From Paludibaculum fermentans (GTDB lineage Bacteria > Acidobacteriota > Terriglobia > Bryobacterales > Bryobacteraceae): a stretch of 64,000 bases of DNA. The notes under the pieces are model-generated. The model saw only the letters and a program-made list of their open reading frames with translations, searched no databases and was not told the origin of the DNA. The stretch covers positions 4,588,001 to 4,652,000 of the forward strand of contig NZ_CP063849.1 of NCBI RefSeq assembly GCF_015277775.1. The letters run 5' to 3'. Of this stretch, positions 1 through 64,000 are shown in pieces. How positions within the stretch are numbered: the first letter of the stretch is position 1; each line of letters begins with the position of its first letter. A program made the position numbers and the translations under genes.

Positions 1-3000
1 AGGTGAATCGCGCCACCAACTGCAGGTAACGCGGCGTGCGGCCGGCCTGGGTGATGTCGAGGGTCCCGAAGGTCGCGCTGGTCGATTGACCCAGCACGCC
101 ATTGGCAGGCAGCAGGTTCGCGGAGCCGAAGCCCTTGTCGATGCCCGAGTCAGCGAATTCCTTGCGGTTGAAGACGTTCACGGCTTGCGCCGAGAAGGAC
201 ACGGCCATCCTTTCCCCAATTGCGAATCTGCGATCGAGGGACATGTTCCAGTTGTTGGTGCCCCAGCCGCGCAGGTTCGAGAAGAATCGCGGGGCGGTGC
301 CGTACCAATAGAGGTCGTTCACGATTTGGGTGTTGCTGGAACCGGGCACAGGCACGGTGAGCGTGCGGCCGGAGAAGGCGTGCGGATTGAAGTAAAGGTA
401 GCGGTTCTTCGGCACGACGATGGTGGTGCCGTCCGGTAGCGGGTAAGCGGTCTTGCCGTCGCCGTAGGCACGGTACTTTTCGGGGAGGATGGGATCACTC
501 AGCAGGTCGGGCCGTCCAAAGCCGCTGCCGCCGGTGATGCCCAGGGGGAGGCCGGCAGAGAACGTCGTGAGGCCCGAGACCTTCCACCCGCCGAGAACCT
601 GCGAGGCAATGGGCGTGTTCGTGAGAAACCGTTTGCCCTTGCCGAACGGCAGGTCGTAGACATAGTAAATGACGGCGCGGTGCGGGATGTCGCTGTTCGA
701 GACGGAGCGCTCGAGCCCGAAGTTGTTCACGGTGAAGCCGCTGGATCCGCCGCCGTTGCCGGTGTTCCCGGAGTTCACTGAGATGGAGTTCCCGAAGTCG
801 ATGCTCTTCGACCAGACGTAATTGCCGCCGATTTCGAGCCCGTTCGAGAAGCTGCGGCGCAGCGACACCTGGAAGGCGTGATAGGTGGAACTGCCGAAGC
901 GCTGCTGGAACTTGGTGACGGTGTTGTAGGCCGGGAAAGGCTTGGCCAGATTCAGCTTAGTGATGGTGGGTCCGCCAATGGTGGCGTTGCTGGCTGGGGC
1001 GAGGCCGTAGAAGGGATTGGCGACCAACGCATTGAGGGGATTCACGCCGGTGGCGATGTACTCGGCCCGGGCCGAGTTGAGGATCGCCTCCGGGATGGCG
1101 TTGGTGCCGTTCACGGGGAACTGCTGCACGATCATGCGTGTGCCCTTGGTCCCGACATAGGAGACCTGCAGGCTGGTGCCTTTACCGAGATCGCGTTCAA
1201 TGGTGAAGTTCCACTGTTGGATGTAAGGCGTGCGCTGATGGCGGTCGAGCGCGGTGACGCTGTAGCCGAGATAGCCGGGATTGCTGGGATCCGCGCCCAG
1301 GATGGTGCCACCACCGCTGAATGAGTCATTGAATGGCCGGGCCAGGATGTCGAAGCCGCTGGCCGGCCGGATGTTCTGGAAGGCCGGATTGCCGAAACCG
1401 TCCGTGCCGAAGCCCTGCGCGCCGCTGCCGACGCCGGTGATCTGGTCGTAGCTGATGCCGTACGCGGAGCGAATGACGCTTTTGTCGTTGAGCCGCCAGG
1501 CGAAGCCGACGCGGGGCGCCCAGTTGCGATAGTCGGGATCAGTCTGCCCTCGCCCGTTGCCGTTGACGCCGGAGAACTCATACAGGCCGGGCGTGCCGGT
1601 GGCATTCGTAGCCTGGGTGTTGAACTGCGAGAGGCGATTGTAGCGCTCGCTGAGAGGGCCCTGGAATTCCCAGCGGAGCCCGAGGTTCACGGTGAGCTTG
1701 CGCGAGACCTTCCAATCGTTCTGGGTATAGCCGCCCAGGTAGACGTTCCGTAGAGCGAGTCGCGGATCGCCGGTAGTGAACTGTCCGCCGCCCACCTGGC
1801 CATTCAGGTTGCCAATGAGGAAGTCGGCCAGCACGAAGCCCTGCGCCTGGTTGTAAGCGAGAGTGGGGCAACCCGGGCCGCTGCAGGCCGTGGTGAAGTT
1901 GTTCGGGGAGAAGGCGAACGAGGGCACGAACGCCTGATAGAAGTTCGTGTAGAGCGGCCGGTATTCCCCACCGAACTTGAGGGTCCAGTTGCCGGCGATC
2001 TTGGTGTAGCTGCCGGTGAAGGCGTAGTTGCTGGAGTGGTTGTCGCGCAGCACGAAGTTGCCGATGCCGATCTGCTGATAGGCGCCGCCCATGGCGATGC
2101 GCGGGAACGCTCCGCTGGGGGCCACGCTGATCATCTGTTGGGAGAAGCCGAGGCCGGCGAGGTCGGCATTCAACCCGGAGGACGGCTGCAGCACCAGGTT
2201 GATGCGTGTGAGGTTGGCGCGCAGTTCCACGATGCTGGTGGGCGAGACGGTCCAGGTATGGCCGAGTGTGGCGGACCAGTTGTACTGACTGCCTGGAGCC
2301 TGATCGGTAGCCTGCGGGTCTGTGCTGCGGAACCGGTTGCGCGGCGTGTTCAGCGTCCAATCGGTGGTGTAGCGGAAGAAGGCGTGGTGCTGCGGCGTGA
2401 AGTAGTGGTCGAGCTTCACGATGATCTGGTCCAGCCGGTTGTAGGTGGAGTTGGAGTCGTAGTAGTTCAGCGTCCCGTCGGGGTTGAGGGGCGTGATGTT
2501 GGGCAGCGGGTAGAGGTTGATCAACTTCAGGGAAGTGGCGTTGAGCTGGCTGGCCGGGATCCGGTTCAGCACGCCGCCGCTCTGGAACTGCTGCCGCTCC
2601 AGGCGGACATTGCTGCCGACGGGGATCACGTTTGTCGTGGAGTCGAAGGGTGAGAACACGTTACGGTTGACCACCTCCAACAGTCCAGTAGAGGGGTTTC
2701 GGACCTGAACCATGCTCTGGCTGAAGTCGCCTTGGCGCTCCAGCGCGGTCGGCATGGTGAGGAAGGCGCTGGCATCCTCCGCTTCGCGCACGCCTTCATA
2801 CGAATAGAAGAAGAAGGTCTTGTTGCGGCCATCGTATAACTTCGGGATGACCAGCGGTCCGGAAAACGTGCCGCCGAAGTCGTTCACATTGAACTTGCCC
2901 TTCTTGGCTCCGGTGGCGTTATTGCCGAAGCTGTTGGCGTTCAGCACGGGATTGCGGAAGTTCTCGTAGACTGAGCCGTGATACTGGTTCGTCCCTGACT

Positions 3001-3775
3001 TTGTACCGAAGCTGACCACGCCGCCCCCGGCGCGTCCGAACTCGGCGGAGTAGGCGTTGGTGATGACCTTGTAGTCGCCGATGGCGTCGATACTGGGCAG
3101 CACGGATGCCTCGTTGAAAGCGGGATTCGTGTTCGGCGCGCCGTCCAGCAGGATCTCGCTGGAGATGGGCCGGCTGCCGTTCACCGTGAAGTTGGAGAAT
3201 TGCTTGCGCGAGTCGTCGCCGACCGCGAAATTCGTCACCGACTCGAAGCCTTGCCTGGGCACGACGCCAGGAGTGGTGACTACATAGTAGAGTGGGTTTC
3301 GCCCAATATTCGGCAGACTCTCGATGGCTTGCGTGCTCACGCTGGCGTTGAGATCGGAGGCGTCGGTCTGCAGTCGCTGAGCGCTGGCGACGACTTTGAC
3401 CGACTCAGTGACTTCGCCCACGGTGAGCGTTACATCGATGCGGGCCTTGGAGTCGAGCGAGAGGGCGACGCCCGTCTCCTGATAGGTCTTGAATCCTTTG
3501 GCTGAGACTTCGACGTTATAGGAGCCCGTCGGAAGATTGGGCGCCGAATAGTCACCATTCGTATTCGTACTCGTGGATGTTTCGACGTTTGTTCCCTTAT
3601 TTCGAATGCGGACACTCGCCCCTGGGATGGCAGACCCGCTCGGGTCACGGACGTTTCCAAGAATCGTGCCGGTGATTACCTGGGCGGCGGCAGGAAACAC
3701 CAGGCTCAATCCCAGCAGGATCATGAGCATCCAAGGGCGGTACAACCGGTAGCGAGGGGTATCGACAGAGATCAT
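1..3775 (-). CDS. TonB-dependent receptor, Oar-like with carboxypeptidase-regulatory-like N-terminus (3' end cut by window)
   Basis: An open frame of 1,258 codons runs from the ATG at 3775 to the window edge without a stop. The ATG is preceded by a strong Shine-Dalgarno (AAAGGAGG, about 8-10 nt upstream). A signal peptide (hydrophobic MILLGLSLVFPAAAQ) is followed by a CarboxypepD_reg-like domain (GTILGNVRDPSGSAIPGASV, about residues 35-115), a plug-like region and a long outer-membrane beta-barrel rich in N/Y/F and G. The last visible residues (RYLQLVARF) resemble the usual C-terminal strand, so probably only a few codons are missing. The family transports large substrates, often oligosaccharides, across the outer membrane with TonB energy. 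The substrate cannot be read from sequence. It is divergent from the winged-helix-like regulator at 3939, a plausible partner. Confidence 0.92.
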   Translation of the reverse strand, partial: MISVDTPRYRLYRPWMLMILLGLSLVFPAAAQVITGTILGNVRDPSGSAIPGASVRIRNKGTNVETSTSTNTNGDYSAPNLPTGSYNVEVSAKGFKTYQETGVALSLDSKARIDVTLTVGEVTESVKVVASAQRLQTDASDLNASVSTQAIESLPNIGRNPLYYVVTTPGVVPRQGFESVTNFAVGDDSRKQFSNFTVNGSRPISSEILLDGAPNTNPAFNEASVLPSIDAIGDYKVITNAYSAEFGRAGGGVVSFGTKSGTNQYHGSVYENFRNPVLNANSFGNNATGAKKGKFNVNDFGGTFSGPLVIPKLYDGRNKTFFFYSYEGVREAEDASAFLTMPTALERQGDFSQSMVQVRNPSTGLLEVVNRNVFSPFDSTTNVIPVGSNVRLERQQFQSGGVLNRIPASQLNATSLKLINLYPLPNITPLNPDGTLNYYDSNSTYNRLDQIIVKLDHYFTPQHHAFFRYTTDWTLNTPRNRFRSTDPQATDQAPGSQYNWSATLGHTWTVSPTSIVELRANLTRINLVLQPSSGLNADLAGLGFSQQMISVAPSGAFPRIAMGGAYQQIGIGNFVLRDNHSSNYAFTGSYTKIAGNWTLKFGGEYRPLYTNFYQAFVPSFAFSPNNFTTACSGPGCPTLAYNQAQGFVLADFLIGNLNGQVGGGQFTTGDPRLALRNVYLGGYTQNDWKVSRKLTVNLGLRWEFQGPLSERYNRLSQFNTQATNATGTPGLYEFSGVNGNGRGQTDPDYRNWAPRVGFAWRLNDKSVIRSAYGISYDQITGVGSGAQGFGTDGFGNPAFQNIRPASGFDILARPFNDSFSGGGTILGADPSNPGYLGYSVTALDRHQRTPYIQQWNFTIERDLGKGTSLQVSYVGTKGTRMIVQQFPVNGTNAIPEAILNSARAEYIATGVNPLNALVANPFYGLAPASNATIGGPTITKLNLAKPFPAYNTVTKFQQRFGSSTYHAFQVSLRRSFSNGLEIGGNYVWSKSIDFGNSISVNSGNTGNGGGSSGFTVNNFGLERSVSNSDIPHRAVIYYVYDLPFGKGKRFLTNTPIASQVLGGWKVSGLTTFSAGLPLGITGGSGFGRPDLLSDPILPEKYRAYGDGKTAYPLPDGTTIVVPKNRYLYFNPHAFSGRTLTVPVPGSSNTQIVNDLYWYGTAPRFFSNLRGWGTNNWNMSLDRRFAIGERMAVSFSAQAVNVFNRKEFADSGIDKGFGSANLLPANGVLGQSTSATFGTLDITQAGRTPRYLQLVARFT

Positions 3776-3938
3776 GGGGACCAACCTCCTTTGTCAGTCT
3801 GGGGCGATTGTAGGAGCGGTCGGCGCAGGCAACCAGTTGTTGGACGGTACGAGCGGACGGTTTGCTGAAGGTCCGTTAACGTTACCAGCAGCAGTGTTAT
3901 CATAACCGCGGGCACATATTGGCATTCAGGGATCCGGT

Positions 3939-5270
3939 ATGAACGTCAATCCAGCTCTTATTACGGCTGAAGCGAAGCGCCTGGCGTTGTCGCGGGTACT
4001 GCAAAGCGATATCTTCGCGCGGGCGGATCAACTCAAAAGATTCCTATCGTACGTTTGCGAGATGGAAATCACCGGACATGCGGGGGAAATTACCGAGTAT
4101 CGGATCGGCCTGGAGGCACTGGGAAAGTCGGAGGATTACTCGACAGCCGACGACACCTCGGTCCGCAATCGCGCTTACACTCTCAGGAAGAAGCTGGAGA
4201 AGTTTTACGAGGATGAGGATCCTGACGCCCCGCTGCGCATTGAGTTCGTCAAAGGGACCTACGTCCCGCGCTTTGTGGAACCCGGCAGCGCCTTACACGA
4301 CCACGGCGACCACCTTCCCGCCGCAAGCAACGGTCACACGCCTCCGGTAACGCGGCCCTGGTATCGCCGGCTCGCCGTGCCCGTCCTCATGCTCGCCGTT
4401 GGCATCGTGGTGGGAGCGATCGCCGCCGAATGGACCGGGCGTTCGGCGTCTGCCACGGCCGGCAAGGTCGACCCCATCGTGAGAGAGGCGTGGGGGTCGT
4501 TTCTCCGGAATCGGGAACCAGTGATTATCTCGCTGGGGACGCCCGCGCAATTGACCCTGCTGCCCTTCAACATCAAGATGGAGTGGCAACCGGAACTCCC
4601 GGAGTTCGAAGCTCCGCCTCAACTCTTCCCCTGGTACGTCCGTCATCACCGGCTGTTCTCGGGCAAGAAGCTCTACATGACGCCGGATGTGAACTCCCCC
4701 CACTTCGGCGACGTGCTGGGCGCGACCACGGTCATCCGGATCCTGACCGCCGCCGGGACCCCTTACAAGTTGCTACCGGAGCGGGTGATTTCGACGGCCC
4801 TGCTGAACTCCAGGGATTCGATCCTTTTCGGTGTTCCTTACAAGAGCGAGGCCGTGTTGAAGCTGTTCGAGAAGACGCCCTTCCAGTTCACCTATCAATC
4901 GGAGATGCGAGACGTGGAGATCACATACCAAGCCGCTCCGGGCGCCGCGTTGAGGGTCTATTCGCCAAAGCGAGACGAACGCAACGACCGCGTGGAGAGC
5001 TACAGCCTGATCACCGTCATGCCGCGCGACCCGTCTGACGAGAAGGCGGGCCGGGTCATTGCATTCTCGGGGGATCCCAGCGCCGGCGCCGCGGCCGCCG
5101 CCGAGTTTTTCTCGTCGCCGCAGTACTTGTCCGACCTCAAACAGCGCTTCGCGGCCGCCGGCCACTCAACCTGGCCCGTCGCCTACCAGGTACTGGTGCG
5201 CTGCAAGATCGACGCCAACCTGCCGGCGTCGATGGCCTACGAAGCCCACGCCATCCTCAACATCAGGTGA
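3939..5270 (+). CDS. Membrane-anchored protein with N-terminal winged-helix-like domain
   Basis: 443 residues. The first ~110 residues (FARADQLKRFLSYVCEMEI, then SVRNRAYTLRKKLEKFY and VKGTYVPRF) match the N-terminal domain found in many acidobacterial regulators, and are clearly paralogous to the start of the protein at 49943. About residues 143-167 form one hydrophobic segment (RRLAVPVLMLAVGIVVGAIA), giving a cytoplasmic N-terminus and an exported C-terminal half of about 270 residues that I do not recognise. This layout suggests a one-component membrane regulator, but no sensory ligand is visible. It diverges from the TonB receptor across 163 bp. Whether it really binds DNA is inference. 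Confidence 0.8.
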   Translation: MNVNPALITAEAKRLALSRVLQSDIFARADQLKRFLSYVCEMEITGHAGEITEYRIGLEALGKSEDYSTADDTSVRNRAYTLRKKLEKFYEDEDPDAPLRIEFVKGTYVPRFVEPGSALHDHGDHLPAASNGHTPPVTRPWYRRLAVPVLMLAVGIVVGAIAAEWTGRSASATAGKVDPIVREAWGSFLRNREPVIISLGTPAQLTLLPFNIKMEWQPELPEFEAPPQLFPWYVRHHRLFSGKKLYMTPDVNSPHFGDVLGATTVIRILTAAGTPYKLLPERVISTALLNSRDSILFGVPYKSEAVLKLFEKTPFQFTYQSEMRDVEITYQAAPGAALRVYSPKRDERNDRVESYSLITVMPRDPSDEKAGRVIAFSGDPSAGAAAAAEFFSSPQYLSDLKQRFAAAGHSTWPVAYQVLVRCKIDANLPASMAYEAHAILNIR

Positions 5271-5281
5271 GCGCGGACCGC

Positions 5282-5338
5282 CTGTTTACAGTGTCTGCAC
5301 AGGCGACTTCTTGACTTCTACTCAGACATCTATATACT
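5282..5338 (+). promoter_or_regulatory. Probable promoter with palindromic operator of the PadR-ADOP pair
   Basis: TTGACT (5311-5316) and TATACT (5333-5338) are separated by 16 nt, close to the sigma-70 consensus. Upstream lies CTGTTTACAG (5282-5291), a near-palindrome. The same CTGTWWACAG box stands before the second PadR gene (62002-62011), 75 bp from its ATG against 70 bp here, so it may be the PadR operator. The predicted start of transcription falls very close to the ATG at 5352, implying a very short or absent leader. Confidence 0.5.
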
Positions 5339-5351
5339 AAGCTTACTGAGT

Positions 5352-5681
5352 ATGGCAAAGACTGATTCCCTGCAAGGGTCGCTCGACCTCATGGTCCTGA
5401 AGATCCTCTCCCGCCGGCCGAACCTGCATGGCTACGCGATCATGACCGCGATCAAAGAGATGTCGGACGAGGTCCTGCGCGTGGAGGAGGGCTCTCTCTA
5501 CCCGGCCCTGCATCGCATGGAAGAGGCCGGTTGGATCAAGGCCTCCTGGATCACCAAGGACACAGGCCGGCGCGCCCGCATCTATGAGCTGACGACGACA
5601 GGCAAGAACCAGTTGTCTTCGGAAGAGGCTCGCTGGCAGGCCGTGACGGCGGCCGTAAATCAAGTGTTAAGGATGGCCTGA
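5352..5681 (+). CDS. PadR family transcriptional regulator
   Basis: 109 residues, the usual size for the short PadR subfamily that precedes ADOP permeases. The winged helix is evident: LDLMVLKILSRRPNLHGYAI, then [19 protein letters not shown] (recognition helix region) and GRRARIYELTTTGKNQL (wing). It ends 2 bp before the permease start, so the two are co-transcribed. It probably represses its own operon; a palindrome upstream is a candidate operator. It is a paralogue of the protein at 62077. Confidence 0.93.
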   Translation: MAKTDSLQGSLDLMVLKILSRRPNLHGYAIMTAIKEMSDEVLRVEEGSLYPALHRMEEAGWIKASWITKDTGRRARIYELTTTGKNQLSSEEARWQAVTAAVNQVLRMA

Positions 5682-5683
5682 CT

Positions 5684-8347
5684 ATGTCCATCTGGTCGCG
5701 CATCGCCCATGCGTTTCGCCCTGGTTCGCTGGACCGGGAACTCGAGGAAGAACTGCAGTCGCACATCGACGAAGCGGTGGAGAGCGGCCGCGATCCGGAA
5801 GAGGCGCGGCGCGCATTCGGGCGCTTTCTGCAGACCCGGGAGCAGAGCCGCGACATTCGCGTCGCCACGTGGCTCGATTCGCTGCGGGCCGACGCGGTCT
5901 TCGGCTGGCGCCAGATTGTGAAGCGCAAGGTAACGTCGGGCGCGGCCATCCTGTCGCTCGCGTTGGCCATCGGCGCCTGCACCTCGGCCTTCCGGCTGGT
6001 CGACGCCATGCTGCTGCGGCCGCTTCCGGTGGCCGATCCGGGCAGTCTCTTTGTCCTGAGATACGAAGTACTGGACAATGACGACAAGAAGGACACAGCC
6101 GATTCCTTCGAATACCCGCTGTTCCGTCAGTTGCGCACCGCCGTGCGCGGCCAGGCCGAAGTGATGGCGATCTCCTATGCCAGCCAGGTGGATTTGACCT
6201 TCGGGAGCGATGAGGAGATGGAGAAGGCGTATCGCCAGTATGTCTCGGGCTGGACCTTTGAAACCCTAGGCCTGCGGCCGGAATTGGGGCGGTTGCTGGC
6301 TGCCAATGACGACACGAAGCCGGGCGGGCATCCCTATGCCGTGCTCTCGCACGACTTCTGGAAGCGACGCTTCGGCGGCGACCGCAATGTCATCGGGCGC
6401 ACATTTCGCCAGGGCACCAGCACCTACGAGATCGTCGGTGTGCTGACGGCGGGCTTCACAGGGACAGAGACCGGAACCATGACTGACTTGTTCGTGCCTA
6501 CGATGATGAACTCCAAGGCAATCGACAATCCCAACTGGGGCTGGTTCCGGACCTGGGTGCGGCTCAAGCCGGGGGTCGAGGGCGAGCAGGTAAGGCAGAA
6601 GCTGAGGGCCGCCATGCTGGCGTCGCGCCAGGAAAAGGCAAAAGCATGGAAATCGCCCGGCGCGAAGCACCGCACGGAGCAGTACCTCAACGCAGCGGTC
6701 TCGCTGGAATCCGCGGCGGCGGGCGTATCCGGCATGCAGCAGACTTACCGGCGATCGATGATCATCCTAGGCGTGCTGGTTGCCCTGGTGCTGCTGATCG
6801 CCTGCGCCAACGTGGCGAATCTCCTTACCGCCCAGGCCACGGCCCGGGCTCGAGAGATGGCGTTGCGCGTCTCCATCGGCGCGGGGCGCGCGCGGCTGCT
6901 GCAACTGGTCCTGATGGAGAGCGCGCTGCTGGCGATCATCGCATCAGCGCTGGGCGGTCTTTTCGCGGCTTGGTCGGCGCCCTTCGTGGTGAGCATGATC
7001 AATCCGCCCGACAACCCGGCGCGGCTGGTTCTGCCGGCCGACTGGCGGGTGCTCGGCTTCGCGGTGGCGCTCGCCCTGGCCGTGACGATCCTGTTCGGCC
7101 TGGCTCCGGCGCTGCGGGCCTCGTCGGTGAAACCGGCCAGCGCCTTGAAGGGCGGCGAGGATCCACACTCCAAGCGCAGGCTGATGCACGCACTGGTTGC
7201 GGCCCAGGTGGCCTTCTGCTTCCTGGTGCATTTTGTGGCGGGCATGTTTGTGTCATCCTTTGACCGCCTGGCCAACCAGCCGGTCGGCTTCCCCCCGGAT
7301 CGCCTCGTCTTGCTGGACACGCAAGCCAAGAAGGACCTGCCCCAAGGGACCTGGGATCAGGCACTGGAGAAACTGCGCACAGTGGCCGGCGTGGAATCCG
7401 CCGCCCTGGCCACCTGGCCGCTGATGAGTGGCAACGCCTGGACATCGGGCGTCTGGGCGAACGGACACACCCCCGACCGGGAGCAGCCCGTCTATTTTCT
7501 CGGCGTCTCTCCGGGCTGGCTGGCGACCATGAAGATTCCGCTGCTGAGCGGCCGCGAGTTCCGGCTGAATGAAGCGAACCCAGATTTCGCGATCGTCAAT
7601 GAAGCATTCGCGCGCCGCTACTTCGCCGGGCAGGATCCCGTTGGCCGGACACTGGAAACGTCCGGCGCCAAGGACAAGCGCTTCACCGCGCAGATTGTCG
7701 GACTGGTGCGTGACGCGCGCTACGGCGAACTGCGGGAAGCCATCCGGCCCACTGTCTATGTCCCGTTCAATTCGAAGGACGACAATGGCGTCGCGAAGGG
7801 CACAGACTGGGGCGCCTTCATCGTACGTACCAGTGCGAAGGACCCGCTGCAGCTTGCCAGCGTGCTGCGCCGCGAGGTCAGCAGTGGACGGCCCGAACTG
7901 CGCGTCAGCGATATCTCCACACAGGACGCGCTGATCCGCTCGAAGACCCTGCGGGAACGCATGCTGGCGACACTCTCCATGTTCTTCGCCGCGGTCGCCC
8001 TGCTGCTCGCCTCCGTGGGCCTGTATGGAGTGCTCGACTACTCCGTCATCCAAAGGCAGCGAGAGATCGGCATCCGGCTGGCACTCGGAGCCCGGTCGAA
8101 CGACATCATGCGCCGCGTCACCACCGAGGTCTTCTCCATGCTGATCTTCGGCGCGTTCATCGGCTTGGCCCTGGGCATCGCCTCGGAACGCTATGTCGAG
8201 ACGCTGCTCTTCCAGGTCAAGGCGCTGCAGCTTTCCGTGATGCTCTGGCCGGCTGTGACCATTCTTGGGGCCTCGGTGCTGGCCGCACTGCCGCCGGTAT
8301 TCCGCGCGGTGCATATCGATCCGGCATCGATGCTGCGGTCTGAGTAG
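5684..8347 (+). CDS. ADOP family ABC-type permease (MacB/FtsX-like)
   Basis: 887 residues. The N-terminus (SLDRELEEELQSHIDEAV) is the typical ADOP leader domain. A membrane segment follows near residue 90 (AAILSLALAIGACTSAFRLV), then a MacB-type periplasmic core, an FtsX-like permease block (about residues 355-475, with ACANVANLLTAQATARAREM), a second periplasmic core, and a second FtsX block at the C-terminus (about 760-885, with QREIGIRLALGARSNDIM). There is no ATP-binding domain, as is normal for this duplicated orphan permease family; the ATPase must come from elsewhere. Probably involved in export or envelope remodelling; substrate unknown. Confidence 0.92.
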   Translation: MSIWSRIAHAFRPGSLDRELEEELQSHIDEAVESGRDPEEARRAFGRFLQTREQSRDIRVATWLDSLRADAVFGWRQIVKRKVTSGAAILSLALAIGACTSAFRLVDAMLLRPLPVADPGSLFVLRYEVLDNDDKKDTADSFEYPLFRQLRTAVRGQAEVMAISYASQVDLTFGSDEEMEKAYRQYVSGWTFETLGLRPELGRLLAANDDTKPGGHPYAVLSHDFWKRRFGGDRNVIGRTFRQGTSTYEIVGVLTAGFTGTETGTMTDLFVPTMMNSKAIDNPNWGWFRTWVRLKPGVEGEQVRQKLRAAMLASRQEKAKAWKSPGAKHRTEQYLNAAVSLESAAAGVSGMQQTYRRSMIILGVLVALVLLIACANVANLLTAQATARAREMALRVSIGAGRARLLQLVLMESALLAIIASALGGLFAAWSAPFVVSMINPPDNPARLVLPADWRVLGFAVALALAVTILFGLAPALRASSVKPASALKGGEDPHSKRRLMHALVAAQVAFCFLVHFVAGMFVSSFDRLANQPVGFPPDRLVLLDTQAKKDLPQGTWDQALEKLRTVAGVESAALATWPLMSGNAWTSGVWANGHTPDREQPVYFLGVSPGWLATMKIPLLSGREFRLNEANPDFAIVNEAFARRYFAGQDPVGRTLETSGAKDKRFTAQIVGLVRDARYGELREAIRPTVYVPFNSKDDNGVAKGTDWGAFIVRTSAKDPLQLASVLRREVSSGRPELRVSDISTQDALIRSKTLRERMLATLSMFFAAVALLLASVGLYGVLDYSVIQRQREIGIRLALGARSNDIMRRVTTEVFSMLIFGAFIGLALGIASERYVETLLFQVKALQLSVMLWPAVTILGASVLAALPPVFRAVHIDPASMLRSE

Positions 8348-8391
8348 ACGGCGCAATTGACGAACCAAGGCGGGCCTCCTATCCTCTAGGG

Positions 8392-8862
8392 ATGCCCGCG
8401 CAAGAGTCCGCTCAACAGGTGGAGACCTGGAACATCCACAACCGGATCCACGCGTTCCTGCTGGACGCGCTGGATGCCGAATCGCTGGCCGCCATCCCGC
8501 AGCCCAAGGGGCGCAGTGTGGCGGCGCAGTTCGCGCATGTCCACAACGTGCGCAAGATGTGGCTGGCGCAGGCCGCGCCCGATCTCGATGCCCCGCTGCT
8601 GAAACTGGAAGGGCCGGACTGGAGCGCAGACGATCTCAAAACCCATCTGGCTGCTTCGGGCGAAGCGATCGCCGCACTGCTGGTACGGGCCTTTGAGCAG
8701 GGCAAGGTCAAGGGCTTCAAACCGCACCCGTCCGCGTTCCTCGGCTACCTCATCTCGCACGAGAGCCACCACCGCGGCCAGATCCTGCAGACCTTGAAGC
8801 AGAACGGCAGGCTGCCACCCAAGAAGGTGCTCTTTGGCCTCTGGGAGTGGGGCGTCCGCTGA
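8392..8862 (+). CDS. DinB-like (four-helix bundle) protein
   Basis: 156 residues. It carries the pattern of the DinB/YfiT-like metal-binding bundle: an N-terminal histidine region (HNRIHAFLLDAL), a central VAAQFAHVHNVRKMW and the C-terminal YLISHESHHRGQILQTLKQ with the usual paired histidines. Family members are divalent-metal proteins, some of them thiol-dependent S-transferases; the reaction here is unknown. It lies 44 bp after the permease on the same strand and may be read through from it. Confidence 0.85.
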   Translation: MPAQESAQQVETWNIHNRIHAFLLDALDAESLAAIPQPKGRSVAAQFAHVHNVRKMWLAQAAPDLDAPLLKLEGPDWSADDLKTHLAASGEAIAALLVRAFEQGKVKGFKPHPSAFLGYLISHESHHRGQILQTLKQNGRLPPKKVLFGLWEWGVR

Positions 8863-8868
8863 CGCCGG

Positions 8869-10227
8869 CTACGAGATGATCGCTTTGATCAGATTCCCGT
8901 GGACATCGGTCAGGCGGAAGTCGCGACCGCTGTAACGATAAGTCAGCCGCGTGTGGTCGAGCCCCAACTGGTGGAGGATCGTCGCATGCAAGTCGTGCAC
9001 ATCCACCGGGTTCTCCACCGCTTTGAAACCGAACTCGTCGGTGGCGCCATAGACCATGCCGCCGCGGAAGCCGCCGCCGGCCACCAGGGAACTGTAGCCA
9101 TGGTTGTTGTGATCGCGGCCGTTCTGCACCTTTACGAGTCCGCTCACCTCAGTCGCCGGAGTGCGGCCGAACTCGCCGGTCACCACCACCACGGTTTCGT
9201 TCAATAGCCCGCGCTGCTTAAGGTCGCGGATCAGCGCCGCGATGGGCTTGTCCGCCAGCCGCGCCAGGCGGCGGTGGTCGAGAATGTCCTCGTGGCTGTC
9301 CCATGGCTGGTCGTCACCGAAGTAGACCTGTACCATGCGCACGCCACGCTCCACCAGGCGAGCCGCCATCAGGCAGCCGCGAGCAAAGTCGCCGTCGCCA
9401 TACGTCTCGCGCACCTTCTCGGGCTCTTTGGAAATGTCGAACGCTTCCGCCGCCTCGGTCTGCATGCGGTAGGCGATTTCCATCGACTGGATGCCGGCCT
9501 CGAGTTGCGGGTCGTCTCCTTCGCGCTGCGTCTGCAGGCGGTTCAGTTGCCCCAGCAGGTCCAACTGCCGCTTCTGGTCCTCCGGCTTCCAGCGCGTATT
9601 GTGCAGATTGGGGACGAGCTTGTCGACTTCCTTCTCGTTGTTCGGAATGTAAGCGCCCTGATAGACACCAGGCAGGTAGGACGACGTCCACAGAATGGGA
9701 CCGAGCACCGGCAGCCCGGGACACAGCACGACGAAGCCCGGCAGGTTCCGGTTCTCGGTGCCCAGGCCGTACGTCACCCACGAGCCCATGGAGGGATGGC
9801 CCGGCAGCCGCTGCCCGCAGTTCGTCAGCAGCAGCGAAGGTTCGTGGTTCGGACGCTCAGTGTGCATCGAGCGGATGACGCAGAAGTCGTCGATGACCGA
9901 CCCGACCTCAGAGAAGATCTCGCTCACCTCGATCCCACTCTGGCCGTACTTCTTGAACGTGAAGGGCGAGCCCAGCAGGTTGCCCGTCTTCCGCTCACTC
10001 TTGAGATTCGGCGTCGGCATGGGCTTGCCGTGCATGCGCTGCAGGTCGGGCTTGGGGTCGAAGGTGTCCACCTGCGACGGCCCGCCGTTCAGGAACAGGA
10101 AGATGACATGCTTCGCCCTGGCCGGGAAGTGCGTCGCCTTCGGAGCCATGGGGTCGGTCGCCACCTGGGCAAAGGCAGCCATGGGGAAGCCGGCGCCCAT
10201 CGTCTTGAGCAGGTCACGTCGTGTCAT
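8869..10227 (-). CDS. DUF1501 domain-containing exported protein
   Basis: 452 residues from the ATG at 10227, chosen because it gives a twin-arginine type signal (MTRRDLLKTMGAGFPMAAFA) and sits 2 bp after the stop of the upstream cytochrome gene. The body has the alkaline-phosphatase/sulfatase-like DUF1501 fold: HVIFLFLNGGPSQVDTFDPK near the start, VVVTGEFGRTPATE in the middle, and an H-rich end (GRDHNNHGYSSLVAGGG). In planctomycetes and acidobacteria DUF1501 genes are almost always paired with a PSD1-type cytochrome gene, as here. The reaction is not established. Confidence 0.93.
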   Translation of the reverse strand: MTRRDLLKTMGAGFPMAAFAQVATDPMAPKATHFPARAKHVIFLFLNGGPSQVDTFDPKPDLQRMHGKPMPTPNLKSERKTGNLLGSPFTFKKYGQSGIEVSEIFSEVGSVIDDFCVIRSMHTERPNHEPSLLLTNCGQRLPGHPSMGSWVTYGLGTENRNLPGFVVLCPGLPVLGPILWTSSYLPGVYQGAYIPNNEKEVDKLVPNLHNTRWKPEDQKRQLDLLGQLNRLQTQREGDDPQLEAGIQSMEIAYRMQTEAAEAFDISKEPEKVRETYGDGDFARGCLMAARLVERGVRMVQVYFGDDQPWDSHEDILDHRRLARLADKPIAALIRDLKQRGLLNETVVVVTGEFGRTPATEVSGLVKVQNGRDHNNHGYSSLVAGGGFRGGMVYGATDEFGFKAVENPVDVHDLHATILHQLGLDHTRLTYRYSGRDFRLTDVHGNLIKAIIS

Positions 10228-10229
10228 CG

Positions 10230-12797
10230 TTACTCCACGTACAGGAACTCGTTCGCGGCCAGCAGGACCTGCGCATAGCGCGTCCACGCGTCCTGGCCCT
10301 GTTGCAGGAACTCCAGCCCGAGCTTGAGCTCTTCGGCGCCCGGCAGCCGCGAATACATTAATTCGTACGCCATGCGGATCTTCTCTTCATGGGTGCCCTT
10401 CAGGCGGGCGGCCAGCGCGTCGGACTCGCGCAGCACCAGCGGATTGTTCAGGAAGAAGAGGCGCTGCAACGGCACGCTCGTCACGTTCCGCTGCTCGTTC
10501 GTCGTATTTGGATTGGGATGGTCGAACATCGCCAGCAGTTGATCCAGCTTGCGCCGGCTGCGGAAGCCGTAGACCGTCCGCCGCAGGTTTTTCTCATCCG
10601 TCAGCCGTAGCGCCGGACCGCCGACCGTCGACGTATCCAGGTTCCCGGCCACGGCCAATAGCGTGTCGCGCATCGACTCCACATCCAGCCGCTGGCGGTT
10701 CGCGCGCCACAGATACCGGTTGCCCGGATCCTTCTCTTCGTTCGGCGCCGAGCGCTCCCACGCCCCGGCATAAGTGCGCGACAGCACGATCTCCCGATGA
10801 ATCGCTTTCACGCTCCAGCCGCTTTCCACGAAGCGGGCCGCCAGGTAGTCGAGCAGTTCCGGATGCGTCGGCCGCTCGCCCAACTGTCCGAAATTGCTGG
10901 GCGTACCTACAATGCCGACGCCGAAGTGGTGCTGCCAGATACGGTTCACCATGACGCGCGGTGTGAGTGGATTGCCGGGGCTGGCAATGTCGCGGGCCAA
11001 CTCCAGACGCCCGCTGCCCTGCGAATAGGCCTTAGGTTCGCCGGAGCTGAGGATCGAAACGAAATGGCGCGGCACCTCCGCACCCGGATTGTCGCGGTTG
11101 CCGCGAATCAGGATATGCCCATTCTTCGGCTTCTCGACATCCTTCACGGCATGCAGGAACGGATACTGTTCCGGCAGCGACTTCTTGATCTCGGCCATGT
11201 CGGAACGCAGCTTCGCCAGGTGGGTCCGGTGCAGATCGCCCAGCCAGCGATCCAGCTTGTCGCCGCTGTAATACAGCACACCCTTCCGGGCACCATAAAC
11301 CTCGTTATAGAAGCGGAACTTCGGCCGCTCCAGCGACAGCAGTTCGGTGTCGCTGAGATCGTTTCGTTGCGATGAGCCGCCCAGGCGGATCAGGTTCTTC
11401 TGGTCGATCTCCTTCTTCTCCGCAAGCACGCCCAGCACTAGTTCCTGGAACTTGTCGGCGTCCTTCCAGTTGTCGAGGAAAGGATGCTCGTGCATGCCGG
11501 GCTTCAGATAGGTGCGCCAGTGTTCCAGCGTCTCCGGATCGAGATCCTTGGCGTCCCGCTCGCCCTGCACAGCCCTGACGTAATCGGCCGTGCGCGCAGC
11601 CAGCATGCCGGCTACTGAGATGGCCTGCTCTTCCTGGAACGCCTTCAGTTCGGCCTCTTTGTCGTCGAGACGCTTCTTGTGCGCCTTCCAGCGCTCCACG
11701 ACTTCGGCGGACGCCAGCGGAACTTCGTCGACCACCGTGTTGTTGAAGACACCTTGCAGCGAGTAGAAATCGGCCTGCGGAATGGGATCGAACTTGTGGT
11801 CGTGGCATTGCGCGCATGCCACGGTGAGGCCCAGGAAGCCGCGGGTGGTTGCGTCCACACGCTCGTCCTGCTGCTCCGGACTCAGCCCATAGAACGTCAG
11901 CCCCGGCAGCAGCTTGGCTCGCTCCGGCTCCGGCATCTGGTCGGCCGCGATCTGCGCCATCACAAACCGGTCGAACGGCATGTCGTCGTTGAACGCCTGG
12001 ATCACCCAGTCGCGATAGCGGAAGGCGTTCGGATGCACGAGCTCCTTCTGCGACTCCAGTCGATCGTCGGAGTATCGTGCGACGTCCAACCAGTGGCGCG
12101 CCCAGCGCTCGCCGTATCGAGGAGAAGCCAAGAGGCGGTCGACCACCTTGGCTTCCGCCTTGGGTGAGCGGTCGTTGAGAAACAGGTGGACCTCTTCGGG
12201 CGTCGGCGGCAGGCCCGTGAGATCGAACGTCACCCGGCGGATCCACACGCGCTTGTCGGCGCGCGGTGCGGGCGTCAGGCCCTTCTCGCGCAGCTTGGCG
12301 TAGATGAACTGGTCCACCGGCGAATGCGACCATTCGGCGCTCGCCGCCGCCGGTGGGGCTACTTTGCGTACAGGCTGAAAACTCCAGAACGCGCGCTGCT
12401 CGGGGCTGATGGCCGTGGCCTGTGCCTGCACCTTCGCGCGCTCCGGCCACACAGCGCCGTCGCGGACCCACTCGGCCAGCACTTCAATCTCTTCCGGCTT
12501 CAGCTTGCCCATCGGCGGCATCGCTTTGATGGATTCATCCGCCTGGCGCACGGCCTGGATCAGCCGGCTCTGGTCCGGCTTGCCTTCGACAATGGCCGGT
12601 CCGCCCTTGCCGCCCGCCAGCAGGGCTTCCCGCGAAGTCATCGCCAGCCCGCCCATCTTTGACGCAGTGTGGCAAGCGAAACAGTTGCGGGCCAGAATCG
12701 GCCGCACCTTCATCTCAAAACGCTCTTCGGGCGTATCCGCGGACGCGGGGACACACAACGCGAGCAGTAATCCGGCAGGGATCGCCCAGGAGGACAT
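10230..12797 (-). CDS. PSD1 / planctomycete cytochrome C domain-containing protein (DUF1549-DUF1553)
   Basis: 855 residues. A signal peptide (AIPAGLLLALCVPASA) is followed by a c-type haem domain with CFACH at about residue 39-43 (PSCyt1), then DUF1549 (PSCyt2; FIYAKLREKGLTPAPRADKR onward) carrying a second CxxCH (CAQCHDHKFDP, about residue 330), and the C-terminal DUF1553 (SPGNPLTPRVMVNRIWQHHF to the end). Exported and haem-binding; these proteins work with a DUF1501 partner, here encoded 2 bp downstream. Role probably in periplasmic breakdown of polymers or sulfated/phosphorylated substrates, which is inference. Confidence 0.94.
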   Translation of the reverse strand: MSSWAIPAGLLLALCVPASADTPEERFEMKVRPILARNCFACHTASKMGGLAMTSREALLAGGKGGPAIVEGKPDQSRLIQAVRQADESIKAMPPMGKLKPEEIEVLAEWVRDGAVWPERAKVQAQATAISPEQRAFWSFQPVRKVAPPAAASAEWSHSPVDQFIYAKLREKGLTPAPRADKRVWIRRVTFDLTGLPPTPEEVHLFLNDRSPKAEAKVVDRLLASPRYGERWARHWLDVARYSDDRLESQKELVHPNAFRYRDWVIQAFNDDMPFDRFVMAQIAADQMPEPERAKLLPGLTFYGLSPEQQDERVDATTRGFLGLTVACAQCHDHKFDPIPQADFYSLQGVFNNTVVDEVPLASAEVVERWKAHKKRLDDKEAELKAFQEEQAISVAGMLAARTADYVRAVQGERDAKDLDPETLEHWRTYLKPGMHEHPFLDNWKDADKFQELVLGVLAEKKEIDQKNLIRLGGSSQRNDLSDTELLSLERPKFRFYNEVYGARKGVLYYSGDKLDRWLGDLHRTHLAKLRSDMAEIKKSLPEQYPFLHAVKDVEKPKNGHILIRGNRDNPGAEVPRHFVSILSSGEPKAYSQGSGRLELARDIASPGNPLTPRVMVNRIWQHHFGVGIVGTPSNFGQLGERPTHPELLDYLAARFVESGWSVKAIHREIVLSRTYAGAWERSAPNEEKDPGNRYLWRANRQRLDVESMRDTLLAVAGNLDTSTVGGPALRLTDEKNLRRTVYGFRSRRKLDQLLAMFDHPNPNTTNEQRNVTSVPLQRLFFLNNPLVLRESDALAARLKGTHEEKIRMAYELMYSRLPGAEELKLGLEFLQQGQDAWTRYAQVLLAANEFLYVE

Positions 12798-12804
12798 TGA
12801 CGGG

Positions 12805-12833
12805 ATTGTATCAGAGCTATACCGCTAACTGAA
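12805..12833 (-). promoter_or_regulatory. Possible promoter of the PSD1-DUF1501 pair, perhaps leaderless
   Basis: On the minus strand, TTCAGT (12833-12828) and TACAAT (12810-12805) are 17 nt apart. The -10 box ends only 7 nt before the ATG at 12797, so a transcript from it would be leaderless or nearly so. The -35 match is weak, and the upstream esterase gene ends 43 bp away, so read-through is an alternative. Confidence 0.3.
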
Positions 12834-12839
12834 CCCCTG

Positions 12840-14105
12840 CTACCAGGAGTCGCGATTAGAGATGGTCACGCGGTAGTAAGGCTTCTCTTTTTCCGCCGGA
12901 TCCATGGTGAAATTCTCGGCTGTTTTCGATGAATCGTACCCGCGCCACAACCACGTGAGCGACTCCGGCAGATCCAGCGACGACTGCGACGAGTTGTGCG
13001 CCGCATGGCCGAAGCGGAAGTGATAGTCGTACTCCCGCATCTTCAGGGAATTTGCGAGCTCGATATTCTGCAGCGGCCACGACCCGTGATTATTCTCCAG
13101 GTCGTCGGCGCCGTCGCTCATCCAGACGCGGATGTTCCGCTTGTCTTCTTTCCGCACCTTGAAGGGGTAGACGTTGCCGCCCTCCAGCTTCTCCTGCGGC
13201 CGCCACTGGATCGATGTGTAGCTGCCGATGGTCGAGTGCACACGCGCGAACTTCTCCGGCGCGAACCACGCCACATTGAAGGAACAGATGCCGCCTGACG
13301 ATTCACCGCCGATTCCGCGACTGTAGCCGTCCTGACGCAGCTTGTAGAGCTTTTCCACCTCAGGCAGCACTTCTTCCATGAGGAAGCGCGCGTACAGGTC
13401 GGTCACCGTGTCGTACTCAATCGACCGCATCGCCTTGCCGTCCGTGGCGAAGCCCGGCGCGATCATCACATGCACCATCGGCGGAATCAACTTCTGCGCC
13501 ACCAGGTTTTCCGTCACCGTGAACAGCCGCATCCGCGACAGGTCACCGGCGATCAGCGTCTGTCCGTCCTGCCACACCATCAGCGGAGCCGGCACGTTCG
13601 CATCGACGCCCGGAGCCGCGTACACCCACCAGTCGGCCTTCATCCCGTTGTAGAGCTTGCTCACAATCGTGTGCTTCTCGCTGAGCTTGCCCTGCGGCAC
13701 TCCGGCCTTGGGGTAGGAATCCGGGTTGTAGCCGGTGAGGTCCGCGCGCGCCCCCAGCGGCTTTCCGGCCGCGTAGTACTGATACGAGTGCGTCACGCCC
13801 GTCCGCATTTTCTCCAGCCGCATCCAGAGGTTCGAACCACCGATGCGCGCCATGCCCACCGCCGGCTGCCCGTCGATCGACACCGTCACCGCGTCGTCCG
13901 ACGCCATCACGAACAGGAAGTCCTGGCCCCAAACGGCAGTGCCGCCCTTGGTGGTCAGGGTCTTCGCAATGAACTCCGCCAGGCCGGGCGAGGAAGGACC
14001 CTTGCGTGCGGCGTCAATCAGGGATTCCAGCGGATGGGTCTGCGCGCCGGCGCACAGGGCCAGCAGGCCGGCCACGGCGAGGTGGATCAGTTTCGGGCGG
14101 ATCAT
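12840..14105 (-). CDS. Secreted Esterase_D / enterochelin-esterase-like alpha/beta hydrolase
   Basis: 421 residues from the ATG at 14105, which lies inside an ATGA overlap with the stop of the ankyrin gene and opens with a signal peptide (LIHLAVAGLLALCAGAQ). An N-terminal beta-sandwich-like part (about 50-130) precedes an alpha/beta-hydrolase domain with the nucleophile elbow GESSGG and a late GHAAHNSSQ that would supply the catalytic histidine; acidic SDGADDLEN precedes it. This is the layout of Esterase_D (PF00756) enzymes that cleave ester bonds in siderophores or feruloylated polysaccharide. The substrate is unknown. A longer upstream start is possible but would lie inside the ankyrin gene. 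Confidence 0.9.
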   Translation of the reverse strand: MIRPKLIHLAVAGLLALCAGAQTHPLESLIDAARKGPSSPGLAEFIAKTLTTKGGTAVWGQDFLFVMASDDAVTVSIDGQPAVGMARIGGSNLWMRLEKMRTGVTHSYQYYAAGKPLGARADLTGYNPDSYPKAGVPQGKLSEKHTIVSKLYNGMKADWWVYAAPGVDANVPAPLMVWQDGQTLIAGDLSRMRLFTVTENLVAQKLIPPMVHVMIAPGFATDGKAMRSIEYDTVTDLYARFLMEEVLPEVEKLYKLRQDGYSRGIGGESSGGICSFNVAWFAPEKFARVHSTIGSYTSIQWRPQEKLEGGNVYPFKVRKEDKRNIRVWMSDGADDLENNHGSWPLQNIELANSLKMREYDYHFRFGHAAHNSSQSSLDLPESLTWLWRGYDSSKTAENFTMDPAEKEKPYYRVTISNRDSW

Positions 14106-14974
14106 TTTTCTGACTTGGACTCCTGTTGGGTATTTGCGGTCTTGTGCTGTTCCAGGTAGGCGAGGATCTCTTTGGACCGGCGGCGCCGCGCGAAGTCGAG
14201 AGCCGTCTGGCCGCTTTCGTTCTTCACCGTGGTATCCGCCCCCGCCTCGACCAGTGTCTTTACCGCAGGCAGGCAATTCTGACTCACCGCCACCAGCAGC
14301 GGCGTCATGCCCTGCGGGCCCTTCGCATTCAGGTCGACGTGCGCCGGCAGCAGCAGTTCGAGCACCGGAACCTGGCACGACCGCGCAGCCAGATGGATCG
14401 GCCGCGCATGCGCCGTGCCTTCCAATTCCGGATCCGCGCCTGCCGCCAGCAGCACTGCGGCCGCTTCCTTGTGCGCGCCCTGGATCGCGAGCCAGAACGG
14501 CGTGATGCCGGCCTTCGACTTCGCATCCGGCTCGGCGTGGTGCTCCAGCAGCAGGCGGACGATCTCCACGCGGCCGTCTCCGGCGGCATAGTGCAGCGCG
14601 GTTTGCCCGCGGCGGCTCTCGCGCTCGTTCACCGGCACGTCCTTTTCGAGGACAAGTTTTACGGCATCCAGACGGCCCGACGAGACCGCCGCATGCAGCA
14701 GCGTTTCCCCGTTCCAACGGCGCGCTTTGGCATTGGCGCCCGACGAGAGCAGCAGTTTCATCAGAGGCACGCTGCCCTTGTGGGCGGCCAGCAGCAACGG
14801 GGTCTCTCCGTCATCGCCAGTCTGGTTGACGTCGGAGCCAGCCTGGATCAAGGCAGTCGCGGCTTTCAGGTCACCGTCCGCGCAGGCTTTGATCAGCGAA
14901 CCCGCGGGCGGATCGGCCGCCCAGATCATTACCGAAAATAGGGCCGAAAATGCTACACGAATGTGGGTTCCCAA
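14102..14974 (-). CDS. Exported ankyrin-repeat protein
   Basis: 290 residues: a signal peptide (HIRVAFSALFSVMIWAADPP) followed by about seven ankyrin repeats (for example DDGETPLLLAAHKGSVPLMK, RRGQTALHYAAGDGRVEIV, ESGQTALDFARRRRSKEIL). Ankyrins mediate protein contacts, so it may hold the co-encoded esterase or another periplasmic partner; this is inference. The stop overlaps the esterase start (ATGA), indicating translational coupling. Its start lies only 33 bp from the divergent gene at 15008. Confidence 0.9.
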   Translation of the reverse strand: MGTHIRVAFSALFSVMIWAADPPAGSLIKACADGDLKAATALIQAGSDVNQTGDDGETPLLLAAHKGSVPLMKLLLSSGANAKARRWNGETLLHAAVSSGRLDAVKLVLEKDVPVNERESRRGQTALHYAAGDGRVEIVRLLLEHHAEPDAKSKAGITPFWLAIQGAHKEAAAVLLAAGADPELEGTAHARPIHLAARSCQVPVLELLLPAHVDLNAKGPQGMTPLLVAVSQNCLPAVKTLVEAGADTTVKNESGQTALDFARRRRSKEILAYLEQHKTANTQQESKSEK

Positions 14975-15007
14975 GACTGGTCAATCTTATACCATACTGA
15001 AAGGGAA

Positions 15008-17399
15008 ATGAACCGAATCGCGGGAGGGGCTGTCGCCGCGTTCACCGTCCTGGCTGCCGGTGCGCGTTTGGCCTGGCCGGCCGCAGAACCTCCGGAGCAG
15101 GAAAAGGCCTTTCAGGAACAGGTACGCCCGTACCTGAAGCAGTACTGCGCCGGTTGCCACAACGCCCGCGTGAAGACCGCCGGCATCGCCGTGGATGGCT
15201 TCACCGACGCCGCCTCCATCGCCGCTCACAACGGCGAATGGGAGAAGATCCTGCGTAAGCTGCGCACCGGCGAGATGCCACCCACCGGCCTGCCGCGTGC
15301 CCCCCAGGAGAAGACGAATTCGCTCGTCACCTGGCTCGGCTCCGAACTCGACCGCGCGGCCGAACGCAATCCCGACCCCGGCCGCGTCACCGTCCACCGC
15401 CTCAACCGCGCCGAGTACAACAACGCCGTTCGCGATCTGCTCGCCCTCGACTTCCGCCCCGCCGATGACTTTCCGGCCGATGATTCCGGCTACGGCTTCG
15501 ACAACATTGCCGATGTTCTTTCGCTCCCGCCGGTGTTGATGGAGAAGTACCTGCGGGCCGCCGGCAAGGTGAGCCGCGAGGCCCTGGGCCGCGTCAAGTA
15601 CGATCCGGTGCTCGACCGCCTGAACGCGCCCCGCGATGTTCCGCAGACCGGCCTCATCAGCGACGCCGCTCCGGTGAGCTCCCGCGGCGGCATGGAAGTG
15701 GAGCGCCGCTTCCCCGTCGATGCCGAGTACCTCTTCCGCCTGCGTGTGCGCGGCTCACCCGATCCCCAGGCGCCCGATGTTCTCGACATCCGCCTGGACG
15801 GCAAGCTGCTGCAGCGCGTCGACATCAACTTCCCGGCCAGCGACGAAGACGAGGATCGCCGCCGTTTCGAGTTCCGCCTGCCGCTCACCGCCGGCCGCCA
15901 TACCTTCCTGGCTACATTCCTCCGCGACGACTCCAAGAACGAAACCGCCACCCTCGACTTCAACGCCAACGGCACCGCGCGCCGCAATCAAGTTGGCGTC
16001 GACTGGGTGGAGATCGGCGGCCCGTTCGACCCCAAGCCCAACCCGGAAACGCCCAGCCGCCGCGCGATCCTCACCTGCACTCCAGGCCCCGGCCGCACGG
16101 AAGACGCCTGCGCCGCCCGCATCCTGCCGCGCCTGGCGCGCCGTGCCTGGCGCCGCCCCGTCACCCCCGAAGAGTCCACGAAGCTCATGAACTTCTACCG
16201 CATGGGCCGCCAGGACTCCGGCGAATATGAAGGCGGCATCGAACTCGGCCTCAAGGCGATCCTCGTTTCGCCCAACTTTCTCTTCCGTGTCGAGCAGGAC
16301 CCCGCCGCCGCCAAGCCCGGCTCCACCTACCCCCTCAGCAGCCTCGAACTGGCCTCGCGCCTGTCGTTCTTCCTCTGGAGCAGCCTTCCCGATGAAACCC
16401 TGCTGAGCCTGGGCGAACGCGGGGAACTGAACAAACCCGAAGTCTTCGAAGCGCAGATCCGGCGCATGTTGAAGGACCCCAAGGCGCACGCGCTGACGGA
16501 AAACTTCGCCGGCCAGTGGCTGCACCTGCGCAACCTGGCCGCCATGAAGCCCGATCCCGAAAAGTTCCCCGGCTTCAACCAGGGACTGCGTCAGGACATG
16601 ACCCGCGAGACGGAGCTTTTCTTCGAAGCCCTGCTCGCCTCCGACGCCAGCGTGGTCGATTTCCTCGACGCTCCCTTCACCTTCCTCAACGAACGCCTGG
16701 CGAAGTTCTACGGGATCCCCAACGTCGAGGGCCGCAAGTTCCGCCGCGTGGAGCTGCCCGACGGCAGCCGCGGCGGCGTCCTGACCATGGCCAGCGTCCT
16801 CACCGTCACCTCCTATCCCACACGCACCTCACCCGTCATCCGCGGCAAGTGGGTCCTGGAGAATCTACTGGGCGCTCCGCCGCCTCCGCCGCCGCCCGAC
16901 GTGCCGCCGCTACAGGAGGCGGGTCTCGGCACGACGGTCTCCATGCGCCAGCAGTTGGAGCAGCACCGCGCCAATCCGTCGTGCGCCGCCTGCCACGCCA
17001 AGATGGACCCCATTGGCTTCGCCCTGGAGAATTACGACGCCATCGGCCACTTCCGCACCAAAGACGGCGGCTTCCCCATCGACTCCAGCGGCAAGCTCCC
17101 GTCCGGCTCGTCCTTCAACAACGCCGCCGAGTTGAAGAAGATCCTCCGCGACAATCCGCAGGAATTCGTGCTCTGCTTCACCGAGAAGCTGATGACCTAC
17201 GCTCTCGGCCGCGGTGTGGAACGAACCGACAAACCGCTCATCCGCGCCATCGCCCGTGATGCGGCCCAGGGCAACTACCAGATCTCTTCGATTGTCCTGG
17301 GCATCGCCAACAGCGCGCCCTTCCGCATGCGGCGCGCGACGCAGATTACCAGCGAAGGCCCGCCACCTCCGGCGAAACCGGCTTCCAAGGAAAAACCCA

Positions 17400-17413
<14 letters not shown>
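15008..17413 (+). CDS. DUF1592/DUF1588/DUF1585 cytochrome C-type exported protein
   Basis: 801 residues from the ATG at 15008; a start 45 nt upstream would overlap the divergent ankyrin gene and lacks the signal peptide (GGAVAAFTVLAAGARLAWPA) at its N-terminus. Domain order is typical of the family: PSCyt1-like haem site (YCAGCH near residue 48), DUF1587 (TVHRLNRAEYNNAVRDLLAL), a carbohydrate-binding-like insertion, DUF1595, DUF1592, DUF1588 with a second haem-like motif (CAACHAKMDPIGFALENYD) and DUF1585 at the C-terminus. Always paired with a DUF1552 gene, as here, with a 14-bp overlap. Function beyond periplasmic haem binding is not established. Confidence 0.94.
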
Positions 17414-18770
<1,357 letters not shown>

Positions 18771-18802
18771 CCGGCCTTGGGCTCGATACACTCGAGGTCG
18801 AG

Positions 18803-19678
18803 ATGGACCGTCGCACGTTCCTTGGCACCGCCGCCGCACTGCCCGCCTTCGCGGGTAGGCAGCGGATCCTCGACACGCATACGCACTTCTACGACCCCTC
18901 GCGCGCGCAGGGCATCCCCTGGCCTTCCAAGGACAACCAGACGCTTTACCGCACCGTGCTGCCGCCCGAATTTCAGAAGCTCACTGCACCACTCGGCGTC
19001 GAGGGCACCATCGTGGTCGAGGCCAGCCCGTGGCTGGAGGACAACCAGTGGATCCTCGACCTGGCGCAGCACCATCCGATCATCCGCGGCTTCGTCGGTC
19101 ACCTCGACCCCGGCCGTCCCGACTTCGCCGCGAACCTCGATCGCTTCCGCAAGCATCGCCTGTTCCTCGGCATCCGCATCGGCGGAGCACTGCTCTCAAA
19201 GGAAGTCGAAAACCCGGCATTCCTGGCGGACATGAAGCGCCTGGCCGATGCCGGCCTTGGACTCGACGTCCTGGGCGGCCCCGCACCCTACGCGGATACG
19301 GCCCGCCTCTCTGACCGCGTACCCGGCCTCCGCATCGTACTCAACCATTTGCCGAATGACGCTCCGAAGGACCCCTCCGCCCTCTTGGCCCTCAGGAGCC
19401 GTCCCAACGTGTACGGCAAAGTTTCCGGAGTGCTCCGGCGGGTCGACGGCCGGGTCCCGCTGGATGCGGCCTTCTACCAGGATTCTCTGGACGAGCTCTG
19501 GGCCGCGTTTGGCGAAGACCGCCTCGTCTACGCCAGCAACTGGCCCGTCAGCGATCTGATCGCGCCTTACCCTCAAATCCTTGGTGTCGTTCAGAGCTAC
19601 TTCGCAGCCAAGGGTCCGGCGGCGGCGGAGAAATACTTCTGGAAGAACGGGCACGCCGCCTACCGGGTCTCGGCCTGA
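18803..19678 (+). CDS. Amidohydrolase family (TIM-barrel) protein
   Basis: 291 residues with a short twin-arginine-like N-terminus (MDRRTFLGTAAALPAFAG). The metal-dependent amidohydrolase_2 signature is present: ILDTHTHFYDP near residue 22, GFVGHLDPG, VLNHLPND (metal histidine) and the C-terminal YASNWPVSD with the conserved aspartate. Related proteins act on lactones such as pyrone-dicarboxylate or fuconolactone; here the substrate is unknown. It follows the DUF1552 gene by 32 bp, so it is likely part of the same transcript. Confidence 0.88.
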   Translation: MDRRTFLGTAAALPAFAGRQRILDTHTHFYDPSRAQGIPWPSKDNQTLYRTVLPPEFQKLTAPLGVEGTIVVEASPWLEDNQWILDLAQHHPIIRGFVGHLDPGRPDFAANLDRFRKHRLFLGIRIGGALLSKEVENPAFLADMKRLADAGLGLDVLGGPAPYADTARLSDRVPGLRIVLNHLPNDAPKDPSALLALRSRPNVYGKVSGVLRRVDGRVPLDAAFYQDSLDELWAAFGEDRLVYASNWPVSDLIAPYPQILGVVQSYFAAKGPAAAEKYFWKNGHAAYRVSA

Positions 19679-19758
19679 CGAAGGAGAAGATCCAGGGAAT
19701 TCCGGGGCTCGCGGGACAATGGCATGCTGTGGTCAGGAAGACGAGGCACGTAAGATCG

Positions 19759-19777
19759 ACCGGGCAAGTCGCCCGGT
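19759..19777 (+). terminator. Weak terminator-like hairpin
   Basis: ACCGGGC / GCCCGGT form a perfect 7-bp stem with a 5-nt loop, followed by TTCTAA. It lies 80 bp after the amidohydrolase and would end the DUF1592-DUF1552-amidohydrolase transcript. The U-run is poor. Confidence 0.4.
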
Positions 19778-19943
19778 TTCTAAATGACCGGGTGGCCGAT
19801 CCCAACCTCACTGGTGGTTTTCAGCCGGGCCGCCAGCCAAACGCATATCGGAAGTAGCCGATTTCTCAATACTTAGCTTATGGCCCTTGGCTTGCACTAA
19901 GAATTGCGACGCCTTCTGTGAGGCATTGGAAAGGTGGAAGAAA

Positions 19944-21668
19944 ATGAGTTCACTGTGGAGTCGGACAGCAACCCAGCGTACGGTAGCGGCTCTCTTCGCG
20001 CTGCTGGTCGCTCTGCCCGTGAGCTACGCCCAGGAACCGGCGGATTCGGCCTCGGCCCCGCCGCCGGATGTGCAGCAGTCCGTTCCTCAGCTGTCCCAAC
20101 AGCAGTTGAGCAACCTTGTGGCGCCAATCGCGCTGTACCCCGATCCCCTGCTCAGCCAAGTGCTGGCCGCCAGCACCTACCCCCTCGAGATCGTCGAGGC
20201 CCATCAGTGGCTGGCTGAGAACAAGAATCTCTCGGGCTCGCAGTTGATCGATGCCGCCAAGCAACAGAATTGGGACCCCAGCGTCCAGGCCCTGGTCGCC
20301 TTCCCGGATGCACTCGGCCTGCTGGCCAACGACATCCGCTGGACCACTGACCTCGGCAACGCCTTCCTGGCCCAACAGGCCGATGTCATGGGCGCCGTGC
20401 AGGATCTGCGCTCGCGTGCCCGGGCCAACGGCAAGCTCACCAATTCCCAGCAGCAGGTCGTCACCACCGAATCGCAGGATGGCCAGAACGTGATCCAGAT
20501 CATGCCGGCCGATCCGCAGGTGATCTACGTCCCTGTCTATCAGCCCAATTACGTCTGGGGCGCGCCCGCCTATGGCTACTACCCGGACCTTTGGTACCCC
20601 AGTTGGTTCTCGTTCGGCTACGGCTGGGGCCCGGGGCTCTATATGAGCTCCTACTACCCGTCGTGGGGCGGCTGGGGCGGCTGGGGCTGGAACTGCGGCT
20701 GGTTTGGCCGCGGGATCTCCCTGAACTTCAGCTTCTTTAACCACTACGGCTACCGGGGCTATGACTACGGCGGGTACCGCGGCTACTACGGCCGGGGCTA
20801 CTCCGGAAGCGCCGCATGGGCGCACAACCCGGGTCACCGCTGGGGCGTCGCTTACCCGAACCGCAACGTAGCCAGCCGCTTCAGTGGCGGCGGTTACTCG
20901 AACGGCGGGCGCGGCAACTACGGCAGCGGATTCGCCAACGGCGGCCGCAACAACTACGGCAGCCGCTACGATTCGCCTCGCAACGGCGGCTCGCAGTACA
21001 ACGGAAACAACGGCGGCAACCGCGGCTGGAGAAGCTCCGGCGACAACAACCGCGGCGGTGGTGGACGCGAGAATGCCACGGGCCGCTCGTCGAACGCCAA
21101 CGGCGGCAATAACGGCGGCTGGCGCAGCTTCGGCGACGGCAACCGCGGCCAGCAGGGCGGACGCTCCAACTTCGGAACGAACAGCCGCGGCGACTCAGGT
21201 TCGCCTCGCATGTCCTCTCCGAACAGCTCGAACTTTGGCGGCACGCGTGGCGGCGGCTCCGAAATGCAGAGCGGCCGTGGCTTCAGCTCCTCCCAGGGTT
21301 CCTGGAGCACTCGCTCCAACGAGCGCTCGGGTGGCTCCAGCTACTCGGCCCCGCGCAGCGGCGGCAGCAACGGCGGCGGCTTCTCATCGCCCCGCTCGGC
21401 CCCCGCGCAGCGGCAGAACTTCTCCTCCGGATCTTCGTCCGGATCGTTCTCCAGCCCGCGCAGCTTCGGCGGCGGCGGCAGCAGCAGTGGCGGCTTCTCG
21501 GCCCCCAGCCGCGGCTTCGGCGGTGGTGGCGGATTCTCCGGCGGCGGACGCTCATCCGGCGGCGGCGGCTTCTCTGGTGGTGGCGGCGGACGCTCCTCGG
21601 GTGGGTTCTCGGGCGGCGGAGGCGGTCACTCCGGCGGTGGTGGTGGTGGCGGCCATCGTGGACGCTAA
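19944..21668 (+). CDS. DUF3300 domain-containing secreted protein with Gly/Ser-rich tail
   Basis: 574 residues from the ATG at 19944 (AAGGTGGA ribosome site just upstream, then a signal peptide ending LPVSYAQE). The DUF3300 domain covers roughly residues 45-200 (LVAPIALYPDPLLSQVLAAS; QVIYVPVYQPNYVWG). A W/G/Y-rich stretch follows, then more than 270 residues of very low complexity made of G, S, N and R. Such tails suggest an extracellular or outer-membrane structural role, but the function of DUF3300 is not known. It is bounded downstream by a strong terminator. Confidence 0.9.
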   Translation: MSSLWSRTATQRTVAALFALLVALPVSYAQEPADSASAPPPDVQQSVPQLSQQQLSNLVAPIALYPDPLLSQVLAASTYPLEIVEAHQWLAENKNLSGSQLIDAAKQQNWDPSVQALVAFPDALGLLANDIRWTTDLGNAFLAQQADVMGAVQDLRSRARANGKLTNSQQQVVTTESQDGQNVIQIMPADPQVIYVPVYQPNYVWGAPAYGYYPDLWYPSWFSFGYGWGPGLYMSSYYPSWGGWGGWGWNCGWFGRGISLNFSFFNHYGYRGYDYGGYRGYYGRGYSGSAAWAHNPGHRWGVAYPNRNVASRFSGGGYSNGGRGNYGSGFANGGRNNYGSRYDSPRNGGSQYNGNNGGNRGWRSSGDNNRGGGGRENATGRSSNANGGNNGGWRSFGDGNRGQQGGRSNFGTNSRGDSGSPRMSSPNSSNFGGTRGGGSEMQSGRGFSSSQGSWSTRSNERSGGSSYSAPRSGGSNGGGFSSPRSAPAQRQNFSSGSSSGSFSSPRSFGGGGSSSGGFSAPSRGFGGGGGFSGGGRSSGGGGFSGGGGGRSSGGFSGGGGGHSGGGGGGGHRGR

Positions 21669-21698
21669 CTTCACCCTCTGAATTCAGTCGAACAAACA

Positions 21699-21730
21699 CG
21701 AAACCCGCCGGATTGCTCCGGCGGGTTTCG
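21699..21730. terminator. Strong bidirectional terminator
   Basis: A perfect 14-bp stem (CGAAACCCGCCGGA, 21699-21712, with its complement at 21717-21730) and a 4-nt loop TTGC lies between the convergent DUF3300 and pheT genes. A-rich and T-rich arms let it act in both directions. Confidence 0.85.
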
Positions 21731-21757
21731 CATTTCTAAACCAGTCTCGAAGCAGCC

Positions 21758-24100
21758 CTACCGCAGCTCATACCCCGCCGACGCCAGGTCCGCAATGATC
21801 GCGTTGCGAATGCCCGTCACCTCTTCGTTCGACAGCGTGTGATCCGCCGCCCCCGCCGTCACGCGGAAGCTCAGGCTCTGCTGATCGTCCGCCAGAGGCT
21901 TGCCCTGGTACGCATACAGGAACCGCACTTTCTCGCACAGCGGCCCGGCCGCCTTCCGGATCTTCGTCTCCAGCGTGCCGCACAGATCCCGCAGCCCGGC
22001 CACCACCGACAGGTCGAACTCGCTGGTCGGGTAGCGCCGCAGGGGCTTATACCGCCGGGGCGCAGGCCCCAGCTTGAACAGCACCGCCAGGTTCACGTCC
22101 AGGATCGCCGCCCGGCCCGCATCCATCAGCGACGGATGCAGCTCATACAGCGTGCCGACGGCCTCGCCGCGCCACTCAATCGAAGAACAGCGCGCCGGAT
22201 GCTGGTTCGGCCCAGCCTCCGCCGGAGTCACGGTACAGCCCGGCATCACGCACTCCGCCAGCCGCTTCAGCTCGAACAACCCTGCCTTGCCGTCTCCCTT
22301 GCTGTACAGCGCCGCCATCAGGTGCGGCACCTCGTTCGGCAGCTCGCCCGGACCCCGCTTGTGAATCTCATTGCCGATCTCGAACAGCCGGAACTCCTCA
22401 TACCGCTTCGCGTTCTCGACGATGTTCCGATGGATGCCCGGCAGCAGGCTCAGCCGCATCAGGCTCTGCTCGCTGCTGATCGGGTTGATCACCCGCAGGT
22501 GCGCGCCCGGCTCGAAATGGAACTGCCGCGCCGCATCCTCGCTCAGGAACGAGTAGTTGTACGATTCCGTAAATCCCTGCGCCGCCACCAGCTCCCGCAC
22601 GGAATGGTGGAACACGCGCTCCTCATTCACCCAGGGCTGCTTCACCGGCTGCAGCGGAGCCACCGGCGGCACCGTCGCATACCCGATCATCCGGCCCACC
22701 TCTTCCAGCAGGTCGTCCTTGATTGTGATGTCCTTCGTCGCGCGCCACGTCGGCACGGTCACCGAGAACACGCCCGGAGCCGTCTCATCCACCAGGAACT
22801 CCAGCGATTCCAGAATCCCGCGCACCTCATCCGCGCCGATCGGCCGGCCCAGCTTGCGCACCAGCCACGTCATCGGCAATTCGATAGGCGGGGCCACCGC
22901 GGCAGCCTGCCAGCTATCCACCAGGCCGCCCACCAGCCGGCAGCCCGGCGCCACTTCCTGCAGCAGCGCCACCGCACGCGCCAGCGCCCGCACCGTATTC
23001 AGCGGATCCTGCGCCTTCTCAAACCGCATCGAGGCATCGGTCCGGATCTTCACCGCCGACGACGTCATGCGGATATTGGCCGCCTGGAAATTCGCGCTCT
23101 CCAGCACGATCCGTGTCGTCTTGTCGTTGATGGCGGACCCGGCTCCGCCAATCACGCCCGCCAGCGCCACGGCGCCGTTGGCATCCGCGATCACCAGGTT
23201 CGACGTGTTCAGCGTGTACGACTCGTCGTTGAGTGCTTTGAAGACTTCGCCCTCACCGGCGCGGCGCACCATGATCGTGTTGCCGTGCAGCCAGTCCGCG
23301 TCGAACGCGTGCATCGGCTGCGCCAGCTCCGCCATGATGAAGTTCGTGACGTCGACAACATTGGAGATGGGATTCAAACCCACCGCCTCCAGCCGCTGCT
23401 GCAGCCACAGCGGGGACGGCCCCACCTTGACGTTTTCGAACACCAGCGCCGAGTACCGCGGGCACAGCTCGAAGTCGCGGATATCCACGTGCCAGGCCGG
23501 CTCGCCCTGAGGGATCAGCGTCAGATCCACCGGATCCTTCAGCTTCACGCCCGAGATCGCCGCCACCTCACGCGCCATTCCGTGGTGGCCCCACAGGTCC
23601 GGACGGTGCGTCAGGCTCTTGTTGTCCACCTCGATCACGGCGTCGGGCGCGCAGCCGGGAATCGGTTCGCCCGGCTCGACGCCGGACAGCTCGAGAATCC
23701 CCGCATGGTCGCGATTGAGGTCCAGTTCGTCGCCGGACGCCAGCATGCCATCGCTTTCCACGCCGCCGATGGTGGCCTTGCGGATCTCTTTCCCGCCCGC
23801 CACCGTCACGCCCGACGGCACATACGCCGTCAGCACGCCCGGCCGGCAGTTCGGAGCGCCGCACACCACCTGCTTCTGCCCGTGCACGGGGCCCGCATCC
23901 ACCAGCGCCTTCACATTGTGGCTGCCTTCGATCGGCTCCACCGACATCACCCGCGCCACGCAAACCTGCGCCAGCCAAGGAGCGTGCGCTTCCACGCCCT
24001 CACACTCCGCGGTCTTCATCGTGATGAGCTTCATCAACTTCGGCGGGTCGATCCCCAGGCCGTCAGTCAGCTCATGAATCCAGTTATAGGAGAACTTCAC
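21758..24100 (-). CDS. pheT: Phenylalanine--tRNA ligase beta subunit
   Basis: 780 residues, normal for the bacterial beta subunit. It shows the N-terminal tRNA-binding OB fold (KALVDAGPVHGQKQVVCGAP, about 45-150), the B3/B4 editing region (ALVFENVKVGPSPLWLQQRL onward), the B5 domain, the core (EEVGRMIGYATVPP, then ESYNYSFLSEDAARQFHF) and the C-terminal anticodon-binding ferredoxin-like domain (RYPTSEFDLSVV). It forms the alpha2-beta2 synthetase with PheS, encoded 18 bp upstream, and charges tRNA-Phe in the cytoplasm. Confidence 0.98.
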   Translation of the reverse strand: MKFSYNWIHELTDGLGIDPPKLMKLITMKTAECEGVEAHAPWLAQVCVARVMSVEPIEGSHNVKALVDAGPVHGQKQVVCGAPNCRPGVLTAYVPSGVTVAGGKEIRKATIGGVESDGMLASGDELDLNRDHAGILELSGVEPGEPIPGCAPDAVIEVDNKSLTHRPDLWGHHGMAREVAAISGVKLKDPVDLTLIPQGEPAWHVDIRDFELCPRYSALVFENVKVGPSPLWLQQRLEAVGLNPISNVVDVTNFIMAELAQPMHAFDADWLHGNTIMVRRAGEGEVFKALNDESYTLNTSNLVIADANGAVALAGVIGGAGSAINDKTTRIVLESANFQAANIRMTSSAVKIRTDASMRFEKAQDPLNTVRALARAVALLQEVAPGCRLVGGLVDSWQAAAVAPPIELPMTWLVRKLGRPIGADEVRGILESLEFLVDETAPGVFSVTVPTWRATKDITIKDDLLEEVGRMIGYATVPPVAPLQPVKQPWVNEERVFHHSVRELVAAQGFTESYNYSFLSEDAARQFHFEPGAHLRVINPISSEQSLMRLSLLPGIHRNIVENAKRYEEFRLFEIGNEIHKRGPGELPNEVPHLMAALYSKGDGKAGLFELKRLAECVMPGCTVTPAEAGPNQHPARCSSIEWRGEAVGTLYELHPSLMDAGRAAILDVNLAVLFKLGPAPRRYKPLRRYPTSEFDLSVVAGLRDLCGTLETKIRKAAGPLCEKVRFLYAYQGKPLADDQQSLSFRVTAGAADHTLSNEEVTGIRNAIIADLASAGYELR

Positions 24101-24118
24101 TTCGACGTTCCTCGCTGA

Positions 24119-25141
24119 CTAAAACTGCTGCAGAAAGCGGAGATCTCCGCTGGCCAGGTGACGGATGTCGTCGATGCCGTAACGCATCATCACGAGCCTC
24201 GTCAGGCCGAGTCCGAAGGCGAACCCGCTCCACTCGTCCGGATCGATGCCGCCCGACCGCAGCACGTTCGGATGCACCAGCCCGCACGGCAGCAGTTCCA
24301 CCCAGCCGCTCTGCTTGCACACCGGACAGCCCGGGCCGCCGCAGATCAGGCATTGGATGTCGAGCTCAAAGCCCGGCTCGACGAACGGGAAGAACCCGGG
24401 CCGCAGCCGCACTTCCACGTCTTTCTTGAAAATCGCCGTCAGCAGCGACTTCATGAAATACAGCATGTGCGCCACGCTCACGTCGCGGTCGATCATCATG
24501 CCTTCCAACTGGTAGAAGGTGTGCTCGTGGCTGGCGTCCACCTCTTCGTTGCGGAACACCCGCCCCGGAGCAATAATCCGCAGCGGCGCCCCGAACTTCT
24601 CCATCGCCCGCACCTGCACCGGCGACGTGTGTGTCCGCAGCAGCAGCGTATCCTCCAGCCAGAACGTATCCTGCGCGTCGCGCGCCGGATGCGAGGGTGG
24701 AATATTCAGCGCATCAAAGTTGTGCCAGGGCGTCTCCACCTCGGGACCATCAACGACGGCGAAGCCGAGCGAGGTGAACAACTCCTCCAGCTCTTTCTGG
24801 ATCAGGGTGAGCGGATGCAGCGAGCCGGGCCGCGCGCCAGGAGCGGGCATCGTCAGGTCCAGCCACTCGCCACCCAGCCGAGCATCCAGCGCCGCGCGTT
24901 CAAAGGCCGCCTTGCGCGACTCGTAGCGCGACTCCAGGTTCTGCTTCACCGCGTTCAACAGCTTACCGACACGAGCCCGGTCCTCGGGGGCCATCTTGCC
25001 CATGTCCTTGCCGATGTTCGCCAGCGAGCCTTTGCGGCCCAGAAACTCGACGCGTGCGGTCTCCAGGGCTTCGGCATCGGCGGCCGCTTCTATCAGCGAC
25101 ACCGCCCGCGTTTCCAATTCAGACAGCGTGGAATCCAGCAT
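24119..25141 (-). CDS. pheS: Phenylalanine--tRNA ligase alpha subunit
   Basis: 340 residues, the usual length. An N-terminal coiled coil is followed by the class II synthetase core: motif 1 region (HPLTLIQKELEELFTSLGF), motif 2 (GRVFRNEEVDASHEHTFYQL) and motif 3 (GFAFGLGLTRLVMMRYGIDD). It binds Phe and ATP and pairs with PheT encoded next. No T-box or leader peptide is evident upstream; the upstream gap of about 15 bp suggests it is read together with the small genes or from a promoter inside them. Confidence 0.98.
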   Translation of the reverse strand: MLDSTLSELETRAVSLIEAAADAEALETARVEFLGRKGSLANIGKDMGKMAPEDRARVGKLLNAVKQNLESRYESRKAAFERAALDARLGGEWLDLTMPAPGARPGSLHPLTLIQKELEELFTSLGFAVVDGPEVETPWHNFDALNIPPSHPARDAQDTFWLEDTLLLRTHTSPVQVRAMEKFGAPLRIIAPGRVFRNEEVDASHEHTFYQLEGMMIDRDVSVAHMLYFMKSLLTAIFKKDVEVRLRPGFFPFVEPGFELDIQCLICGGPGCPVCKQSGWVELLPCGLVHPNVLRSGGIDPDEWSGFAFGLGLTRLVMMRYGIDDIRHLASGDLRFLQQF

Positions 25142-25155
25142 TTGGGGTGAAACAA

Positions 25156-25512
25156 CTATTGTAACGCGCGCATGAGATAGCGCTGTAGAGCGCGCGCCGC
25201 ATCGGCCGATTCGCCCAGCAGCGGAGCCGAATCCGCCGGCCGCACCTCGACGCGCAGTTTGATTTCGCCGTTCTTTCCCTCGGTGATCCAGACTGCGACG
25301 GTCTCGGCCTTGTTGTGCGCCACCACGCGGCCCTTCCCTGCCTCGATCTCCCCGCCCTTCACGCGCTCAGCCAGATAGACCTTCACGGGAGCAATCAATC
25401 GCTCAGCCGTAACCGTGCAGGTGAACGCGGTGCTCAGCCCGTTGGCCGGCGCCGCGCACTGCCCGTACAGGCTAAGCGGCAGGCAGAAGCTGAGCAGGAG
25501 TCTTGCCGTCAT
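25156..25512 (-). CDS. Small exported protein of unknown function
   Basis: 118 residues beginning with a signal peptide (MTARLLLSFCLPLSLYGQCA). The mature part contains two cysteines and beta-rich sequence (STAFTCTVTAERLIAPVKVY), ending in an alanine/leucine helix. I do not recognise the family. The start overlaps the end of the ankyrin gene by 41 bp in another frame. Confidence 0.7.
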   Translation of the reverse strand: MTARLLLSFCLPLSLYGQCAAPANGLSTAFTCTVTAERLIAPVKVYLAERVKGGEIEAGKGRVVAHNKAETVAVWITEGKNGEIKLRVEVRPADSAPLLGESADAARALQRYLMRALQ

Positions 25513-26080
25513 CGGAAGCCAGATTCATATCCCCGCCGTGAAGCAGCAGGACGTTCATGGTGGCCTGGTCGCCATTCTGCGCGGCACTGTGCAGGGCTGT
25601 GTAACCGCCGTGCTGCCTGGCATTGGCGGGAGTCCCTGCCTCCAGCAGCATCTCGACGATCGCCGCCTGCCGGGCCGCGGCCGCCGCATGGATGGGCAGG
25701 TTTTCCATCTTATTCGTGGCTCGCGCCAGCGGATCGGCGCCGCGCGAGAGCAGGAAACCCGCCACCGCCGGTTGTCCAAAGAAGGCAGCCAGATGCAGGG
25801 GCGTCCAGCCATCCGCCGTCCGTTGGGCCAGCAGCTCCGGACCGGCATCCAGGAAGCGCACAACCTCCTCGGTCATGCCCAAGGCGCAGGCCAGGGGGAG
25901 ATCCACCGCGGCGCCCGCTTCAATCAGGGCATCGGCGCAGGCTCGCTGGCGGAAGTATAAAGCGAGCATCGCGGCCGGGACGCCGCTCTCGTCGCGCTCG
26001 TCGACAGCAGCCGCGTCGGCGGCCAACACGGCCTTCAACGCCTCCAGATCTCCGCTGCGGATGGCTTCGATGGCGGTCAT
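25472..26080 (-). CDS. Ankyrin-repeat protein (cytoplasmic)
   Basis: 202 residues with five to six ankyrin units (TADGWTPLHLAAFFGQPAVA, HGGYTALHSAAQNGDQATMN and similar) and no signal peptide, unlike the ankyrin protein at 14102. It probably mediates protein contacts. It overlaps the small exported protein gene downstream by 41 bp, so the pair is likely co-transcribed. Confidence 0.88.
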   Translation of the reverse strand: MTAIEAIRSGDLEALKAVLAADAAAVDERDESGVPAAMLALYFRQRACADALIEAGAAVDLPLACALGMTEEVVRFLDAGPELLAQRTADGWTPLHLAAFFGQPAVAGFLLSRGADPLARATNKMENLPIHAAAAARQAAIVEMLLEAGTPANARQHGGYTALHSAAQNGDQATMNVLLLHGGDMNLASDDGKTPAQLLPAA

Positions 26081-26114
26081 GTCCAGATCTCTCCCGTCCG
26101 GGAACCGCGGGCTC

Positions 26115-26579
26115 CTACAGCTGAGGTTCGAAAACTACGTCGGAGTGCCCGGTTTCCACAGCCAAATGGTTCAGATAGAACTTCAGCACGGCCGCCGGGT
26201 ACTTGCCCTTCAGCGCGTCGAAAGCACGCTGCTGCCAGCCTTCCGTCAGATAAGTACTGACATCCGCGTCCTTGGCGAAGAACCCATCCTGGTGAGGTAC
26301 CCCCAGCAGGTCCAGCGCGGCGATGATCATGTCGAGGTGCGACACCAGGATCGCTTGCGACAGGTCGGCCGCCAGGTCTTCATCCTGCTCGGACAGGCGC
26401 GCCCAGAGACGCGGCGCCGCCTTGCGCAGGTTCTCACTATTCAGCTTCACCAGCCGCGTTCGCACCTTAATGTGCTCATAGATTTGGAAGGTGCGCAGGC
26501 GGCTCATCGACACGCTGCGCAGCACGTCGGTAAAGCCGGTCTCGCCCTGCGAGAGGAACACGTCACACAACTTCGTCAC
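26115..26579 (-). CDS. Conserved-looking hypothetical protein
   Basis: 154 residues, predicted soluble and mostly helical (RTFQIYEHIKVRTRLVKLNS; LSQAILVSHLDMIIAALDLL), with normal codon use for the region. The sequence reads like a conserved housekeeping-linked protein, but I do not recognise the family. It lies 34 bp upstream of the ankyrin gene on the same strand and is divergent from purA by 90 bp. Confidence 0.75.
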   Translation of the reverse strand: MTKLCDVFLSQGETGFTDVLRSVSMSRLRTFQIYEHIKVRTRLVKLNSENLRKAAPRLWARLSEQDEDLAADLSQAILVSHLDMIIAALDLLGVPHQDGFFAKDADVSTYLTEGWQQRAFDALKGKYPAAVLKFYLNHLAVETGHSDVVFEPQL

Positions 26580-26669
26580 AAAGAGAGATTACCATGAGGC
26601 CCCCTGCCTGCTTCAATTCGGGGCTTCCCGGCCACCCTGCGATACAATAATAAGTTTGGTCCTAGAACA

Positions 26670-27974
<1,305 letters not shown>

Positions 27975-28005
27975 CACGCCACCAGCCAAGTTTCGTGACA
28001 AAAAC

Positions 28006-28051
28006 GGCCAGGAGGGCGGACGCCCTCGTCCGCAGACGGCCCCCTGGCCGG
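28006..28051. terminator. Possible terminator between purA and DUF1648 gene
   Basis: CGGCCAGG (28006-28013) pairs with CCTGGCCG (28044-28051). The 30-nt interval itself contains a GGGCGG/CGCCC-type inner stem, and the plus strand continues with CTTCCTTTCTG. Placed between convergent genes, 31 bp after the purA stop. Confidence 0.4.
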
Positions 28052-28081
28052 CTTCCTTTCTGCCGGTGGATGGGCAGCCAG

Positions 28082-28528
28082 TTACTTGACCCTGATCAGC
28101 AGGATCGGCACAACCAGCAGCGCGGAGAACAGCAGCATCAGCACGATGTTCGCCTTCTCCGCCTGTGCGCGCGCCACGCGGATCATGGTCCAGATCAGGT
28201 ACAGAAACAGTCCTTCAATCACCAGTTTCGTCCACAGCAGCAGGAAGCTGATGGCGTTGAACGGCAGGCCTGATCCAGCCAGGTAATCCAGGGTGTGCCC
28301 CTGCACGGTAAACATCCCGTAAATGAATAACTGCAGGCAGGCGAACCCGATGAACACCCACCGTCCACCCCATCGGTCGGGCCGGCCCATGATGTTGAAA
28401 TGACTGGGGATTCGTTCGGGCAGTGTGCTCCACTGGACAAGCGGCAGCATCAAACCAGCGAGCAGGAAGAGAAGGGCAAGCGCTTCAAGAGGCCACTGTA
28501 AACCGCCAAGCGGCACCTGGTCGAGCAT
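28082..28528 (-). CDS. DUF1648 domain-containing membrane protein
   Basis: 148 residues with four hydrophobic segments. The first loop carries the DUF1648 pattern (LPERIPSHFNIMGRPDRWGG, about residues 36-55), seen in SdpI-like and other small membrane proteins. It lacks the longer C-terminal region of true SdpI immunity proteins, so no immunity role can be claimed. It ends a short minus-strand pair with the protease gene 12 bp upstream. Confidence 0.82.
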   Translation of the reverse strand: MLDQVPLGGLQWPLEALALLFLLAGLMLPLVQWSTLPERIPSHFNIMGRPDRWGGRWVFIGFACLQLFIYGMFTVQGHTLDYLAGSGLPFNAISFLLLWTKLVIEGLFLYLIWTMIRVARAQAEKANIVLMLLFSALLVVPILLIRVK

Positions 28529-28540
28529 GCCAATATCTTA

Positions 28541-30103
28541 TTACTTGCGCGTGACCGTGACACTCCGCCAACCCTGATTCCCGGCAGCATCCCACACTCG
28601 CACCGTGATCGTGTTGATCCCTTTGTAGAGCGCGATCGGCCCTGCCGCGAAGCTGGCCGTGCCCACGGCATCCCCGCCGGTCCCGGCACTGCTGCTCCAA
28701 CTCACCTTCACGACTCCGACGTTGTCCGACGCGATCCCGCGCACACTCACGCTGCTCGCGGTCGTGACACTCACCGGCGACGACGGCGCTGTGATCGTCA
28801 CCGACGGAGCCGTCCTGTCCCCCACCGGCGTGGCCGGGGCTGGCTTCGGCGCCGGATCTGGAGTCGCGGGCGACACCGGCACCTGCGGGACAACCGGTTG
28901 AGCCGGCGGCGCAACGGGCTCCGCCGTCTGCGTCGCCGCCGCATATAGCTTCCGGATCTCCGCGACATCCGCCGGGCGCAGACCATTCACCCTCCGGTAG
29001 TAGGGATACATCACCGAGTTCGGATCGTCGTTGTGCCCCAGGCCCAACACATGCCCTAACTCATGCAGCGCAATCGAGTAGATATCGATATCCGCGCCGA
29101 TCTTCCACGCCTCTGCCGCGTCGAAATGCAGATCCCCCGCAATGGGCTCCGCATTCGGCGGGGGGTAGAAACTGTGAGCCAGCAGCCCGCCGGGCCCGTC
29201 GAAGCTATACCCGTCTCCGTGACTGCCCGACAACCACTCGAATTCCACCTGCCTCCGCAACTTGGCAGTAAACGACTGCGTGAAATGCAATTGCACTACG
29301 CTCGACCACTGCCCCAGCGCGTTCAGCAATTCCCTCTGAACATCGGCGGCGGGCAACCCCTCCGGCATCCGGCCGAAATAGTAGTACAAGGATGCGGCCC
29401 CCAAGCCGGGACCATCCCAACCATCCCCATACGTAGCCACCAGATTCACCGCCACCTGCAAGCCCTCAGGCCCAAGCCCCCCATGCTCGCAGGCAACCAC
29501 CCGTTCGCCCCGTTGCAGTTCGCCGGACGCAGGGAAAACCCGCGCCACCTCGTCCCACTCCGCCAGCGCTCGCAGCTCCGAAGCTAGCCCTCGCACCATC
29601 AACTGGTGGGCCGCCAGATCGGGATTCTCGATGAGTTCCAGTTCAGAGCCGAAGACAATGACCCGGGCTACCCCATCCGTGACATCCGGATGAAACTCCA
29701 CAACAGCAGACTCGACTCTCGTCGACCCAAGCCACTCACTCACCTTATCCGTCCCCCGCAACGCGCCAACCTGCCGCACCGGCCAATCGCGGAAATCGAA
29801 CCCATCCGGGCCGCTGACCAGCAGCGCATGATCCGGGATGTAACCCAACACCCGGAACCCGCCGGCCCGCAGCGCAGCCAGCATACCTCCCGTGGGTTCT
29901 TCCATGAATTGGACAACCTGATGCCTCCGCCCAGGCTCCATGCGCCGCACCGTCCCAGCCTCGGTCTCGACACCGGAGAATGCCGCATGGGATTTGAGCC
30001 GCAGCACAGGCTCTCCACCATCCTGGGCCTTGGTGGCGAGCGGACAACCCCCGGCGAGGAGGAGGATGGCCAGGATTGTCCGCTCGCGCTTCATCTGACT
30101 CAC
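28541..30103 (-). CDS. Matrixin-like zinc metalloprotease with C-terminal Ig-like domain
   Basis: 520 residues. A signal peptide (ILAILLLAGGCPLATKA) is followed by an unrecognised propeptide-like region, then a metzincin domain with HELGHVLGLGH (residues 347-357, three zinc histidines and catalytic Glu) and a Met-turn (SVMYPYY, 363-369). A Pro-rich linker and a C-terminal Ig-like domain (TAPSVTITAPSSPVSVTTAS to the end) complete it. Probably an extracellular peptidase of the matrixin (M10) group. An alternative start three codons in is possible. Confidence 0.88.
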   Translation of the reverse strand: MSQMKRERTILAILLLAGGCPLATKAQDGGEPVLRLKSHAAFSGVETEAGTVRRMEPGRRHQVVQFMEEPTGGMLAALRAGGFRVLGYIPDHALLVSGPDGFDFRDWPVRQVGALRGTDKVSEWLGSTRVESAVVEFHPDVTDGVARVIVFGSELELIENPDLAAHQLMVRGLASELRALAEWDEVARVFPASGELQRGERVVACEHGGLGPEGLQVAVNLVATYGDGWDGPGLGAASLYYYFGRMPEGLPAADVQRELLNALGQWSSVVQLHFTQSFTAKLRRQVEFEWLSGSHGDGYSFDGPGGLLAHSFYPPPNAEPIAGDLHFDAAEAWKIGADIDIYSIALHELGHVLGLGHNDDPNSVMYPYYRRVNGLRPADVAEIRKLYAAATQTAEPVAPPAQPVVPQVPVSPATPDPAPKPAPATPVGDRTAPSVTITAPSSPVSVTTASSVSVRGIASDNVGVVKVSWSSSAGTGGDAVGTASFAAGPIALYKGINTITVRVWDAAGNQGWRSVTVTRK

Positions 30104-30482
30104 TCATCGGGCAGTCGCCGGTCGCACGAGAGAAAATCTGCAATCATTGTTCCCGTTCCTCGCTGGAAGCGGAAGAATTGTATTCTCACAGAACATAAGC
30201 CCTGAAAGTCCGAGATGCCTCCTCTCTAAAGAACATATCGAACCGGCAGTTCCGCGCAACCCACCAGCACGCTTCGCCAATCAAACAGCCAATCCAATCT
30301 TCGCCTCTTCTTTCGCAGCCCGCTTCTCCTTGAAGTTCTTCAGCTTCCCAGCCATCTGCCGAGCCCGCATTCAATACCTCCGTATCCTATTCATTCTCAA
30401 GGGCCTCAAGTATGATAGTCTCTACCCAGAACAAAAGCTGGGGCCACGTACGTAGTCCAGCTTTCTTCCGTGCAGAGGAACC
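30104..30482. other. Gene-free divergent interval between protease and receptor
   Basis: 379 bp between divergent genes, more AT-rich than its neighbours. The only structure I see is the -10-like box and hairpin listed at 30411-30464. Short open frames on both strands have no ribosome site or recognisable composition. Confidence 0.6.
30411..30464 (+). promoter_or_regulatory. Leader of the TonB receptor: -10-like box and hairpin
   Basis: TATGAT (30411-30416) is a good -10 candidate, without a convincing -35. Just inside the presumed leader, AAAGCTGG (30434-30441) and CCAGCTTT (30457-30464) form a perfect 8-bp stem with a 15-nt loop, ending in TTTCTT 18 bp before the start codon. It could be an attenuator or an RNA-protein site. 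Confidence 0.4.
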
Positions 30483-33400
30483 ATGCAAAAGAACCTTCGA
30501 ATGCTTCTAGCCGCCGCTGTCTTCGCGGCCATCCCCACATATGCTCAGGAGGTGCGAGCCAGTCTCGCCGGCGTGGTGAGCGATCCGGTGGGCGCTCCCA
30601 TCCCCGGCGTCACCGTCGTCCTCACCAGCGTGGAGCGCAACGTCTCCACCACCACTGAAACCAACGAGCAGGGCAACTACCTGTTCCCGTTTGTCGTCTC
30701 CGGCAAATACACCCTCACCATCGAACGCGCCGGCTTCAAGAAGTACTCTCGCCAGAACATCATTCTCCAGGCCCAGGACAAAGCCCGCGCCGACGTCGCC
30801 CTCGAAGTGGGCGACATGACGCAAAGCGTCAGCGTGCAGGCCGATGTCTCGCAACTTCAGACCGAGACCGCCTCGCGCAGCCAGATCGTCTCCAACCAGC
30901 TCATCGCCAACCTGCCCACCCAGGGCCGCAACCCCTTCCAGATCGCCTGGGCCATGCCCGGCGTCGTGAAGACCGGCGACTGGCGCTACCTGCGCGCCTT
31001 CGACACCGGCGGCATGTCCGGCTTCTCCATCAACGGCGGCAAAAAGGGCGATAACGAAGTCCTCATCGACGGCATCAGCAACGTGCGCGGCAACCGCAAC
31101 GTCATCGGCGTGCCCTCCATGGAAGCCGTCCAGGAGTTCAAGGTCCTCACCAACACCTACGACTCGCAGTACGGCCGCACCGGCGGCGGCATCGTCACCA
31201 TCGTCTCGAAGTCCGGCGGCAACGCCTTCCACGGCACCGCCTATGAGTACTTTCAGGCCGAAGAGCTCAACGCCAACCAGTCGGAACTGAACTCCGCCGG
31301 TCAGAAGAAGCCCCCGATGAACATCAATACCTTTGGCTTCCAGGCCAGTGGTCCCATCTTCATCCCGAAGGTCTTCGACGGCCGCAACAAGCTCTTCTTC
31401 CTGCTCTCCTACGAGGGACTTCGGCAGCGCTCCGCCGATCCCGGCGCCGTCACCTTCCCCCTCGATGCCTGGCGCACCGGTAACTTCTCTGGGCTGCTGA
31501 ATGCCCAGAACAATGGGGTCACTATTTACGACCCCCTGACCACCGACGCGGCCGGCAACCGCACCCCCTTCGCCGGCAACATCATCCCCTCCAACCGCAT
31601 CAACCCCGTCGCGGCCAATGTCCTGAAGGACTATCCTTCGCCCAACGCCCCCGGCACCGGCCCCGCGCGCATCAACAACTACATCTACCCCTCGCGCTGG
31701 GTCGCCGACATGAACGCCTGGAACGGCCGTCTCGACTACCGCCTGAACGACCGCAACACGGTCTACTTCCGCTACGGCCAGGCGCCGTTCTCCGAATACC
31801 GCGCCCTCGTCTGGAACGGCTCCAACGCCGCCGAGCCCACCGGCAACGCGCCCCTCATCCGCAACGGCCGCAACTGGGTCGCCGACTGGACCACCATCCT
31901 CTCGCCGACAATGACCTTCAACCTGCGCGGCGGCCTCGCCCGCTGGGAGACTTCCAGCGGCAACAGTTTCGGCGCTAACTACAACCCGGCCCAACTCGGC
32001 TTCGCCGCGAACCTCGTGTCGCAGCTCACCCGCTTCCAGTACCCGCGTTTCGACTTCAGCGACACCTACCAGTCCATCGGCTCCGGCAACAGCGTGTTCA
32101 ACGCTTCGCCCTCCGACACCTACACCCTGCAGCCGAACCTGAACGTCGTGCACGGCAACCACACCCTGAAGTTCGGTGGAGAAGCCCGCCGCTACCACGA
32201 CAACTCCAACAACCCCGGCGCCTCCAGCGGCGTGTATGGCTTCAGCCGCGCATGGACCCAGGGGAAGGCGCTGCAACCCGATGCCATTAGCGGCAACGAG
32301 ATCGCCAGCTTCCTGCTGGGCGCGCCCAACACCGCCTACGTCGAACGCAACATCGACCCCGCCTACCGCAACTACTACTTCGCCACCTTCGTTCAGGACG
32401 ACTGGCGCGTCAACAACCGCCTCACCCTGAACTTCGGCCTGCGCTGGGACTATGAGCAGCCCCTGGTCGAGCGCTACAACCGCATGCTCGGCGCCTTCAA
32501 CTTCGCCACTCCCAGCCCCCTGGCCTCCCAGGTCTCCGGGCTCTCGCTCGTCGGTGTACCCACCTTCGCAGGAGTCGCCGGCCAGCCCCGCGGGGCCTTC
32601 GGCACGGACAAGAACAACTGGCAGCCTCGCATCGGCGCCGCTTACCGCATCGCACCCACCTGGGTCATGCGCGGCGGTTACGGCATCTACTACCTCGGCC
32701 AGAACGAACGCGGCGAGGCCCAGGGCTTCAGCCAGCGCACGGATGCCATCACCTCGACCGACGGCGGCTACAAGCCCGCCGTGGATCTCACCAATGCGTT
32801 TGCAAACCAGGCCGGCGGCCTGCTGCTCAGCCCCATCGGCGCCAGCCAGGGCGCATCCAGCTTCCTCGGCCAGTCGATGACGGTGAACTACTTCAACCGC
32901 CCGCTGCCCTATACCCACCAGTTCTCGTTCGACATCCAGCACGAACTGCCCGGCAACATGCTGGCGGAAATCGGCTATGCCGGCAACATCAGCCGCAAGC
33001 TGCCCATGAACGTCAGCAACTACAACGCCGTACCCGCCGCCTATCTTGGCCGCCGCACGGCCGCCGGTGTCATCGATACCGCCTGGTACAATACGCGCGT
33101 CGACAATCCCATGGCCGGGCGCATCCCGAACAACACCAACCTCAACGGCGCCACCATCCCCCGCCAGAACCTGCTGTTCCCCTTCCCGCAGTTCTCGGGC
33201 ATCAACATCAACAACCTACCCATCGGCGGCCAGAACTACAACGGCCTGCAGACGCGCCTCACCAAGCGCTTCTCCCGCGGCCTCACCTTCGTCGCCAGCT
33301 ACTCCTGGAGCAAGACCCTCGAACAGCTCACCCTGCTCAACCCGCAGGATCTGAACCTGAACGACGTCTACGCCACCCGCGTCGAAAACCGCTCCGCCCA

Positions 33401-33968
33401 GGAAACCGACGTCCCGCACAAATTCTCCTTCGCGGGCGTCTATGAACTGCCCTTCGGCCGCGGCCGGTCCCTCGGCAACAACATGAATAAGGTCGCCGAC
33501 GCCGTACTCGGCGGCTGGCAGTTGAACTGGAACCTCACCCTGCAAAGCGGCTGGGCGCTCGACTACCCCAATGCCAAACAGGTTGTCGCCGGCGACGGGA
33601 AACCCACCGATGCGCAGAAGGCGCAGGGCTATCTCTTCAACGTCGACCTCTGGAACGATCCGGCCAACCCCGGAAAGCGCGTCGCCCAGCAGGAGCCCTT
33701 TACGCTGCGCGACTTCCCCACCCGCTTCGGCAGCGCCCGTGTCCCCGGCTACAAGAACATCGACGCCTCGGTGGCCAAGAACTTCCGCCTCACGGAATCC
33801 ATCAAGCTGCAGTTCCGCGGCGAAATGGTCAACGCCACCAACACGCCCTGGTTCTCACGCCTCGCCAGCAACGGCACCAACGTGACCAACGCCAACTTCG
33901 GCAAGCTCGACATCACCCAGCGCAATCTCCCGCGCTTCGTGAAGCTCGTCCTCAACCTGAGTTGGTAG
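30483..33968 (+). CDS. TonB-dependent receptor, Oar-like with carboxypeptidase-regulatory-like N-terminus
   Basis: 1,161 residues. A signal peptide (LRMLLAAAVFAAIPTYAQE) is followed by the CarboxypepD_reg-like domain (SLAGVVSDPVGAPIPGVTVV, about 25-110), the plug region (SINGGKKGDNEVLIDGISNV; TYDSQYGRTGGGIVTIVSKS) and an N/Y/F-rich barrel ending in LPRFVKLVLNLSW, the normal terminal strand with aromatic last residue. Complete, and a paralogue of the receptor at the window start. It has its own promoter region and is closed by a strong terminator, so it is monocistronic. Substrate unknown. Confidence 0.95.
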   Translation: MQKNLRMLLAAAVFAAIPTYAQEVRASLAGVVSDPVGAPIPGVTVVLTSVERNVSTTTETNEQGNYLFPFVVSGKYTLTIERAGFKKYSRQNIILQAQDKARADVALEVGDMTQSVSVQADVSQLQTETASRSQIVSNQLIANLPTQGRNPFQIAWAMPGVVKTGDWRYLRAFDTGGMSGFSINGGKKGDNEVLIDGISNVRGNRNVIGVPSMEAVQEFKVLTNTYDSQYGRTGGGIVTIVSKSGGNAFHGTAYEYFQAEELNANQSELNSAGQKKPPMNINTFGFQASGPIFIPKVFDGRNKLFFLLSYEGLRQRSADPGAVTFPLDAWRTGNFSGLLNAQNNGVTIYDPLTTDAAGNRTPFAGNIIPSNRINPVAANVLKDYPSPNAPGTGPARINNYIYPSRWVADMNAWNGRLDYRLNDRNTVYFRYGQAPFSEYRALVWNGSNAAEPTGNAPLIRNGRNWVADWTTILSPTMTFNLRGGLARWETSSGNSFGANYNPAQLGFAANLVSQLTRFQYPRFDFSDTYQSIGSGNSVFNASPSDTYTLQPNLNVVHGNHTLKFGGEARRYHDNSNNPGASSGVYGFSRAWTQGKALQPDAISGNEIASFLLGAPNTAYVERNIDPAYRNYYFATFVQDDWRVNNRLTLNFGLRWDYEQPLVERYNRMLGAFNFATPSPLASQVSGLSLVGVPTFAGVAGQPRGAFGTDKNNWQPRIGAAYRIAPTWVMRGGYGIYYLGQNERGEAQGFSQRTDAITSTDGGYKPAVDLTNAFANQAGGLLLSPIGASQGASSFLGQSMTVNYFNRPLPYTHQFSFDIQHELPGNMLAEIGYAGNISRKLPMNVSNYNAVPAAYLGRRTAAGVIDTAWYNTRVDNPMAGRIPNNTNLNGATIPRQNLLFPFPQFSGININNLPIGGQNYNGLQTRLTKRFSRGLTFVASYSWSKTLEQLTLLNPQDLNLNDVYATRVENRSAQETDVPHKFSFAGVYELPFGRGRSLGNNMNKVADAVLGGWQLNWNLTLQSGWALDYPNAKQVVAGDGKPTDAQKAQGYLFNVDLWNDPANPGKRVAQQEPFTLRDFPTRFGSARVPGYKNIDASVAKNFRLTESIKLQFRGEMVNATNTPWFSRLASNGTNVTNANFGKLDITQRNLPRFVKLVLNLSW

Positions 33969-33987
33969 TCCAGCTCAGCACAAACGT

Positions 33988-34025
33988 AAAAAGGGCGGGG
34001 CCTCCATCGAGGTCCCGCCCTTTTT
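33988..34025. terminator. Strong bidirectional terminator
   Basis: A 17-bp stem (33988-34004 with 34009-34025) containing a single G-T wobble, a 4-nt loop CATC, an A-run on one side and a T-run on the other. It separates the convergent receptor and pyrC genes and should work in both directions. Confidence 0.9.
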
Positions 34026-34043
34026 CTGTCCCTTCCGCTGCGC

Positions 34044-35339
34044 TCAGAACCCGTCCGCGCGCCATACCACCTGGCCGCCGACGATCGTCAGGATGGGCCC
34101 ACCCTGGAACGTCCGGCCGCTGAACGGCGTGTTGCTCGACTTCGACAGGCTGTTCTTGACGTCATAGACCCACGGATACTCCGGATGGAACACCGTGACG
34201 TCGCCGACATAGCCCGGCTTCAGTGCGCCACGAGCCAGTTCGTTCTTCCAGCCGATCACCCGCGCCGGCTCCGACGTGTACAGCGCAATCAGCCGCGGCA
34301 GGCTGATCAGGCCGGAGTGCACCAGCACTTCCAGCGAAACGCCCAGCGCGGTCTCCAGCCCGATGATGCCGAACGGGCAGCGCTCGAATTCCTGCATCTT
34401 GTCGTCGCCCGCGTGCGGAGCATGGTCCGTCGCCAGGCAGTCGATCGCTCCGCTCACCACCCCATCCACCACGGCCTTGACGTCGTGCTCGCAGCGCAGC
34501 GGCGGCTTCATCTTGTACGCCGAGTCGTACGGCTTCATATGCCCCGTGTCGAGGGCGATATGATGCTGCGTCGCCTCCGCCGTCACCCGCAGCCCGCGCT
34601 GCTTGGCATAGGCGACCATCGCCACGGCATTCTTGGTGGAGATGTGGGCGACGTGATACCGAACACCGGTCAACTCCGCCAGGATGATGTCCCGCGCGAC
34701 CATCACGTCCTCGGAAGCCGAGGGGATGCCGCGCAGGCCCAGCCGCACGCTGTCGTCGCACTCGTGCATGTCGCCGCCGGCACTGAGGTTCAGATCCTCG
34801 CAGTGCTCGATCACCGGAATGTCCAGCGCCCGCGCCGTCTCCATCGCGCGCCGGATCACCCGCGCGTTCATCACCGGCTTGCCATCGTCACTGATCGCCA
34901 CGGCGCCAGCCGCGATCATCGAGCCGATCGACGCCAGTTCCTCGCCATTGCTGCCCTTCGTGATGGCGCCGATCGGGAAGACGTTGATCGCCGCCTTGCG
35001 GCGTGCGGTCTCGACGATGTACTTCGTCACCGTCACCGAGTCGTTCACCGGGTTCGTATTCGGCATGCAGCACACGGTGGTGAAACCGCCCGCGGCCGCC
35101 GCCTGCGCGCCCGTCTCTATCGTCTCGGCGTGTTCGAACCCCGGCTCGCGCAGGTGGACGTGGATGTCGATGAAGCCCGGCGCCACCACCAGGCCCGCCG
35201 CGTCGATCACCTCCGCTCCGGAAGTGCTGAGCCCCGGACCTACACCCGCAATGCGCCCGTCCTCGATCAGCACATCGGCCACCGCGTCGTGGCCGGTTTC
35301 GGGGCAGATGACCCGCCCGTTTTGGATCAGCAGTTTCAC
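34044..35339 (-). CDS. pyrC: Dihydroorotase
   Basis: 431 residues, type I dihydroorotase length. Metal site motifs are present: FIDIHVHLREPGFEHAETIE (HxH near residue 60), the region around VIEHCEDLNLSAGG, YHVAHISTKNAV (metal His) and ATDHAPHAGDDK with the catalytic Asp. It closes carbamoyl-aspartate to dihydroorotate. It overlaps pyrB by 4 bp (ATGA), as expected for a pyrR-pyrB-pyrC operon. Confidence 0.97.
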   Translation of the reverse strand: MKLLIQNGRVICPETGHDAVADVLIEDGRIAGVGPGLSTSGAEVIDAAGLVVAPGFIDIHVHLREPGFEHAETIETGAQAAAAGGFTTVCCMPNTNPVNDSVTVTKYIVETARRKAAINVFPIGAITKGSNGEELASIGSMIAAGAVAISDDGKPVMNARVIRRAMETARALDIPVIEHCEDLNLSAGGDMHECDDSVRLGLRGIPSASEDVMVARDIILAELTGVRYHVAHISTKNAVAMVAYAKQRGLRVTAEATQHHIALDTGHMKPYDSAYKMKPPLRCEHDVKAVVDGVVSGAIDCLATDHAPHAGDDKMQEFERCPFGIIGLETALGVSLEVLVHSGLISLPRLIALYTSEPARVIGWKNELARGALKPGYVGDVTVFHPEYPWVYDVKNSLSKSSNTPFSGRTFQGGPILTIVGGQVVWRADGF

Positions 35340-36247
35340 TGCAGCAGCACCCTTTCCAGAACGGCCATGCGGACGGAAACCCCGTTCTCCACCTGGTTGA
35401 GAATCATCGATTGCTGCGAGTCGGCCACCTCGGACGAGATCTCACGGCCGCGGTTCATCGGCCCGGGGTGCATCACAATTGCATCGGGCCGCGCCAGCGC
35501 CATGTGCTCCTGCCGCAGGCCGTAGAACCGGAAGTACTCGCCTGCGGGCATGGCCGGCTCGTGGATCCGTTCCAACTGCACGCGCAGCATCATGATCACG
35601 TCGGCGTCCTTCACCGCCCGCCGCAGATCGTATTCCAACGTGACGCCGCTGGCCACCCGGGCCATCTCGCGCGGCAGCAGCATGGGCGGGCCGCACAGCA
35701 CCAGGTCCACGCCAAACTTGGCCAGCAGATGGATGTTCGACCGTGCCACGCGGCTGTGCGCGATGTCCCCGATGATCGCCACGCGCAGCCCTTCCAGGCG
35801 GCCGCAGCGGTCCAGGATCGTGCGCGCGTCCAGCAAAGCCTGCGTGGGATGCTCGTGCGTACCGTCACCGGCATTCACAATGGGCGTCGTCAGGTGGCGC
35901 GACAGAAAGTGCGGAGCGCCCGACGCCGCATGCCGCATCACAATCGCCGACGGCCGCATCGCCACCAGCGTGTTGATCGTGTCCACCAGGCTCTCGCCTT
36001 TGGAAACGCTCGAACCCGAAGCCGTAATGCTCAACGTATCGGCACCCAGGCGTTTGGCGGCGATCTCGAAACTCGAGCGGGTGCGCGTGGAGTTTTCGAA
36101 GAACATGTTCACCACCAGACGGCCGGTGCAGGTGTTCACTTTGGCGAACGTCTGTCCGCCATGAGGCTGGAAGGCGCGGGCGCGCTCGAGGATCTGCTCG
36201 ATCTCGTCGCGCTCGATGCCCTCAATTCCGAGCAGGCCCTTCGGCAT
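35336..36247 (-). CDS. pyrB: Aspartate carbamoyltransferase, catalytic subunit
   Basis: 303 residues. It has the carbamoyl-phosphate motif FFENSTRTRSSFE near residue 50, a HEHPTQALLD motif and the aspartate-side loop near the C-terminus (IVMHPGPMNRGREI). A good ribosome site (GAGGAGG) precedes the ATG at 36247. No regulatory subunit gene (pyrI) is visible, which fits the PyrR-regulated class. It makes N-carbamoyl-aspartate. Confidence 0.97.
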   Translation of the reverse strand: MPKGLLGIEGIERDEIEQILERARAFQPHGGQTFAKVNTCTGRLVVNMFFENSTRTRSSFEIAAKRLGADTLSITASGSSVSKGESLVDTINTLVAMRPSAIVMRHAASGAPHFLSRHLTTPIVNAGDGTHEHPTQALLDARTILDRCGRLEGLRVAIIGDIAHSRVARSNIHLLAKFGVDLVLCGPPMLLPREMARVASGVTLEYDLRRAVKDADVIMMLRVQLERIHEPAMPAGEYFRFYGLRQEHMALARPDAIVMHPGPMNRGREISSEVADSQQSMILNQVENGVSVRMAVLERVLLQ

Positions 36248-36259
36248 CGCCGTGCCTCC

Positions 36260-36811
36260 TCAATCGACCTTTTCCACCAGCAGCACTTTTTCGAGCTGGT
36301 CGATCTCCTGGAACTTCACCTCGATGATTTCGCGCGACGAGGTGGGTACCTTGCGGCCGACATACTGCGCTTCAATGGGCAGTTCGCGGTGGCCGCGATC
36401 GATCAGAACCAGCAGCTGCACACGAGCCGGGCGTCCGAGTTCAAACAGCGCGTCCAATGCGGCGCGGATGGTGCGGCCCGTATAGAGCACATCGTCCATC
36501 AGCACGACGTCTTTGCCGAGCACCGAGAAGTCGATCTTGGTGTCGCTGACCACAGGCTTCGGACCCACCGTCGACAGGTCGTCCCGGTAGAGCTTGATGT
36601 CCAGGACACCCACCGGCACCTTCACCTTCTCGAGCTCTTCGATCTTCTTTGCCAGCCGCTGCGCCATCGGGATCCCGCGCCGCCGGATGCCGATAAACGC
36701 CAGTTTTTCGAGGTCAATGGTTTTTTCCAGCACCTCATGAGCGAGCCGCACCAGGGTACGGTCGATCTCGGAGGCACTCATCAGTTGGGCTTTTTCTCGC
36801 GTTGCGCTCAT
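36260..36811 (-). CDS. pyrR: Bifunctional pyr operon regulator / uracil phosphoribosyltransferase
   Basis: 183 residues. The PRPP-binding signature VVLMDDVLYTGRTIRAALDA and the early IGIRRRGIPMAQRLA are typical of PyrR. It binds pyr mRNA in response to UMP in Bacillus relatives and also has weak uracil phosphoribosyltransferase activity. As first gene of pyrRBC it probably controls the operon, but no obvious anti-terminator/terminator pair is visible in the short leader or in the 12-bp gap to pyrB, so the mechanism may differ. Confidence 0.95.
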   Translation of the reverse strand: MSATREKAQLMSASEIDRTLVRLAHEVLEKTIDLEKLAFIGIRRRGIPMAQRLAKKIEELEKVKVPVGVLDIKLYRDDLSTVGPKPVVSDTKIDFSVLGKDVVLMDDVLYTGRTIRAALDALFELGRPARVQLLVLIDRGHRELPIEAQYVGRKVPTSSREIIEVKFQEIDQLEKVLLVEKVD

Positions 36812-36830
36812 CGCTGTTCAGTTTACTACT

Positions 36831-37193
36831 TCAGTACCTCTTCATCCTGGTCCGCATTCGCTTGACAATCTTCTCAATCTCATCCAGATCCTTGAAGGTC
36901 TTGAGCGCCAGCACGTGCCCCTGGTTCTTCTTTGTCTCCTCCTCAATCGCGCCGGTGAGCCTTCGCAGCTCTTCCAGGTCCTTGAGGTTTGCCTTGTAAT
37001 CGGCCTTCAGGATCTCTTCCGATTGCAGCTTTCCGTTTGGCAGGCGCTTTGGTTCAGGATCCTCGCTGGGCGTTTGCGGGAACTGCGCCGCCAGCGAAAA
37101 CGCGAACGCAAATCCGGCCAGCGGCAGCAGGCACAGGGCCAAGCCTCGCCAATTGCTAAACTTACTTCTAATGAAGGACGTTAATCTAGGCAT
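36831..37193 (-). CDS. Small exported helical protein (start uncertain)
   Basis: About 120 residues if the ATG at 37193 is used; this would overlap the divergent hom gene start by 23 bp. A TTG at 37142 would give 103 residues and avoid the overlap. Either start leaves a signal peptide (LALCLLPLAGFAFAFSLAAQ). The mature part is charged and helical (ILKADYKANLKDLEELRRLT; TFKDLDEIEKIVKRMRTRM) and looks like a real conserved protein. No family recognised. It ends 19 bp upstream of the pyrR start region on the same strand. Confidence 0.7.
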   Translation of the reverse strand: MPRLTSFIRSKFSNWRGLALCLLPLAGFAFAFSLAAQFPQTPSEDPEPKRLPNGKLQSEEILKADYKANLKDLEELRRLTGAIEEETKKNQGHVLALKTFKDLDEIEKIVKRMRTRMKRY

Positions 37194-38475
37194 CGTCGGC
37201 CTCGGCAATGTCGGCAGTGGGACTCTTACCATTCTGGCTGAAAACGCGGATGAGATCGCCCGCAAGCTAGGCTTTCGTTTGAATGTCACCGCGGTCTGCT
37301 CGCGCAGCGTGAAGTCGAAGAATCTGCCTGCCGGGCTCGCGCCGAAGCTGATCACCACCGACTGGCGCGAAGTTGTCTCGCATCCGGACGTCGACATTGT
37401 GGCCGAGCTCATCGGCGGCACCGGCACCGCGCGGGAAGTGGTGGAAGGCGCCATCGCCGCCGGCAAATCCGTCGTCACCGCCAATAAGGAACTGGTGGCG
37501 CTGGAAGGCGTCTCCATTTGGAAGAAAGCCGAAGCGCAGGGCGTCACCCTCGCCATGGAAGCTTCCGTGTGCGGCGGCATCCCGATCCACGCCGTGCTGC
37601 GCGAAGGCATCGCCGGCGACCACATCGAGACCCTGTTCGGCATTCTGAACGGCACCAGCAACTATATCCTCACCGAGATTGAGGAGAATGGCTCGGCGTT
37701 CAATGACGTGCTGGCGGAGGCGCAGCGCCTCGGTTACGCCGAAGCGGACCCCACAGCCGACGTCGACGGCTTCGACGCGCGCTCCAAACTCGCGCTGCTG
37801 GCGTCACTCGCGTTCGGCGTGCAGCTCACTCCGGGTGACATCCCGACGGAAGGCATCCGGCGCATCAGCCCCATCGATTTCCACTACGCCAAGCAGCTCG
37901 ACTGCACCATCAAACTGCTCTGCTCCGCCCGCCGCGTGGAAGACGGCCTGTTCGTCTCCGTCCGCCCTGCCCTGCTCTCGAAGAAGACCATCATGGCCGG
38001 AGTGAAGGGTGCGTACAATGCCGTGTGGTCGCGCGGCAAGTTTGGAGCCGATACGTTCTACTACGGCCGCGGCGCGGGCCCGAATCCCACCGGCGTCGCC
38101 GTCGTCAGCGATCTGATGCGCGTCGCGCGCTCGCTGCATCCCGAACCCGCCCATCGCGTGCCGCCATTTGCCTATACGGATCTGGCCGCCGCAAAGCCGC
38201 TCGAGATCGGACGGCAGCATCGCCACTGGTACCTGCGCTTCCGCATCACCGACCAGCCGGGCATCATCCGCGACCTATCGTCGATCCTGGCCGAGCACTC
38301 CATCTCCATCGACGCCGTGCTCCAGTTGCCCGACCTCGACAAGCAAAACCTGCCGTTCGTCATCACGCTGGAGAACTCGCCCGAGTCCGCCGTCCGCGCG
38401 GCCGTCGAGAAGATGAGCAAACTGCCGTTCATGGTGGAACCGCCGCTGGCCTTACCGATCGAGAGGGGTGTTTAG
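37171..38475 (+). CDS. hom: Homoserine dehydrogenase
   Basis: 434 residues from the ATG at 37171, which puts the Rossmann motif GIVGLGNVGSG at the N-terminus. Also seen: TANKELVALEG, the substrate region ILNGTSNYILTEIEENG, EADPTADVDGFDARSK, and a C-terminal ACT domain (LRFRITDQPGIIRDLSSILA), the usual threonine-feedback module. It reduces aspartate semialdehyde to homoserine for threonine and methionine synthesis. Its TAG shares one base with the GTG of the next gene. Confidence 0.97.
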   Translation: MKDVNLGIVGLGNVGSGTLTILAENADEIARKLGFRLNVTAVCSRSVKSKNLPAGLAPKLITTDWREVVSHPDVDIVAELIGGTGTAREVVEGAIAAGKSVVTANKELVALEGVSIWKKAEAQGVTLAMEASVCGGIPIHAVLREGIAGDHIETLFGILNGTSNYILTEIEENGSAFNDVLAEAQRLGYAEADPTADVDGFDARSKLALLASLAFGVQLTPGDIPTEGIRRISPIDFHYAKQLDCTIKLLCSARRVEDGLFVSVRPALLSKKTIMAGVKGAYNAVWSRGKFGADTFYYGRGAGPNPTGVAVVSDLMRVARSLHPEPAHRVPPFAYTDLAAAKPLEIGRQHRHWYLRFRITDQPGIIRDLSSILAEHSISIDAVLQLPDLDKQNLPFVITLENSPESAVRAAVEKMSKLPFMVEPPLALPIERGV

Positions 38476-39131
38476 TGAGAGTTCTTCTCCTGTGCCTGCT
38501 GGCGGCCGCCGCCTACGGACAAGTTGCCGACAAGGCCAACGCGCGCTACCGCACGGCGGAAGGCCGCGAAGGCATGCTCGTGACGCTGGGTGCGCCGGAT
38601 CGTCCGGACCGGATCCACGCCGAAACCATCGTCAAAGTCCTGAAGATCAAACCGGGCCAGACGGTGGCGGATATCGGCACGGGAGCCGGCGCGCTGCTGA
38701 ACGTGCTGGCGCCCTCGGTCGGCGAGCAGGGGAAGGTCTATGCGGAGGACATCTTCGACGACTTCCTCAGCGCTGCCAGGAAGCGCCATGCCGGCGCTAA
38801 AAACATCACTTTTGTGTTAGGAAACGAGAAGGACGTCAAGCTGCCGGAGGGCTGCTGCGACGTGGCCGTGACGGTGGACGCCTACCACCATTACGACTAC
38901 CCGGCCGAGATGCTGGCCTCCATCCACAAGGCCCTGAAGCCCGGCGGCCGGTTCGCCGTGGTGGATTACTACCGGCGGCCCGGGGCCATGGGGCCGGGGG
39001 GGAATCCGATGGAGCATATTCGCATCGACAAAGATGCTGTCATTGCGGAAGTGCAGGCGCACGGATTCAAATTGCTGGAGACAACTGACACTGTGGCGGG
39101 CTCACAGTATATTGCTGTGTTTACGCGGTAG
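38475..39131 (+). CDS. Exported class I SAM-dependent methyltransferase-like protein
   Basis: 218 residues from a GTG at 38475 that overlaps the hom stop by one base; GAGAGGGG upstream is the ribosome site and the start gives a signal-like MRVLLLCLLAAAAYGQ. The SAM-binding motif VADIGTGAGALLNVLA, DAYHHYDYPAEML and LKPGGRFAVVDY define a class I fold. A secreted methyltransferase-like protein is unusual because SAM is cytoplasmic; such signal-bearing homologues are nevertheless common in this phylum. Substrate unknown. Confidence 0.88.
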   Translation: MRVLLLCLLAAAAYGQVADKANARYRTAEGREGMLVTLGAPDRPDRIHAETIVKVLKIKPGQTVADIGTGAGALLNVLAPSVGEQGKVYAEDIFDDFLSAARKRHAGAKNITFVLGNEKDVKLPEGCCDVAVTVDAYHHYDYPAEMLASIHKALKPGGRFAVVDYYRRPGAMGPGGNPMEHIRIDKDAVIAEVQAHGFKLLETTDTVAGSQYIAVFTR

Positions 39132-39666
39132 CTGGATTGCGGCGGGCTTTCATTTCGGCCGAGATCGCCAAAAGCGCATCCTGCTGTAGATGTTGTGCGG
39201 CGTAGCCTTGCAATGTCGCGTCTTCCGACTTGATGTGCGCACGGTAGAGCTTCACGAACCGCGCCACCACTTCCTTCACCTGGGCTGAGTTGTCAGGGTG
39301 GGAGTAGACGTCTTTGAGTTGCGCGTAGATCTGCTGGGCTTCGGCGTGGTCGTGTTCGAGTTCGGCGAGATAGGAACGTTCGCCTGGTTCCAGCAGGGGT
39401 TTCAGCCGTGGGAAGAGACTGACTTCTTCGTCCTCGGTGTGCAGAACTCCACTGGTGTCCAGGAAATGAAAGGCGCCTTCGAACGCCTCAAGAGCTCTAT
39501 CGCGATGGGAATCCAGGCGGGCGGCGGCGCGTTCGATGGTGTCAAGACGCTCTTCGATGCGCCGGTGACAGGCTTTGAGGTGGTCTAACGGAGTATCCAA
39601 CGAGGATCGCTCGGACTGCTTGGCAAAAAGGGCTTCCGCACGAATCATACTTCTATTGTCGTTCAT
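39121..39666 (-). CDS. Hemerythrin HHE-domain protein
   Basis: 181 residues, four-helix bundle with spaced metal ligands: LDHLKACHRRIEERL (His), VLHTEDEEVSLFPRL (HxxxE), AELEHDHAEAQQIY (HxH) and KLYRAHIKSEDATLQ (HxxxxD). These match the di-iron HHE family, which binds O2 or NO or stores iron. It is convergent with the methyltransferase gene and overlaps it by 11 bp. Confidence 0.9.
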   Translation of the reverse strand: MNDNRSMIRAEALFAKQSERSSLDTPLDHLKACHRRIEERLDTIERAAARLDSHRDRALEAFEGAFHFLDTSGVLHTEDEEVSLFPRLKPLLEPGERSYLAELEHDHAEAQQIYAQLKDVYSHPDNSAQVKEVVARFVKLYRAHIKSEDATLQGYAAQHLQQDALLAISAEMKARRNPATA

Positions 39667-39692
39667 TGCGGGGAGGCGAACCGTGACTCAAA

Positions 39693-41132
39693 TCACACTA
39701 GGGAGTACGGTTCGAGAATCATCGACTCGGCAAAGAGATCCTGAAAGGCCGGATCGGCCGCCAATTCGACGTGGGTTGTCCGCTCCAGCAGACGATTGAG
39801 CCTTTGTTGCCGCGCACTTGGCGACAGCAGCAGCAGGCGCGCGCCGCGCAGGGCGGAATTGCCGACGGGTTCGACCGGGCAGTTTTCCGGCAGCAGTCCG
39901 ATGGCCGTTGCGCTGGCCTGGCGAATATAGTTTCCGAACGCGCCCGCGAGGTAGAGTTTCTCCGGCTTCAGGGCCGAAAGCATCTTCAGACCGGCCGCCA
40001 TTGCGCCTTTGGCGAGCTGAAGTTCCCGCAAATCGCCCTGTGTGAGGGTCACCTCGACGGCCAATTGGACGACCTTGCCCTGCAGCGTCACGCGACCGTT
40101 CGGCTGGACGTAACCCAATTGTCTTGAAGCAGCTACGGCGTCGACGAGACCGCTGCCGCAGATGCCGCGCGCCTGCGTTCCGCCGATGACGCGGCACTCG
40201 AAACCGTTGTCGGTGGGATGGACGCTATCGATGGCTCCGGTACCGGCTCGCATGCCGTTCGAGATGCGTCCGCCTTCGAAGGCGGGACCGGCTGCCGTGC
40301 TGGCACAAACAATCTTTCGATGGCTACCTACGACGATTTCGCCGTTGGTGCCGATGTCGAAGAGCGCGGTGACACGGCTGGACTCGTCCAGGCCGGTGGC
40401 GACGATGCCGGCGAGCAGGTCGCTGCCTACAAATCCGCCCAGATTCGGGAGGAAGACGGCGGGACCGGGCCACTCCAGTTCGACGGGGTTGAACGAGACC
40501 GCGCCGAGGGTGGGTGACTCAAACGGCACGCTGGCGAGCGGCTCGACGCTGAGGCCGCAGAACAGGTGATGCATGGCCGTATTGCCGACCAGGAGGATCT
40601 CCTCCAGCGCATCGTACTGGGCCAGACGCCAGATCATGGCCCCGAGTTCACGGCGGATGAGGGCCGTCAGCACGCCGGGATGCTGCAGGTCGTACTGGAT
40701 GCGGCTCATCACGTCGGCGCCGTAGCGAGCCTGGGGGTTCAGAGCGGTTTCGACACCCAGGACCTCTCCGGTGGCGAGGTCGACCAACTGGACGACCAGC
40801 GTGGTGGTACCGAGGTCGACCACCGCGCCGAAGCCGTTGCGCGGCTCCAGGGCAACAGACTGGTCGTCGGTGAGGATGCGGGCCGTCCACTGTTCGATCT
40901 CTACGGTGACGGGCCCGCTGGATTCGGCGGTGCAGGCGAGCCGCCAGCCGGCCGCGAGGTCTTCCTCGGAGATCACCTGGCGCATCTGGTCAGTTGGGGG
41001 GACGTCGCCCTCGATGACGCGGACGCGGCAGCCGCCGCAGTTGGACTCTCCGCCGCAGGGAAACTCGACGCCAGCGGAAAAGAGGAGGTCGGCGAGGTGC
41101 TCGCCCGGCTGGAGCTGGAGTTCGAGTCTCAC
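39693..41132 (-). CDS. Corrinoid-protein reactivating ATPase (2Fe-2S + ASKHA, RACE/DUF4445 family)
   Basis: 479 residues from a GTG at 41132 that overlaps the upstream stop as GTGA. The N-terminal ferredoxin-like domain carries Cys26, Cys32, Cys35 and Cys67 (FPCGGESNCGGC, then WRLAC). The rest is the DUF4445/ASKHA ATPase domain (AVVDLGTTTLVVQLVDLATG; LFDIGTNGEIVV; ICGSGLVDAVA). Family members use ATP and low-potential electrons to return an inactive Co(II) corrinoid to Co(I). As the last gene of a corrinoid methyltransferase operon its role is clear by context. Confidence 0.92.
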   Translation of the reverse strand: MRLELQLQPGEHLADLLFSAGVEFPCGGESNCGGCRVRVIEGDVPPTDQMRQVISEEDLAAGWRLACTAESSGPVTVEIEQWTARILTDDQSVALEPRNGFGAVVDLGTTTLVVQLVDLATGEVLGVETALNPQARYGADVMSRIQYDLQHPGVLTALIRRELGAMIWRLAQYDALEEILLVGNTAMHHLFCGLSVEPLASVPFESPTLGAVSFNPVELEWPGPAVFLPNLGGFVGSDLLAGIVATGLDESSRVTALFDIGTNGEIVVGSHRKIVCASTAAGPAFEGGRISNGMRAGTGAIDSVHPTDNGFECRVIGGTQARGICGSGLVDAVAASRQLGYVQPNGRVTLQGKVVQLAVEVTLTQGDLRELQLAKGAMAAGLKMLSALKPEKLYLAGAFGNYIRQASATAIGLLPENCPVEPVGNSALRGARLLLLSPSARQQRLNRLLERTTHVELAADPAFQDLFAESMILEPYSLV

Positions 41133-42136
41133 TGCCGTGTGCGGGCGAAGCGGGTCATCGCTTCGACGTTCGCGATGGGCGTGCCGCGCGGGACTTCGCA
41201 GCCGGCGCCGACGATGTAGTTGCGGCCGGCCTGAGCGTGGCACTCTGCCAGGTGGGCGGTGACGGATTCGGGCGTGCCGTCGCGGAGGGCGCGCACGGGG
41301 TCCATGTTGCCGAGCAGGACCTGCTCGTCCCCCATGGCGGCGCGGGCCTCATCGATGGGGGCCGGATAGTCGAGGTCGACGATGGCGGCTCCGGTTTCGC
41401 CCATGTCTTTCAGGATGCGGCGGGTGTTGCCGCAGATGTGGAGGCGCACCGGGACGCCCATGGCGCGGATGCCGGCGAGCAGCCGCTTCTCGAAGGGCAG
41501 GACGAAGTTGTGATAGAGGCGCGGGCCGAGCAGCGAGGCGGCGGCGTCGCCGACTCCTATGAGCGTGGCACCGGCATCGACCTGGGCCCGGGCGAAGTTG
41601 AGCTCCATGCGGACGGCGTAGTCGAAGAGGGCCTCGACGAAGTCCGGATCGTCGCCGAAGTCGAGCATGAGGGTATTGAGGCCGCGCAGGTCGGAGGCCA
41701 TGGCGCAGGGGCCTTCCACCCACCCCTCGACGATGCGGGTGTTGCCGGTTTTCTGAGCGAGCAGTCGGACGGCGCAGACGCGGTCGTACATGCGGCCGGC
41801 TGCCGGATCGGGCAACGCGAGTCCGGACAGCACGGCCTTGTCGTGGATGAGCGCCTTGCTCTCGTTGATGGCGGGCGGCTGGTCGTCGAACCACTCGATG
41901 GCGGCGCCCAGGTCACTGGCTTCGCGGGCCGGATCGGAGATGGCGGAGACGTAGTCGAAGTCGAAACGATCGGCCACGGCGAGTTGGGCCTCGACGAGCG
42001 CCTCGTGGTTCCTGGCGTAGACGCCGTACGGGATGCCGGCGATGTCACCGGCGTACATCATGGTGATGGGCATGAGCGGCAGCGAGTCGGGCGTGCCGTT
42101 CTGGAGCCGGGCGAGAATGCGCTCTTTGCCGTTCAT
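41129..42136 (-). CDS. UroD-fold corrinoid methyltransferase (MtaA/CmuA-like)
   Basis: 335 residues of the uroporphyrinogen decarboxylase fold. The zinc ligands of the methyltransferase branch are present: His233 and Cys235 (RLHICGNTRRI) and Cys313 (YIVGAGCEVPRGTP). True HemE lacks this HxC..C set, so I call it a methyltransferase that moves a methyl group to or from the co-encoded corrinoid protein. The methyl donor is unknown. It shares 4 bp with the activase gene and lies 11 bp after the DUF1638 gene. Confidence 0.9.
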   Translation of the reverse strand: MNGKERILARLQNGTPDSLPLMPITMMYAGDIAGIPYGVYARNHEALVEAQLAVADRFDFDYVSAISDPAREASDLGAAIEWFDDQPPAINESKALIHDKAVLSGLALPDPAAGRMYDRVCAVRLLAQKTGNTRIVEGWVEGPCAMASDLRGLNTLMLDFGDDPDFVEALFDYAVRMELNFARAQVDAGATLIGVGDAAASLLGPRLYHNFVLPFEKRLLAGIRAMGVPVRLHICGNTRRILKDMGETGAAIVDLDYPAPIDEARAAMGDEQVLLGNMDPVRALRDGTPESVTAHLAECHAQAGRNYIVGAGCEVPRGTPIANVEAMTRFARTRQ

Positions 42137-42147
42137 GGGAATTCCCG

Positions 42148-42897
42148 TTAAGCGGAGGCGGACTGGCGGATGTCCTCGGCGCGCACGATGGTGGGGTCGT
42201 AGCTGGCGGCGATGCGCTGGCCGGGTTGGGTGAGGAGGAAGTCGGAGCCCTTCCAGTCGCCCTGGATGAGGCGGCGGACCAGGATGAGGTTGCCGGCAAG
42301 TTTCTCGAAGGTCCAGCCGCGCTCGGCGGCTTCCCAGCGTGCTTCTTCTTCAAAGCGGGCATCGGCTTCGAGGCCGGTCTCGATGAAGGTGAGGCGCTGG
42401 TAAGTGGAGCGGTAGCGGGTGAGCTGCTCGTAGAGGTAGCGGCCGTTGTCGTCGCCGTACTTGGCGATGAGGTCGGTTTCCGAGACATCCATGCCGACGG
42501 TGTTGTGGGTGAGCTGCTGGAGGCCTTTGCCGCGTTCGAGCCAGCCGGTGGAGCGGTAGTAGGTGCCGGGGTGCTCGTCGAAGTAGCGCTGGTACTGCTC
42601 GCGGCTGCCCATGAGGAGGGCAATGCAGTCGTGGGCGCGGGGCAGCACGAGCATGGTGTCGCGGGCTTCGAGGCCGTGCAGGCCGTTGCCGCACAGGCCG
42701 TAGCCGAGCAGGATGGCGTCGTACTGGCCGGCGGGCACGGTGTCGATGCGCTTCTGCAGATCCTGGGCCATGGCCTTGCCGCCGAGGTCATGGAGGCCCT
42801 TGGGCATAAACTCGACGTCGACCTGGTGGGGCGAGCGGGCCAGTTCCGCGCACATCTCGCGGAAGAGCACTTCGCAACTGATCAGTTTGAGGCGCAT
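42148..42897 (-). CDS. DUF1638 domain-containing protein
   Basis: 249 residues from the ATG at 42897 (MRLKLISCEVLFREMCAEL). Motifs of the family include YDAILLGYGLCGNGLHGLEA, LPRAHDCIALLMGSREQYQ and a C-terminal GDWKGSDFLLTQPGQRI. DUF1638 has no proven activity, but its genes recur beside corrinoid methyltransferases in methanogens and acetogens. The conserved Cys/His residues suggest metal or corrinoid handling. It overlaps the homocysteine methyltransferase gene by 16 bp. Confidence 0.9.
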   Translation of the reverse strand: MRLKLISCEVLFREMCAELARSPHQVDVEFMPKGLHDLGGKAMAQDLQKRIDTVPAGQYDAILLGYGLCGNGLHGLEARDTMLVLPRAHDCIALLMGSREQYQRYFDEHPGTYYRSTGWLERGKGLQQLTHNTVGMDVSETDLIAKYGDDNGRYLYEQLTRYRSTYQRLTFIETGLEADARFEEEARWEAAERGWTFEKLAGNLILVRRLIQGDWKGSDFLLTQPGQRIAASYDPTIVRAEDIRQSASA

Positions 42898-43766
42898 GCG
42901 GCGCTCCTTGTCGCGACGAGGGCGCGAATGAAGTCGGGATTCGTGCCGCAACAGCCGCCGAGGAAGGAGGCTCCGGCTTCGATGAGTACAGGGTAGTGGC
43001 CGGCGAAGAAAGCGGCGGAGGTGGTGTAGATGACGGCCCCGGCTTTCACCTCGGGCAGGCCGGCGTTGGCCTTGATCCAGATGGGCAGCGAGCAGGCGGC
43101 CTTGAGGCGTTTGCAGACGGGGGCGAAGCGTTCGATGCCGGCGCCGCAGTTGGCGCCGACGACATCGGCTCCGGCGGCTTCGAGTTCGGCGGCGACGGTC
43201 TCCGGTGTGGAGCCCATCATGGTGCGGTCGAGGTTCCTGCCGGAATCGAAGGCAAAGGAGACAACGACGGGGAGGCCGGCCTGACGAGCTCCGGTGAGGG
43301 CGAGCTTGGCTTCCTCGAGATCGCTGAAGGTTTCGAGCAACAGGGCGTCGGCGCCGTTGGCGGCCAGGACTCGGGCCTGTTCGGCGAAGGCGCTGGTGAC
43401 CTGGGCGGGGTCGAGGTCATCGGTGAGCAGCATCTTGCCTGTGGGGCCCATGGAGGCGAAGACGAGGGCCTTGCTGCCGGCGGCGCGGCGGGAGATGGAG
43501 ACGCCGGCGCGGTTGAGCGGCTCGACGAGATCGGCCAGTCCGGAGTCGGCCAGGGTGATGCGGTTGGCGCGGAAGGTATTGGTGAGGATCACCTGGCTGC
43601 CGGCTTCGACGTAAGCGCGGGCGACGGATTCGACGTGTTCGGGATGCTCGAGATTCCAGGTGTCGGGCACGACGCCCAGGGGGAGTCCGAGGGTCTGGAG
43701 CTGGGTGCCCCAGGCGCCGTCGGTGATCAGCGGGCCGTTGGCGAGCCAGGCGGCGAGGCGGCTCAT
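42882..43766 (-). CDS. Homocysteine S-methyltransferase family protein
   Basis: 294 residues, the size of the catalytic Hcy module of MetH. It opens with ITDGAWGTQLQTLGLPLG and NLEHPEHVESVARAYVEAGS; the zinc cysteines appear as GANCGAG and GGCCGTNPDF. It transfers a methyl group to homocysteine, giving methionine, here probably from the corrinoid protein encoded immediately upstream. No folate-binding or SAM-reactivation domain is present. Start ATG lies in an ATGA overlap with the corrinoid protein gene. Confidence 0.93.
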   Translation of the reverse strand: MSRLAAWLANGPLITDGAWGTQLQTLGLPLGVVPDTWNLEHPEHVESVARAYVEAGSQVILTNTFRANRITLADSGLADLVEPLNRAGVSISRRAAGSKALVFASMGPTGKMLLTDDLDPAQVTSAFAEQARVLAANGADALLLETFSDLEEAKLALTGARQAGLPVVVSFAFDSGRNLDRTMMGSTPETVAAELEAAGADVVGANCGAGIERFAPVCKRLKAACSLPIWIKANAGLPEVKAGAVIYTTSAAFFAGHYPVLIEAGASFLGGCCGTNPDFIRALVATRSAACASN

Positions 43767-44410
43767 GCGGGTGCGCCTTCCGCGACCAGCCTGCGGGCGA
43801 GGGCCACGGCCGCATTGGCGTTGTCGCTATAGCCATCGGCGCCGATCTCTTCTGCGAACTGCTGGGTGACGGGGGCTCCGCCGACCATGACCTTGACCTG
43901 ATCGCGGACGCCGGCTGCCTTGAGGGCGTCGATGGTTTTGCGCATGGAGGGCATGGTGACCGTGAGCAAGGCGGAGAGGGCGACGACGCGGACTCCTTTA
44001 TTCTGGATGGCGTCGATGAACTTCTCGGGCGCGACGTCGGCGCCGAGGTCGATGACCTCAAAGCCGCCGCCTTCCAGCATGGAGGCGACAAGGTTCTTGC
44101 CGATGTCGTGGAGGTCGCCTTTGACGGTGCCGATGGCGACGCGTCCGGCGGGCTCGATGCCGCTGGCGGTGAGCAAAGGGCGAATGAGATTCAGCGAACC
44201 CTTCATGGCGCGCGCCGACAGGAGGAGCTCCGGCACGAAGTAGTCTTCGCATTCGAAGCGGCGGCCGACTTCGTCCATGGCCGGGACCATGTAGTTGGTG
44301 ATCAGGTCGAGAGGAGTGACGCCTTCAGCGAGGGCCTGTTCCGTCACCGCGATGGCGGCTTTCTGATCGCCGTTGAGCACCGCGTCATAGAGCTTCTGAA
44401 GATCAGCCAT
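43763..44410 (-). CDS. Corrinoid (B12-binding) methyl-carrier protein
   Basis: 215 residues from the ATG at 44410, preceded by AAGGAGATT. The helical cap domain (LYDAVLNGDQKAAIAVTEQA; EDYFVPELLLSARAMKGSL) is followed by the Rossmann cobalamin domain with GDLHDIGKN, in which His101 is the lower axial ligand of cobalt. Length and domain order match MtaC/MtbC/MttC carriers. First gene of the operon, it should receive a methyl group from the UroD-fold protein and pass it to homocysteine. Confidence 0.94.
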   Translation of the reverse strand: MADLQKLYDAVLNGDQKAAIAVTEQALAEGVTPLDLITNYMVPAMDEVGRRFECEDYFVPELLLSARAMKGSLNLIRPLLTASGIEPAGRVAIGTVKGDLHDIGKNLVASMLEGGGFEVIDLGADVAPEKFIDAIQNKGVRVVALSALLTVTMPSMRKTIDALKAAGVRDQVKVMVGGAPVTQQFAEEIGADGYSDNANAAVALARRLVAEGAPA

Positions 44411-44453
44411 GAGGAATCTCCTTGCTGCGGGCATGAGAGCCCGTAATGCGACA

Positions 44454-44482
44454 AGCGTATCTAAATCTCCGAAAAGCGTCAA
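44454..44482 (-). promoter_or_regulatory. Candidate promoter of the corrinoid operon
   Basis: On the minus strand, TTGACG (44482-44477) and TACGCT (44459-44454) are 17 nt apart. The -10 match is weak. A small CGGGC/GCCCG hairpin lies between it and the ribosome site of the corrinoid gene. No cobalamin or SAM riboswitch consensus is seen. Confidence 0.35.
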
Positions 44483-44513
44483 CTTTGCCTTTTTGGAGCG
44501 GATTGACGGGGAG

Positions 44514-44743
44514 CCAGCCAGGGGGCTGGCTGCCGACCTGGGGGTCCGCCGTCCTACGGGGTTGCGGGCTCGGGTGGTGGGCCGTGAGGCAGACCGAGGG
44601 CCAGCCGGGGGGCTGGCTGCCGACCTGGGGGTCCGCCGTCCTACGGGGTGGCGGGCTCGGGTGGTGGGCCGTGAGGCAGACCGAAGGCCAGCCGGGGGCT
44701 GGCTGCGGATCTGGGGGTCCGCCGTACTACGGGGTTGTGGTTG
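44514..44743. repeat. 87-bp tandem repeat, about 2.7 copies
   Basis: Units start at 44514, 44601 and 44688 (each with CCAGCC, then CTGGCTGC and TGGGGGTCCGCCGT), at an 87-bp spacing with few substitutions. The third copy is partial. It fills most of the 385-bp gap between the GH95 stop and the corrinoid operon. CCAGCC and GGCTGG at each unit start can form a short hairpin. It carries no convincing gene. Confidence 0.88.
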
Positions 44744-44795
44744 GCTGAACAAGAGCAGACCGCTGGGTTGCCGCTGCGGATGGGATGGCATGGCC

Positions 44796-47264
44796 CTAGG
44801 CGAAGAGGATGCGGTAGGTCTTGCCCTTCTCCGCCTGGATGCGGAGGCCGGCGGGTTCGGGGGTCATTCGGACGGGGCGGCCGGCGGCCGTGATTTCTCC
44901 TATGGATTGGCCGGCGGGCGGGCGCACCACTATGGATATCGATGCGGCCGGGCGAAGGGTGACTTCGGTGGCCTTGCCCGCGGCCCACTGAAGATTGACC
45001 TCGATGCCGCCTCGGGCCCGGAGGCCGCGCACGGAGCCTTGCGGCCACGCCTTCGGCAGCGCGGGCAGGAAGTGAAGGGCGCCGTCGTGGCTCTGGAGGA
45101 GCATCTCCGCGATGGCCGCGGCTCCGCCGAAGTTGCCGTCGATCTGGAAGATGAAGCCGCTGCCCGCGGGGTGGGTATCAAAGAGGTTGTGGGAGGTGCT
45201 CTTGCGCAGGAGCATGACGATGGACTCGTTGGCCTGGTCTCCGTCGTGGAGGCGCGCCCAAAAGTTGATGGCCCAGGCGCGGCTCCAGCCGGTGTAGGCT
45301 CCTCCCGCCTGGAGGCGGCGTTCGAGGGAGACGCGGGCGGCGCGGGCGAGGGCCGGCGTCTGGCGCGGAGTGATTTCGCTGCCGGGGTAGAGCGGGTACA
45401 TGTGGGAAATGTGGCGCTGTCCGGGCTCGGGTTCGTCGAAGTCGAGGGCCCACTCCATGAGCTGGCCGTGCTTGCCGATCTGGTAGGGCGGGAGTTTGGC
45501 CCGGGCGGCTTGGAGTTTGGCGCGGAAATCCGGATCGAGACTGAGCGTGTTGGAGAGCTCGATGCAGCTGGTGAAGAGCTCGCGGATGAGCGCGATGTCC
45601 ATGGTGCAGCCGGCGCTGGTCTGGGCGGTGCGGCCTTCGGCCGTGCGGAAGCTGTTCTCGGTGGAGAACGAAGGGCAGGTGATGAGATGGCCGGAGCCGT
45701 CGTCGTAGAGCCAGGCGAGGCAGAACTCGGCGGCGCTCTTCAGGACGGGGTAGGCGCGTTGGCGGGCGAACTGGGAGTCGCCGGTGAAGCGGAGGTGCTC
45801 CATGAGATGAGCGCAGAACCAGGGGGCGCTCATGTTCCAGTTGGCCCAGGTGGGCGAGCCCTGGCCGAAGGAGCCGACGGGCGCGGACTGCCGCCAGATG
45901 TCGACGTTGTGATGGGCCACCCAGCCGGGCAGGCCGTAGTTGACGGAGGCGGTTTTGGCGCCGTTGCGGCTGAGCTCGTCGATGAGGTCGAACAGGGGCG
46001 CGTGGAGATCAGAGAGATTGGTGGTCTCGGCGAGCCAGTAGTTCATCTGGGCGTTGATGTTGGCGGTCCAGTTGGCGCTCCAGGGCGGGCGGACTTCATA
46101 GCTCCAGATGCCCTGGAGATTGGCGGGCTGGGTGCCGGGGCGGGAGCTGGCGATGAGGAGGTAGCGGCCGTACTGGAAGTAGAGCGCGGCGAGGTGGGGA
46201 TCCGGGGTGGTCTCCAGGCGGGCGAGGCGTTCGTCGGTGGGCAGGGCGGCCGCAGAGTGGCCGCCGAGGTCGAGGGCGACGCGGCGGAAGAGGCCCTGGT
46301 GGTCGGCGATGTGGTCGGCGCGGAGTTGGGCGAACGGGCGTTTGGCGGCGGCTTCGAGGACCTTGGCGCACTTGTCGGAGACGGCGGAGGCCGGCAGGTC
46401 GGGCTGTTGATCGAAGCCCCGGAAGCCGGTGGCGGCGGCGAGGAGGAGGGTGGCGGAGGAGGCTCCAGTGACGTGGAGGACGCCGTTGTCGATGGAGACC
46501 TTGCCGCCTTTCTGGATGACGCGGAGGCGGGCTTCGAAGAGCATGCCCTGGCCGGGGGTTTCGTCAAAGATGACGGGCTTGGCGGTATTGGTGACGTAGT
46601 TGGGGTCGACGTGGGCCGGGGCCTTGCCGGTCATGCGGAGGGTGTCGCGGACGGGCGCGGTGACCTTGATGGGGAGCGGGTTCTGGAAGGATGCGCGAAA
46701 GGTGAGGCCGGCGGGCTGGGTGGTGGTGAGCTGGACGACGAGGACCTGGCCGGAGTGGCTCGCGAAGACTTCGCGGGTGTACGTGACGGACTGGACTTGG
46801 TATTCGGTGCGGGCGATGGCGGTGTCGAGGTCGAGTTCGCGGCGGTAATTCGTGGGTGAGCCCGGGTGGTCGAAGTGGAGGAGGAGGTCGCCGAGGGTCT
46901 GGTAGGACTCGTTGTAGGGGCCCTGCATCTGCTTGCAGAGCTGATCGGCCTCAGGGTATTTGCCTTCGGCGACGAGTTGGCGGATGGCGGGGATGTGCTG
47001 TTTGGCGTTGGGGTTGTTGGCGTCGTGGGGGGAACCGGACCAGAGGGTGTCCTCGTTGAGCTGGAGGCGTTCCTGGGGGGCTCCGCCGAAGACCATGGCG
47101 CCCAGGCGACCGTTGCCGACGGGGAGGGCCTCGACCCAGGTTTGGGCGGGCTGGCGGTACCAGAGGGCGGACGGGGGCGCCGCGGGGGCCGGGGCCGCGG
47201 CGGCGGAGAGAGGGGCGAGGGCGGCGGCCTGGAGAAGGTGTCGGCGGGTGGGCTTCGGCAGCAT
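44796..47264 (-). CDS. GH95 family alpha-L-fucosidase/galactosidase, exported
   Basis: 822 residues from the ATG at 47264, which gives a twin-arginine signal ([20 protein letters not shown]). The N-terminal beta domain ([20 protein letters not shown]) and the (alpha/alpha)6 barrel carry GH95 hallmarks: paired Asn in [18 protein letters not shown] around the acid residue and [20 protein letters not shown] with the catalytic-site Asp. It probably removes fucose (or galactose) from glycans in the periplasm. The frame stays open upstream, without stop, through a repeat array into another gene (see 48390); the start given is chosen from the signal peptide and family length. Confidence 0.92.
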
Positions 47265-47410
47265 GGCGATTCTCAGGGTATCAGGGGCGGGTTGGGTGGG
47301 TGAATGGGTTTGCTCGGCCGGAGTTCCGGTGAGATTGGATTCTGGGCGGGCTGGCGAGGGTTCGGTTTGATTGGTTGGGGTTGGTGGGTTTGGCTGGGGG
47401 GTTGTTGGGG

Positions 47411-48307
47411 TTGCAGCGGGACTCGGGCTGGGCCAGGGGGAATGCTGGAGGTGGCGGGCGTGGGGGTTGGGGGGGCTGGCGATGGTTCGGTCTGGTCGCT
47501 TTGGTTTGGTGGGTTTGGCTCGGGCGTCGTTGGGATTGCGGCGGGCCCCCGGCTCCGCCGGGGGTAAGGCTGGGGGGAGTGGGCGTTGGGGGTGGGGATT
47601 GGGGCTGCAGCTGATGCCGGGGAGGGCGAGTTGGACGGATTGAGACCGCTGGGTGAATGGGTTTGGTCGGCCAAATTCAATGGGAGATCCGATTTGCAGG
47701 GGGCTGGCGACGAGTGGGGTTGCTCGCTTTGGTCTGGTGGGTTTGGCTCGGGCATCGTTGGGGTTGCGGCGGGCCCCCGGCTCCGCCGGGGGTAAGGCTG
47801 GGGGTGGCTGGCGTTGGAGTTGGAGAGGGCTGGCGATGGTTTGGTTTGATTGCTTTGGTTTAGTGGGTTTGGCTCGGGCGTTGTTGAGGTTGCGGCGGGC
47901 CCCCGCTCCGCCGGGGAGAAGGCTGGGGGTGGCGGGCGTTGGGGTTGGAGAGGGCTGGCGGTGGTTCGGTCTGGTTACTTTGGTCTGGTGGGTTTGGCTC
48001 GGGCGTCGTTGGGATTGCGGCGGGCCCCAGCTCCGCCGGGGGTAAGGCTGGGGGTGGCTGGCGTTGGGGTTGGGGAGGGCTGGCGATGGTTCGGTCTGGT
48101 CGCTTTGGTTTGGCGGGTTTGGCTCGGGCGTCGTTGGGATTGCGGCGGGCCCCCGGCTCCGCCGGGGGTAAGGCTGGGGGGAGTGGGCGTTGGGGTTGGA
48201 GAGGGCTGGCGGTGGTTCCGTCTGGTTACTTTGGTCTGGTGGGTTTGGCTCGGGCCTTGTTGATGTTGCGGCGGGCCCCCGGCTCCGCCGGGGGTAAGGC
48301 TGGGGGT
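47411..48307. repeat. 125-bp GC-rich tandem repeat array A with hairpin core
   Basis: A core (GGCGGGCCCCCGGC, CTCCGCCGGGGGTAAGG) starts at 47540, 47768, 47894, 48019, 48144 and 48270, with a degenerate copy near 47415; spacings are 125-126 bp except one of 228. The core contains an 8-bp hairpin, CCCCCGGC/GCCGGGGG, with a 3-nt loop. The 228-bp gap holds an inserted segment whose 42-bp part (47634-47675) recurs at 48364-48405 and partly at 47298-47319. No stop codon interrupts the minus-strand frame shared by flanking genes. The same core occurs at 61459-61914. Confidence 0.9.
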
Positions 48308-48389
48308 GGCTGGCGTTGGGGTTGGGGATTGAGGCCGCGGGTGGGGCCGTGGAGGGAGAGCTGCACGGATTGAGACTGCTGGGTGAATG

Positions 48390-48893
48390 GGTTTGGTCGG
48401 CCAAAAGTTCGATGGGTTGGGTTTGGGCTAGTTCGGCTTCGAGCTCTTTTGGGGCGGCGCTTAGGGCCTGTTCGACGCGGCGGAGACGGACCTGGATCCA
48501 GCCGGCGTAGCGGCTTAGCGCCTGGATGTAGCCGCTTTGGCGGAGAACCCACTCCGTGGCGAGCTTCTCGTCGCCGCGGCCGTAGTCGAGCCCGGCATCG
48601 AAAAGGCCCTGCTCGCGTTTCTCGTGGAGGATGCGATGGCCGTCGAGCATCCACCACTCGTAGTGAAGGGCGCGGCGCGCGGGATCGACGATGGCTTGGG
48701 TTTTCCCTTCGGCCCGGCTCCGGAAGAAGGCTTCGATGTGGGGCGGCATGCGGTGGACGCGGGCATAGGCCCGGGTGCGGCAGCCATTGGCGGAGACGAT
48801 GGCTTTGCCGGCGACCGTGCGCGGACCGGTGGATTTGCGGGCATTGGCCCGGTTGGCGGCGAGGCGCTTCTCTGAGATGTTCGACTGGGGCAT
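48390..48893 (-). CDS. Acidobacterial 'GPRT-GK' small protein (no stop before the repeat array)
   Basis: The recognisable part is about 168 residues from the ATG at 48893 (AGAAGGAC ribosome site), beginning [20 protein letters not shown] and [17 protein letters not shown], a motif common in many uncharacterised acidobacterial proteins. A helical middle ([40 protein letters not shown]) follows. The frame has no stop at the domain end; it runs through Pro/Arg-rich translation of the 125-bp repeats and into the GH95 gene at 44796. The end given here is therefore the end of the domain, not of the frame. An alternative ATG is at 48968. Function unknown. Confidence 0.6.
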
Positions 48894-49038
48894 GGACGGG
48901 TCCTTCTCTGGTTTTGGAGTCTGGTTCGGGTCGCCGGTCAGGGTTTGATTCGCCACTTGATCCGGCACTTCCGCAGCGCTCGATTGAGCGCTTGCGTCCG
49001 GGACGGAAGCGGGGCGCGCGATGGTTCCTTTGGGCCGG

Positions 49039-49518
49039 CTAGTTGGGGTGGAGACGCTGGATCAGGCGGAGTTCGGCCGCGAGGGCGCGATGGCGGCGCC
49101 AGTAGCGTTCCTCGAGTTTGAGGGCTTCCTGGAGGGACTTGCGTTGGGCGGGATCCATGGTGAGCCAGGCTTGCAGGGCGTGGACTCCGGGGCTGGCTTT
49201 GGGGACGAGCTCATTGGTGTGGTCCCACTGGCGCTGGATCTGGAGGGTCAGGGCGTTGGCTTCAAAGGAGGCGTAGCGTTCGGCGCGCCAGATGCATTCG
49301 GCGATGCGGTCGGCGAGGATGTGCTGATAGATGGTGGCCGGTTTGTACTGTTCGTGGACGGCGGCACGAAGCTTTTTATAGTACTCCTTGCGTTCGCAGA
49401 AAGTGAGCGCTCCGGTGGCTTTGGGGCCGGTGAGGATGCCATCCTCGGCGACCTTGGTGTGGTGGGTGAGGAGGTCGACGTCCGGGAAGGCGCAGTCGGC
49501 TGGTTCGGAGATGTGCAT
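49039..49518 (-). CDS. Small protein, divergent member of the same acidobacterial family
   Basis: 159 residues, soluble, helical. The order of short motifs ([60 protein letters not shown], then a basic Arg-rich end) parallels the GPRT-GK family to which the gene at 48390 belongs, so the two are probably old tandem paralogues. No signal peptide or known domain. Function unknown; members often occur near repeats. Confidence 0.65.
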
Positions 49519-49942
49519 GTGAAATTTCCTCTATACCCATTCTTAGGGGCGGTGGACCAAGGATTTAGGAGAAGAATATCTGCAACTTGTTGATTACAGG
49601 GAGCCAAATTTTTCTTGAAATAGTGTCATGAGAGAACCTTCATGTGGGGAAACGGGGTGGTTCTGTGGGGCGGGGCGACGGGACGGGTTGGGACGGGGTG
49701 GATTGGGGCCTCTGGGGGAGGGGGACGTTCCCGCCCTGGCAACAGTGTGGGTGAGTTGGTGTTGCGGATGTGTTCGTTTGTGCCAGGGAGGAACGTCCCC
49801 GTGGGGCGTATTCGGTGGATGGGGCTGGAGCTGGTCCTTTTGGTCCGGGGTCACGGTACACTCCTAGAAATAGCAAAGCGTCCGCATTTGTACTGTTTGA
49901 GACCGGCGGACTACTTCACCTGCTCCCAGAGGGTTGGATGGC
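49519..49942. other. Gene-free interval with a hairpin repeat
   Basis: 424 bp between divergent genes. It contains the 80-bp hairpin element at 49721-49800 and G-rich flanks resembling those of its second copy. Small open frames here lack ribosome sites. Confidence 0.6.
49721..49800. repeat. 80-bp hairpin element, copy A
   Basis: Arms GGGGACGTTC...CCCTGGCA (49721-49741) and TGCCAGGGAGGAACGTCCCC (49781-49800) pair almost perfectly around a 39-nt loop ending TGTTCGTTTG. Copy B at 53392-53471 has the same total and loop length. At the base after GTTC, copy A has a C-G pair and copy B an A-T pair, a compensatory change. Confidence 0.85.
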
Positions 49943-51712
49943 ATGAGCCCGGCTGACATTGATGCGCAAGTTGAACGGATTCTGGCGAGCCCATTGTTCT
50001 CACAATCGGCGCGGCTGATCCGTTTCCTGCGGTTCGTGGTGGGGGCCACACAAGCGGGCCGGGCGGATGATTTGAAGGAATACACGTTGGGCGTGGAGGT
50101 CTTCGATCGCGGCAAGGACTTTGATCCGCGCGTTGACAACATCGTCCGGATCCAGGCAGCGAAGCTGAGGTCGAAGCTGGTGGAATACTATGCGGGCGAG
50201 GGGGCCCAGGATCAGATCCTCATCGGGATCCCCAAAGGGAGCTATGTCCCGCAGATCCGCCTGCAGTCCACCGCCGGGCGCAAAGCCGCGTCGGCGACAG
50301 ACGGGCGATCGCGCATAGCGGTGCTGCCGTTCGTGAACATGAGCGCTGACGTGGAGAACGAGTATTTCAGCGACGGCTTGACGGAGGAGCTGATCAACCG
50401 CCTGGCCTGCGTCCCGGAACTGCAGGTGGTGGCGCGGACCTCGGCGTTCCGCTTTAAAGGGCTAAACGAAGACTTGCGCGAGGTGGGCGCCAAGCTGAAC
50501 GTGACGACGGTGCTGGAAGGCAGTGTCCGGAAGGCCGGCAACCAACTGCGAGTGACGGCGCAGCTCATCGACGTAAATACCGGCTTCCATCTCTTTTCGA
50601 AGACTTACCAGCGCGAGTATAAAGATGTCTTCGACCTGCAGGACGAACTGGCGCAGGCGGTGGCGGCTGAAGTGGCTCCGCAGGGGGGACGGCCGGGACC
50701 GGCGAGCCAGGAGACACGGACCGAGAACCTGAACGCCTACAGTGCGTATTTGCGGGGCATGTTCGCGTTGGGCAGCCGGTTTGTGGATCTGCGCCAGTGC
50801 CTGGATTGCTTTCGGGAGGCGCTGTCGAGCGCGCCTGAGTATGCGGCCGCGTGGGCCGGGCTGTCGCACGGGTATCTGCTGCTGGCCTGGTTCTATCGTG
50901 CCGAGGAGAGCGCGGCCGTGCCCTTGTCGAGGGAGGCGGCGGCGAAGGCGCTGGCGCTGGATCCGGATTCGGCGATGGGCCTGAGTTCGCTGGCCTCAGT
51001 GGAGTGCGCCAGCGACTGGCAATGGGCGTCCGCGGAGGCGAAATTCACACGGGCGATTGAGCGGCAACCGACGCTTTCCATCGCCTACATCGCGTATGCC
51101 TTCTGGTGCCTGCTGCCCCAGCTTCGGCTGGGGGAAGCGCAGGCCGTGATCCAGCGGGGCCTGGCGGTGGATCCCTTCAATCCGCTGATGCAGGCGATTG
51201 CGGTCTATATCCACGGGCGGGCGCGCCATTTTGAAGAGGCGGAACGGCAGGGTGTCCTGGCGATGAACATTGCGCCCGGCTATGCCCCGATTCCAGCCTG
51301 CATCGGCTGCGCCCAGGAGTGGGCGGGGCAACTTGCACCGGCAATCGCAGCCTACCGTGAGGCATGCAAGCTGTCGCTGAATGCCGGGTTCCCGCTATCC
51401 TGCCTGGGCCACGCGCTGGCGGCGGCGGGAGAGACAACGGAAGCGCTGCGGGTGCTGGACGAGTTGTTGCAGGCGGAGCAGCAATCCCCCGCCGATATCG
51501 GCCGGGTGCTGCTGGGGCTGGGACGGGAAGACGAGGCGCTGAATTGGTTGGAGATGGCCGCGGAGCGGAGATCGGTGTATCTGCTGCGCGTACCGGGCGA
51601 CCCGCGATTCGACAGGCTCTTGGCGCATCCGCGTTACCAGGCGGTGCTGCGCCGGATGGGGTTGCCGATTAGGGCAATGGCTTCGGCCGCGGGCCGGACC
51701 GATCGCCGTTGA
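49943..51712 (+). CDS. Winged-helix-like / TolB-N-like / TPR regulator
   Basis: 589 residues from the ATG at 49943 (GAGGG about 10 nt upstream). The N-terminal ~100 residues (QSARLIRFLRFVVGATQAGR; IRIQAAKLRSKLVEYYAGEG-like; IGIPKGSYVPQI) are paralogous to those of the gene at 3939. Residues ~115-240 (SRIAVLPFVNMSADVENEYF; VTTVLEGSVRKAGNQLRVTA) are the domain that follows DNA-binding modules in CadC-like and adenylate-cyclase-like regulators. The rest is TPR repeats (about 260-570). There is no membrane segment and no cyclase domain, so this is probably a cytoplasmic regulator. Target unknown. Confidence 0.85.
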   Translation: MSPADIDAQVERILASPLFSQSARLIRFLRFVVGATQAGRADDLKEYTLGVEVFDRGKDFDPRVDNIVRIQAAKLRSKLVEYYAGEGAQDQILIGIPKGSYVPQIRLQSTAGRKAASATDGRSRIAVLPFVNMSADVENEYFSDGLTEELINRLACVPELQVVARTSAFRFKGLNEDLREVGAKLNVTTVLEGSVRKAGNQLRVTAQLIDVNTGFHLFSKTYQREYKDVFDLQDELAQAVAAEVAPQGGRPGPASQETRTENLNAYSAYLRGMFALGSRFVDLRQCLDCFREALSSAPEYAAAWAGLSHGYLLLAWFYRAEESAAVPLSREAAAKALALDPDSAMGLSSLASVECASDWQWASAEAKFTRAIERQPTLSIAYIAYAFWCLLPQLRLGEAQAVIQRGLAVDPFNPLMQAIAVYIHGRARHFEEAERQGVLAMNIAPGYAPIPACIGCAQEWAGQLAPAIAAYREACKLSLNAGFPLSCLGHALAAAGETTEALRVLDELLQAEQQSPADIGRVLLGLGREDEALNWLEMAAERRSVYLLRVPGDPRFDRLLAHPRYQAVLRRMGLPIRAMASAAGRTDRR

Positions 51713-51769
51713 GGACCTCCGGCCGGAGTCGCGCTTCCGGCAACCGGCAGGCAGGCGTCCCCTGCAGCT

Positions 51770-53101
51770 TCACGACGGACAGTCAGGGAGACGGGCGGCC
51801 ACGGTGTGATTTGGAACCGGGGCGACCGCGGCGGGTGATTGCGCGATGGCGGCCGGGAGCTGGGCAAACGACCTGCGGCTGAGGCCGGAAAGCTCCATGG
51901 CGATGCGGCGGCGCACGAAGGGCAATCTGTTGATGAAGGACAGAAGGCCATTGCGCAGGGCGAGTTTCGCCGCGCCGCGCAGGGTGGCGAGCGTGGTGAG
52001 ACGGCCGGCCAGAGCCAGGACGCGGCTTGCCGCCGGGCGGCGCATTTTCCGGTAGGTGTCGAGGATCGCGGAGCCATCCGCCGCGCGGACGGCCCTGGCG
52101 AGCAGTTGGCCGAGAACGACGGCATCCACCAGACCGGTGTTCATGCCCTGGCCGCCCGCGGGGCTGTGGACATGGGCGGCGTCACCCATGACGAGCAGGC
52201 GGCCGTTCCGGTAGTCGTTGGCCACGCGGTGGTGCAGGCGGAAGCGCGAGCTCCAGAGGACCTCTTTCACCTTGTCTGTGCCGGCCGCGGGTCCGCGTGA
52301 GTCGAGCAGAGCCTGGATGTCGTCCACTCCGGGTTGCTCCGGCGCCTGGTGGACGGTGGCCACTACGCGGAAGATGCCATTGGGCAGCGGCGCCACGACG
52401 ACGAGGCCCAAGGGGGAGAAGAAGAGGGAGACTTCGTTAGCGAGCGCCCAATCCATGCGTACGTCGGCGAGGACGAAGGACTCCTCGTAGGTCCCGCCTT
52501 CGAAGCCGATGCCGGCGGCGGCGCGCACGATGCTGTGCATGCCATCGGCTCCGACCACATATTGGGCACGAAGGGAGGCGGGTCCGGAGGGGGTGGCCAG
52601 AGTGACCGAGACGCCGGCGGGATCCTGGGTGACGGCGGTGGCGGTGACTCCGCGGAAGATGTGTCCGCCCAGGGCGGTGAGGCGGTCGCTGAGCACCTTT
52701 TCGGTGAGGTCCTGGGGGAGCATGAGCAGGTAGTGGTAAGGGGTGGGGAGCGGATTGAACTGGAGTTTCAGGAGGACTCCCTGGCGATTGCGGATGCAGA
52801 AGTTGCTGAGCGGTATGCCGAGTTGCACCAATTGCCGTGAAACTCCGAGGGATTCCAGCATTTCGAGGGTATGGGCGTGGATTACGCCAGCTCGGGAGGT
52901 GTTGAGGCCCTGCTGTAATTTGTCGATGATGACGTGCTTCACTCCGGCCTGTTGCAGGGCAATGGCGAGGGCCATGCCGGTTGGGCCGGCGCCGACGATG
53001 AGGACTTCGGTGGCGGCCGGGAGGCATTCCGGCTGATGGAGCTGAGGGTGTTCTCCTGCGATCGGCGGAGGAGTGGATGGGGTCGACGATGGATGCAGCA
53101 T
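51770..53101 (-). CDS. FAD-dependent aromatic-ring monooxygenase (PheA/TfdB/UbiH-like)
   Basis: 443 residues. The FAD Rossmann motif GAGPTGMALAIALQQAG lies at 37-53, the DG motif in YVVGADGMHSIVR (about 190), and the second FAD motif in LLVMGDAAHVHSPAGGQGMN (about 320). This is the flavin monooxygenase family that hydroxylates phenols, polyketides or ubiquinone precursors using NAD(P)H and O2. The N-terminal ~30 residues are Pro-rich and probably not conserved, so the true start may be internal. No partner genes beside it. Confidence 0.9.
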   Translation of the reverse strand: MLHPSSTPSTPPPIAGEHPQLHQPECLPAATEVLIVGAGPTGMALAIALQQAGVKHVIIDKLQQGLNTSRAGVIHAHTLEMLESLGVSRQLVQLGIPLSNFCIRNRQGVLLKLQFNPLPTPYHYLLMLPQDLTEKVLSDRLTALGGHIFRGVTATAVTQDPAGVSVTLATPSGPASLRAQYVVGADGMHSIVRAAAGIGFEGGTYEESFVLADVRMDWALANEVSLFFSPLGLVVVAPLPNGIFRVVATVHQAPEQPGVDDIQALLDSRGPAAGTDKVKEVLWSSRFRLHHRVANDYRNGRLLVMGDAAHVHSPAGGQGMNTGLVDAVVLGQLLARAVRAADGSAILDTYRKMRRPAASRVLALAGRLTTLATLRGAAKLALRNGLLSFINRLPFVRRRIAMELSGLSRRSFAQLPAAIAQSPAAVAPVPNHTVAARLPDCPS

Positions 53102-53732
53102 GGTTTGGGGTCTCCTTGGTCAGGATGCGGTGGATGGGGGGTGGAAGGGGAGTAGCTTACCGTTCGAGACGTTGGTTGGAAGTGCAGGGGGGAGGTGGAG
53201 GCGGTTGCCGAGATTCCCTACTGATCTAAGAGGTGATCTGGATGGCGTTGGAGTGGCTGGCGGCTGGGGTGGGGTAGGGGGTGGTGGCGGGTGTTAAGTG
53301 GAGGGGGCCGTTTTGGTCACCACTGAGGCTTCCTGTAGGGAATGGGGGGATGGGCGGTCTGGGACGGAGGGGGTTGGGGACTTTCGGGGAGGGGGACGTT
53401 CACGCCCTGGCAACAGGGGGAGAGAGTTGAGATTGGAGCGGTGTTCGTTTGTGCCAGGGATGAACGTCCCCATGGGGGTGTGGCGTGCGTTGGGGTCTGG
53501 GACGGAGTGAGTTGGGGCCTCTGTGCTGGATAGTCCCGAGTGGTGAAAAGGCCAGTCAGCGACTGGCCAATGGGGGGCAGTGCGTGGCGGGGCTATTGTA
53601 CGACTGTGTTCTCGTCGTGGATTGCGCCAGTCTCCGCTGGTTTGCAGATCTGGCCTATCGTCAACCCTTGGTTTACAAATTGCGAATAACATAAACTTGC
53701 AGCGAGTTTAAAAAAGCAGTAACTTGTAAACC
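53102..53732. other. Gene-free interval with hairpin repeat, island boundary
   Basis: 631 bp, G-rich then turning AT-rich towards 53700. It holds hairpin copy B (53392-53471). From about 53640 base composition drops, marking the left edge of the island. The A/T-rich run before 53733 (ACTTGCAGCGAGTTTAAAAA) may contain the antitoxin promoter. Confidence 0.55.
53392..53471. repeat. 80-bp hairpin element, copy B
   Basis: Same design as copy A: arm GGGGACGTTCACGCCCTGGC starting at 53392, arm TGCCAGGGATGAACGTCCCC (53452-53471), 39-nt loop ending TGTTCGTTTG. Loop sequence differs in its middle while both arms and total length are kept. Confidence 0.85.
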
Positions 53733-54575
53733 ATGGGTGGTCAAAACCAGGGAAAGTTAAACTGGCTACAGCACAACCTCCCGGACGGGTTGGTGGTCGA
53801 TGCCGGCTGGCTGGAACGGCACGGGGTCTCACGCCAGCTCCGGCACAAGTACATCCTGAACCGCTGGCTGGTCGCCTTAGGCCGGGGGGTGTATCGAAGG
53901 CCGGACTTGTCAGAAGAAGCCGAACCGATCGCATGGCAACAGTTGGTGATCTCCCTGAATGTTCTGCTGCAGGTTCCTGTGTCGGCCGGCGGCAGGACCG
54001 CGCTCGAGTTGCAGGGCTTCCAGCGCTATGTCGCGGCCCAGGGTGCGCGCGAAGCGCATGTGTTTAGCAACGCGGCGCTGCCGGGCTGGGTGTCGAAGGT
54101 GCCGGTTGATGCGCGCCTGGTGTTCCACCGGGCGACGAAGCTCTTCCGGAATGGCTCGATCCCGCCCTACAGCGCTCTCACCGGTGCGACCGCGCCCGCG
54201 GCGAGCGCCGGCGTGACGCAGTTGGTTTTGGGGCACTCGAAATGGCCGCTGACGGTCTCGACACCCGAGCGCGCCATCCTGGAACTGCTGGATGAGGTGC
54301 CGAAGCGCGAGACCTTTCATCAGGCAGATGTACTGATCGAGGGACTGCGTAATCTGAGTCCGCGGCGGCTGCAGGGGTTGCTGGTTGATTGCCGGAGCGT
54401 CCAGGTGAAGCGCCTATTCTTCTGGTTTGCGGAACGGCACAGGCATTCCTGGCTGGCGAAGCTGGATCGAACGGCTGTCGACCTTGGGCGGGGGAAGCGG
54501 ATGGTGGTGCGCGAAGGAAGGTTGGATTCGAAGTATGGCATTACTGTGCCGGAGGAGTTGAGTGGGGGTCTCTGA
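53733..54575 (+). CDS. abiEi: AbiEi-type antitoxin (type IV toxin-antitoxin)
   Basis: 280 residues. The N-terminal winged helix (HGVSRQLRHKYILNRWLVAL; LGRGVYRRPD) is the AbiEi_3-type DNA-binding part; the following region (GGRTALELQGFQRYVAAQGA; TVSTPERAILELLDEVPKRE) matches the antitoxin domain. AbiEi neutralises the AbiEii nucleotidyltransferase toxin and autorepresses the operon. The partner should follow; here only the first 31 codons remain (54562-54711). The antitoxin itself looks intact. Confidence 0.88.
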   Translation: MGGQNQGKLNWLQHNLPDGLVVDAGWLERHGVSRQLRHKYILNRWLVALGRGVYRRPDLSEEAEPIAWQQLVISLNVLLQVPVSAGGRTALELQGFQRYVAAQGAREAHVFSNAALPGWVSKVPVDARLVFHRATKLFRNGSIPPYSALTGATAPAASAGVTQLVLGHSKWPLTVSTPERAILELLDEVPKRETFHQADVLIEGLRNLSPRRLQGLLVDCRSVQVKRLFFWFAERHRHSWLAKLDRTAVDLGRGKRMVVREGRLDSKYGITVPEELSGGL

Positions 54576-54711
54576 AGGGTATCGCCGACAGGCGGCGTTG
54601 CTGGTGCGAGCCATGCCGCTGGTGGCCGAGGAAGCGTCATTCGCGCTGAAGGGCCGCGAAAAGCAACGCCATCTCTGCCGAACTTGCGCAGAGGGTGGTC
54701 TTCCTCAATAG
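54562..54711 (+). pseudogene. AbiEii toxin remnant (nucleotidyltransferase core missing)
   Basis: A GTG at 54562, with ribosome site GGAGGAG and a 14-bp overlap with abiEi, opens VSEGYRRQAALLVRAMPLVA and EEASFALKG, the characteristic start of AbiEii just before its GGTAIN nucleotidyltransferase motif. The frame then switches to unrelated sequence and stops at 54711 after 49 residues. A different frame directly after (from 54662: AISAELAQRVVFLNR, stop) could be the fused end of the gene. The catalytic GSxxD-type and later motifs are absent, so the toxin cannot be active. Confidence 0.7.
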
Positions 54712-54787
54712 ATAACGGTGGGACGGGTCAATTCCACGGCACCCATCCCAACAGACCCGGGGTGCAATCATTACGTCGCGATTGGCG

Positions 54788-55648
54788 TTACTGCGCAACA
54801 CTGCCGAGTGGGAACAATCGATTCTTGAACTCGCTGTACTTCAGCACGCTCATCTCACTGCCAATGATCTCGGCCACGGACGTTAGTGCTTCGCACTGGC
54901 CTGCATCGTTCGTCACGAACTGCTCACAGTAAGGGAGATAAACAGCTGAAAACATGTCCAATCGTCCAGCCTTACCTAGCGATTTCTGCCTCTCATCGCG
55001 AATACAGCGATCATACTGGCTGAAGCAAAGGGCGACTAGAAGCGCCTTGAAAGGGGGGCACCGCTCACTGAAGCCCTGGACTTCTGTGCGACTGAGACGA
55101 GTACCTGCCCCGCGCTCGAAGAGATCAACGGCAAGCTCAATGTGCGCGCCGTCCTCGGCCAGTAGCCTCTCAGTGACTTTCTCAAGGGATGGTCTTTCTC
55201 CAGAGCACTCCACAAAAAGAGCCTGAAACGCAGGCTTTGCATTCGAGAAGATTACTCGGAAATCCCTCTCCCATTGGCGCAGGCTCTCGCGAGTCTGCTG
55301 GCTAATCTCGTGAATGATCTCCTGTCGGACGATCTCACCTTCCGCTTCAGGAAATCGGACGTTGACGCTCATCCACTCGTAAGCATCCCGATTCGCCAAG
55401 TATGCTCTCGTGTGCTCCTCGATGATTCCATGAAAGGGCAGAACACACATCCCAGACTTCAGCAACCGCTCGACAATACCAAGCAGCTGGATTCGGCGGG
55501 CTTCATCGGGGCTTGCAGCAATCTCAGAGATTGAGGTTTCAGTTACGCCGACGAAGTAAGCGGAACGAACTCCTTGCACCAGGACCGTCCACTCTGAGTC
55601 ATCGGCCAAGGCATTGATGGCGCTCGTATCTAGAATTAGTTTGCTCAT
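54788..55648 (-). CDS. PIN-domain-like protein
   Basis: 286 residues. The N-terminus MSKLILDTSAINALADDSEW has the PIN-fold first Asp (D7) and the conserved Ser/Asn; near the C-terminus GRLDMFSAVYLPYCEQFVTN gives further acidic residues and the D-based turn (VTNDAGQ). The long helical middle (100-220) is not typical of VapC, so it may belong to a larger defence-associated PIN family. Expected to be an RNase. No antitoxin gene is directly adjacent. Base use is AT-richer than in the flanks. Confidence 0.7.
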   Translation of the reverse strand: MSKLILDTSAINALADDSEWTVLVQGVRSAYFVGVTETSISEIAASPDEARRIQLLGIVERLLKSGMCVLPFHGIIEEHTRAYLANRDAYEWMSVNVRFPEAEGEIVRQEIIHEISQQTRESLRQWERDFRVIFSNAKPAFQALFVECSGERPSLEKVTERLLAEDGAHIELAVDLFERGAGTRLSRTEVQGFSERCPPFKALLVALCFSQYDRCIRDERQKSLGKAGRLDMFSAVYLPYCEQFVTNDAGQCEALTSVAEIIGSEMSVLKYSEFKNRLFPLGSVAQ

Positions 55649-55958
55649 GCTCTATCCTACGCGGCTCTTTTCCAGAATAGATCGACCAAGATCGAATCAG
55701 GTCCAATTCGAGGGCTGAGATGTCTACGGACAATTAGGCGTGGGCTTAGTTTCGATCTTTTCCGAAGACTAACCTCAAGCTACATCCAAGGAACAAAGAC
55801 AATCCGACCTGCCGCCAGTCTCGTAAATCAGCTCCGGCATCGCCTCCTCCCAAATCCGCTCAGCACACTTGTCAAACGAGCGGCTTCTTTGGGGACGTGA
55901 TTGGTTCGGGTCATCTAGCGAGCGCAATGAGTCGGAATCGCAAACCGATCGGATTCTC
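55649..55958. other. Interval between RT and PIN-like genes
   Basis: 310 bp. It has one 50-codon minus-strand frame (TTG at 55927 to stop at 55775) without ribosome site; I do not call it a gene. No group II intron domain V/VI-like structure is recognisable downstream of the RT. Confidence 0.5.
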
Positions 55959-57167
55959 CTATCTGCGATGTGCAGCTACTTTATCTCTCGTCGAGGAAAA
56001 TGTCCGAACGCCCACACGGCGCAATTGACCGAGGCTTAGCGTTCTTCCTCCATCAAGTAATTGCAGTGCCCGAAAGAGGCCATTGACTTCAATTTGCAGA
56101 TGTTTATCAAGAAGCTGATATTCGTCTCGCGAGTGACAAAAGGCATATGCCTGACACCAGCCACAAACAGTCTGATCAAGTGCATTCAAAGCTACTGCCA
56201 ATGTCTTGCGACTCCCGCGCTGTCTACATATTTCCCCAATTGCTTCCTTGACAGTGGCTACAGATTTACGCGCTGGATAAATCCGTCCGCCTTCGAAGCG
56301 CACGCCAAGAAATACGAATCCTTGAATATACTTGAATATTCTAGTTTTCGCCTTTTCTGCCAATGGTGGACTGAGAGGATGGAGTTTCAGGTGTAGACGT
56401 CCCTCCAAGATATCTACACAGCGTCCGTAGGCGGCCTCCGCTTCCGCTTTGGATTTGCACATCACTATGAAATCGTCCACATACCGAATAAGCTTGAACC
56501 CACTCTTCTCCATCTCCAAGTCAAATTCACGCAGGTACAAATTTGCCAGCATCGGCGAGAGCGCCGATCCCTGCGGTATGCCGACATGCGCGGGCGGCAA
56601 AAGCTCTCGGTCTTTAGTACTCATCCGATCGAGATTGCCAACCATTGGCGTCGATGAGTCTTCGATCAGTCCAAGCAGGCTTCTGCACCTGTAGTGCCGC
56701 AAGTACTGACGGAACAATATAGATCGGTCAATGTTATCGAAGAATTTGCTTAAATCCGCTTCCAGAACCCATGTATGCCCACTGTTGTACAAAGCGCTTA
56801 TGCGACTGATTGCGCCCTTGACGCTACGGCCTTCGATGGATCCGAAGCTGCATGCAGGGTCTGGCACTTTGCCCTTGAGAACGAGTTGAACTGCTTTGGC
56901 CACAACTCGGTCTCTAATTGCAAATACCTTAAGTGCGCGCTTGGAGCCATCAGGTTTTGGGATGAAGACGGCCTTCACGGGCGCAAATCGGTAAGCTCTG
57001 CGTGCGAGTTGTGAAGATATGTTCTTTAGGTGCGTGTCTAGATTCGACTCGAAGCTTGACATCGACTCTTCTAGGATGTCTTTGGACTGCTTATTCTCTT
57101 TGCGAAGCGCGTCCCAGGCTTTTTTGAGAAAATCGGGCCGGGCAATGGTATCGACAGCCGAAATCAA
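55959..57167 (-). CDS. Group-II-like reverse transcriptase (no intron features)
   Basis: 402 residues. RT0/N-terminal part DFLKKAWDALRKENKQSKDI, RT motifs FIPKPDGSKRALKVFAIRDR (68-87), EADLSKFFDNID (136-147), GIPQGSALSPMLANLYL (196-212) and the catalytic RYVDDFIVMC (228-237); a maturase-like thumb region follows (ALDQTVCGWCQAYAFCHSRD). IPQG..SP and YVDD resemble group-II-intron and group-II-like RTs rather than DGR or Abi-type RTs. No endonuclease, and no intron RNA is evident. The start codon is a TTG at 57167 that lies inside a TTGA overlap with an 84-codon gene; the next ATG is 35 codons in and would lose the N-terminal helix. AT-rich relative to flanks. Likely a defence or retroelement RT of unknown type. 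Confidence 0.9.
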   Translation of the reverse strand: MISAVDTIARPDFLKKAWDALRKENKQSKDILEESMSSFESNLDTHLKNISSQLARRAYRFAPVKAVFIPKPDGSKRALKVFAIRDRVVAKAVQLVLKGKVPDPACSFGSIEGRSVKGAISRISALYNSGHTWVLEADLSKFFDNIDRSILFRQYLRHYRCRSLLGLIEDSSTPMVGNLDRMSTKDRELLPPAHVGIPQGSALSPMLANLYLREFDLEMEKSGFKLIRYVDDFIVMCKSKAEAEAAYGRCVDILEGRLHLKLHPLSPPLAEKAKTRIFKYIQGFVFLGVRFEGGRIYPARKSVATVKEAIGEICRQRGSRKTLAVALNALDQTVCGWCQAYAFCHSRDEYQLLDKHLQIEVNGLFRALQLLDGGRTLSLGQLRRVGVRTFSSTRDKVAAHRR

Positions 57168-57418
57168 AGTGCCAGATACCTCTGTCGCCCGTAGAAGATG
57201 AAAGATCCGGGCGACACATTCGCTTGCGCTAACAAGGTATCGCTTGCAGCACCGCCGACATGGTTATCGCGATATGCGACCCCATCTTCAGAGCCCGCTT
57301 GGCTGTTTCCAGCGTCTGCGCCCCCAAAGACCGACGGCAGTGCTCCAGTGGCGGTTTCGAGGTGGACCGAGACATTAACCGAGGCGACAAAGTCGACCCC
57401 CGTAGAAATCTTCGCCAT
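57164..57418 (-). CDS. Small protein coupled to the RT gene (contains repeat copy)
   Basis: 84 residues from the ATG at 57418, preceded by GGAGA with 9-nt spacing. Its stop overlaps the RT start as TTGA, indicating translational coupling. The sequence (MAKISTGVDFVASVNVSVHL; SVFGGADAGNSQAGSEDGVA) has no recognisable family; 35 of its codons lie in the 106-bp repeat. It could be a real small protein of the RT system, or a by-product of a structured RNA. Confidence 0.5.
   Translation of the reverse strand: MAKISTGVDFVASVNVSVHLETATGALPSVFGGADAGNSQAGSEDGVAYRDNHVGGAASDTLLAQANVSPGSFIFYGRQRYLAL
57237..57342. repeat. 106-bp direct repeat, copy 1
   Basis: Identical in all 106 bases to 57627-57732, 390 bp away (a multiple of three). 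It starts GTATCGCTTGCAGC and ends CGACGGCAGTG, and contains the palindrome TATCGCGATA. It ends 70 bp upstream of the RT start, where retron-like or DRT systems often place an RNA template. Confidence 0.97.
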
Positions 57419-57626
57419 ACCAAGAAATCTCCATTCTAAGTATACAACAAAGCCCAAGCAAAAAGCAAGGACTAAATTGCATATTGCCTGCCTAAGGCCC
57501 CGAAATAGGGGCCACTCCCTCCACCGGATCGCCAGATTATCTCTGTGCAACGCATCTTCATTGACCTCGTTGCTTTGACCCGCGGTCTGACACGGCGACC
57601 ATTCCTGGAAGCCACCGACCTCGAAA

Positions 57627-57732
57627 GTATCGCTTGCAGCACCGCCGACATGGTTATCGCGATATGCGACCCCATCTTCAGAGCCCGCTTGGCTGTTTCC
57701 AGCGTCTGCGCCCCCAAAGACCGACGGCAGTG
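57627..57732. repeat. 106-bp direct repeat, copy 2
   Basis: Exact second copy of 57237-57342, in the same orientation. The sequence between the copies (57343-57626) is unique. In the frame of the small RT-linked gene, translation is open from just after a TAG near 57741 through both copies to 57164. Confidence 0.97.
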
Positions 57733-57789
57733 GTAGCCTCTACTTCCTATACAGAGCACCATTCAGTGCACTGCACAAGGTGGAGAACA

Positions 57790-58047
57790 TTAGTAGAAGT
57801 ATACCGCCTCAGCGCGGAAAGTAAACAGGGAATTTCTCCTCCGCAGGGCTTCTGTCACGCCGTCGAGAAGGCGTGCCATCGCGAGGATCGGCTCATCCGG
57901 GATCTCACCCACAGGCGCGGCGATTTCAATCGTAATCACCGGCGACAGAGTCGCAATTACCAGAGACCTTAGCCGTGGGCGCTCCTGTCTAGCCTTCGAT
58001 CTTGATGCTTCATATATGTGTCCAGACACTGCATGCGGCCCAAACAA
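57790..58047 (-). CDS. Possible small protein upstream of the RT locus
   Basis: 85 residues from a TTG at 58047; residues such as SLVIATLSPVITIEIAAPVG and ILAMARLLDGVTEALRRRNS look protein-like (amphipathic beta then helix). No good ribosome site and no known family. It is the same strand as the RT and small gene, so may belong to that operon. Confidence 0.35.
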   Translation of the reverse strand: MFGPHAVSGHIYEASRSKARQERPRLRSLVIATLSPVITIEIAAPVGEIPDEPILAMARLLDGVTEALRRRNSLFTFRAEAVYFY

Positions 58048-58463
58048 GAAAGTAGCTTCTTGGTCGGGCTATAGGATATGATTCGCGGCGGCACACTACG
58101 CGCCTTCAACTCGCATCACCGGATCGGAAGCCCCCTAGAATCAATCTCTAGCGTTGATCGCCTCTCAACCAATGAGAGACGCCACCAGTGCCAACGAGAT
58201 TGACCATCCCCAGCAGTCGGTTTGGCCAAGCGCGGTGTCGAGAATGCCTAGCCCTGGACTTCGAAGACTCACCCGCGCCCCGGGAGTTGACGCCTTAGGC
58301 CAGAATTGCGAGCCCTGAAATCCACTCCCGATAGGAAATTGCTCCTCCGCTGGGTGAGGTGTAGATAGGCTGCGCGTTGGCCGGATGGACAGTAGCCCAC
58401 GACGATAGAACAACTCCACTGCAGTTGGCGAACCAAAGCGCCGATCTGAGATCGAGGCTCCAC
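58048..58463. other. Divergent interval, no gene seen
   Basis: 416 bp between the minus-strand RT locus and the plus-strand nuclease-like pair. It is AT-rich at its left and should contain both promoters. I see no inverted repeat or RNA gene signature of note. Confidence 0.5.
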
Positions 58464-59654
58464 ATGGCAAGATCGGCAGCGGAAGTGAAATTCAGCAGGA
58501 TGCTTGGCGAACTTGGTGAACGAACTATAGCGTTCGCGATACTTAAGGACATGGGGGTAAGTGCCCCAGAGAGCCTTAATGACCGCAGAGCCAACTATCC
58601 GTTCGCCGACTTCATCGGACGGAAGAGCGGGCGCTTTGTTGCCGTTGCGGTACGTACCCGCGTCAACTGGCAGAAACCACGGCCCGGGCGCACCCCCTTG
58701 CTGAACGGAAGCTTCAATGGCGCTGGTGAACCAGAGATTGACAAGGCGCGCGCGAAACTTCGACAGGACTTTTCGATTGTAAATGGGGACATCCTGTTCC
58801 TTTGGCTTGCAATCGCTGTTGACCTAGACGATACCTATGAGGCCTACTGGGGAACCCGAGAGGAAATGAGCGGCATCGGTGGCTCAGAGACGCTGTTGAG
58901 GATTCCCATGAAACTTAGGAACCGATACAGCTATGCCGCATCGGGAAGGAGAATTGCCTGGAGAGCCGAATGCGCTATTCCTTGGCACGAATATCCTGGG
59001 AACTGGACCTTTCAGGCAAGGAAGCGGTGGGAGGAGTTGGCGCACATACCTAATCGGGACGATCGAATCCTTCGAGCAATCCGCGACTCGAATCCGACAG
59101 ATGCCAGAACATCGACGGCAACTCGTGCCGATGCTATCCGTTCTACCACCCTTTCCTCTGTTCCGATTCACTCTGCCGCAACCGCTGTGACAAAACCTTC
59201 GGAATTCCTGAACCCCACGCGTAGAAAGATGGCAGCATTGCTACGCGAGAATCACCCCGTCCCAATTTGCATCGCGGTACTTGATTCGCTGGTCCAGACC
59301 GACTCTTGGACGGACATGCGGGCACTGAAAGGGCTTATGTCGTTACGATCGAATACACAGGGCCGCCCGTGGTCGCACAAATCTTACTCCGACCCTGCTA
59401 ATGCACTGGAGGACAATCGATTCTTGGAGTCCAGGCGGGAGGGCAGATCAGTCTTACGACGCGTGACAGCGGAAGGACGAAGTTTTCACGACCAGAGGCC
59501 AAGTGCCGTTTTGTCGGCAGTCAAGGCCAATGCCTGCCAAGTCGAGCCGCAAAGTTGCCAGCGTTCTCATGAATACTCCCGGTTTGATCGCAAGTCGGAA
59601 CCTGAATCTACTTGCGCCTACCTAGCCGGCGAGGACTCGCAGTCCAACGCGTGA
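58464..59654 (+). CDS. DUF4365-like / degenerate PD-(D/E)XK nuclease-like protein
   Basis: 396 residues from the ATG at 58464 (GAGG 7 nt upstream). The first ~100 residues follow the DUF4365-like pattern: ELGERTIAFAILKDMGVSAP (helix with Glu), NYPFADFIGRKSGRFVAVAV (Asp49) and the expected VQVK strand read here as VAVRTR, so lysine is replaced by arginine and glutamine by alanine. The fold may therefore be inactive or altered. The remaining 300 residues (SIVNGDILFLWLAIAVDLDD; IAVLDSLVQTDSWTDMRALK) are unrecognised. Together with the next gene (22 bp downstream) it seems a two-gene module. Confidence 0.6.
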   Translation: MARSAAEVKFSRMLGELGERTIAFAILKDMGVSAPESLNDRRANYPFADFIGRKSGRFVAVAVRTRVNWQKPRPGRTPLLNGSFNGAGEPEIDKARAKLRQDFSIVNGDILFLWLAIAVDLDDTYEAYWGTREEMSGIGGSETLLRIPMKLRNRYSYAASGRRIAWRAECAIPWHEYPGNWTFQARKRWEELAHIPNRDDRILRAIRDSNPTDARTSTATRADAIRSTTLSSVPIHSAATAVTKPSEFLNPTRRKMAALLRENHPVPICIAVLDSLVQTDSWTDMRALKGLMSLRSNTQGRPWSHKSYSDPANALEDNRFLESRREGRSVLRRVTAEGRSFHDQRPSAVLSAVKANACQVEPQSCQRSHEYSRFDRKSEPESTCAYLAGEDSQSNA

Positions 59655-59676
59655 ACCGTTGCGCCAGGTAGGCTGG

Positions 59677-60354
59677 ATGAACATGCCGCTCCAACTTGTG
59701 CACATCGGTGAAGACCTTATCGCAAACATGCTTCGCGAGATTTCGAAGCAGGGGCGGCTCACGGATGTCACCTGCGCCATCTCTGGCCGGACATTTGCCG
59801 ATGACGTTTGCGCCGGTGGGTTGAGCGAGGCTGAGGATTTCCTGGCAGAGAAGGCTTCGGTTTGTGTCCAGACGGATCAAGGCGACTATGCCTGCGACGG
59901 AGCGCAAAAGATCGATGTATTGTGCGTGGGCGGCCAGCACGGAATCGCCATCGAGGCGAAACTGGGTGAGAGCCTGATGCTGGGCGATCAGTTCCGGAAG
60001 AGGTTCTGCGCACCTTGCGAAGCCTCTCTTCACCAGAATCGACGCCTACGCGGCAGCATGATCGCTGTCCTGGAGCGCTCCTTTCATGACGATGTTCCGA
60101 AGTGCTCAAAGATTATGTGTCGCGTCGGGGACAGAACCGTCACCCTCGGTCTGGGGTGGTGGCTGGTTGTGCGCCGTTCGGTTCTGGCTCTGTGGATGAA
60201 GCGACAGGATGTTCCTGTGTCGCCACAATTCGCGCGGGTTGTGGAGTTCGAGAGCCTGATGGCGCTGTATGGGCGCGACCGGTTCGATGCGCTGGTCCGG
60301 GAAGTGGTGGGGGAGAAGAGTTTCGCCAGGGAATGGAGACTTGGGGCAGGTTAG
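59677..60354 (+). CDS. PD-(D/E)XK-like nuclease domain protein
   Basis: 225 residues from the ATG at 59677. Asp80 in KIDVLCVGGQHG and IAIEAKLG (Glu93, Lys95) match the D...ExK active-site pattern of PD-(D/E)XK nucleases; an N-terminal glutamate (HIGEDLIANMLREI) may be the first acidic residue. The second half is rich in W and R (GLGWWLVVRRSVLALWMKRQ) and unrecognised. Probably a DNA-cleaving partner of the protein at 58464 in a defence-type pair; this is inference. Confidence 0.6.
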   Translation: MNMPLQLVHIGEDLIANMLREISKQGRLTDVTCAISGRTFADDVCAGGLSEAEDFLAEKASVCVQTDQGDYACDGAQKIDVLCVGGQHGIAIEAKLGESLMLGDQFRKRFCAPCEASLHQNRRLRGSMIAVLERSFHDDVPKCSKIMCRVGDRTVTLGLGWWLVVRRSVLALWMKRQDVPVSPQFARVVEFESLMALYGRDRFDALVREVVGEKSFAREWRLGAG

Positions 60355-60808
60355 TGCTGCGACAGTGCTGAAAGGCTTCGCCTAGCAACTCGTGTCATCG
60401 AGGTTACGGGTGTTCAAATGTTGCCACTCCGTTGAAGGCGCGCTGGTAGCCCGTCACTGGCGTTCCGGGACTGCGGAGCGGACGGGCTACCACTTCTTTC
60501 GCAGCCGCGATGATCATACTTGACTCCGCTGGCGACGCTTCCGCAGCCGAGGCCCACTCCTTGCCAGTCGTGGTTCGCAGCGCGGCGGGGACCACTCCCT
60601 CAAGGTCGTGGTTCGTAGCGGCTTGCTCCGCTTCGGCTATATCGAGGTGCGTGGGTGAAGACGCGCGGATTGTGGCAGTGCCTGGTTCGCTCGTTGGTTG
60701 GAGGCTATCAGTTGCTCCCCCGCTCCTGTTAGTCGCGGCTCTGATCGCGGCTTGCTGCGCTTTGGCGGGCCGACCGGGCCGGGTGCGACCTGTTTGAAGT
60801 TCTCCGAT
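60355..60808. other. Right edge of the island, no confident gene
   Basis: 454 bp. Contains the inverted repeat at 60444-60492 and two similar short segments (GTCGTGGTTCGCAGCG and GTCGTGGTTCGTAGCG) at about 60567 and 60606. A 95-codon open frame (60510-60797) has no ribosome site or known domain. Confidence 0.5.
60444..60492. repeat. Inverted repeat with 12-bp perfect arms
   Basis: TGGTAGCCCGTC (60444-60455) and GACGGGCTACCA (60481-60492) are perfect complements separated by 25 nt. It follows the last island gene and could be a transcription stop or a small palindromic repeat. Confidence 0.7.
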
Positions 60809-61251
60809 TTATCTCGATCGCTTCAGCACTCGCAGGGCCGGGAGGTGTTCCTCCAGCCGTGGTGCGTCTAGGGTTCCCGTGCAGGCGCTTGTGTACAATT
60901 CTCCCGATTCCGGGTCGGTTTGGGCGTAGACCAGGTAGAGTTCTCCGGACAGGAATGAGAAAGTGCAGCCGGCGTACGTGGCTGCTACGGTGAGGCGTTC
61001 CTGGTGTGGACCTCGAAAGGATTCCTGGATCCGGAAATTCACATGGCGGTTGCCGAGGAAGCGTTGCGCGCGATGAAGACAGCGATGTCGTCCGTCCAAC
61101 TGCGCTCCACGACTCCCAGGAAGACACGGCTGGACCGGAGGTAGGTTTCTTGCACGGAACGACCATCGCCAGAACACATGCAGGCGCTCGCTGGTACGGC
61201 CAGCAGGAGTGAATGCGCGCAGAGGAGGAGCAGACGGGCCGGGTGCGTCAT
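60809..61251 (-). pseudogene. Frameshifted NTR/TIMP-like secreted protein
   Basis: The ATG at 61251 (AAAGG upstream) opens a lipoprotein- or Sec-type signal (HPARLLLLCAHSLLLAVPAS) and a start typical of NTR-like proteins (ACMCSGDGRSVQETYLRSSR, then VFLGVVERS). That frame ends at 61039, but the expected continuation (HVNFRIQESFRGPHQERLTV; AGCTFSFLSGELYLVYAQTD; SACTG) lies in another frame and runs to 60809. One frameshift near 61040-61085 explains both. Either a pseudogene or a base error in the sequence. The four conserved cysteines are split between the halves. Confidence 0.8.
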
Positions 61252-61454
61252 CGGGTTGACCTTTCGGGCGGGCTGGGCGGGACTTTGATTCGGGCTTCCA
61301 TGGTTCCGCTGGAGATGGCTCGCCGCACGCTGAAATTGACACCGGGGCGGCTGTGTTGGTTTCTGCTGGCCCGCGTGGAGTGCGGGGCTCGGCACGCTGG
61401 GGACGGGACTGGGTGCATTGCGGAGGTATTCGGATGGGTCGAGAGGCTACCGGG

Positions 61455-61914
61455 TTGCGGCGGGCCCCCGGCTTCGCCGAGGGTAATGCTGGGGGAGGCG
61501 GCTCGGGTTGATCGGGGGCCTTGGCTCGGTCGGGGCTCGTTCGTTCGATTGCGATGGTATTCGGATGGGGCGAGAGGATACTGAGTTGCGGCGGGCCCCC
61601 GGCTTCGCCGGGGGTAATGCTGGGGGAGGCGACTGGGGTGGATTGGAGGGCTGGCTCGGTGGGGTCCTCGTTCGATGGATTGCGGTGGTATTCGGATCGG
61701 TCGGGAGGCTACCAGGTTGCGGCGGGCCCCCGGCTTCGCCAATGGCTTCGCCGGGGGTAATGCTGGGGGAGGCGGCTCGGGTTGATTGGGGGGCTTGGCT
61801 CGGTGCGGGCTCGTTCGTTCGATTGTGATGGTATTTGAGTTTGTCGGGATGCTGCTGGGTTGCGGCGGGCCCCCGGCTTCGCCAATGGCTCCGCCGGGGG
61901 TAATGGTGGGGGAG
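61455..61914. repeat. 130-bp GC-rich tandem repeat array B with the same core as array A
   Basis: Cores begin at 61459, 61589, 61721 and 61864 (spacings 130, 132 and 143 bp). The core GGCGGGCCCCCGGCTTCGCC...GGGGGTAATGCTGGGGGAG matches array A except C/T and T/G changes, and keeps the CCCCCGGC/GCCGGGGG hairpin. The sequences between cores differ from those of array A. The third and fourth copies carry an extra 12 bp (CAATGGCTTCGC or similar) inside the hairpin loop. Confidence 0.9.
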
Positions 61915-62001
61915 CCGGATTGGATGGGTTGGGGACTGTGTGGGGCGGGTGTTCCGCCCGCGGGGCGTTTCGGCCGGTTGGCCGGAGGGGGCGGGTGCGT
62001 T

Positions 62002-62062
62002 CTGTAAACAGTGCGGCGGACGCCAGTTCTCAATTGACAGGCTGCCTTCCAGCCTCTAAATT
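62002..62062 (+). promoter_or_regulatory. Probable promoter with palindromic operator of the second PadR-ADOP pair
   Basis: TTGACA (62034-62039) is followed after 17 nt by TAAATT (62057-62062). Upstream, CTGTAAACAG (62002-62011) is the reverse complement of the CTGTTTACAG box in front of the first PadR gene; both are followed by TG. Confidence 0.5.
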
Positions 62063-62076
62063 ATACCTAGCTAGTT

Positions 62077-62412
62077 ATGCCAAAGAGCCGGAACGATAAA
62101 CTGCAGGGCACCCTGACGCTGCTGGTGCTGCGCACGCTCGCATCGCGCGGGGCGTTGCATGGATATGGTTTGTGCGAGCACATCCACACGGTCTCGGATG
62201 AGCTGCTGCAGGTGGAGGAGGGTTCGCTGTATCCCGCTCTGCACCGGATGGAGCAAGACGGGTGGATCACAGCGGAGTGGCTGGTGACCAACAAGGGCCG
62301 GAGCGCCAAGTTCTACTCGATTACCGCTCGCGGGCAGCAACAACTCGCCGATGAAGAGGCCACCTGGGATCGATTGACGCGCGGGGTTGGGCGCGTGCTG
62401 CGGTACTCGTGA
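62077..62412 (+). CDS. PadR family transcriptional regulator
   Basis: 111 residues, paralogue of the gene at 5352: [20 protein letters not shown], then [20 protein letters not shown] (recognition region) and [18 protein letters not shown] (wing). It precedes an ADOP permease by 16 bp and should control it. Two TATA/CTAG-rich steps lie between the promoter and the ATG. Confidence 0.93.
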
Positions 62413-62428
62413 ATCTGGAGGCCTGGAG

Positions 62429-64000
62429 ATGCCCTGGTACCGGCGTTGGCGCAATGTGTTTCGGGCGGAACGGCTCGATGACGAGTTGGAACGAGAGCTG
62501 CAGTATCACCTGGCCGAGACGGTCGGCCGGCTGACGGAGGCTGGTTGGCCCGAGCGTGAAGCGATGCGTGAGGCGCGGCGGCGACTGGGCAATTACACCC
62601 TGCAGAAGGAGAGGACCCGGGCTATGAATGTGGCCGGATGGCTGGATGAAACGCGCGCCGATGTGGTGTTCGGCTTGCGGCAGTTGAGGCGGAATCCCGG
62701 ATTTGCGGCGGTGGCGATTCTCTCGCTGGCGCTGGGGATTGGGGCGAATACGGCGATTTTCCAACTGGTGAATGCGATCCGGTTGAAGACGCTGCCGGTG
62801 CAGCAACCGGAGCAACTGGTGACGATTGGATTCCAGGAGGGGGCGACGCGCGCGGGGTGGTGGCCGACTCGCGACGCGGTGATGACCCATACGGTGTGGT
62901 CAGAGATCCGAGGCCGGCAACAGGCGTTTTCCGAACTGCTGGGGTGGAGCGCGGCCCGGTTCAACCTGGCCGACGGCGGCGAACCGCGCATGGCGGAAGG
63001 GCTCTTTGTGAGCGGCAACTTCTTCCGCCTGTTGGGCGTGGACGCGATGCTGGGGCGTACGTTCACGGCTGAGGACGACAGCGCGGCCTGCCCGGCGGGG
63101 GCGGTGGTGAGCTATGCGTTCTGGCAGCGGGAACTGGGCGGTGACGCGGGCGTGCTGGGCCGGAGTGTGCGGCTGGACGGACATGCGGTGCCGGTGATTG
63201 GCGTGACGCCGCCGGCGTTCTTCGGCGTGGAGGTGGGCCGGCGGTATGACGTGGCCGTGCCGCTGTGTGAGGACCGGGTGATGTCGGAGGATGGACGGGG
63301 GCGCGCTCCGGATTTGGCCGCCTGGTGGATGTCGGCGATGGGCCGGTTGAAGCCGGGCTGGACGGTGCAGAAGGCCGATGCGCACCTGCGCGCACTCTCT
63401 GCAGAGGTGATGCGGGCGTCGCTGCCGACGGGCTACCAGGCTGAACTGGCGAAGCGCTTCCTGGCGAATCGACTGACGGCGGTGGCGGCGGAGAAGGGCA
63501 CGTCGGGACTGCGGGCCGAGTATGAACGCCCGTTGTGGCTGCTGATGGCGGCAACGGGGCTGGTGTTGTTGATTGCCTGCGCGAACCTGGCGAACCTGCT
63601 GCTGGCGCGGGCGACGGTGCGGGCGCAGGAGATCGCGGTGCGGCTGGCGATTGGGGCTTCGCGGTGGAGGCTGATCCGGCAACTGCTGGCGGAGAGCCTG
63701 CTGCTGGCCGTGTCGGGCGCGGTGCTGGGTGCCGGGCTGGCGTTGGGGCTGAGCCGCGGGCTGATTAGTTTCCTGAGCACAGCGGGCAATCCGGTGTTTG
63801 TGGATGTGGCGCTGGACTGGCAGGTGCTGTCGTTTGCGGCGATGCTGTCGCTGATCACGTGTGTGCTGTTTGGGCTGCTGCCGGCGTGGCGGGGGACGCG
63901 CCTGGCTCCGGCGTCGGCGATGCGCGGCGGAGGGGCTCGGGGGGCGACGGCGGGCCGGGAGCAGTTCGCGCTGCGCCGGGCACTGCTGGCGGCCCAGGTG
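62429..64000 (+). CDS. ADOP family ABC-type permease (3' end cut by window)
   Basis: 524 codons from the ATG at 62429 (CTGGAGG upstream) are visible. The ADOP leader ([20 protein letters not shown]), first membrane segment ([20 protein letters not shown]), MacB-type core and the first FtsX block ([20 protein letters not shown]) are complete; the second half is outside the window. Same family as the protein at 5684. Substrate unknown. Confidence 0.92.

What the first reader, a model, noticed from the sequence alone, without database searches (positions are those of the whole stretch)
55959..58047. Reverse transcriptase locus with two identical 106-bp direct repeats upstream
A group-II-like RT (YVDD, IPQG..SP) without intron RNA sits in an AT-rich, defence-like island beside AbiE, PIN-like and nuclease-like genes. 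Its upstream region carries two perfectly identical 106-bp copies (57237-57342, 57627-57732), 390 bp apart, the nearer one 70 bp from the RT start. Retrons and several DRT systems keep the RNA template directly upstream of the RT. Perfect identity is unexpected for decay and suggests recent duplication, gene conversion or functional repeats, for example as a repeated template.
Basis: partly seen in the sequence, partly recalled or inferred. Interest (0 to 1): 0.78.

Follow-up and report, generated by a model that had tools for sequence, protein, structure and literature searches.

The report
Reverse transcriptase with twin RNA repeats
Beside a bacterial reverse transcriptase gene lies a folded, seemingly non-coding stretch with the same 106-letter piece written twice, and distant relatives keep two matching copies of quite different letters, which suggests a new kind of RNA-copying system.

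Summary
In detail: two exact 106-bp direct repeats, 390 bp apart, lie upstream of a group II-like RT, and nowhere else in the 9.5-Mb genome. They are not an accident of this genome. A clade of nine RTs (seven Acidobacteria, two candidate-phyla bacteria) shares the layout: six loci carry two copies (79-145 nt seen, 0-2 mismatches within a locus, period 303-449 nt), two carry one copy, one cannot be judged. The repeats of the five lineages do not match each other (blastn 1e-3), yet are nearly identical within each locus: concerted evolution. The region folds well on the RT-sense strand and, between two relatives, is more conserved (78%) than the RT gene (66%). No group II intron RNA was found in the nine loci. 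The repeat-to-repeat unit, if concatenated, has a sense frame open over at least one whole unit in six of six two-copy loci (endless in three), recalling the DRT2 neo gene; codon-position substitutions do not support coding. Best reading: a new RT-ncRNA system in which the repeats let the RT change templates and make concatemeric or circular cDNA. The layout is shown; the mechanism is inferred.

The parts
55959..57167 (-). Group II-like reverse transcriptase, 402 aa, assumed TTG start, YVDD active site
   Evidence: AlphaFold model closest to G2L4 RT and GsI-IIC RT
57183..57216 (-). Hairpin between proximal repeat and RT start (9-bp stem, 16-nt loop); a similar hairpin in G723, G854, G972, G826 and, by eye, L134 and L129; not seen in the folds of G978 and G606
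   Evidence: folds; sequences
57237..57342 (-). Proximal repeat copy, 106 nt, exact
   Evidence: RT-sense fold -41.4 kcal/mol, z -2.0
57343..57626 (-). Unique region between the copies (284 nt); with one copy it makes the 390-nt unit
57433..57444 (-). -10-like boxes TATACT/TAGAAT upstream of the proximal copy, by eye; similar boxes in the relatives, by eye
   Evidence: sequence; not called by the promoter scan
57627..57732 (-). Distal repeat copy, 106 nt, identical
57798..57825 (-). Promoter-like site TTTACT-16-TATACT facing the distal copy, 65 nt before it
   Evidence: 1 found, 0.3 expected in shuffles
57168..57770 (-). Proposed non-coding RNA region upstream of the RT
   Evidence: fold z -2.9 (57168-57760) and -3.5 against -2.2 antisense (590 nt next to the RT)
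57167..57736 (-). RT-sense frame open for 190 codons through both copies; the 390-nt unit is stop-free in this frame

Best explanation
This is a stand-alone RT-ncRNA system. Shown: a group II-like RT preceded by a structured, conserved, apparently non-coding region with two near-identical copies of an element (79-145 nt seen), 303-449 nt apart, kept alike within each locus while diverging between loci. Inferred: an RNA runs through distal copy, unique middle and proximal copy; the RT binds its 3' part, copies proximal copy, middle and distal copy, then transfers the nascent cDNA from the distal to the identical proximal copy, as LTR elements do with R (recalled) and as DRT10 does with A/A' on a far smaller scale. 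The product would be a concatemer or circle with a ~300-450-nt period; the need for base-pairing at the transfer step, together with ordinary recombination between the copies, would keep them identical. The concatemer may carry a promoter and a reading frame that is split in the genome (middle = start part, distal side = end part), as in DRT2 neo. A role in phage defence is inferred from neighbours only.
For: Six two-copy loci in one RT clade: G000 106 nt/390; G723 145/392; G854 at least 79/386; G826 133/449 (2 mismatches); G978 138/396 (1 mismatch); L134 at least 118/303. The seven Acidobacteria RTs form one clade (SH-aLRT 98), with the candidate-phyla pair as sister (96). Repeats of the five lineages do not match each other at 1e-3. 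Of 117 RT loci outside the seven (L129 among them), only 2 have an upstream repeat scoring 60 or more, both with group II intron RNA. Upstream 397/510 identical against 800/1203 for the RT gene, third positions 41% (G723/G854). Fold z on the RT-sense strand -3.5, -4.4, -6.5, -3.8, each stronger than antisense. A structure predicted from one relative breaks less in the other than by chance: P 0.0135, and 0 of 2000; RT-coding controls 0.41 and 0.33. Unit open over its whole length on the sense strand in 6 of 6, antisense 1 of 6; Fisher P 3.5e-5 (five lineages) against 0.46 antisense. Promoter-like sites face the distal copy in the window and in G978.
Against: No RNA, cDNA or phenotype data exist. 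Compensatory double changes are not above chance (4 against 2.7, P 0.28; 5 against 2.9, P 0.15) and antisense structure retention is also mildly raised (P 0.043 and 0.037). G606 and L129 have one copy, so either the second copy is dispensable or those loci are dead. Ordinary gene conversion could explain the identity without the RT. The hairpin before the RT is not seen in the folds of G978 and G606; L129 shows no excess folding (z -0.7). No promoter was called in the G723 region. Three of six units are not a multiple of three, whereas all 42 DRT2 units compared are (PMC12039810, passages). Codon-position differences in the proposed frames are flat (20/29/17% and 23/21/23%). The frame test was devised after seeing two of the loci.
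Confidence: 0.4

Rival explanations
1. The two copies are identical RNA leaders or RT-binding sites: one starts a separate ncRNA (distal copy plus middle), the other leads the RT mRNA, so the RT binds both and tunes its own synthesis. Gene conversion keeps them alike; no template transfer is needed.
For: Terminator-like hairpins lie in the middle region of G723 and G978; -10-like boxes precede the proximal copy (by eye); in L134 TTGACA-16-TATAAT lies just before the proximal copy (by eye), and L129 with one copy keeps a TATAAT box before it (by eye).
Against: Does not explain why the copies must be exact over 79-145 nt when structure alone would do, nor the sense-strand open frame of the unit.
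Confidence: 0.3
2. A diversity-generating or retrohoming pair: one copy is the template (TR), the other the target (VR), rewritten by cDNA.
For: Size and nearness of the copies resemble TR/VR (recalled); the identity is maintained in each locus.
Against: No adenine-specific differences: 0 mismatches in 4 of 6 pairs; the others show G/A plus C/G (G826) and C/G (G978). Codon-position counts give no sign that a copy lies in a conserved protein gene (G723/G854). The RT has QGSALSP, not the QG..SQ that I recall for DGR RTs.
Confidence: 0.06
3. A chance or recent segmental duplication kept identical by gene conversion, without function.
For: Single copies in G606 and L129 fit recombination between copies.
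Against: Paired copies recur in six loci of five lineages at a nearly fixed place before the RT; the region is better conserved than the RT gene.
Confidence: 0.05
4. A degenerate group II intron whose RNA has decayed beyond recognition, the hairpin before the RT being a relic of intron domain IVa.
For: The RT is closest to G2L4, group II and RT-Cas1 enzymes. That the IVa hairpin sits at the ORF start is recalled.
Against: Rfam finds group II RNA in 16 of the 18 non-family RT loci but in none of the nine family loci. Group II introns do not need paired repeats.
Confidence: 0.1

Closest known systems
DRT2 (neo) systems
   Same: RT directly downstream of a structured ncRNA; concatenated unit gives a stop-free frame with a promoter (PMC11100668, PMC12039810 and PMC12483538, passages)
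   Different: RT not of the DRT2 family (63 bits against cut-off 390); unit 303-449 nt, not ~120; 79-145-nt repeats flank it instead of short ACA motifs; only 3 of 6 units divisible by three
DRT10 (UG17)
   Same: Template flanked by direct repeats (A-B-A') that let cDNA realign; YVDD (PMC12632851: abstract, passages, section 8)
   Different: A/A' are 2-4 nt in the examples described and the repeat unit is 9 nt in the main one; needs a SLATT protein, none seen here; the UG17 model matches all 11 RTs of alignment A1, so it does not discriminate
G2L4 RT (domesticated group II-like, DNA repair)
   Same: Best solved-structure match by sequence (118 bits) and by fold (E 2.9e-21)
   Different: YIDD in G2L4 (PMC4244168, passages) against YVDD or YADD here; upstream repeats in G2L4 were not examined
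LTR retroelements (R repeats)
   Same: Direct repeats at both ends of the presumed RNA; single repeat after recombination (recalled analogy)
   Different: No integrase or RNase H family among the seven window proteins scanned; one locus in the genome
RT-Cas1 / CRISPR-associated RTs
   Same: Nearest outside branch in the tree: RT-Cas1 fusions L009 and L013
   Different: No CRISPR family in the Rfam scans of the nine family loci; the window neighbours scanned carry no cas family, although the RT itself matches the RT part of a Cas1_IIIb fusion model

Membership tests
Mobile group II intron | Intron RNA around the RT | tested here: not met
   no group II family at E<=1 in the nine family loci, against 16 of the 18 non-family loci at gathering score
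Mobile group II intron | RT scores above the curated cut-off of TIGR04416 | tested here: not met
   214 against 300 bits; GIIM 16.3 against 23 in the window RT, but 27.6 in G723
G2L4 | YIDD active site | tested here: not met
   YVDD in the window, YADD in six Acidobacteria relatives, YVDD in L129 and L134
UG10 (G2L3) | YVDD in all members and a maturase domain (PMC4244168, passages) | tested here: inconclusive
   YVDD in the window only among seven Acidobacteria; no Drt7/UG10 name among the 25 best of 87 PADLOC hits shown; no labelled UG10 sequence was in the tree
DRT10 (UG17) | SLATT protein beside the RT | tested here: not met
   no SLATT among seven window proteins scanned; neighbours of the relatives only partly scanned
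DRT2 | Unit divisible by three and stop-free | tested here: inconclusive
   met in 3 of 6 two-copy loci, not met in 3
DRT2 | RT above the Drt2 family cut-off | tested here: not met
   63 against 390 bits
Retron | Retron RT family score | tested here: not met
   47 against 235 bits for the best retron model
Retron | msDNA with branching guanosine (recalled) | not testable with these tools
   needs biochemistry
DGR | TR/VR pair differing at adenines (recalled) | tested here: not met
CRISPR-associated RT | cas genes or CRISPR array beside the RT | tested here: inconclusive
   no CRISPR repeat family in Rfam scans of the nine loci; cas genes looked for only among seven window proteins and a few neighbours of relatives
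Anti-phage defence system | Protects against phage | not testable with these tools
   only context: AbiEi in the window, PLD-like gene beside G606, DpnII-MboI-type and DUF5677 genes beside G826

The most novel reading that the evidence does not exclude
The locus is a split gene that only reverse transcription (or a circle formed at the repeats) can assemble: the middle region carries promoter and a hydrophobic start part, the distal copy leads into the end part, and joining units at the long repeat puts start part, repeat peptide and end part in one frame, endless in three lineages. It would be a second neo-type system beside DRT2, using group II-like RTs and long repeats, in Acidobacteria and candidate-phyla bacteria.
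Probability: 0.22. Interest if true: 0.95.

Novelty: new variant of a known kind. Interest (0 to 1): 0.85.

Why it matters
RTs that copy a neighbouring ncRNA have lately turned out to make very odd products (stop-free genes, homopolymers, telomere-like repeats). Here is an RT clade, not assigned to any family tested here, whose upstream RNA region carries two long repeats kept identical by concerted evolution over large distances. That makes the question of how bacterial RTs change templates testable with a design that evolution has varied several times, and it may reveal another class of genes that cannot be seen in linear genome sequence. Six searches of the paper library showed no title or abstract start reporting such paired repeats; most subscription papers are not in that library.

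Tried and rejected
Rejected: (1) chance or private duplication (relatives share the design). (2) Group II intron (no RNA by Rfam). (3) UG17/DRT10 membership: the model hits all 11 RTs of A1, the best with E 3.3e-48 against 2.5e-42 for the window RT. (4) DGR (no adenine pattern). (5) attC-type integron repeats: ends looked at by eye, the recalled RYYYAAC/GTTRRRY boxes not seen. (6) An ordinary small protein gene: the 84-aa ORF 57164-57418 has no relative in Pfam, NCBIfam, PADLOC, plasmids or viral contigs, and substitutions between G723 and G854 show no codon pattern in the frames through the repeats. (7) A conserved ATG ORF in the middle region: the ATG of G723 and G854 reads ACG in G826 (by eye).

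Plasmid searches with the G723 and G606 RTs gave only places under 60%. Viral scans gave only distant RTs (best 34% or less; one search saw a capped 600 candidates). Global DNA alignment of four upstream regions was too divergent to trust. No covariance model was built: three alignable sequences were too few. In one search a per-site count gave 13 of 20 divergent sites with both copies alike; I take the other seven to be columns where alignment A8 sets the two copies in different registers, since the copies are identical within both genomes over the 79 nt.

Full report
WHAT IS THERE. The window holds two exact 106-bp direct repeats, 57237-57342 and 57627-57732, 390 bp apart, with sharp edges. 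They occur nowhere else in the 9.53-Mb genome. They lie on the 5' side of a reverse transcriptase gene read on the minus strand (55959-57167, 402 aa, assumed TTG start). The RT is group II-like: RVT_1 85 bits, group II RT/maturase model 214 bits with a cut-off of 300, best solved structure G2L4 RT, AlphaFold model (mean pLDDT 79.5, seven sequences) closest to G2L4 and GsI-IIC RTs. No RNA family of Rfam was found in 53000-61000 at E<=1.

RELATIVES. A search of 396 genomes of the phylum gave no match at 1e-50 beyond the window's own genome; at 1e-22, 47 of 396 matched, apart from the own RT at 27-38% identity. A search of 399 genomes of the class gave 7 genomes at 1e-38, among them the own genome and two close relatives, G723 (237.8 bits, 38%) and G606 (225 bits, 36%). 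Of 300 genomes of the family of G723, three matched at 1e-45: G723, G854, G826. Of 62 in the genus of G606, three at 1e-70: G606, G978, G972. Of 200 in the order of the window, only its own; of 9 and 24 in two further genera, only the known ones. A pattern scan of 84,980 species with a designed query gave 20 RT loci, among them the candidate-phyla loci L129 and L134; such a scan misses relatives that lack the two patterns. In what was searched the system is rare and scattered.

PAIRED REPEATS IN RELATIVES. G723: 145 bp, no mismatch, spacing 392. G854: 79 bp seen, no mismatch, spacing 386, contig begins inside the distal copy. G826: 133 nt, 2 mismatches, spacing 449. G978: 138 nt, 1 mismatch, spacing 396. 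L134 (Nomurabacteria): 118 nt seen, no mismatch, spacing 303, contig begins in the distal copy. G972: contig begins inside the proximal copy, cannot be judged. Two loci have one copy: G606, whose right flank is that of the G978 proximal copy and whose left flank resembles that of the G978 distal copy (13 of 16 nt, counted by eye), as expected if recombination between the copies removed one unit; and L129, whose single copy is 81% identical to that of L134. As a control, of 117 RT loci outside the seven Acidobacteria (L129 among them) with enough upstream sequence, 2 had an upstream direct repeat scoring 60 or more (L010, L026); both carry group II intron RNA.

CONCERTED EVOLUTION. Proximal or single copies match by blastn (plus strand, E<=1e-3) only inside three groups: G723/G854/G972 (84-90%), G978/G606 (98%) and L134/L129 (81%); G000 and G826 match none. 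Over the 79 nt that can be compared, G723 and G854 are 83.5% identical, while each genome's two copies are identical. The paired state is therefore old and the copies are kept alike within each locus.

PHYLOGENY. In a tree of 127 RTs the seven Acidobacteria RTs form one clade (SH-aLRT 98), with L129/L134 as sister (96) and the RT-Cas1 fusions L009/L013 next (92) (Cas1 domains). This was a quick LG+G4 tree without bootstrap on a convenience sample; L129/L134 sit on a long branch and have an odd letter make-up, and no labelled UG, retron or DGR sequences were included, so the place among all RT classes is open. The active site reads YVDD in the window, L129 and L134, and YADD in the six other Acidobacteria.

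NO INTRON RNA. Rfam at E<=1 shows no group II intron in any of the nine loci (only weak unrelated hits away from the RT in L134). In 20 loci scanned at gathering score, 18 of them outside the clade, 16 of those 18 carry group II RNA.

THE UPSTREAM REGION AS RNA. Between G723 and G854 the upstream region is 397/510 identical, the RT gene 800/1203, its third codon positions 41%. Fold z-scores (40 dinucleotide shuffles, up to 590 nt next to the RT) are -3.5, -4.4, -6.5 and -3.8 on the RT-sense strand for G000, G723, G854, G826; antisense -2.2, -2.4, -1.9, -1.1; eight RT-coding controls range from -2.3 to +1.1. L134: -3.1 sense, -1.8 antisense; L129: -0.7 and -0.1. A structure predicted from one relative is broken less often in the other than expected (36 against 45.4, P 0.0135; 32 against 49.4, 0 of 2000 shuffles as low); antisense gives P 0.043 and 0.037; RT-coding controls 0.41 and 0.33. 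Compensatory double changes are not in excess. A hairpin lies just before the RT start in the window, G723, G854, G972 and G826, and by eye in L134 and L129, but not in the folds of G978 and G606. Support for an RNA is thus good from conservation and stability, weak from covariation.

READING FRAMES. In the window an RT-sense frame is open for 190 codons through both copies. Joined head to tail, the units of G000 (390), G978 (396) and L134 (303) are divisible by three and have no stop in one sense frame; those of G723 (392), G854 (386) and G826 (449) leave remainder two, and their longest open stretches (142, 136, 183 codons) exceed one unit. Against circular dinucleotide shuffles P is 0.025 (G000), 0.035 (G723), 0.147 (G854), 0.036 (G826), 0.011 (G978), 0.015 (L134); Fisher over five lineages without G854 3.5e-5, antisense 0.46. 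An earlier duplication-preserving test on four loci gave 0.0145 (G000), 0.0955 (G723), 0.1675 (G826), 0.0075 (G978), antisense 0.12, 0.55, 0.71, 0.09. Against coding: differences between G723 and G854 are flat over codon positions (20/29/17% and 23/21/23%), L134/L129 likewise (8, 6, 8 differences), and amino-acid similarity in the proposed frame is not clearly above other frames. The idea arose from the window and G978, so of the loci only L134 was looked at afresh (P 0.015). In DRT2 all 42 compared units are divisible by three with one stop-free frame (PMC12039810, passages).

MECHANISM. I favour template transfer between the copies, giving concatemeric or circular cDNA, because it explains both the need for two copies and the need for their identity. 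The leader rival explains the promoter-like boxes and terminator-like hairpins in the middle region. Gene conversion can keep the copies alike under either. Whether the product encodes a protein is the boldest open point.

FUNCTION. Neighbours include AbiEi (window), a PLD-like gene overlapping the RT end in G606, and a DpnII-MboI-type and a DUF5677 gene beside G826; this fits defence but proves nothing.

LITERATURE. Seen: PMC4244168 (passages), PMC12632851 (abstract, passages, section 8), PMC12483538, PMC11100668 and PMC12039810 (passages); one term search in PMC12596737 found nothing of use; other papers only as search listings. Novelty rests on six completed searches in a library that lacks most subscription papers.

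Noticed in passing
L139 4500-7687: Oscillochloris MAG: YVDD RT with a large insertion before the PQG motif, next to cas1 and cas2 genes, an RVT_3/RNase H-like ORF upstream and a CRISPR-DR10-like array at 10197-10524.
   Followed up: partly
L010 and L026, upstream of the RT: Two group II introns of Acidobacteria have long direct repeats upstream of the RT (scores 99 and 80; spacing 273 and 113), the only such cases at 60 or more among 117 RT loci.
   Followed up: no
L154 about 6470-6600, L159 about 175-300, L160 about 7050-7150 (minus): An AGGAGAACGAYGGCAA block and a GACAAAAAAC block before a -10-like box are shared by the middle regions of G723, G854 and G826 (by eye; a GC hairpin follows in G723 and G854).
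   Followed up: partly
window 61391-61932: Four imperfect copies of a GC-rich tandem repeat with 131-143-nt spacing; further short repeats at about 47473-48300.
   Followed up: no
L155 4844-6046 (minus): PLD-like protein gene overlapping the end of the G606 RT gene; no ORF of this sequence is listed beside the closely related G978 RT.
   Followed up: no
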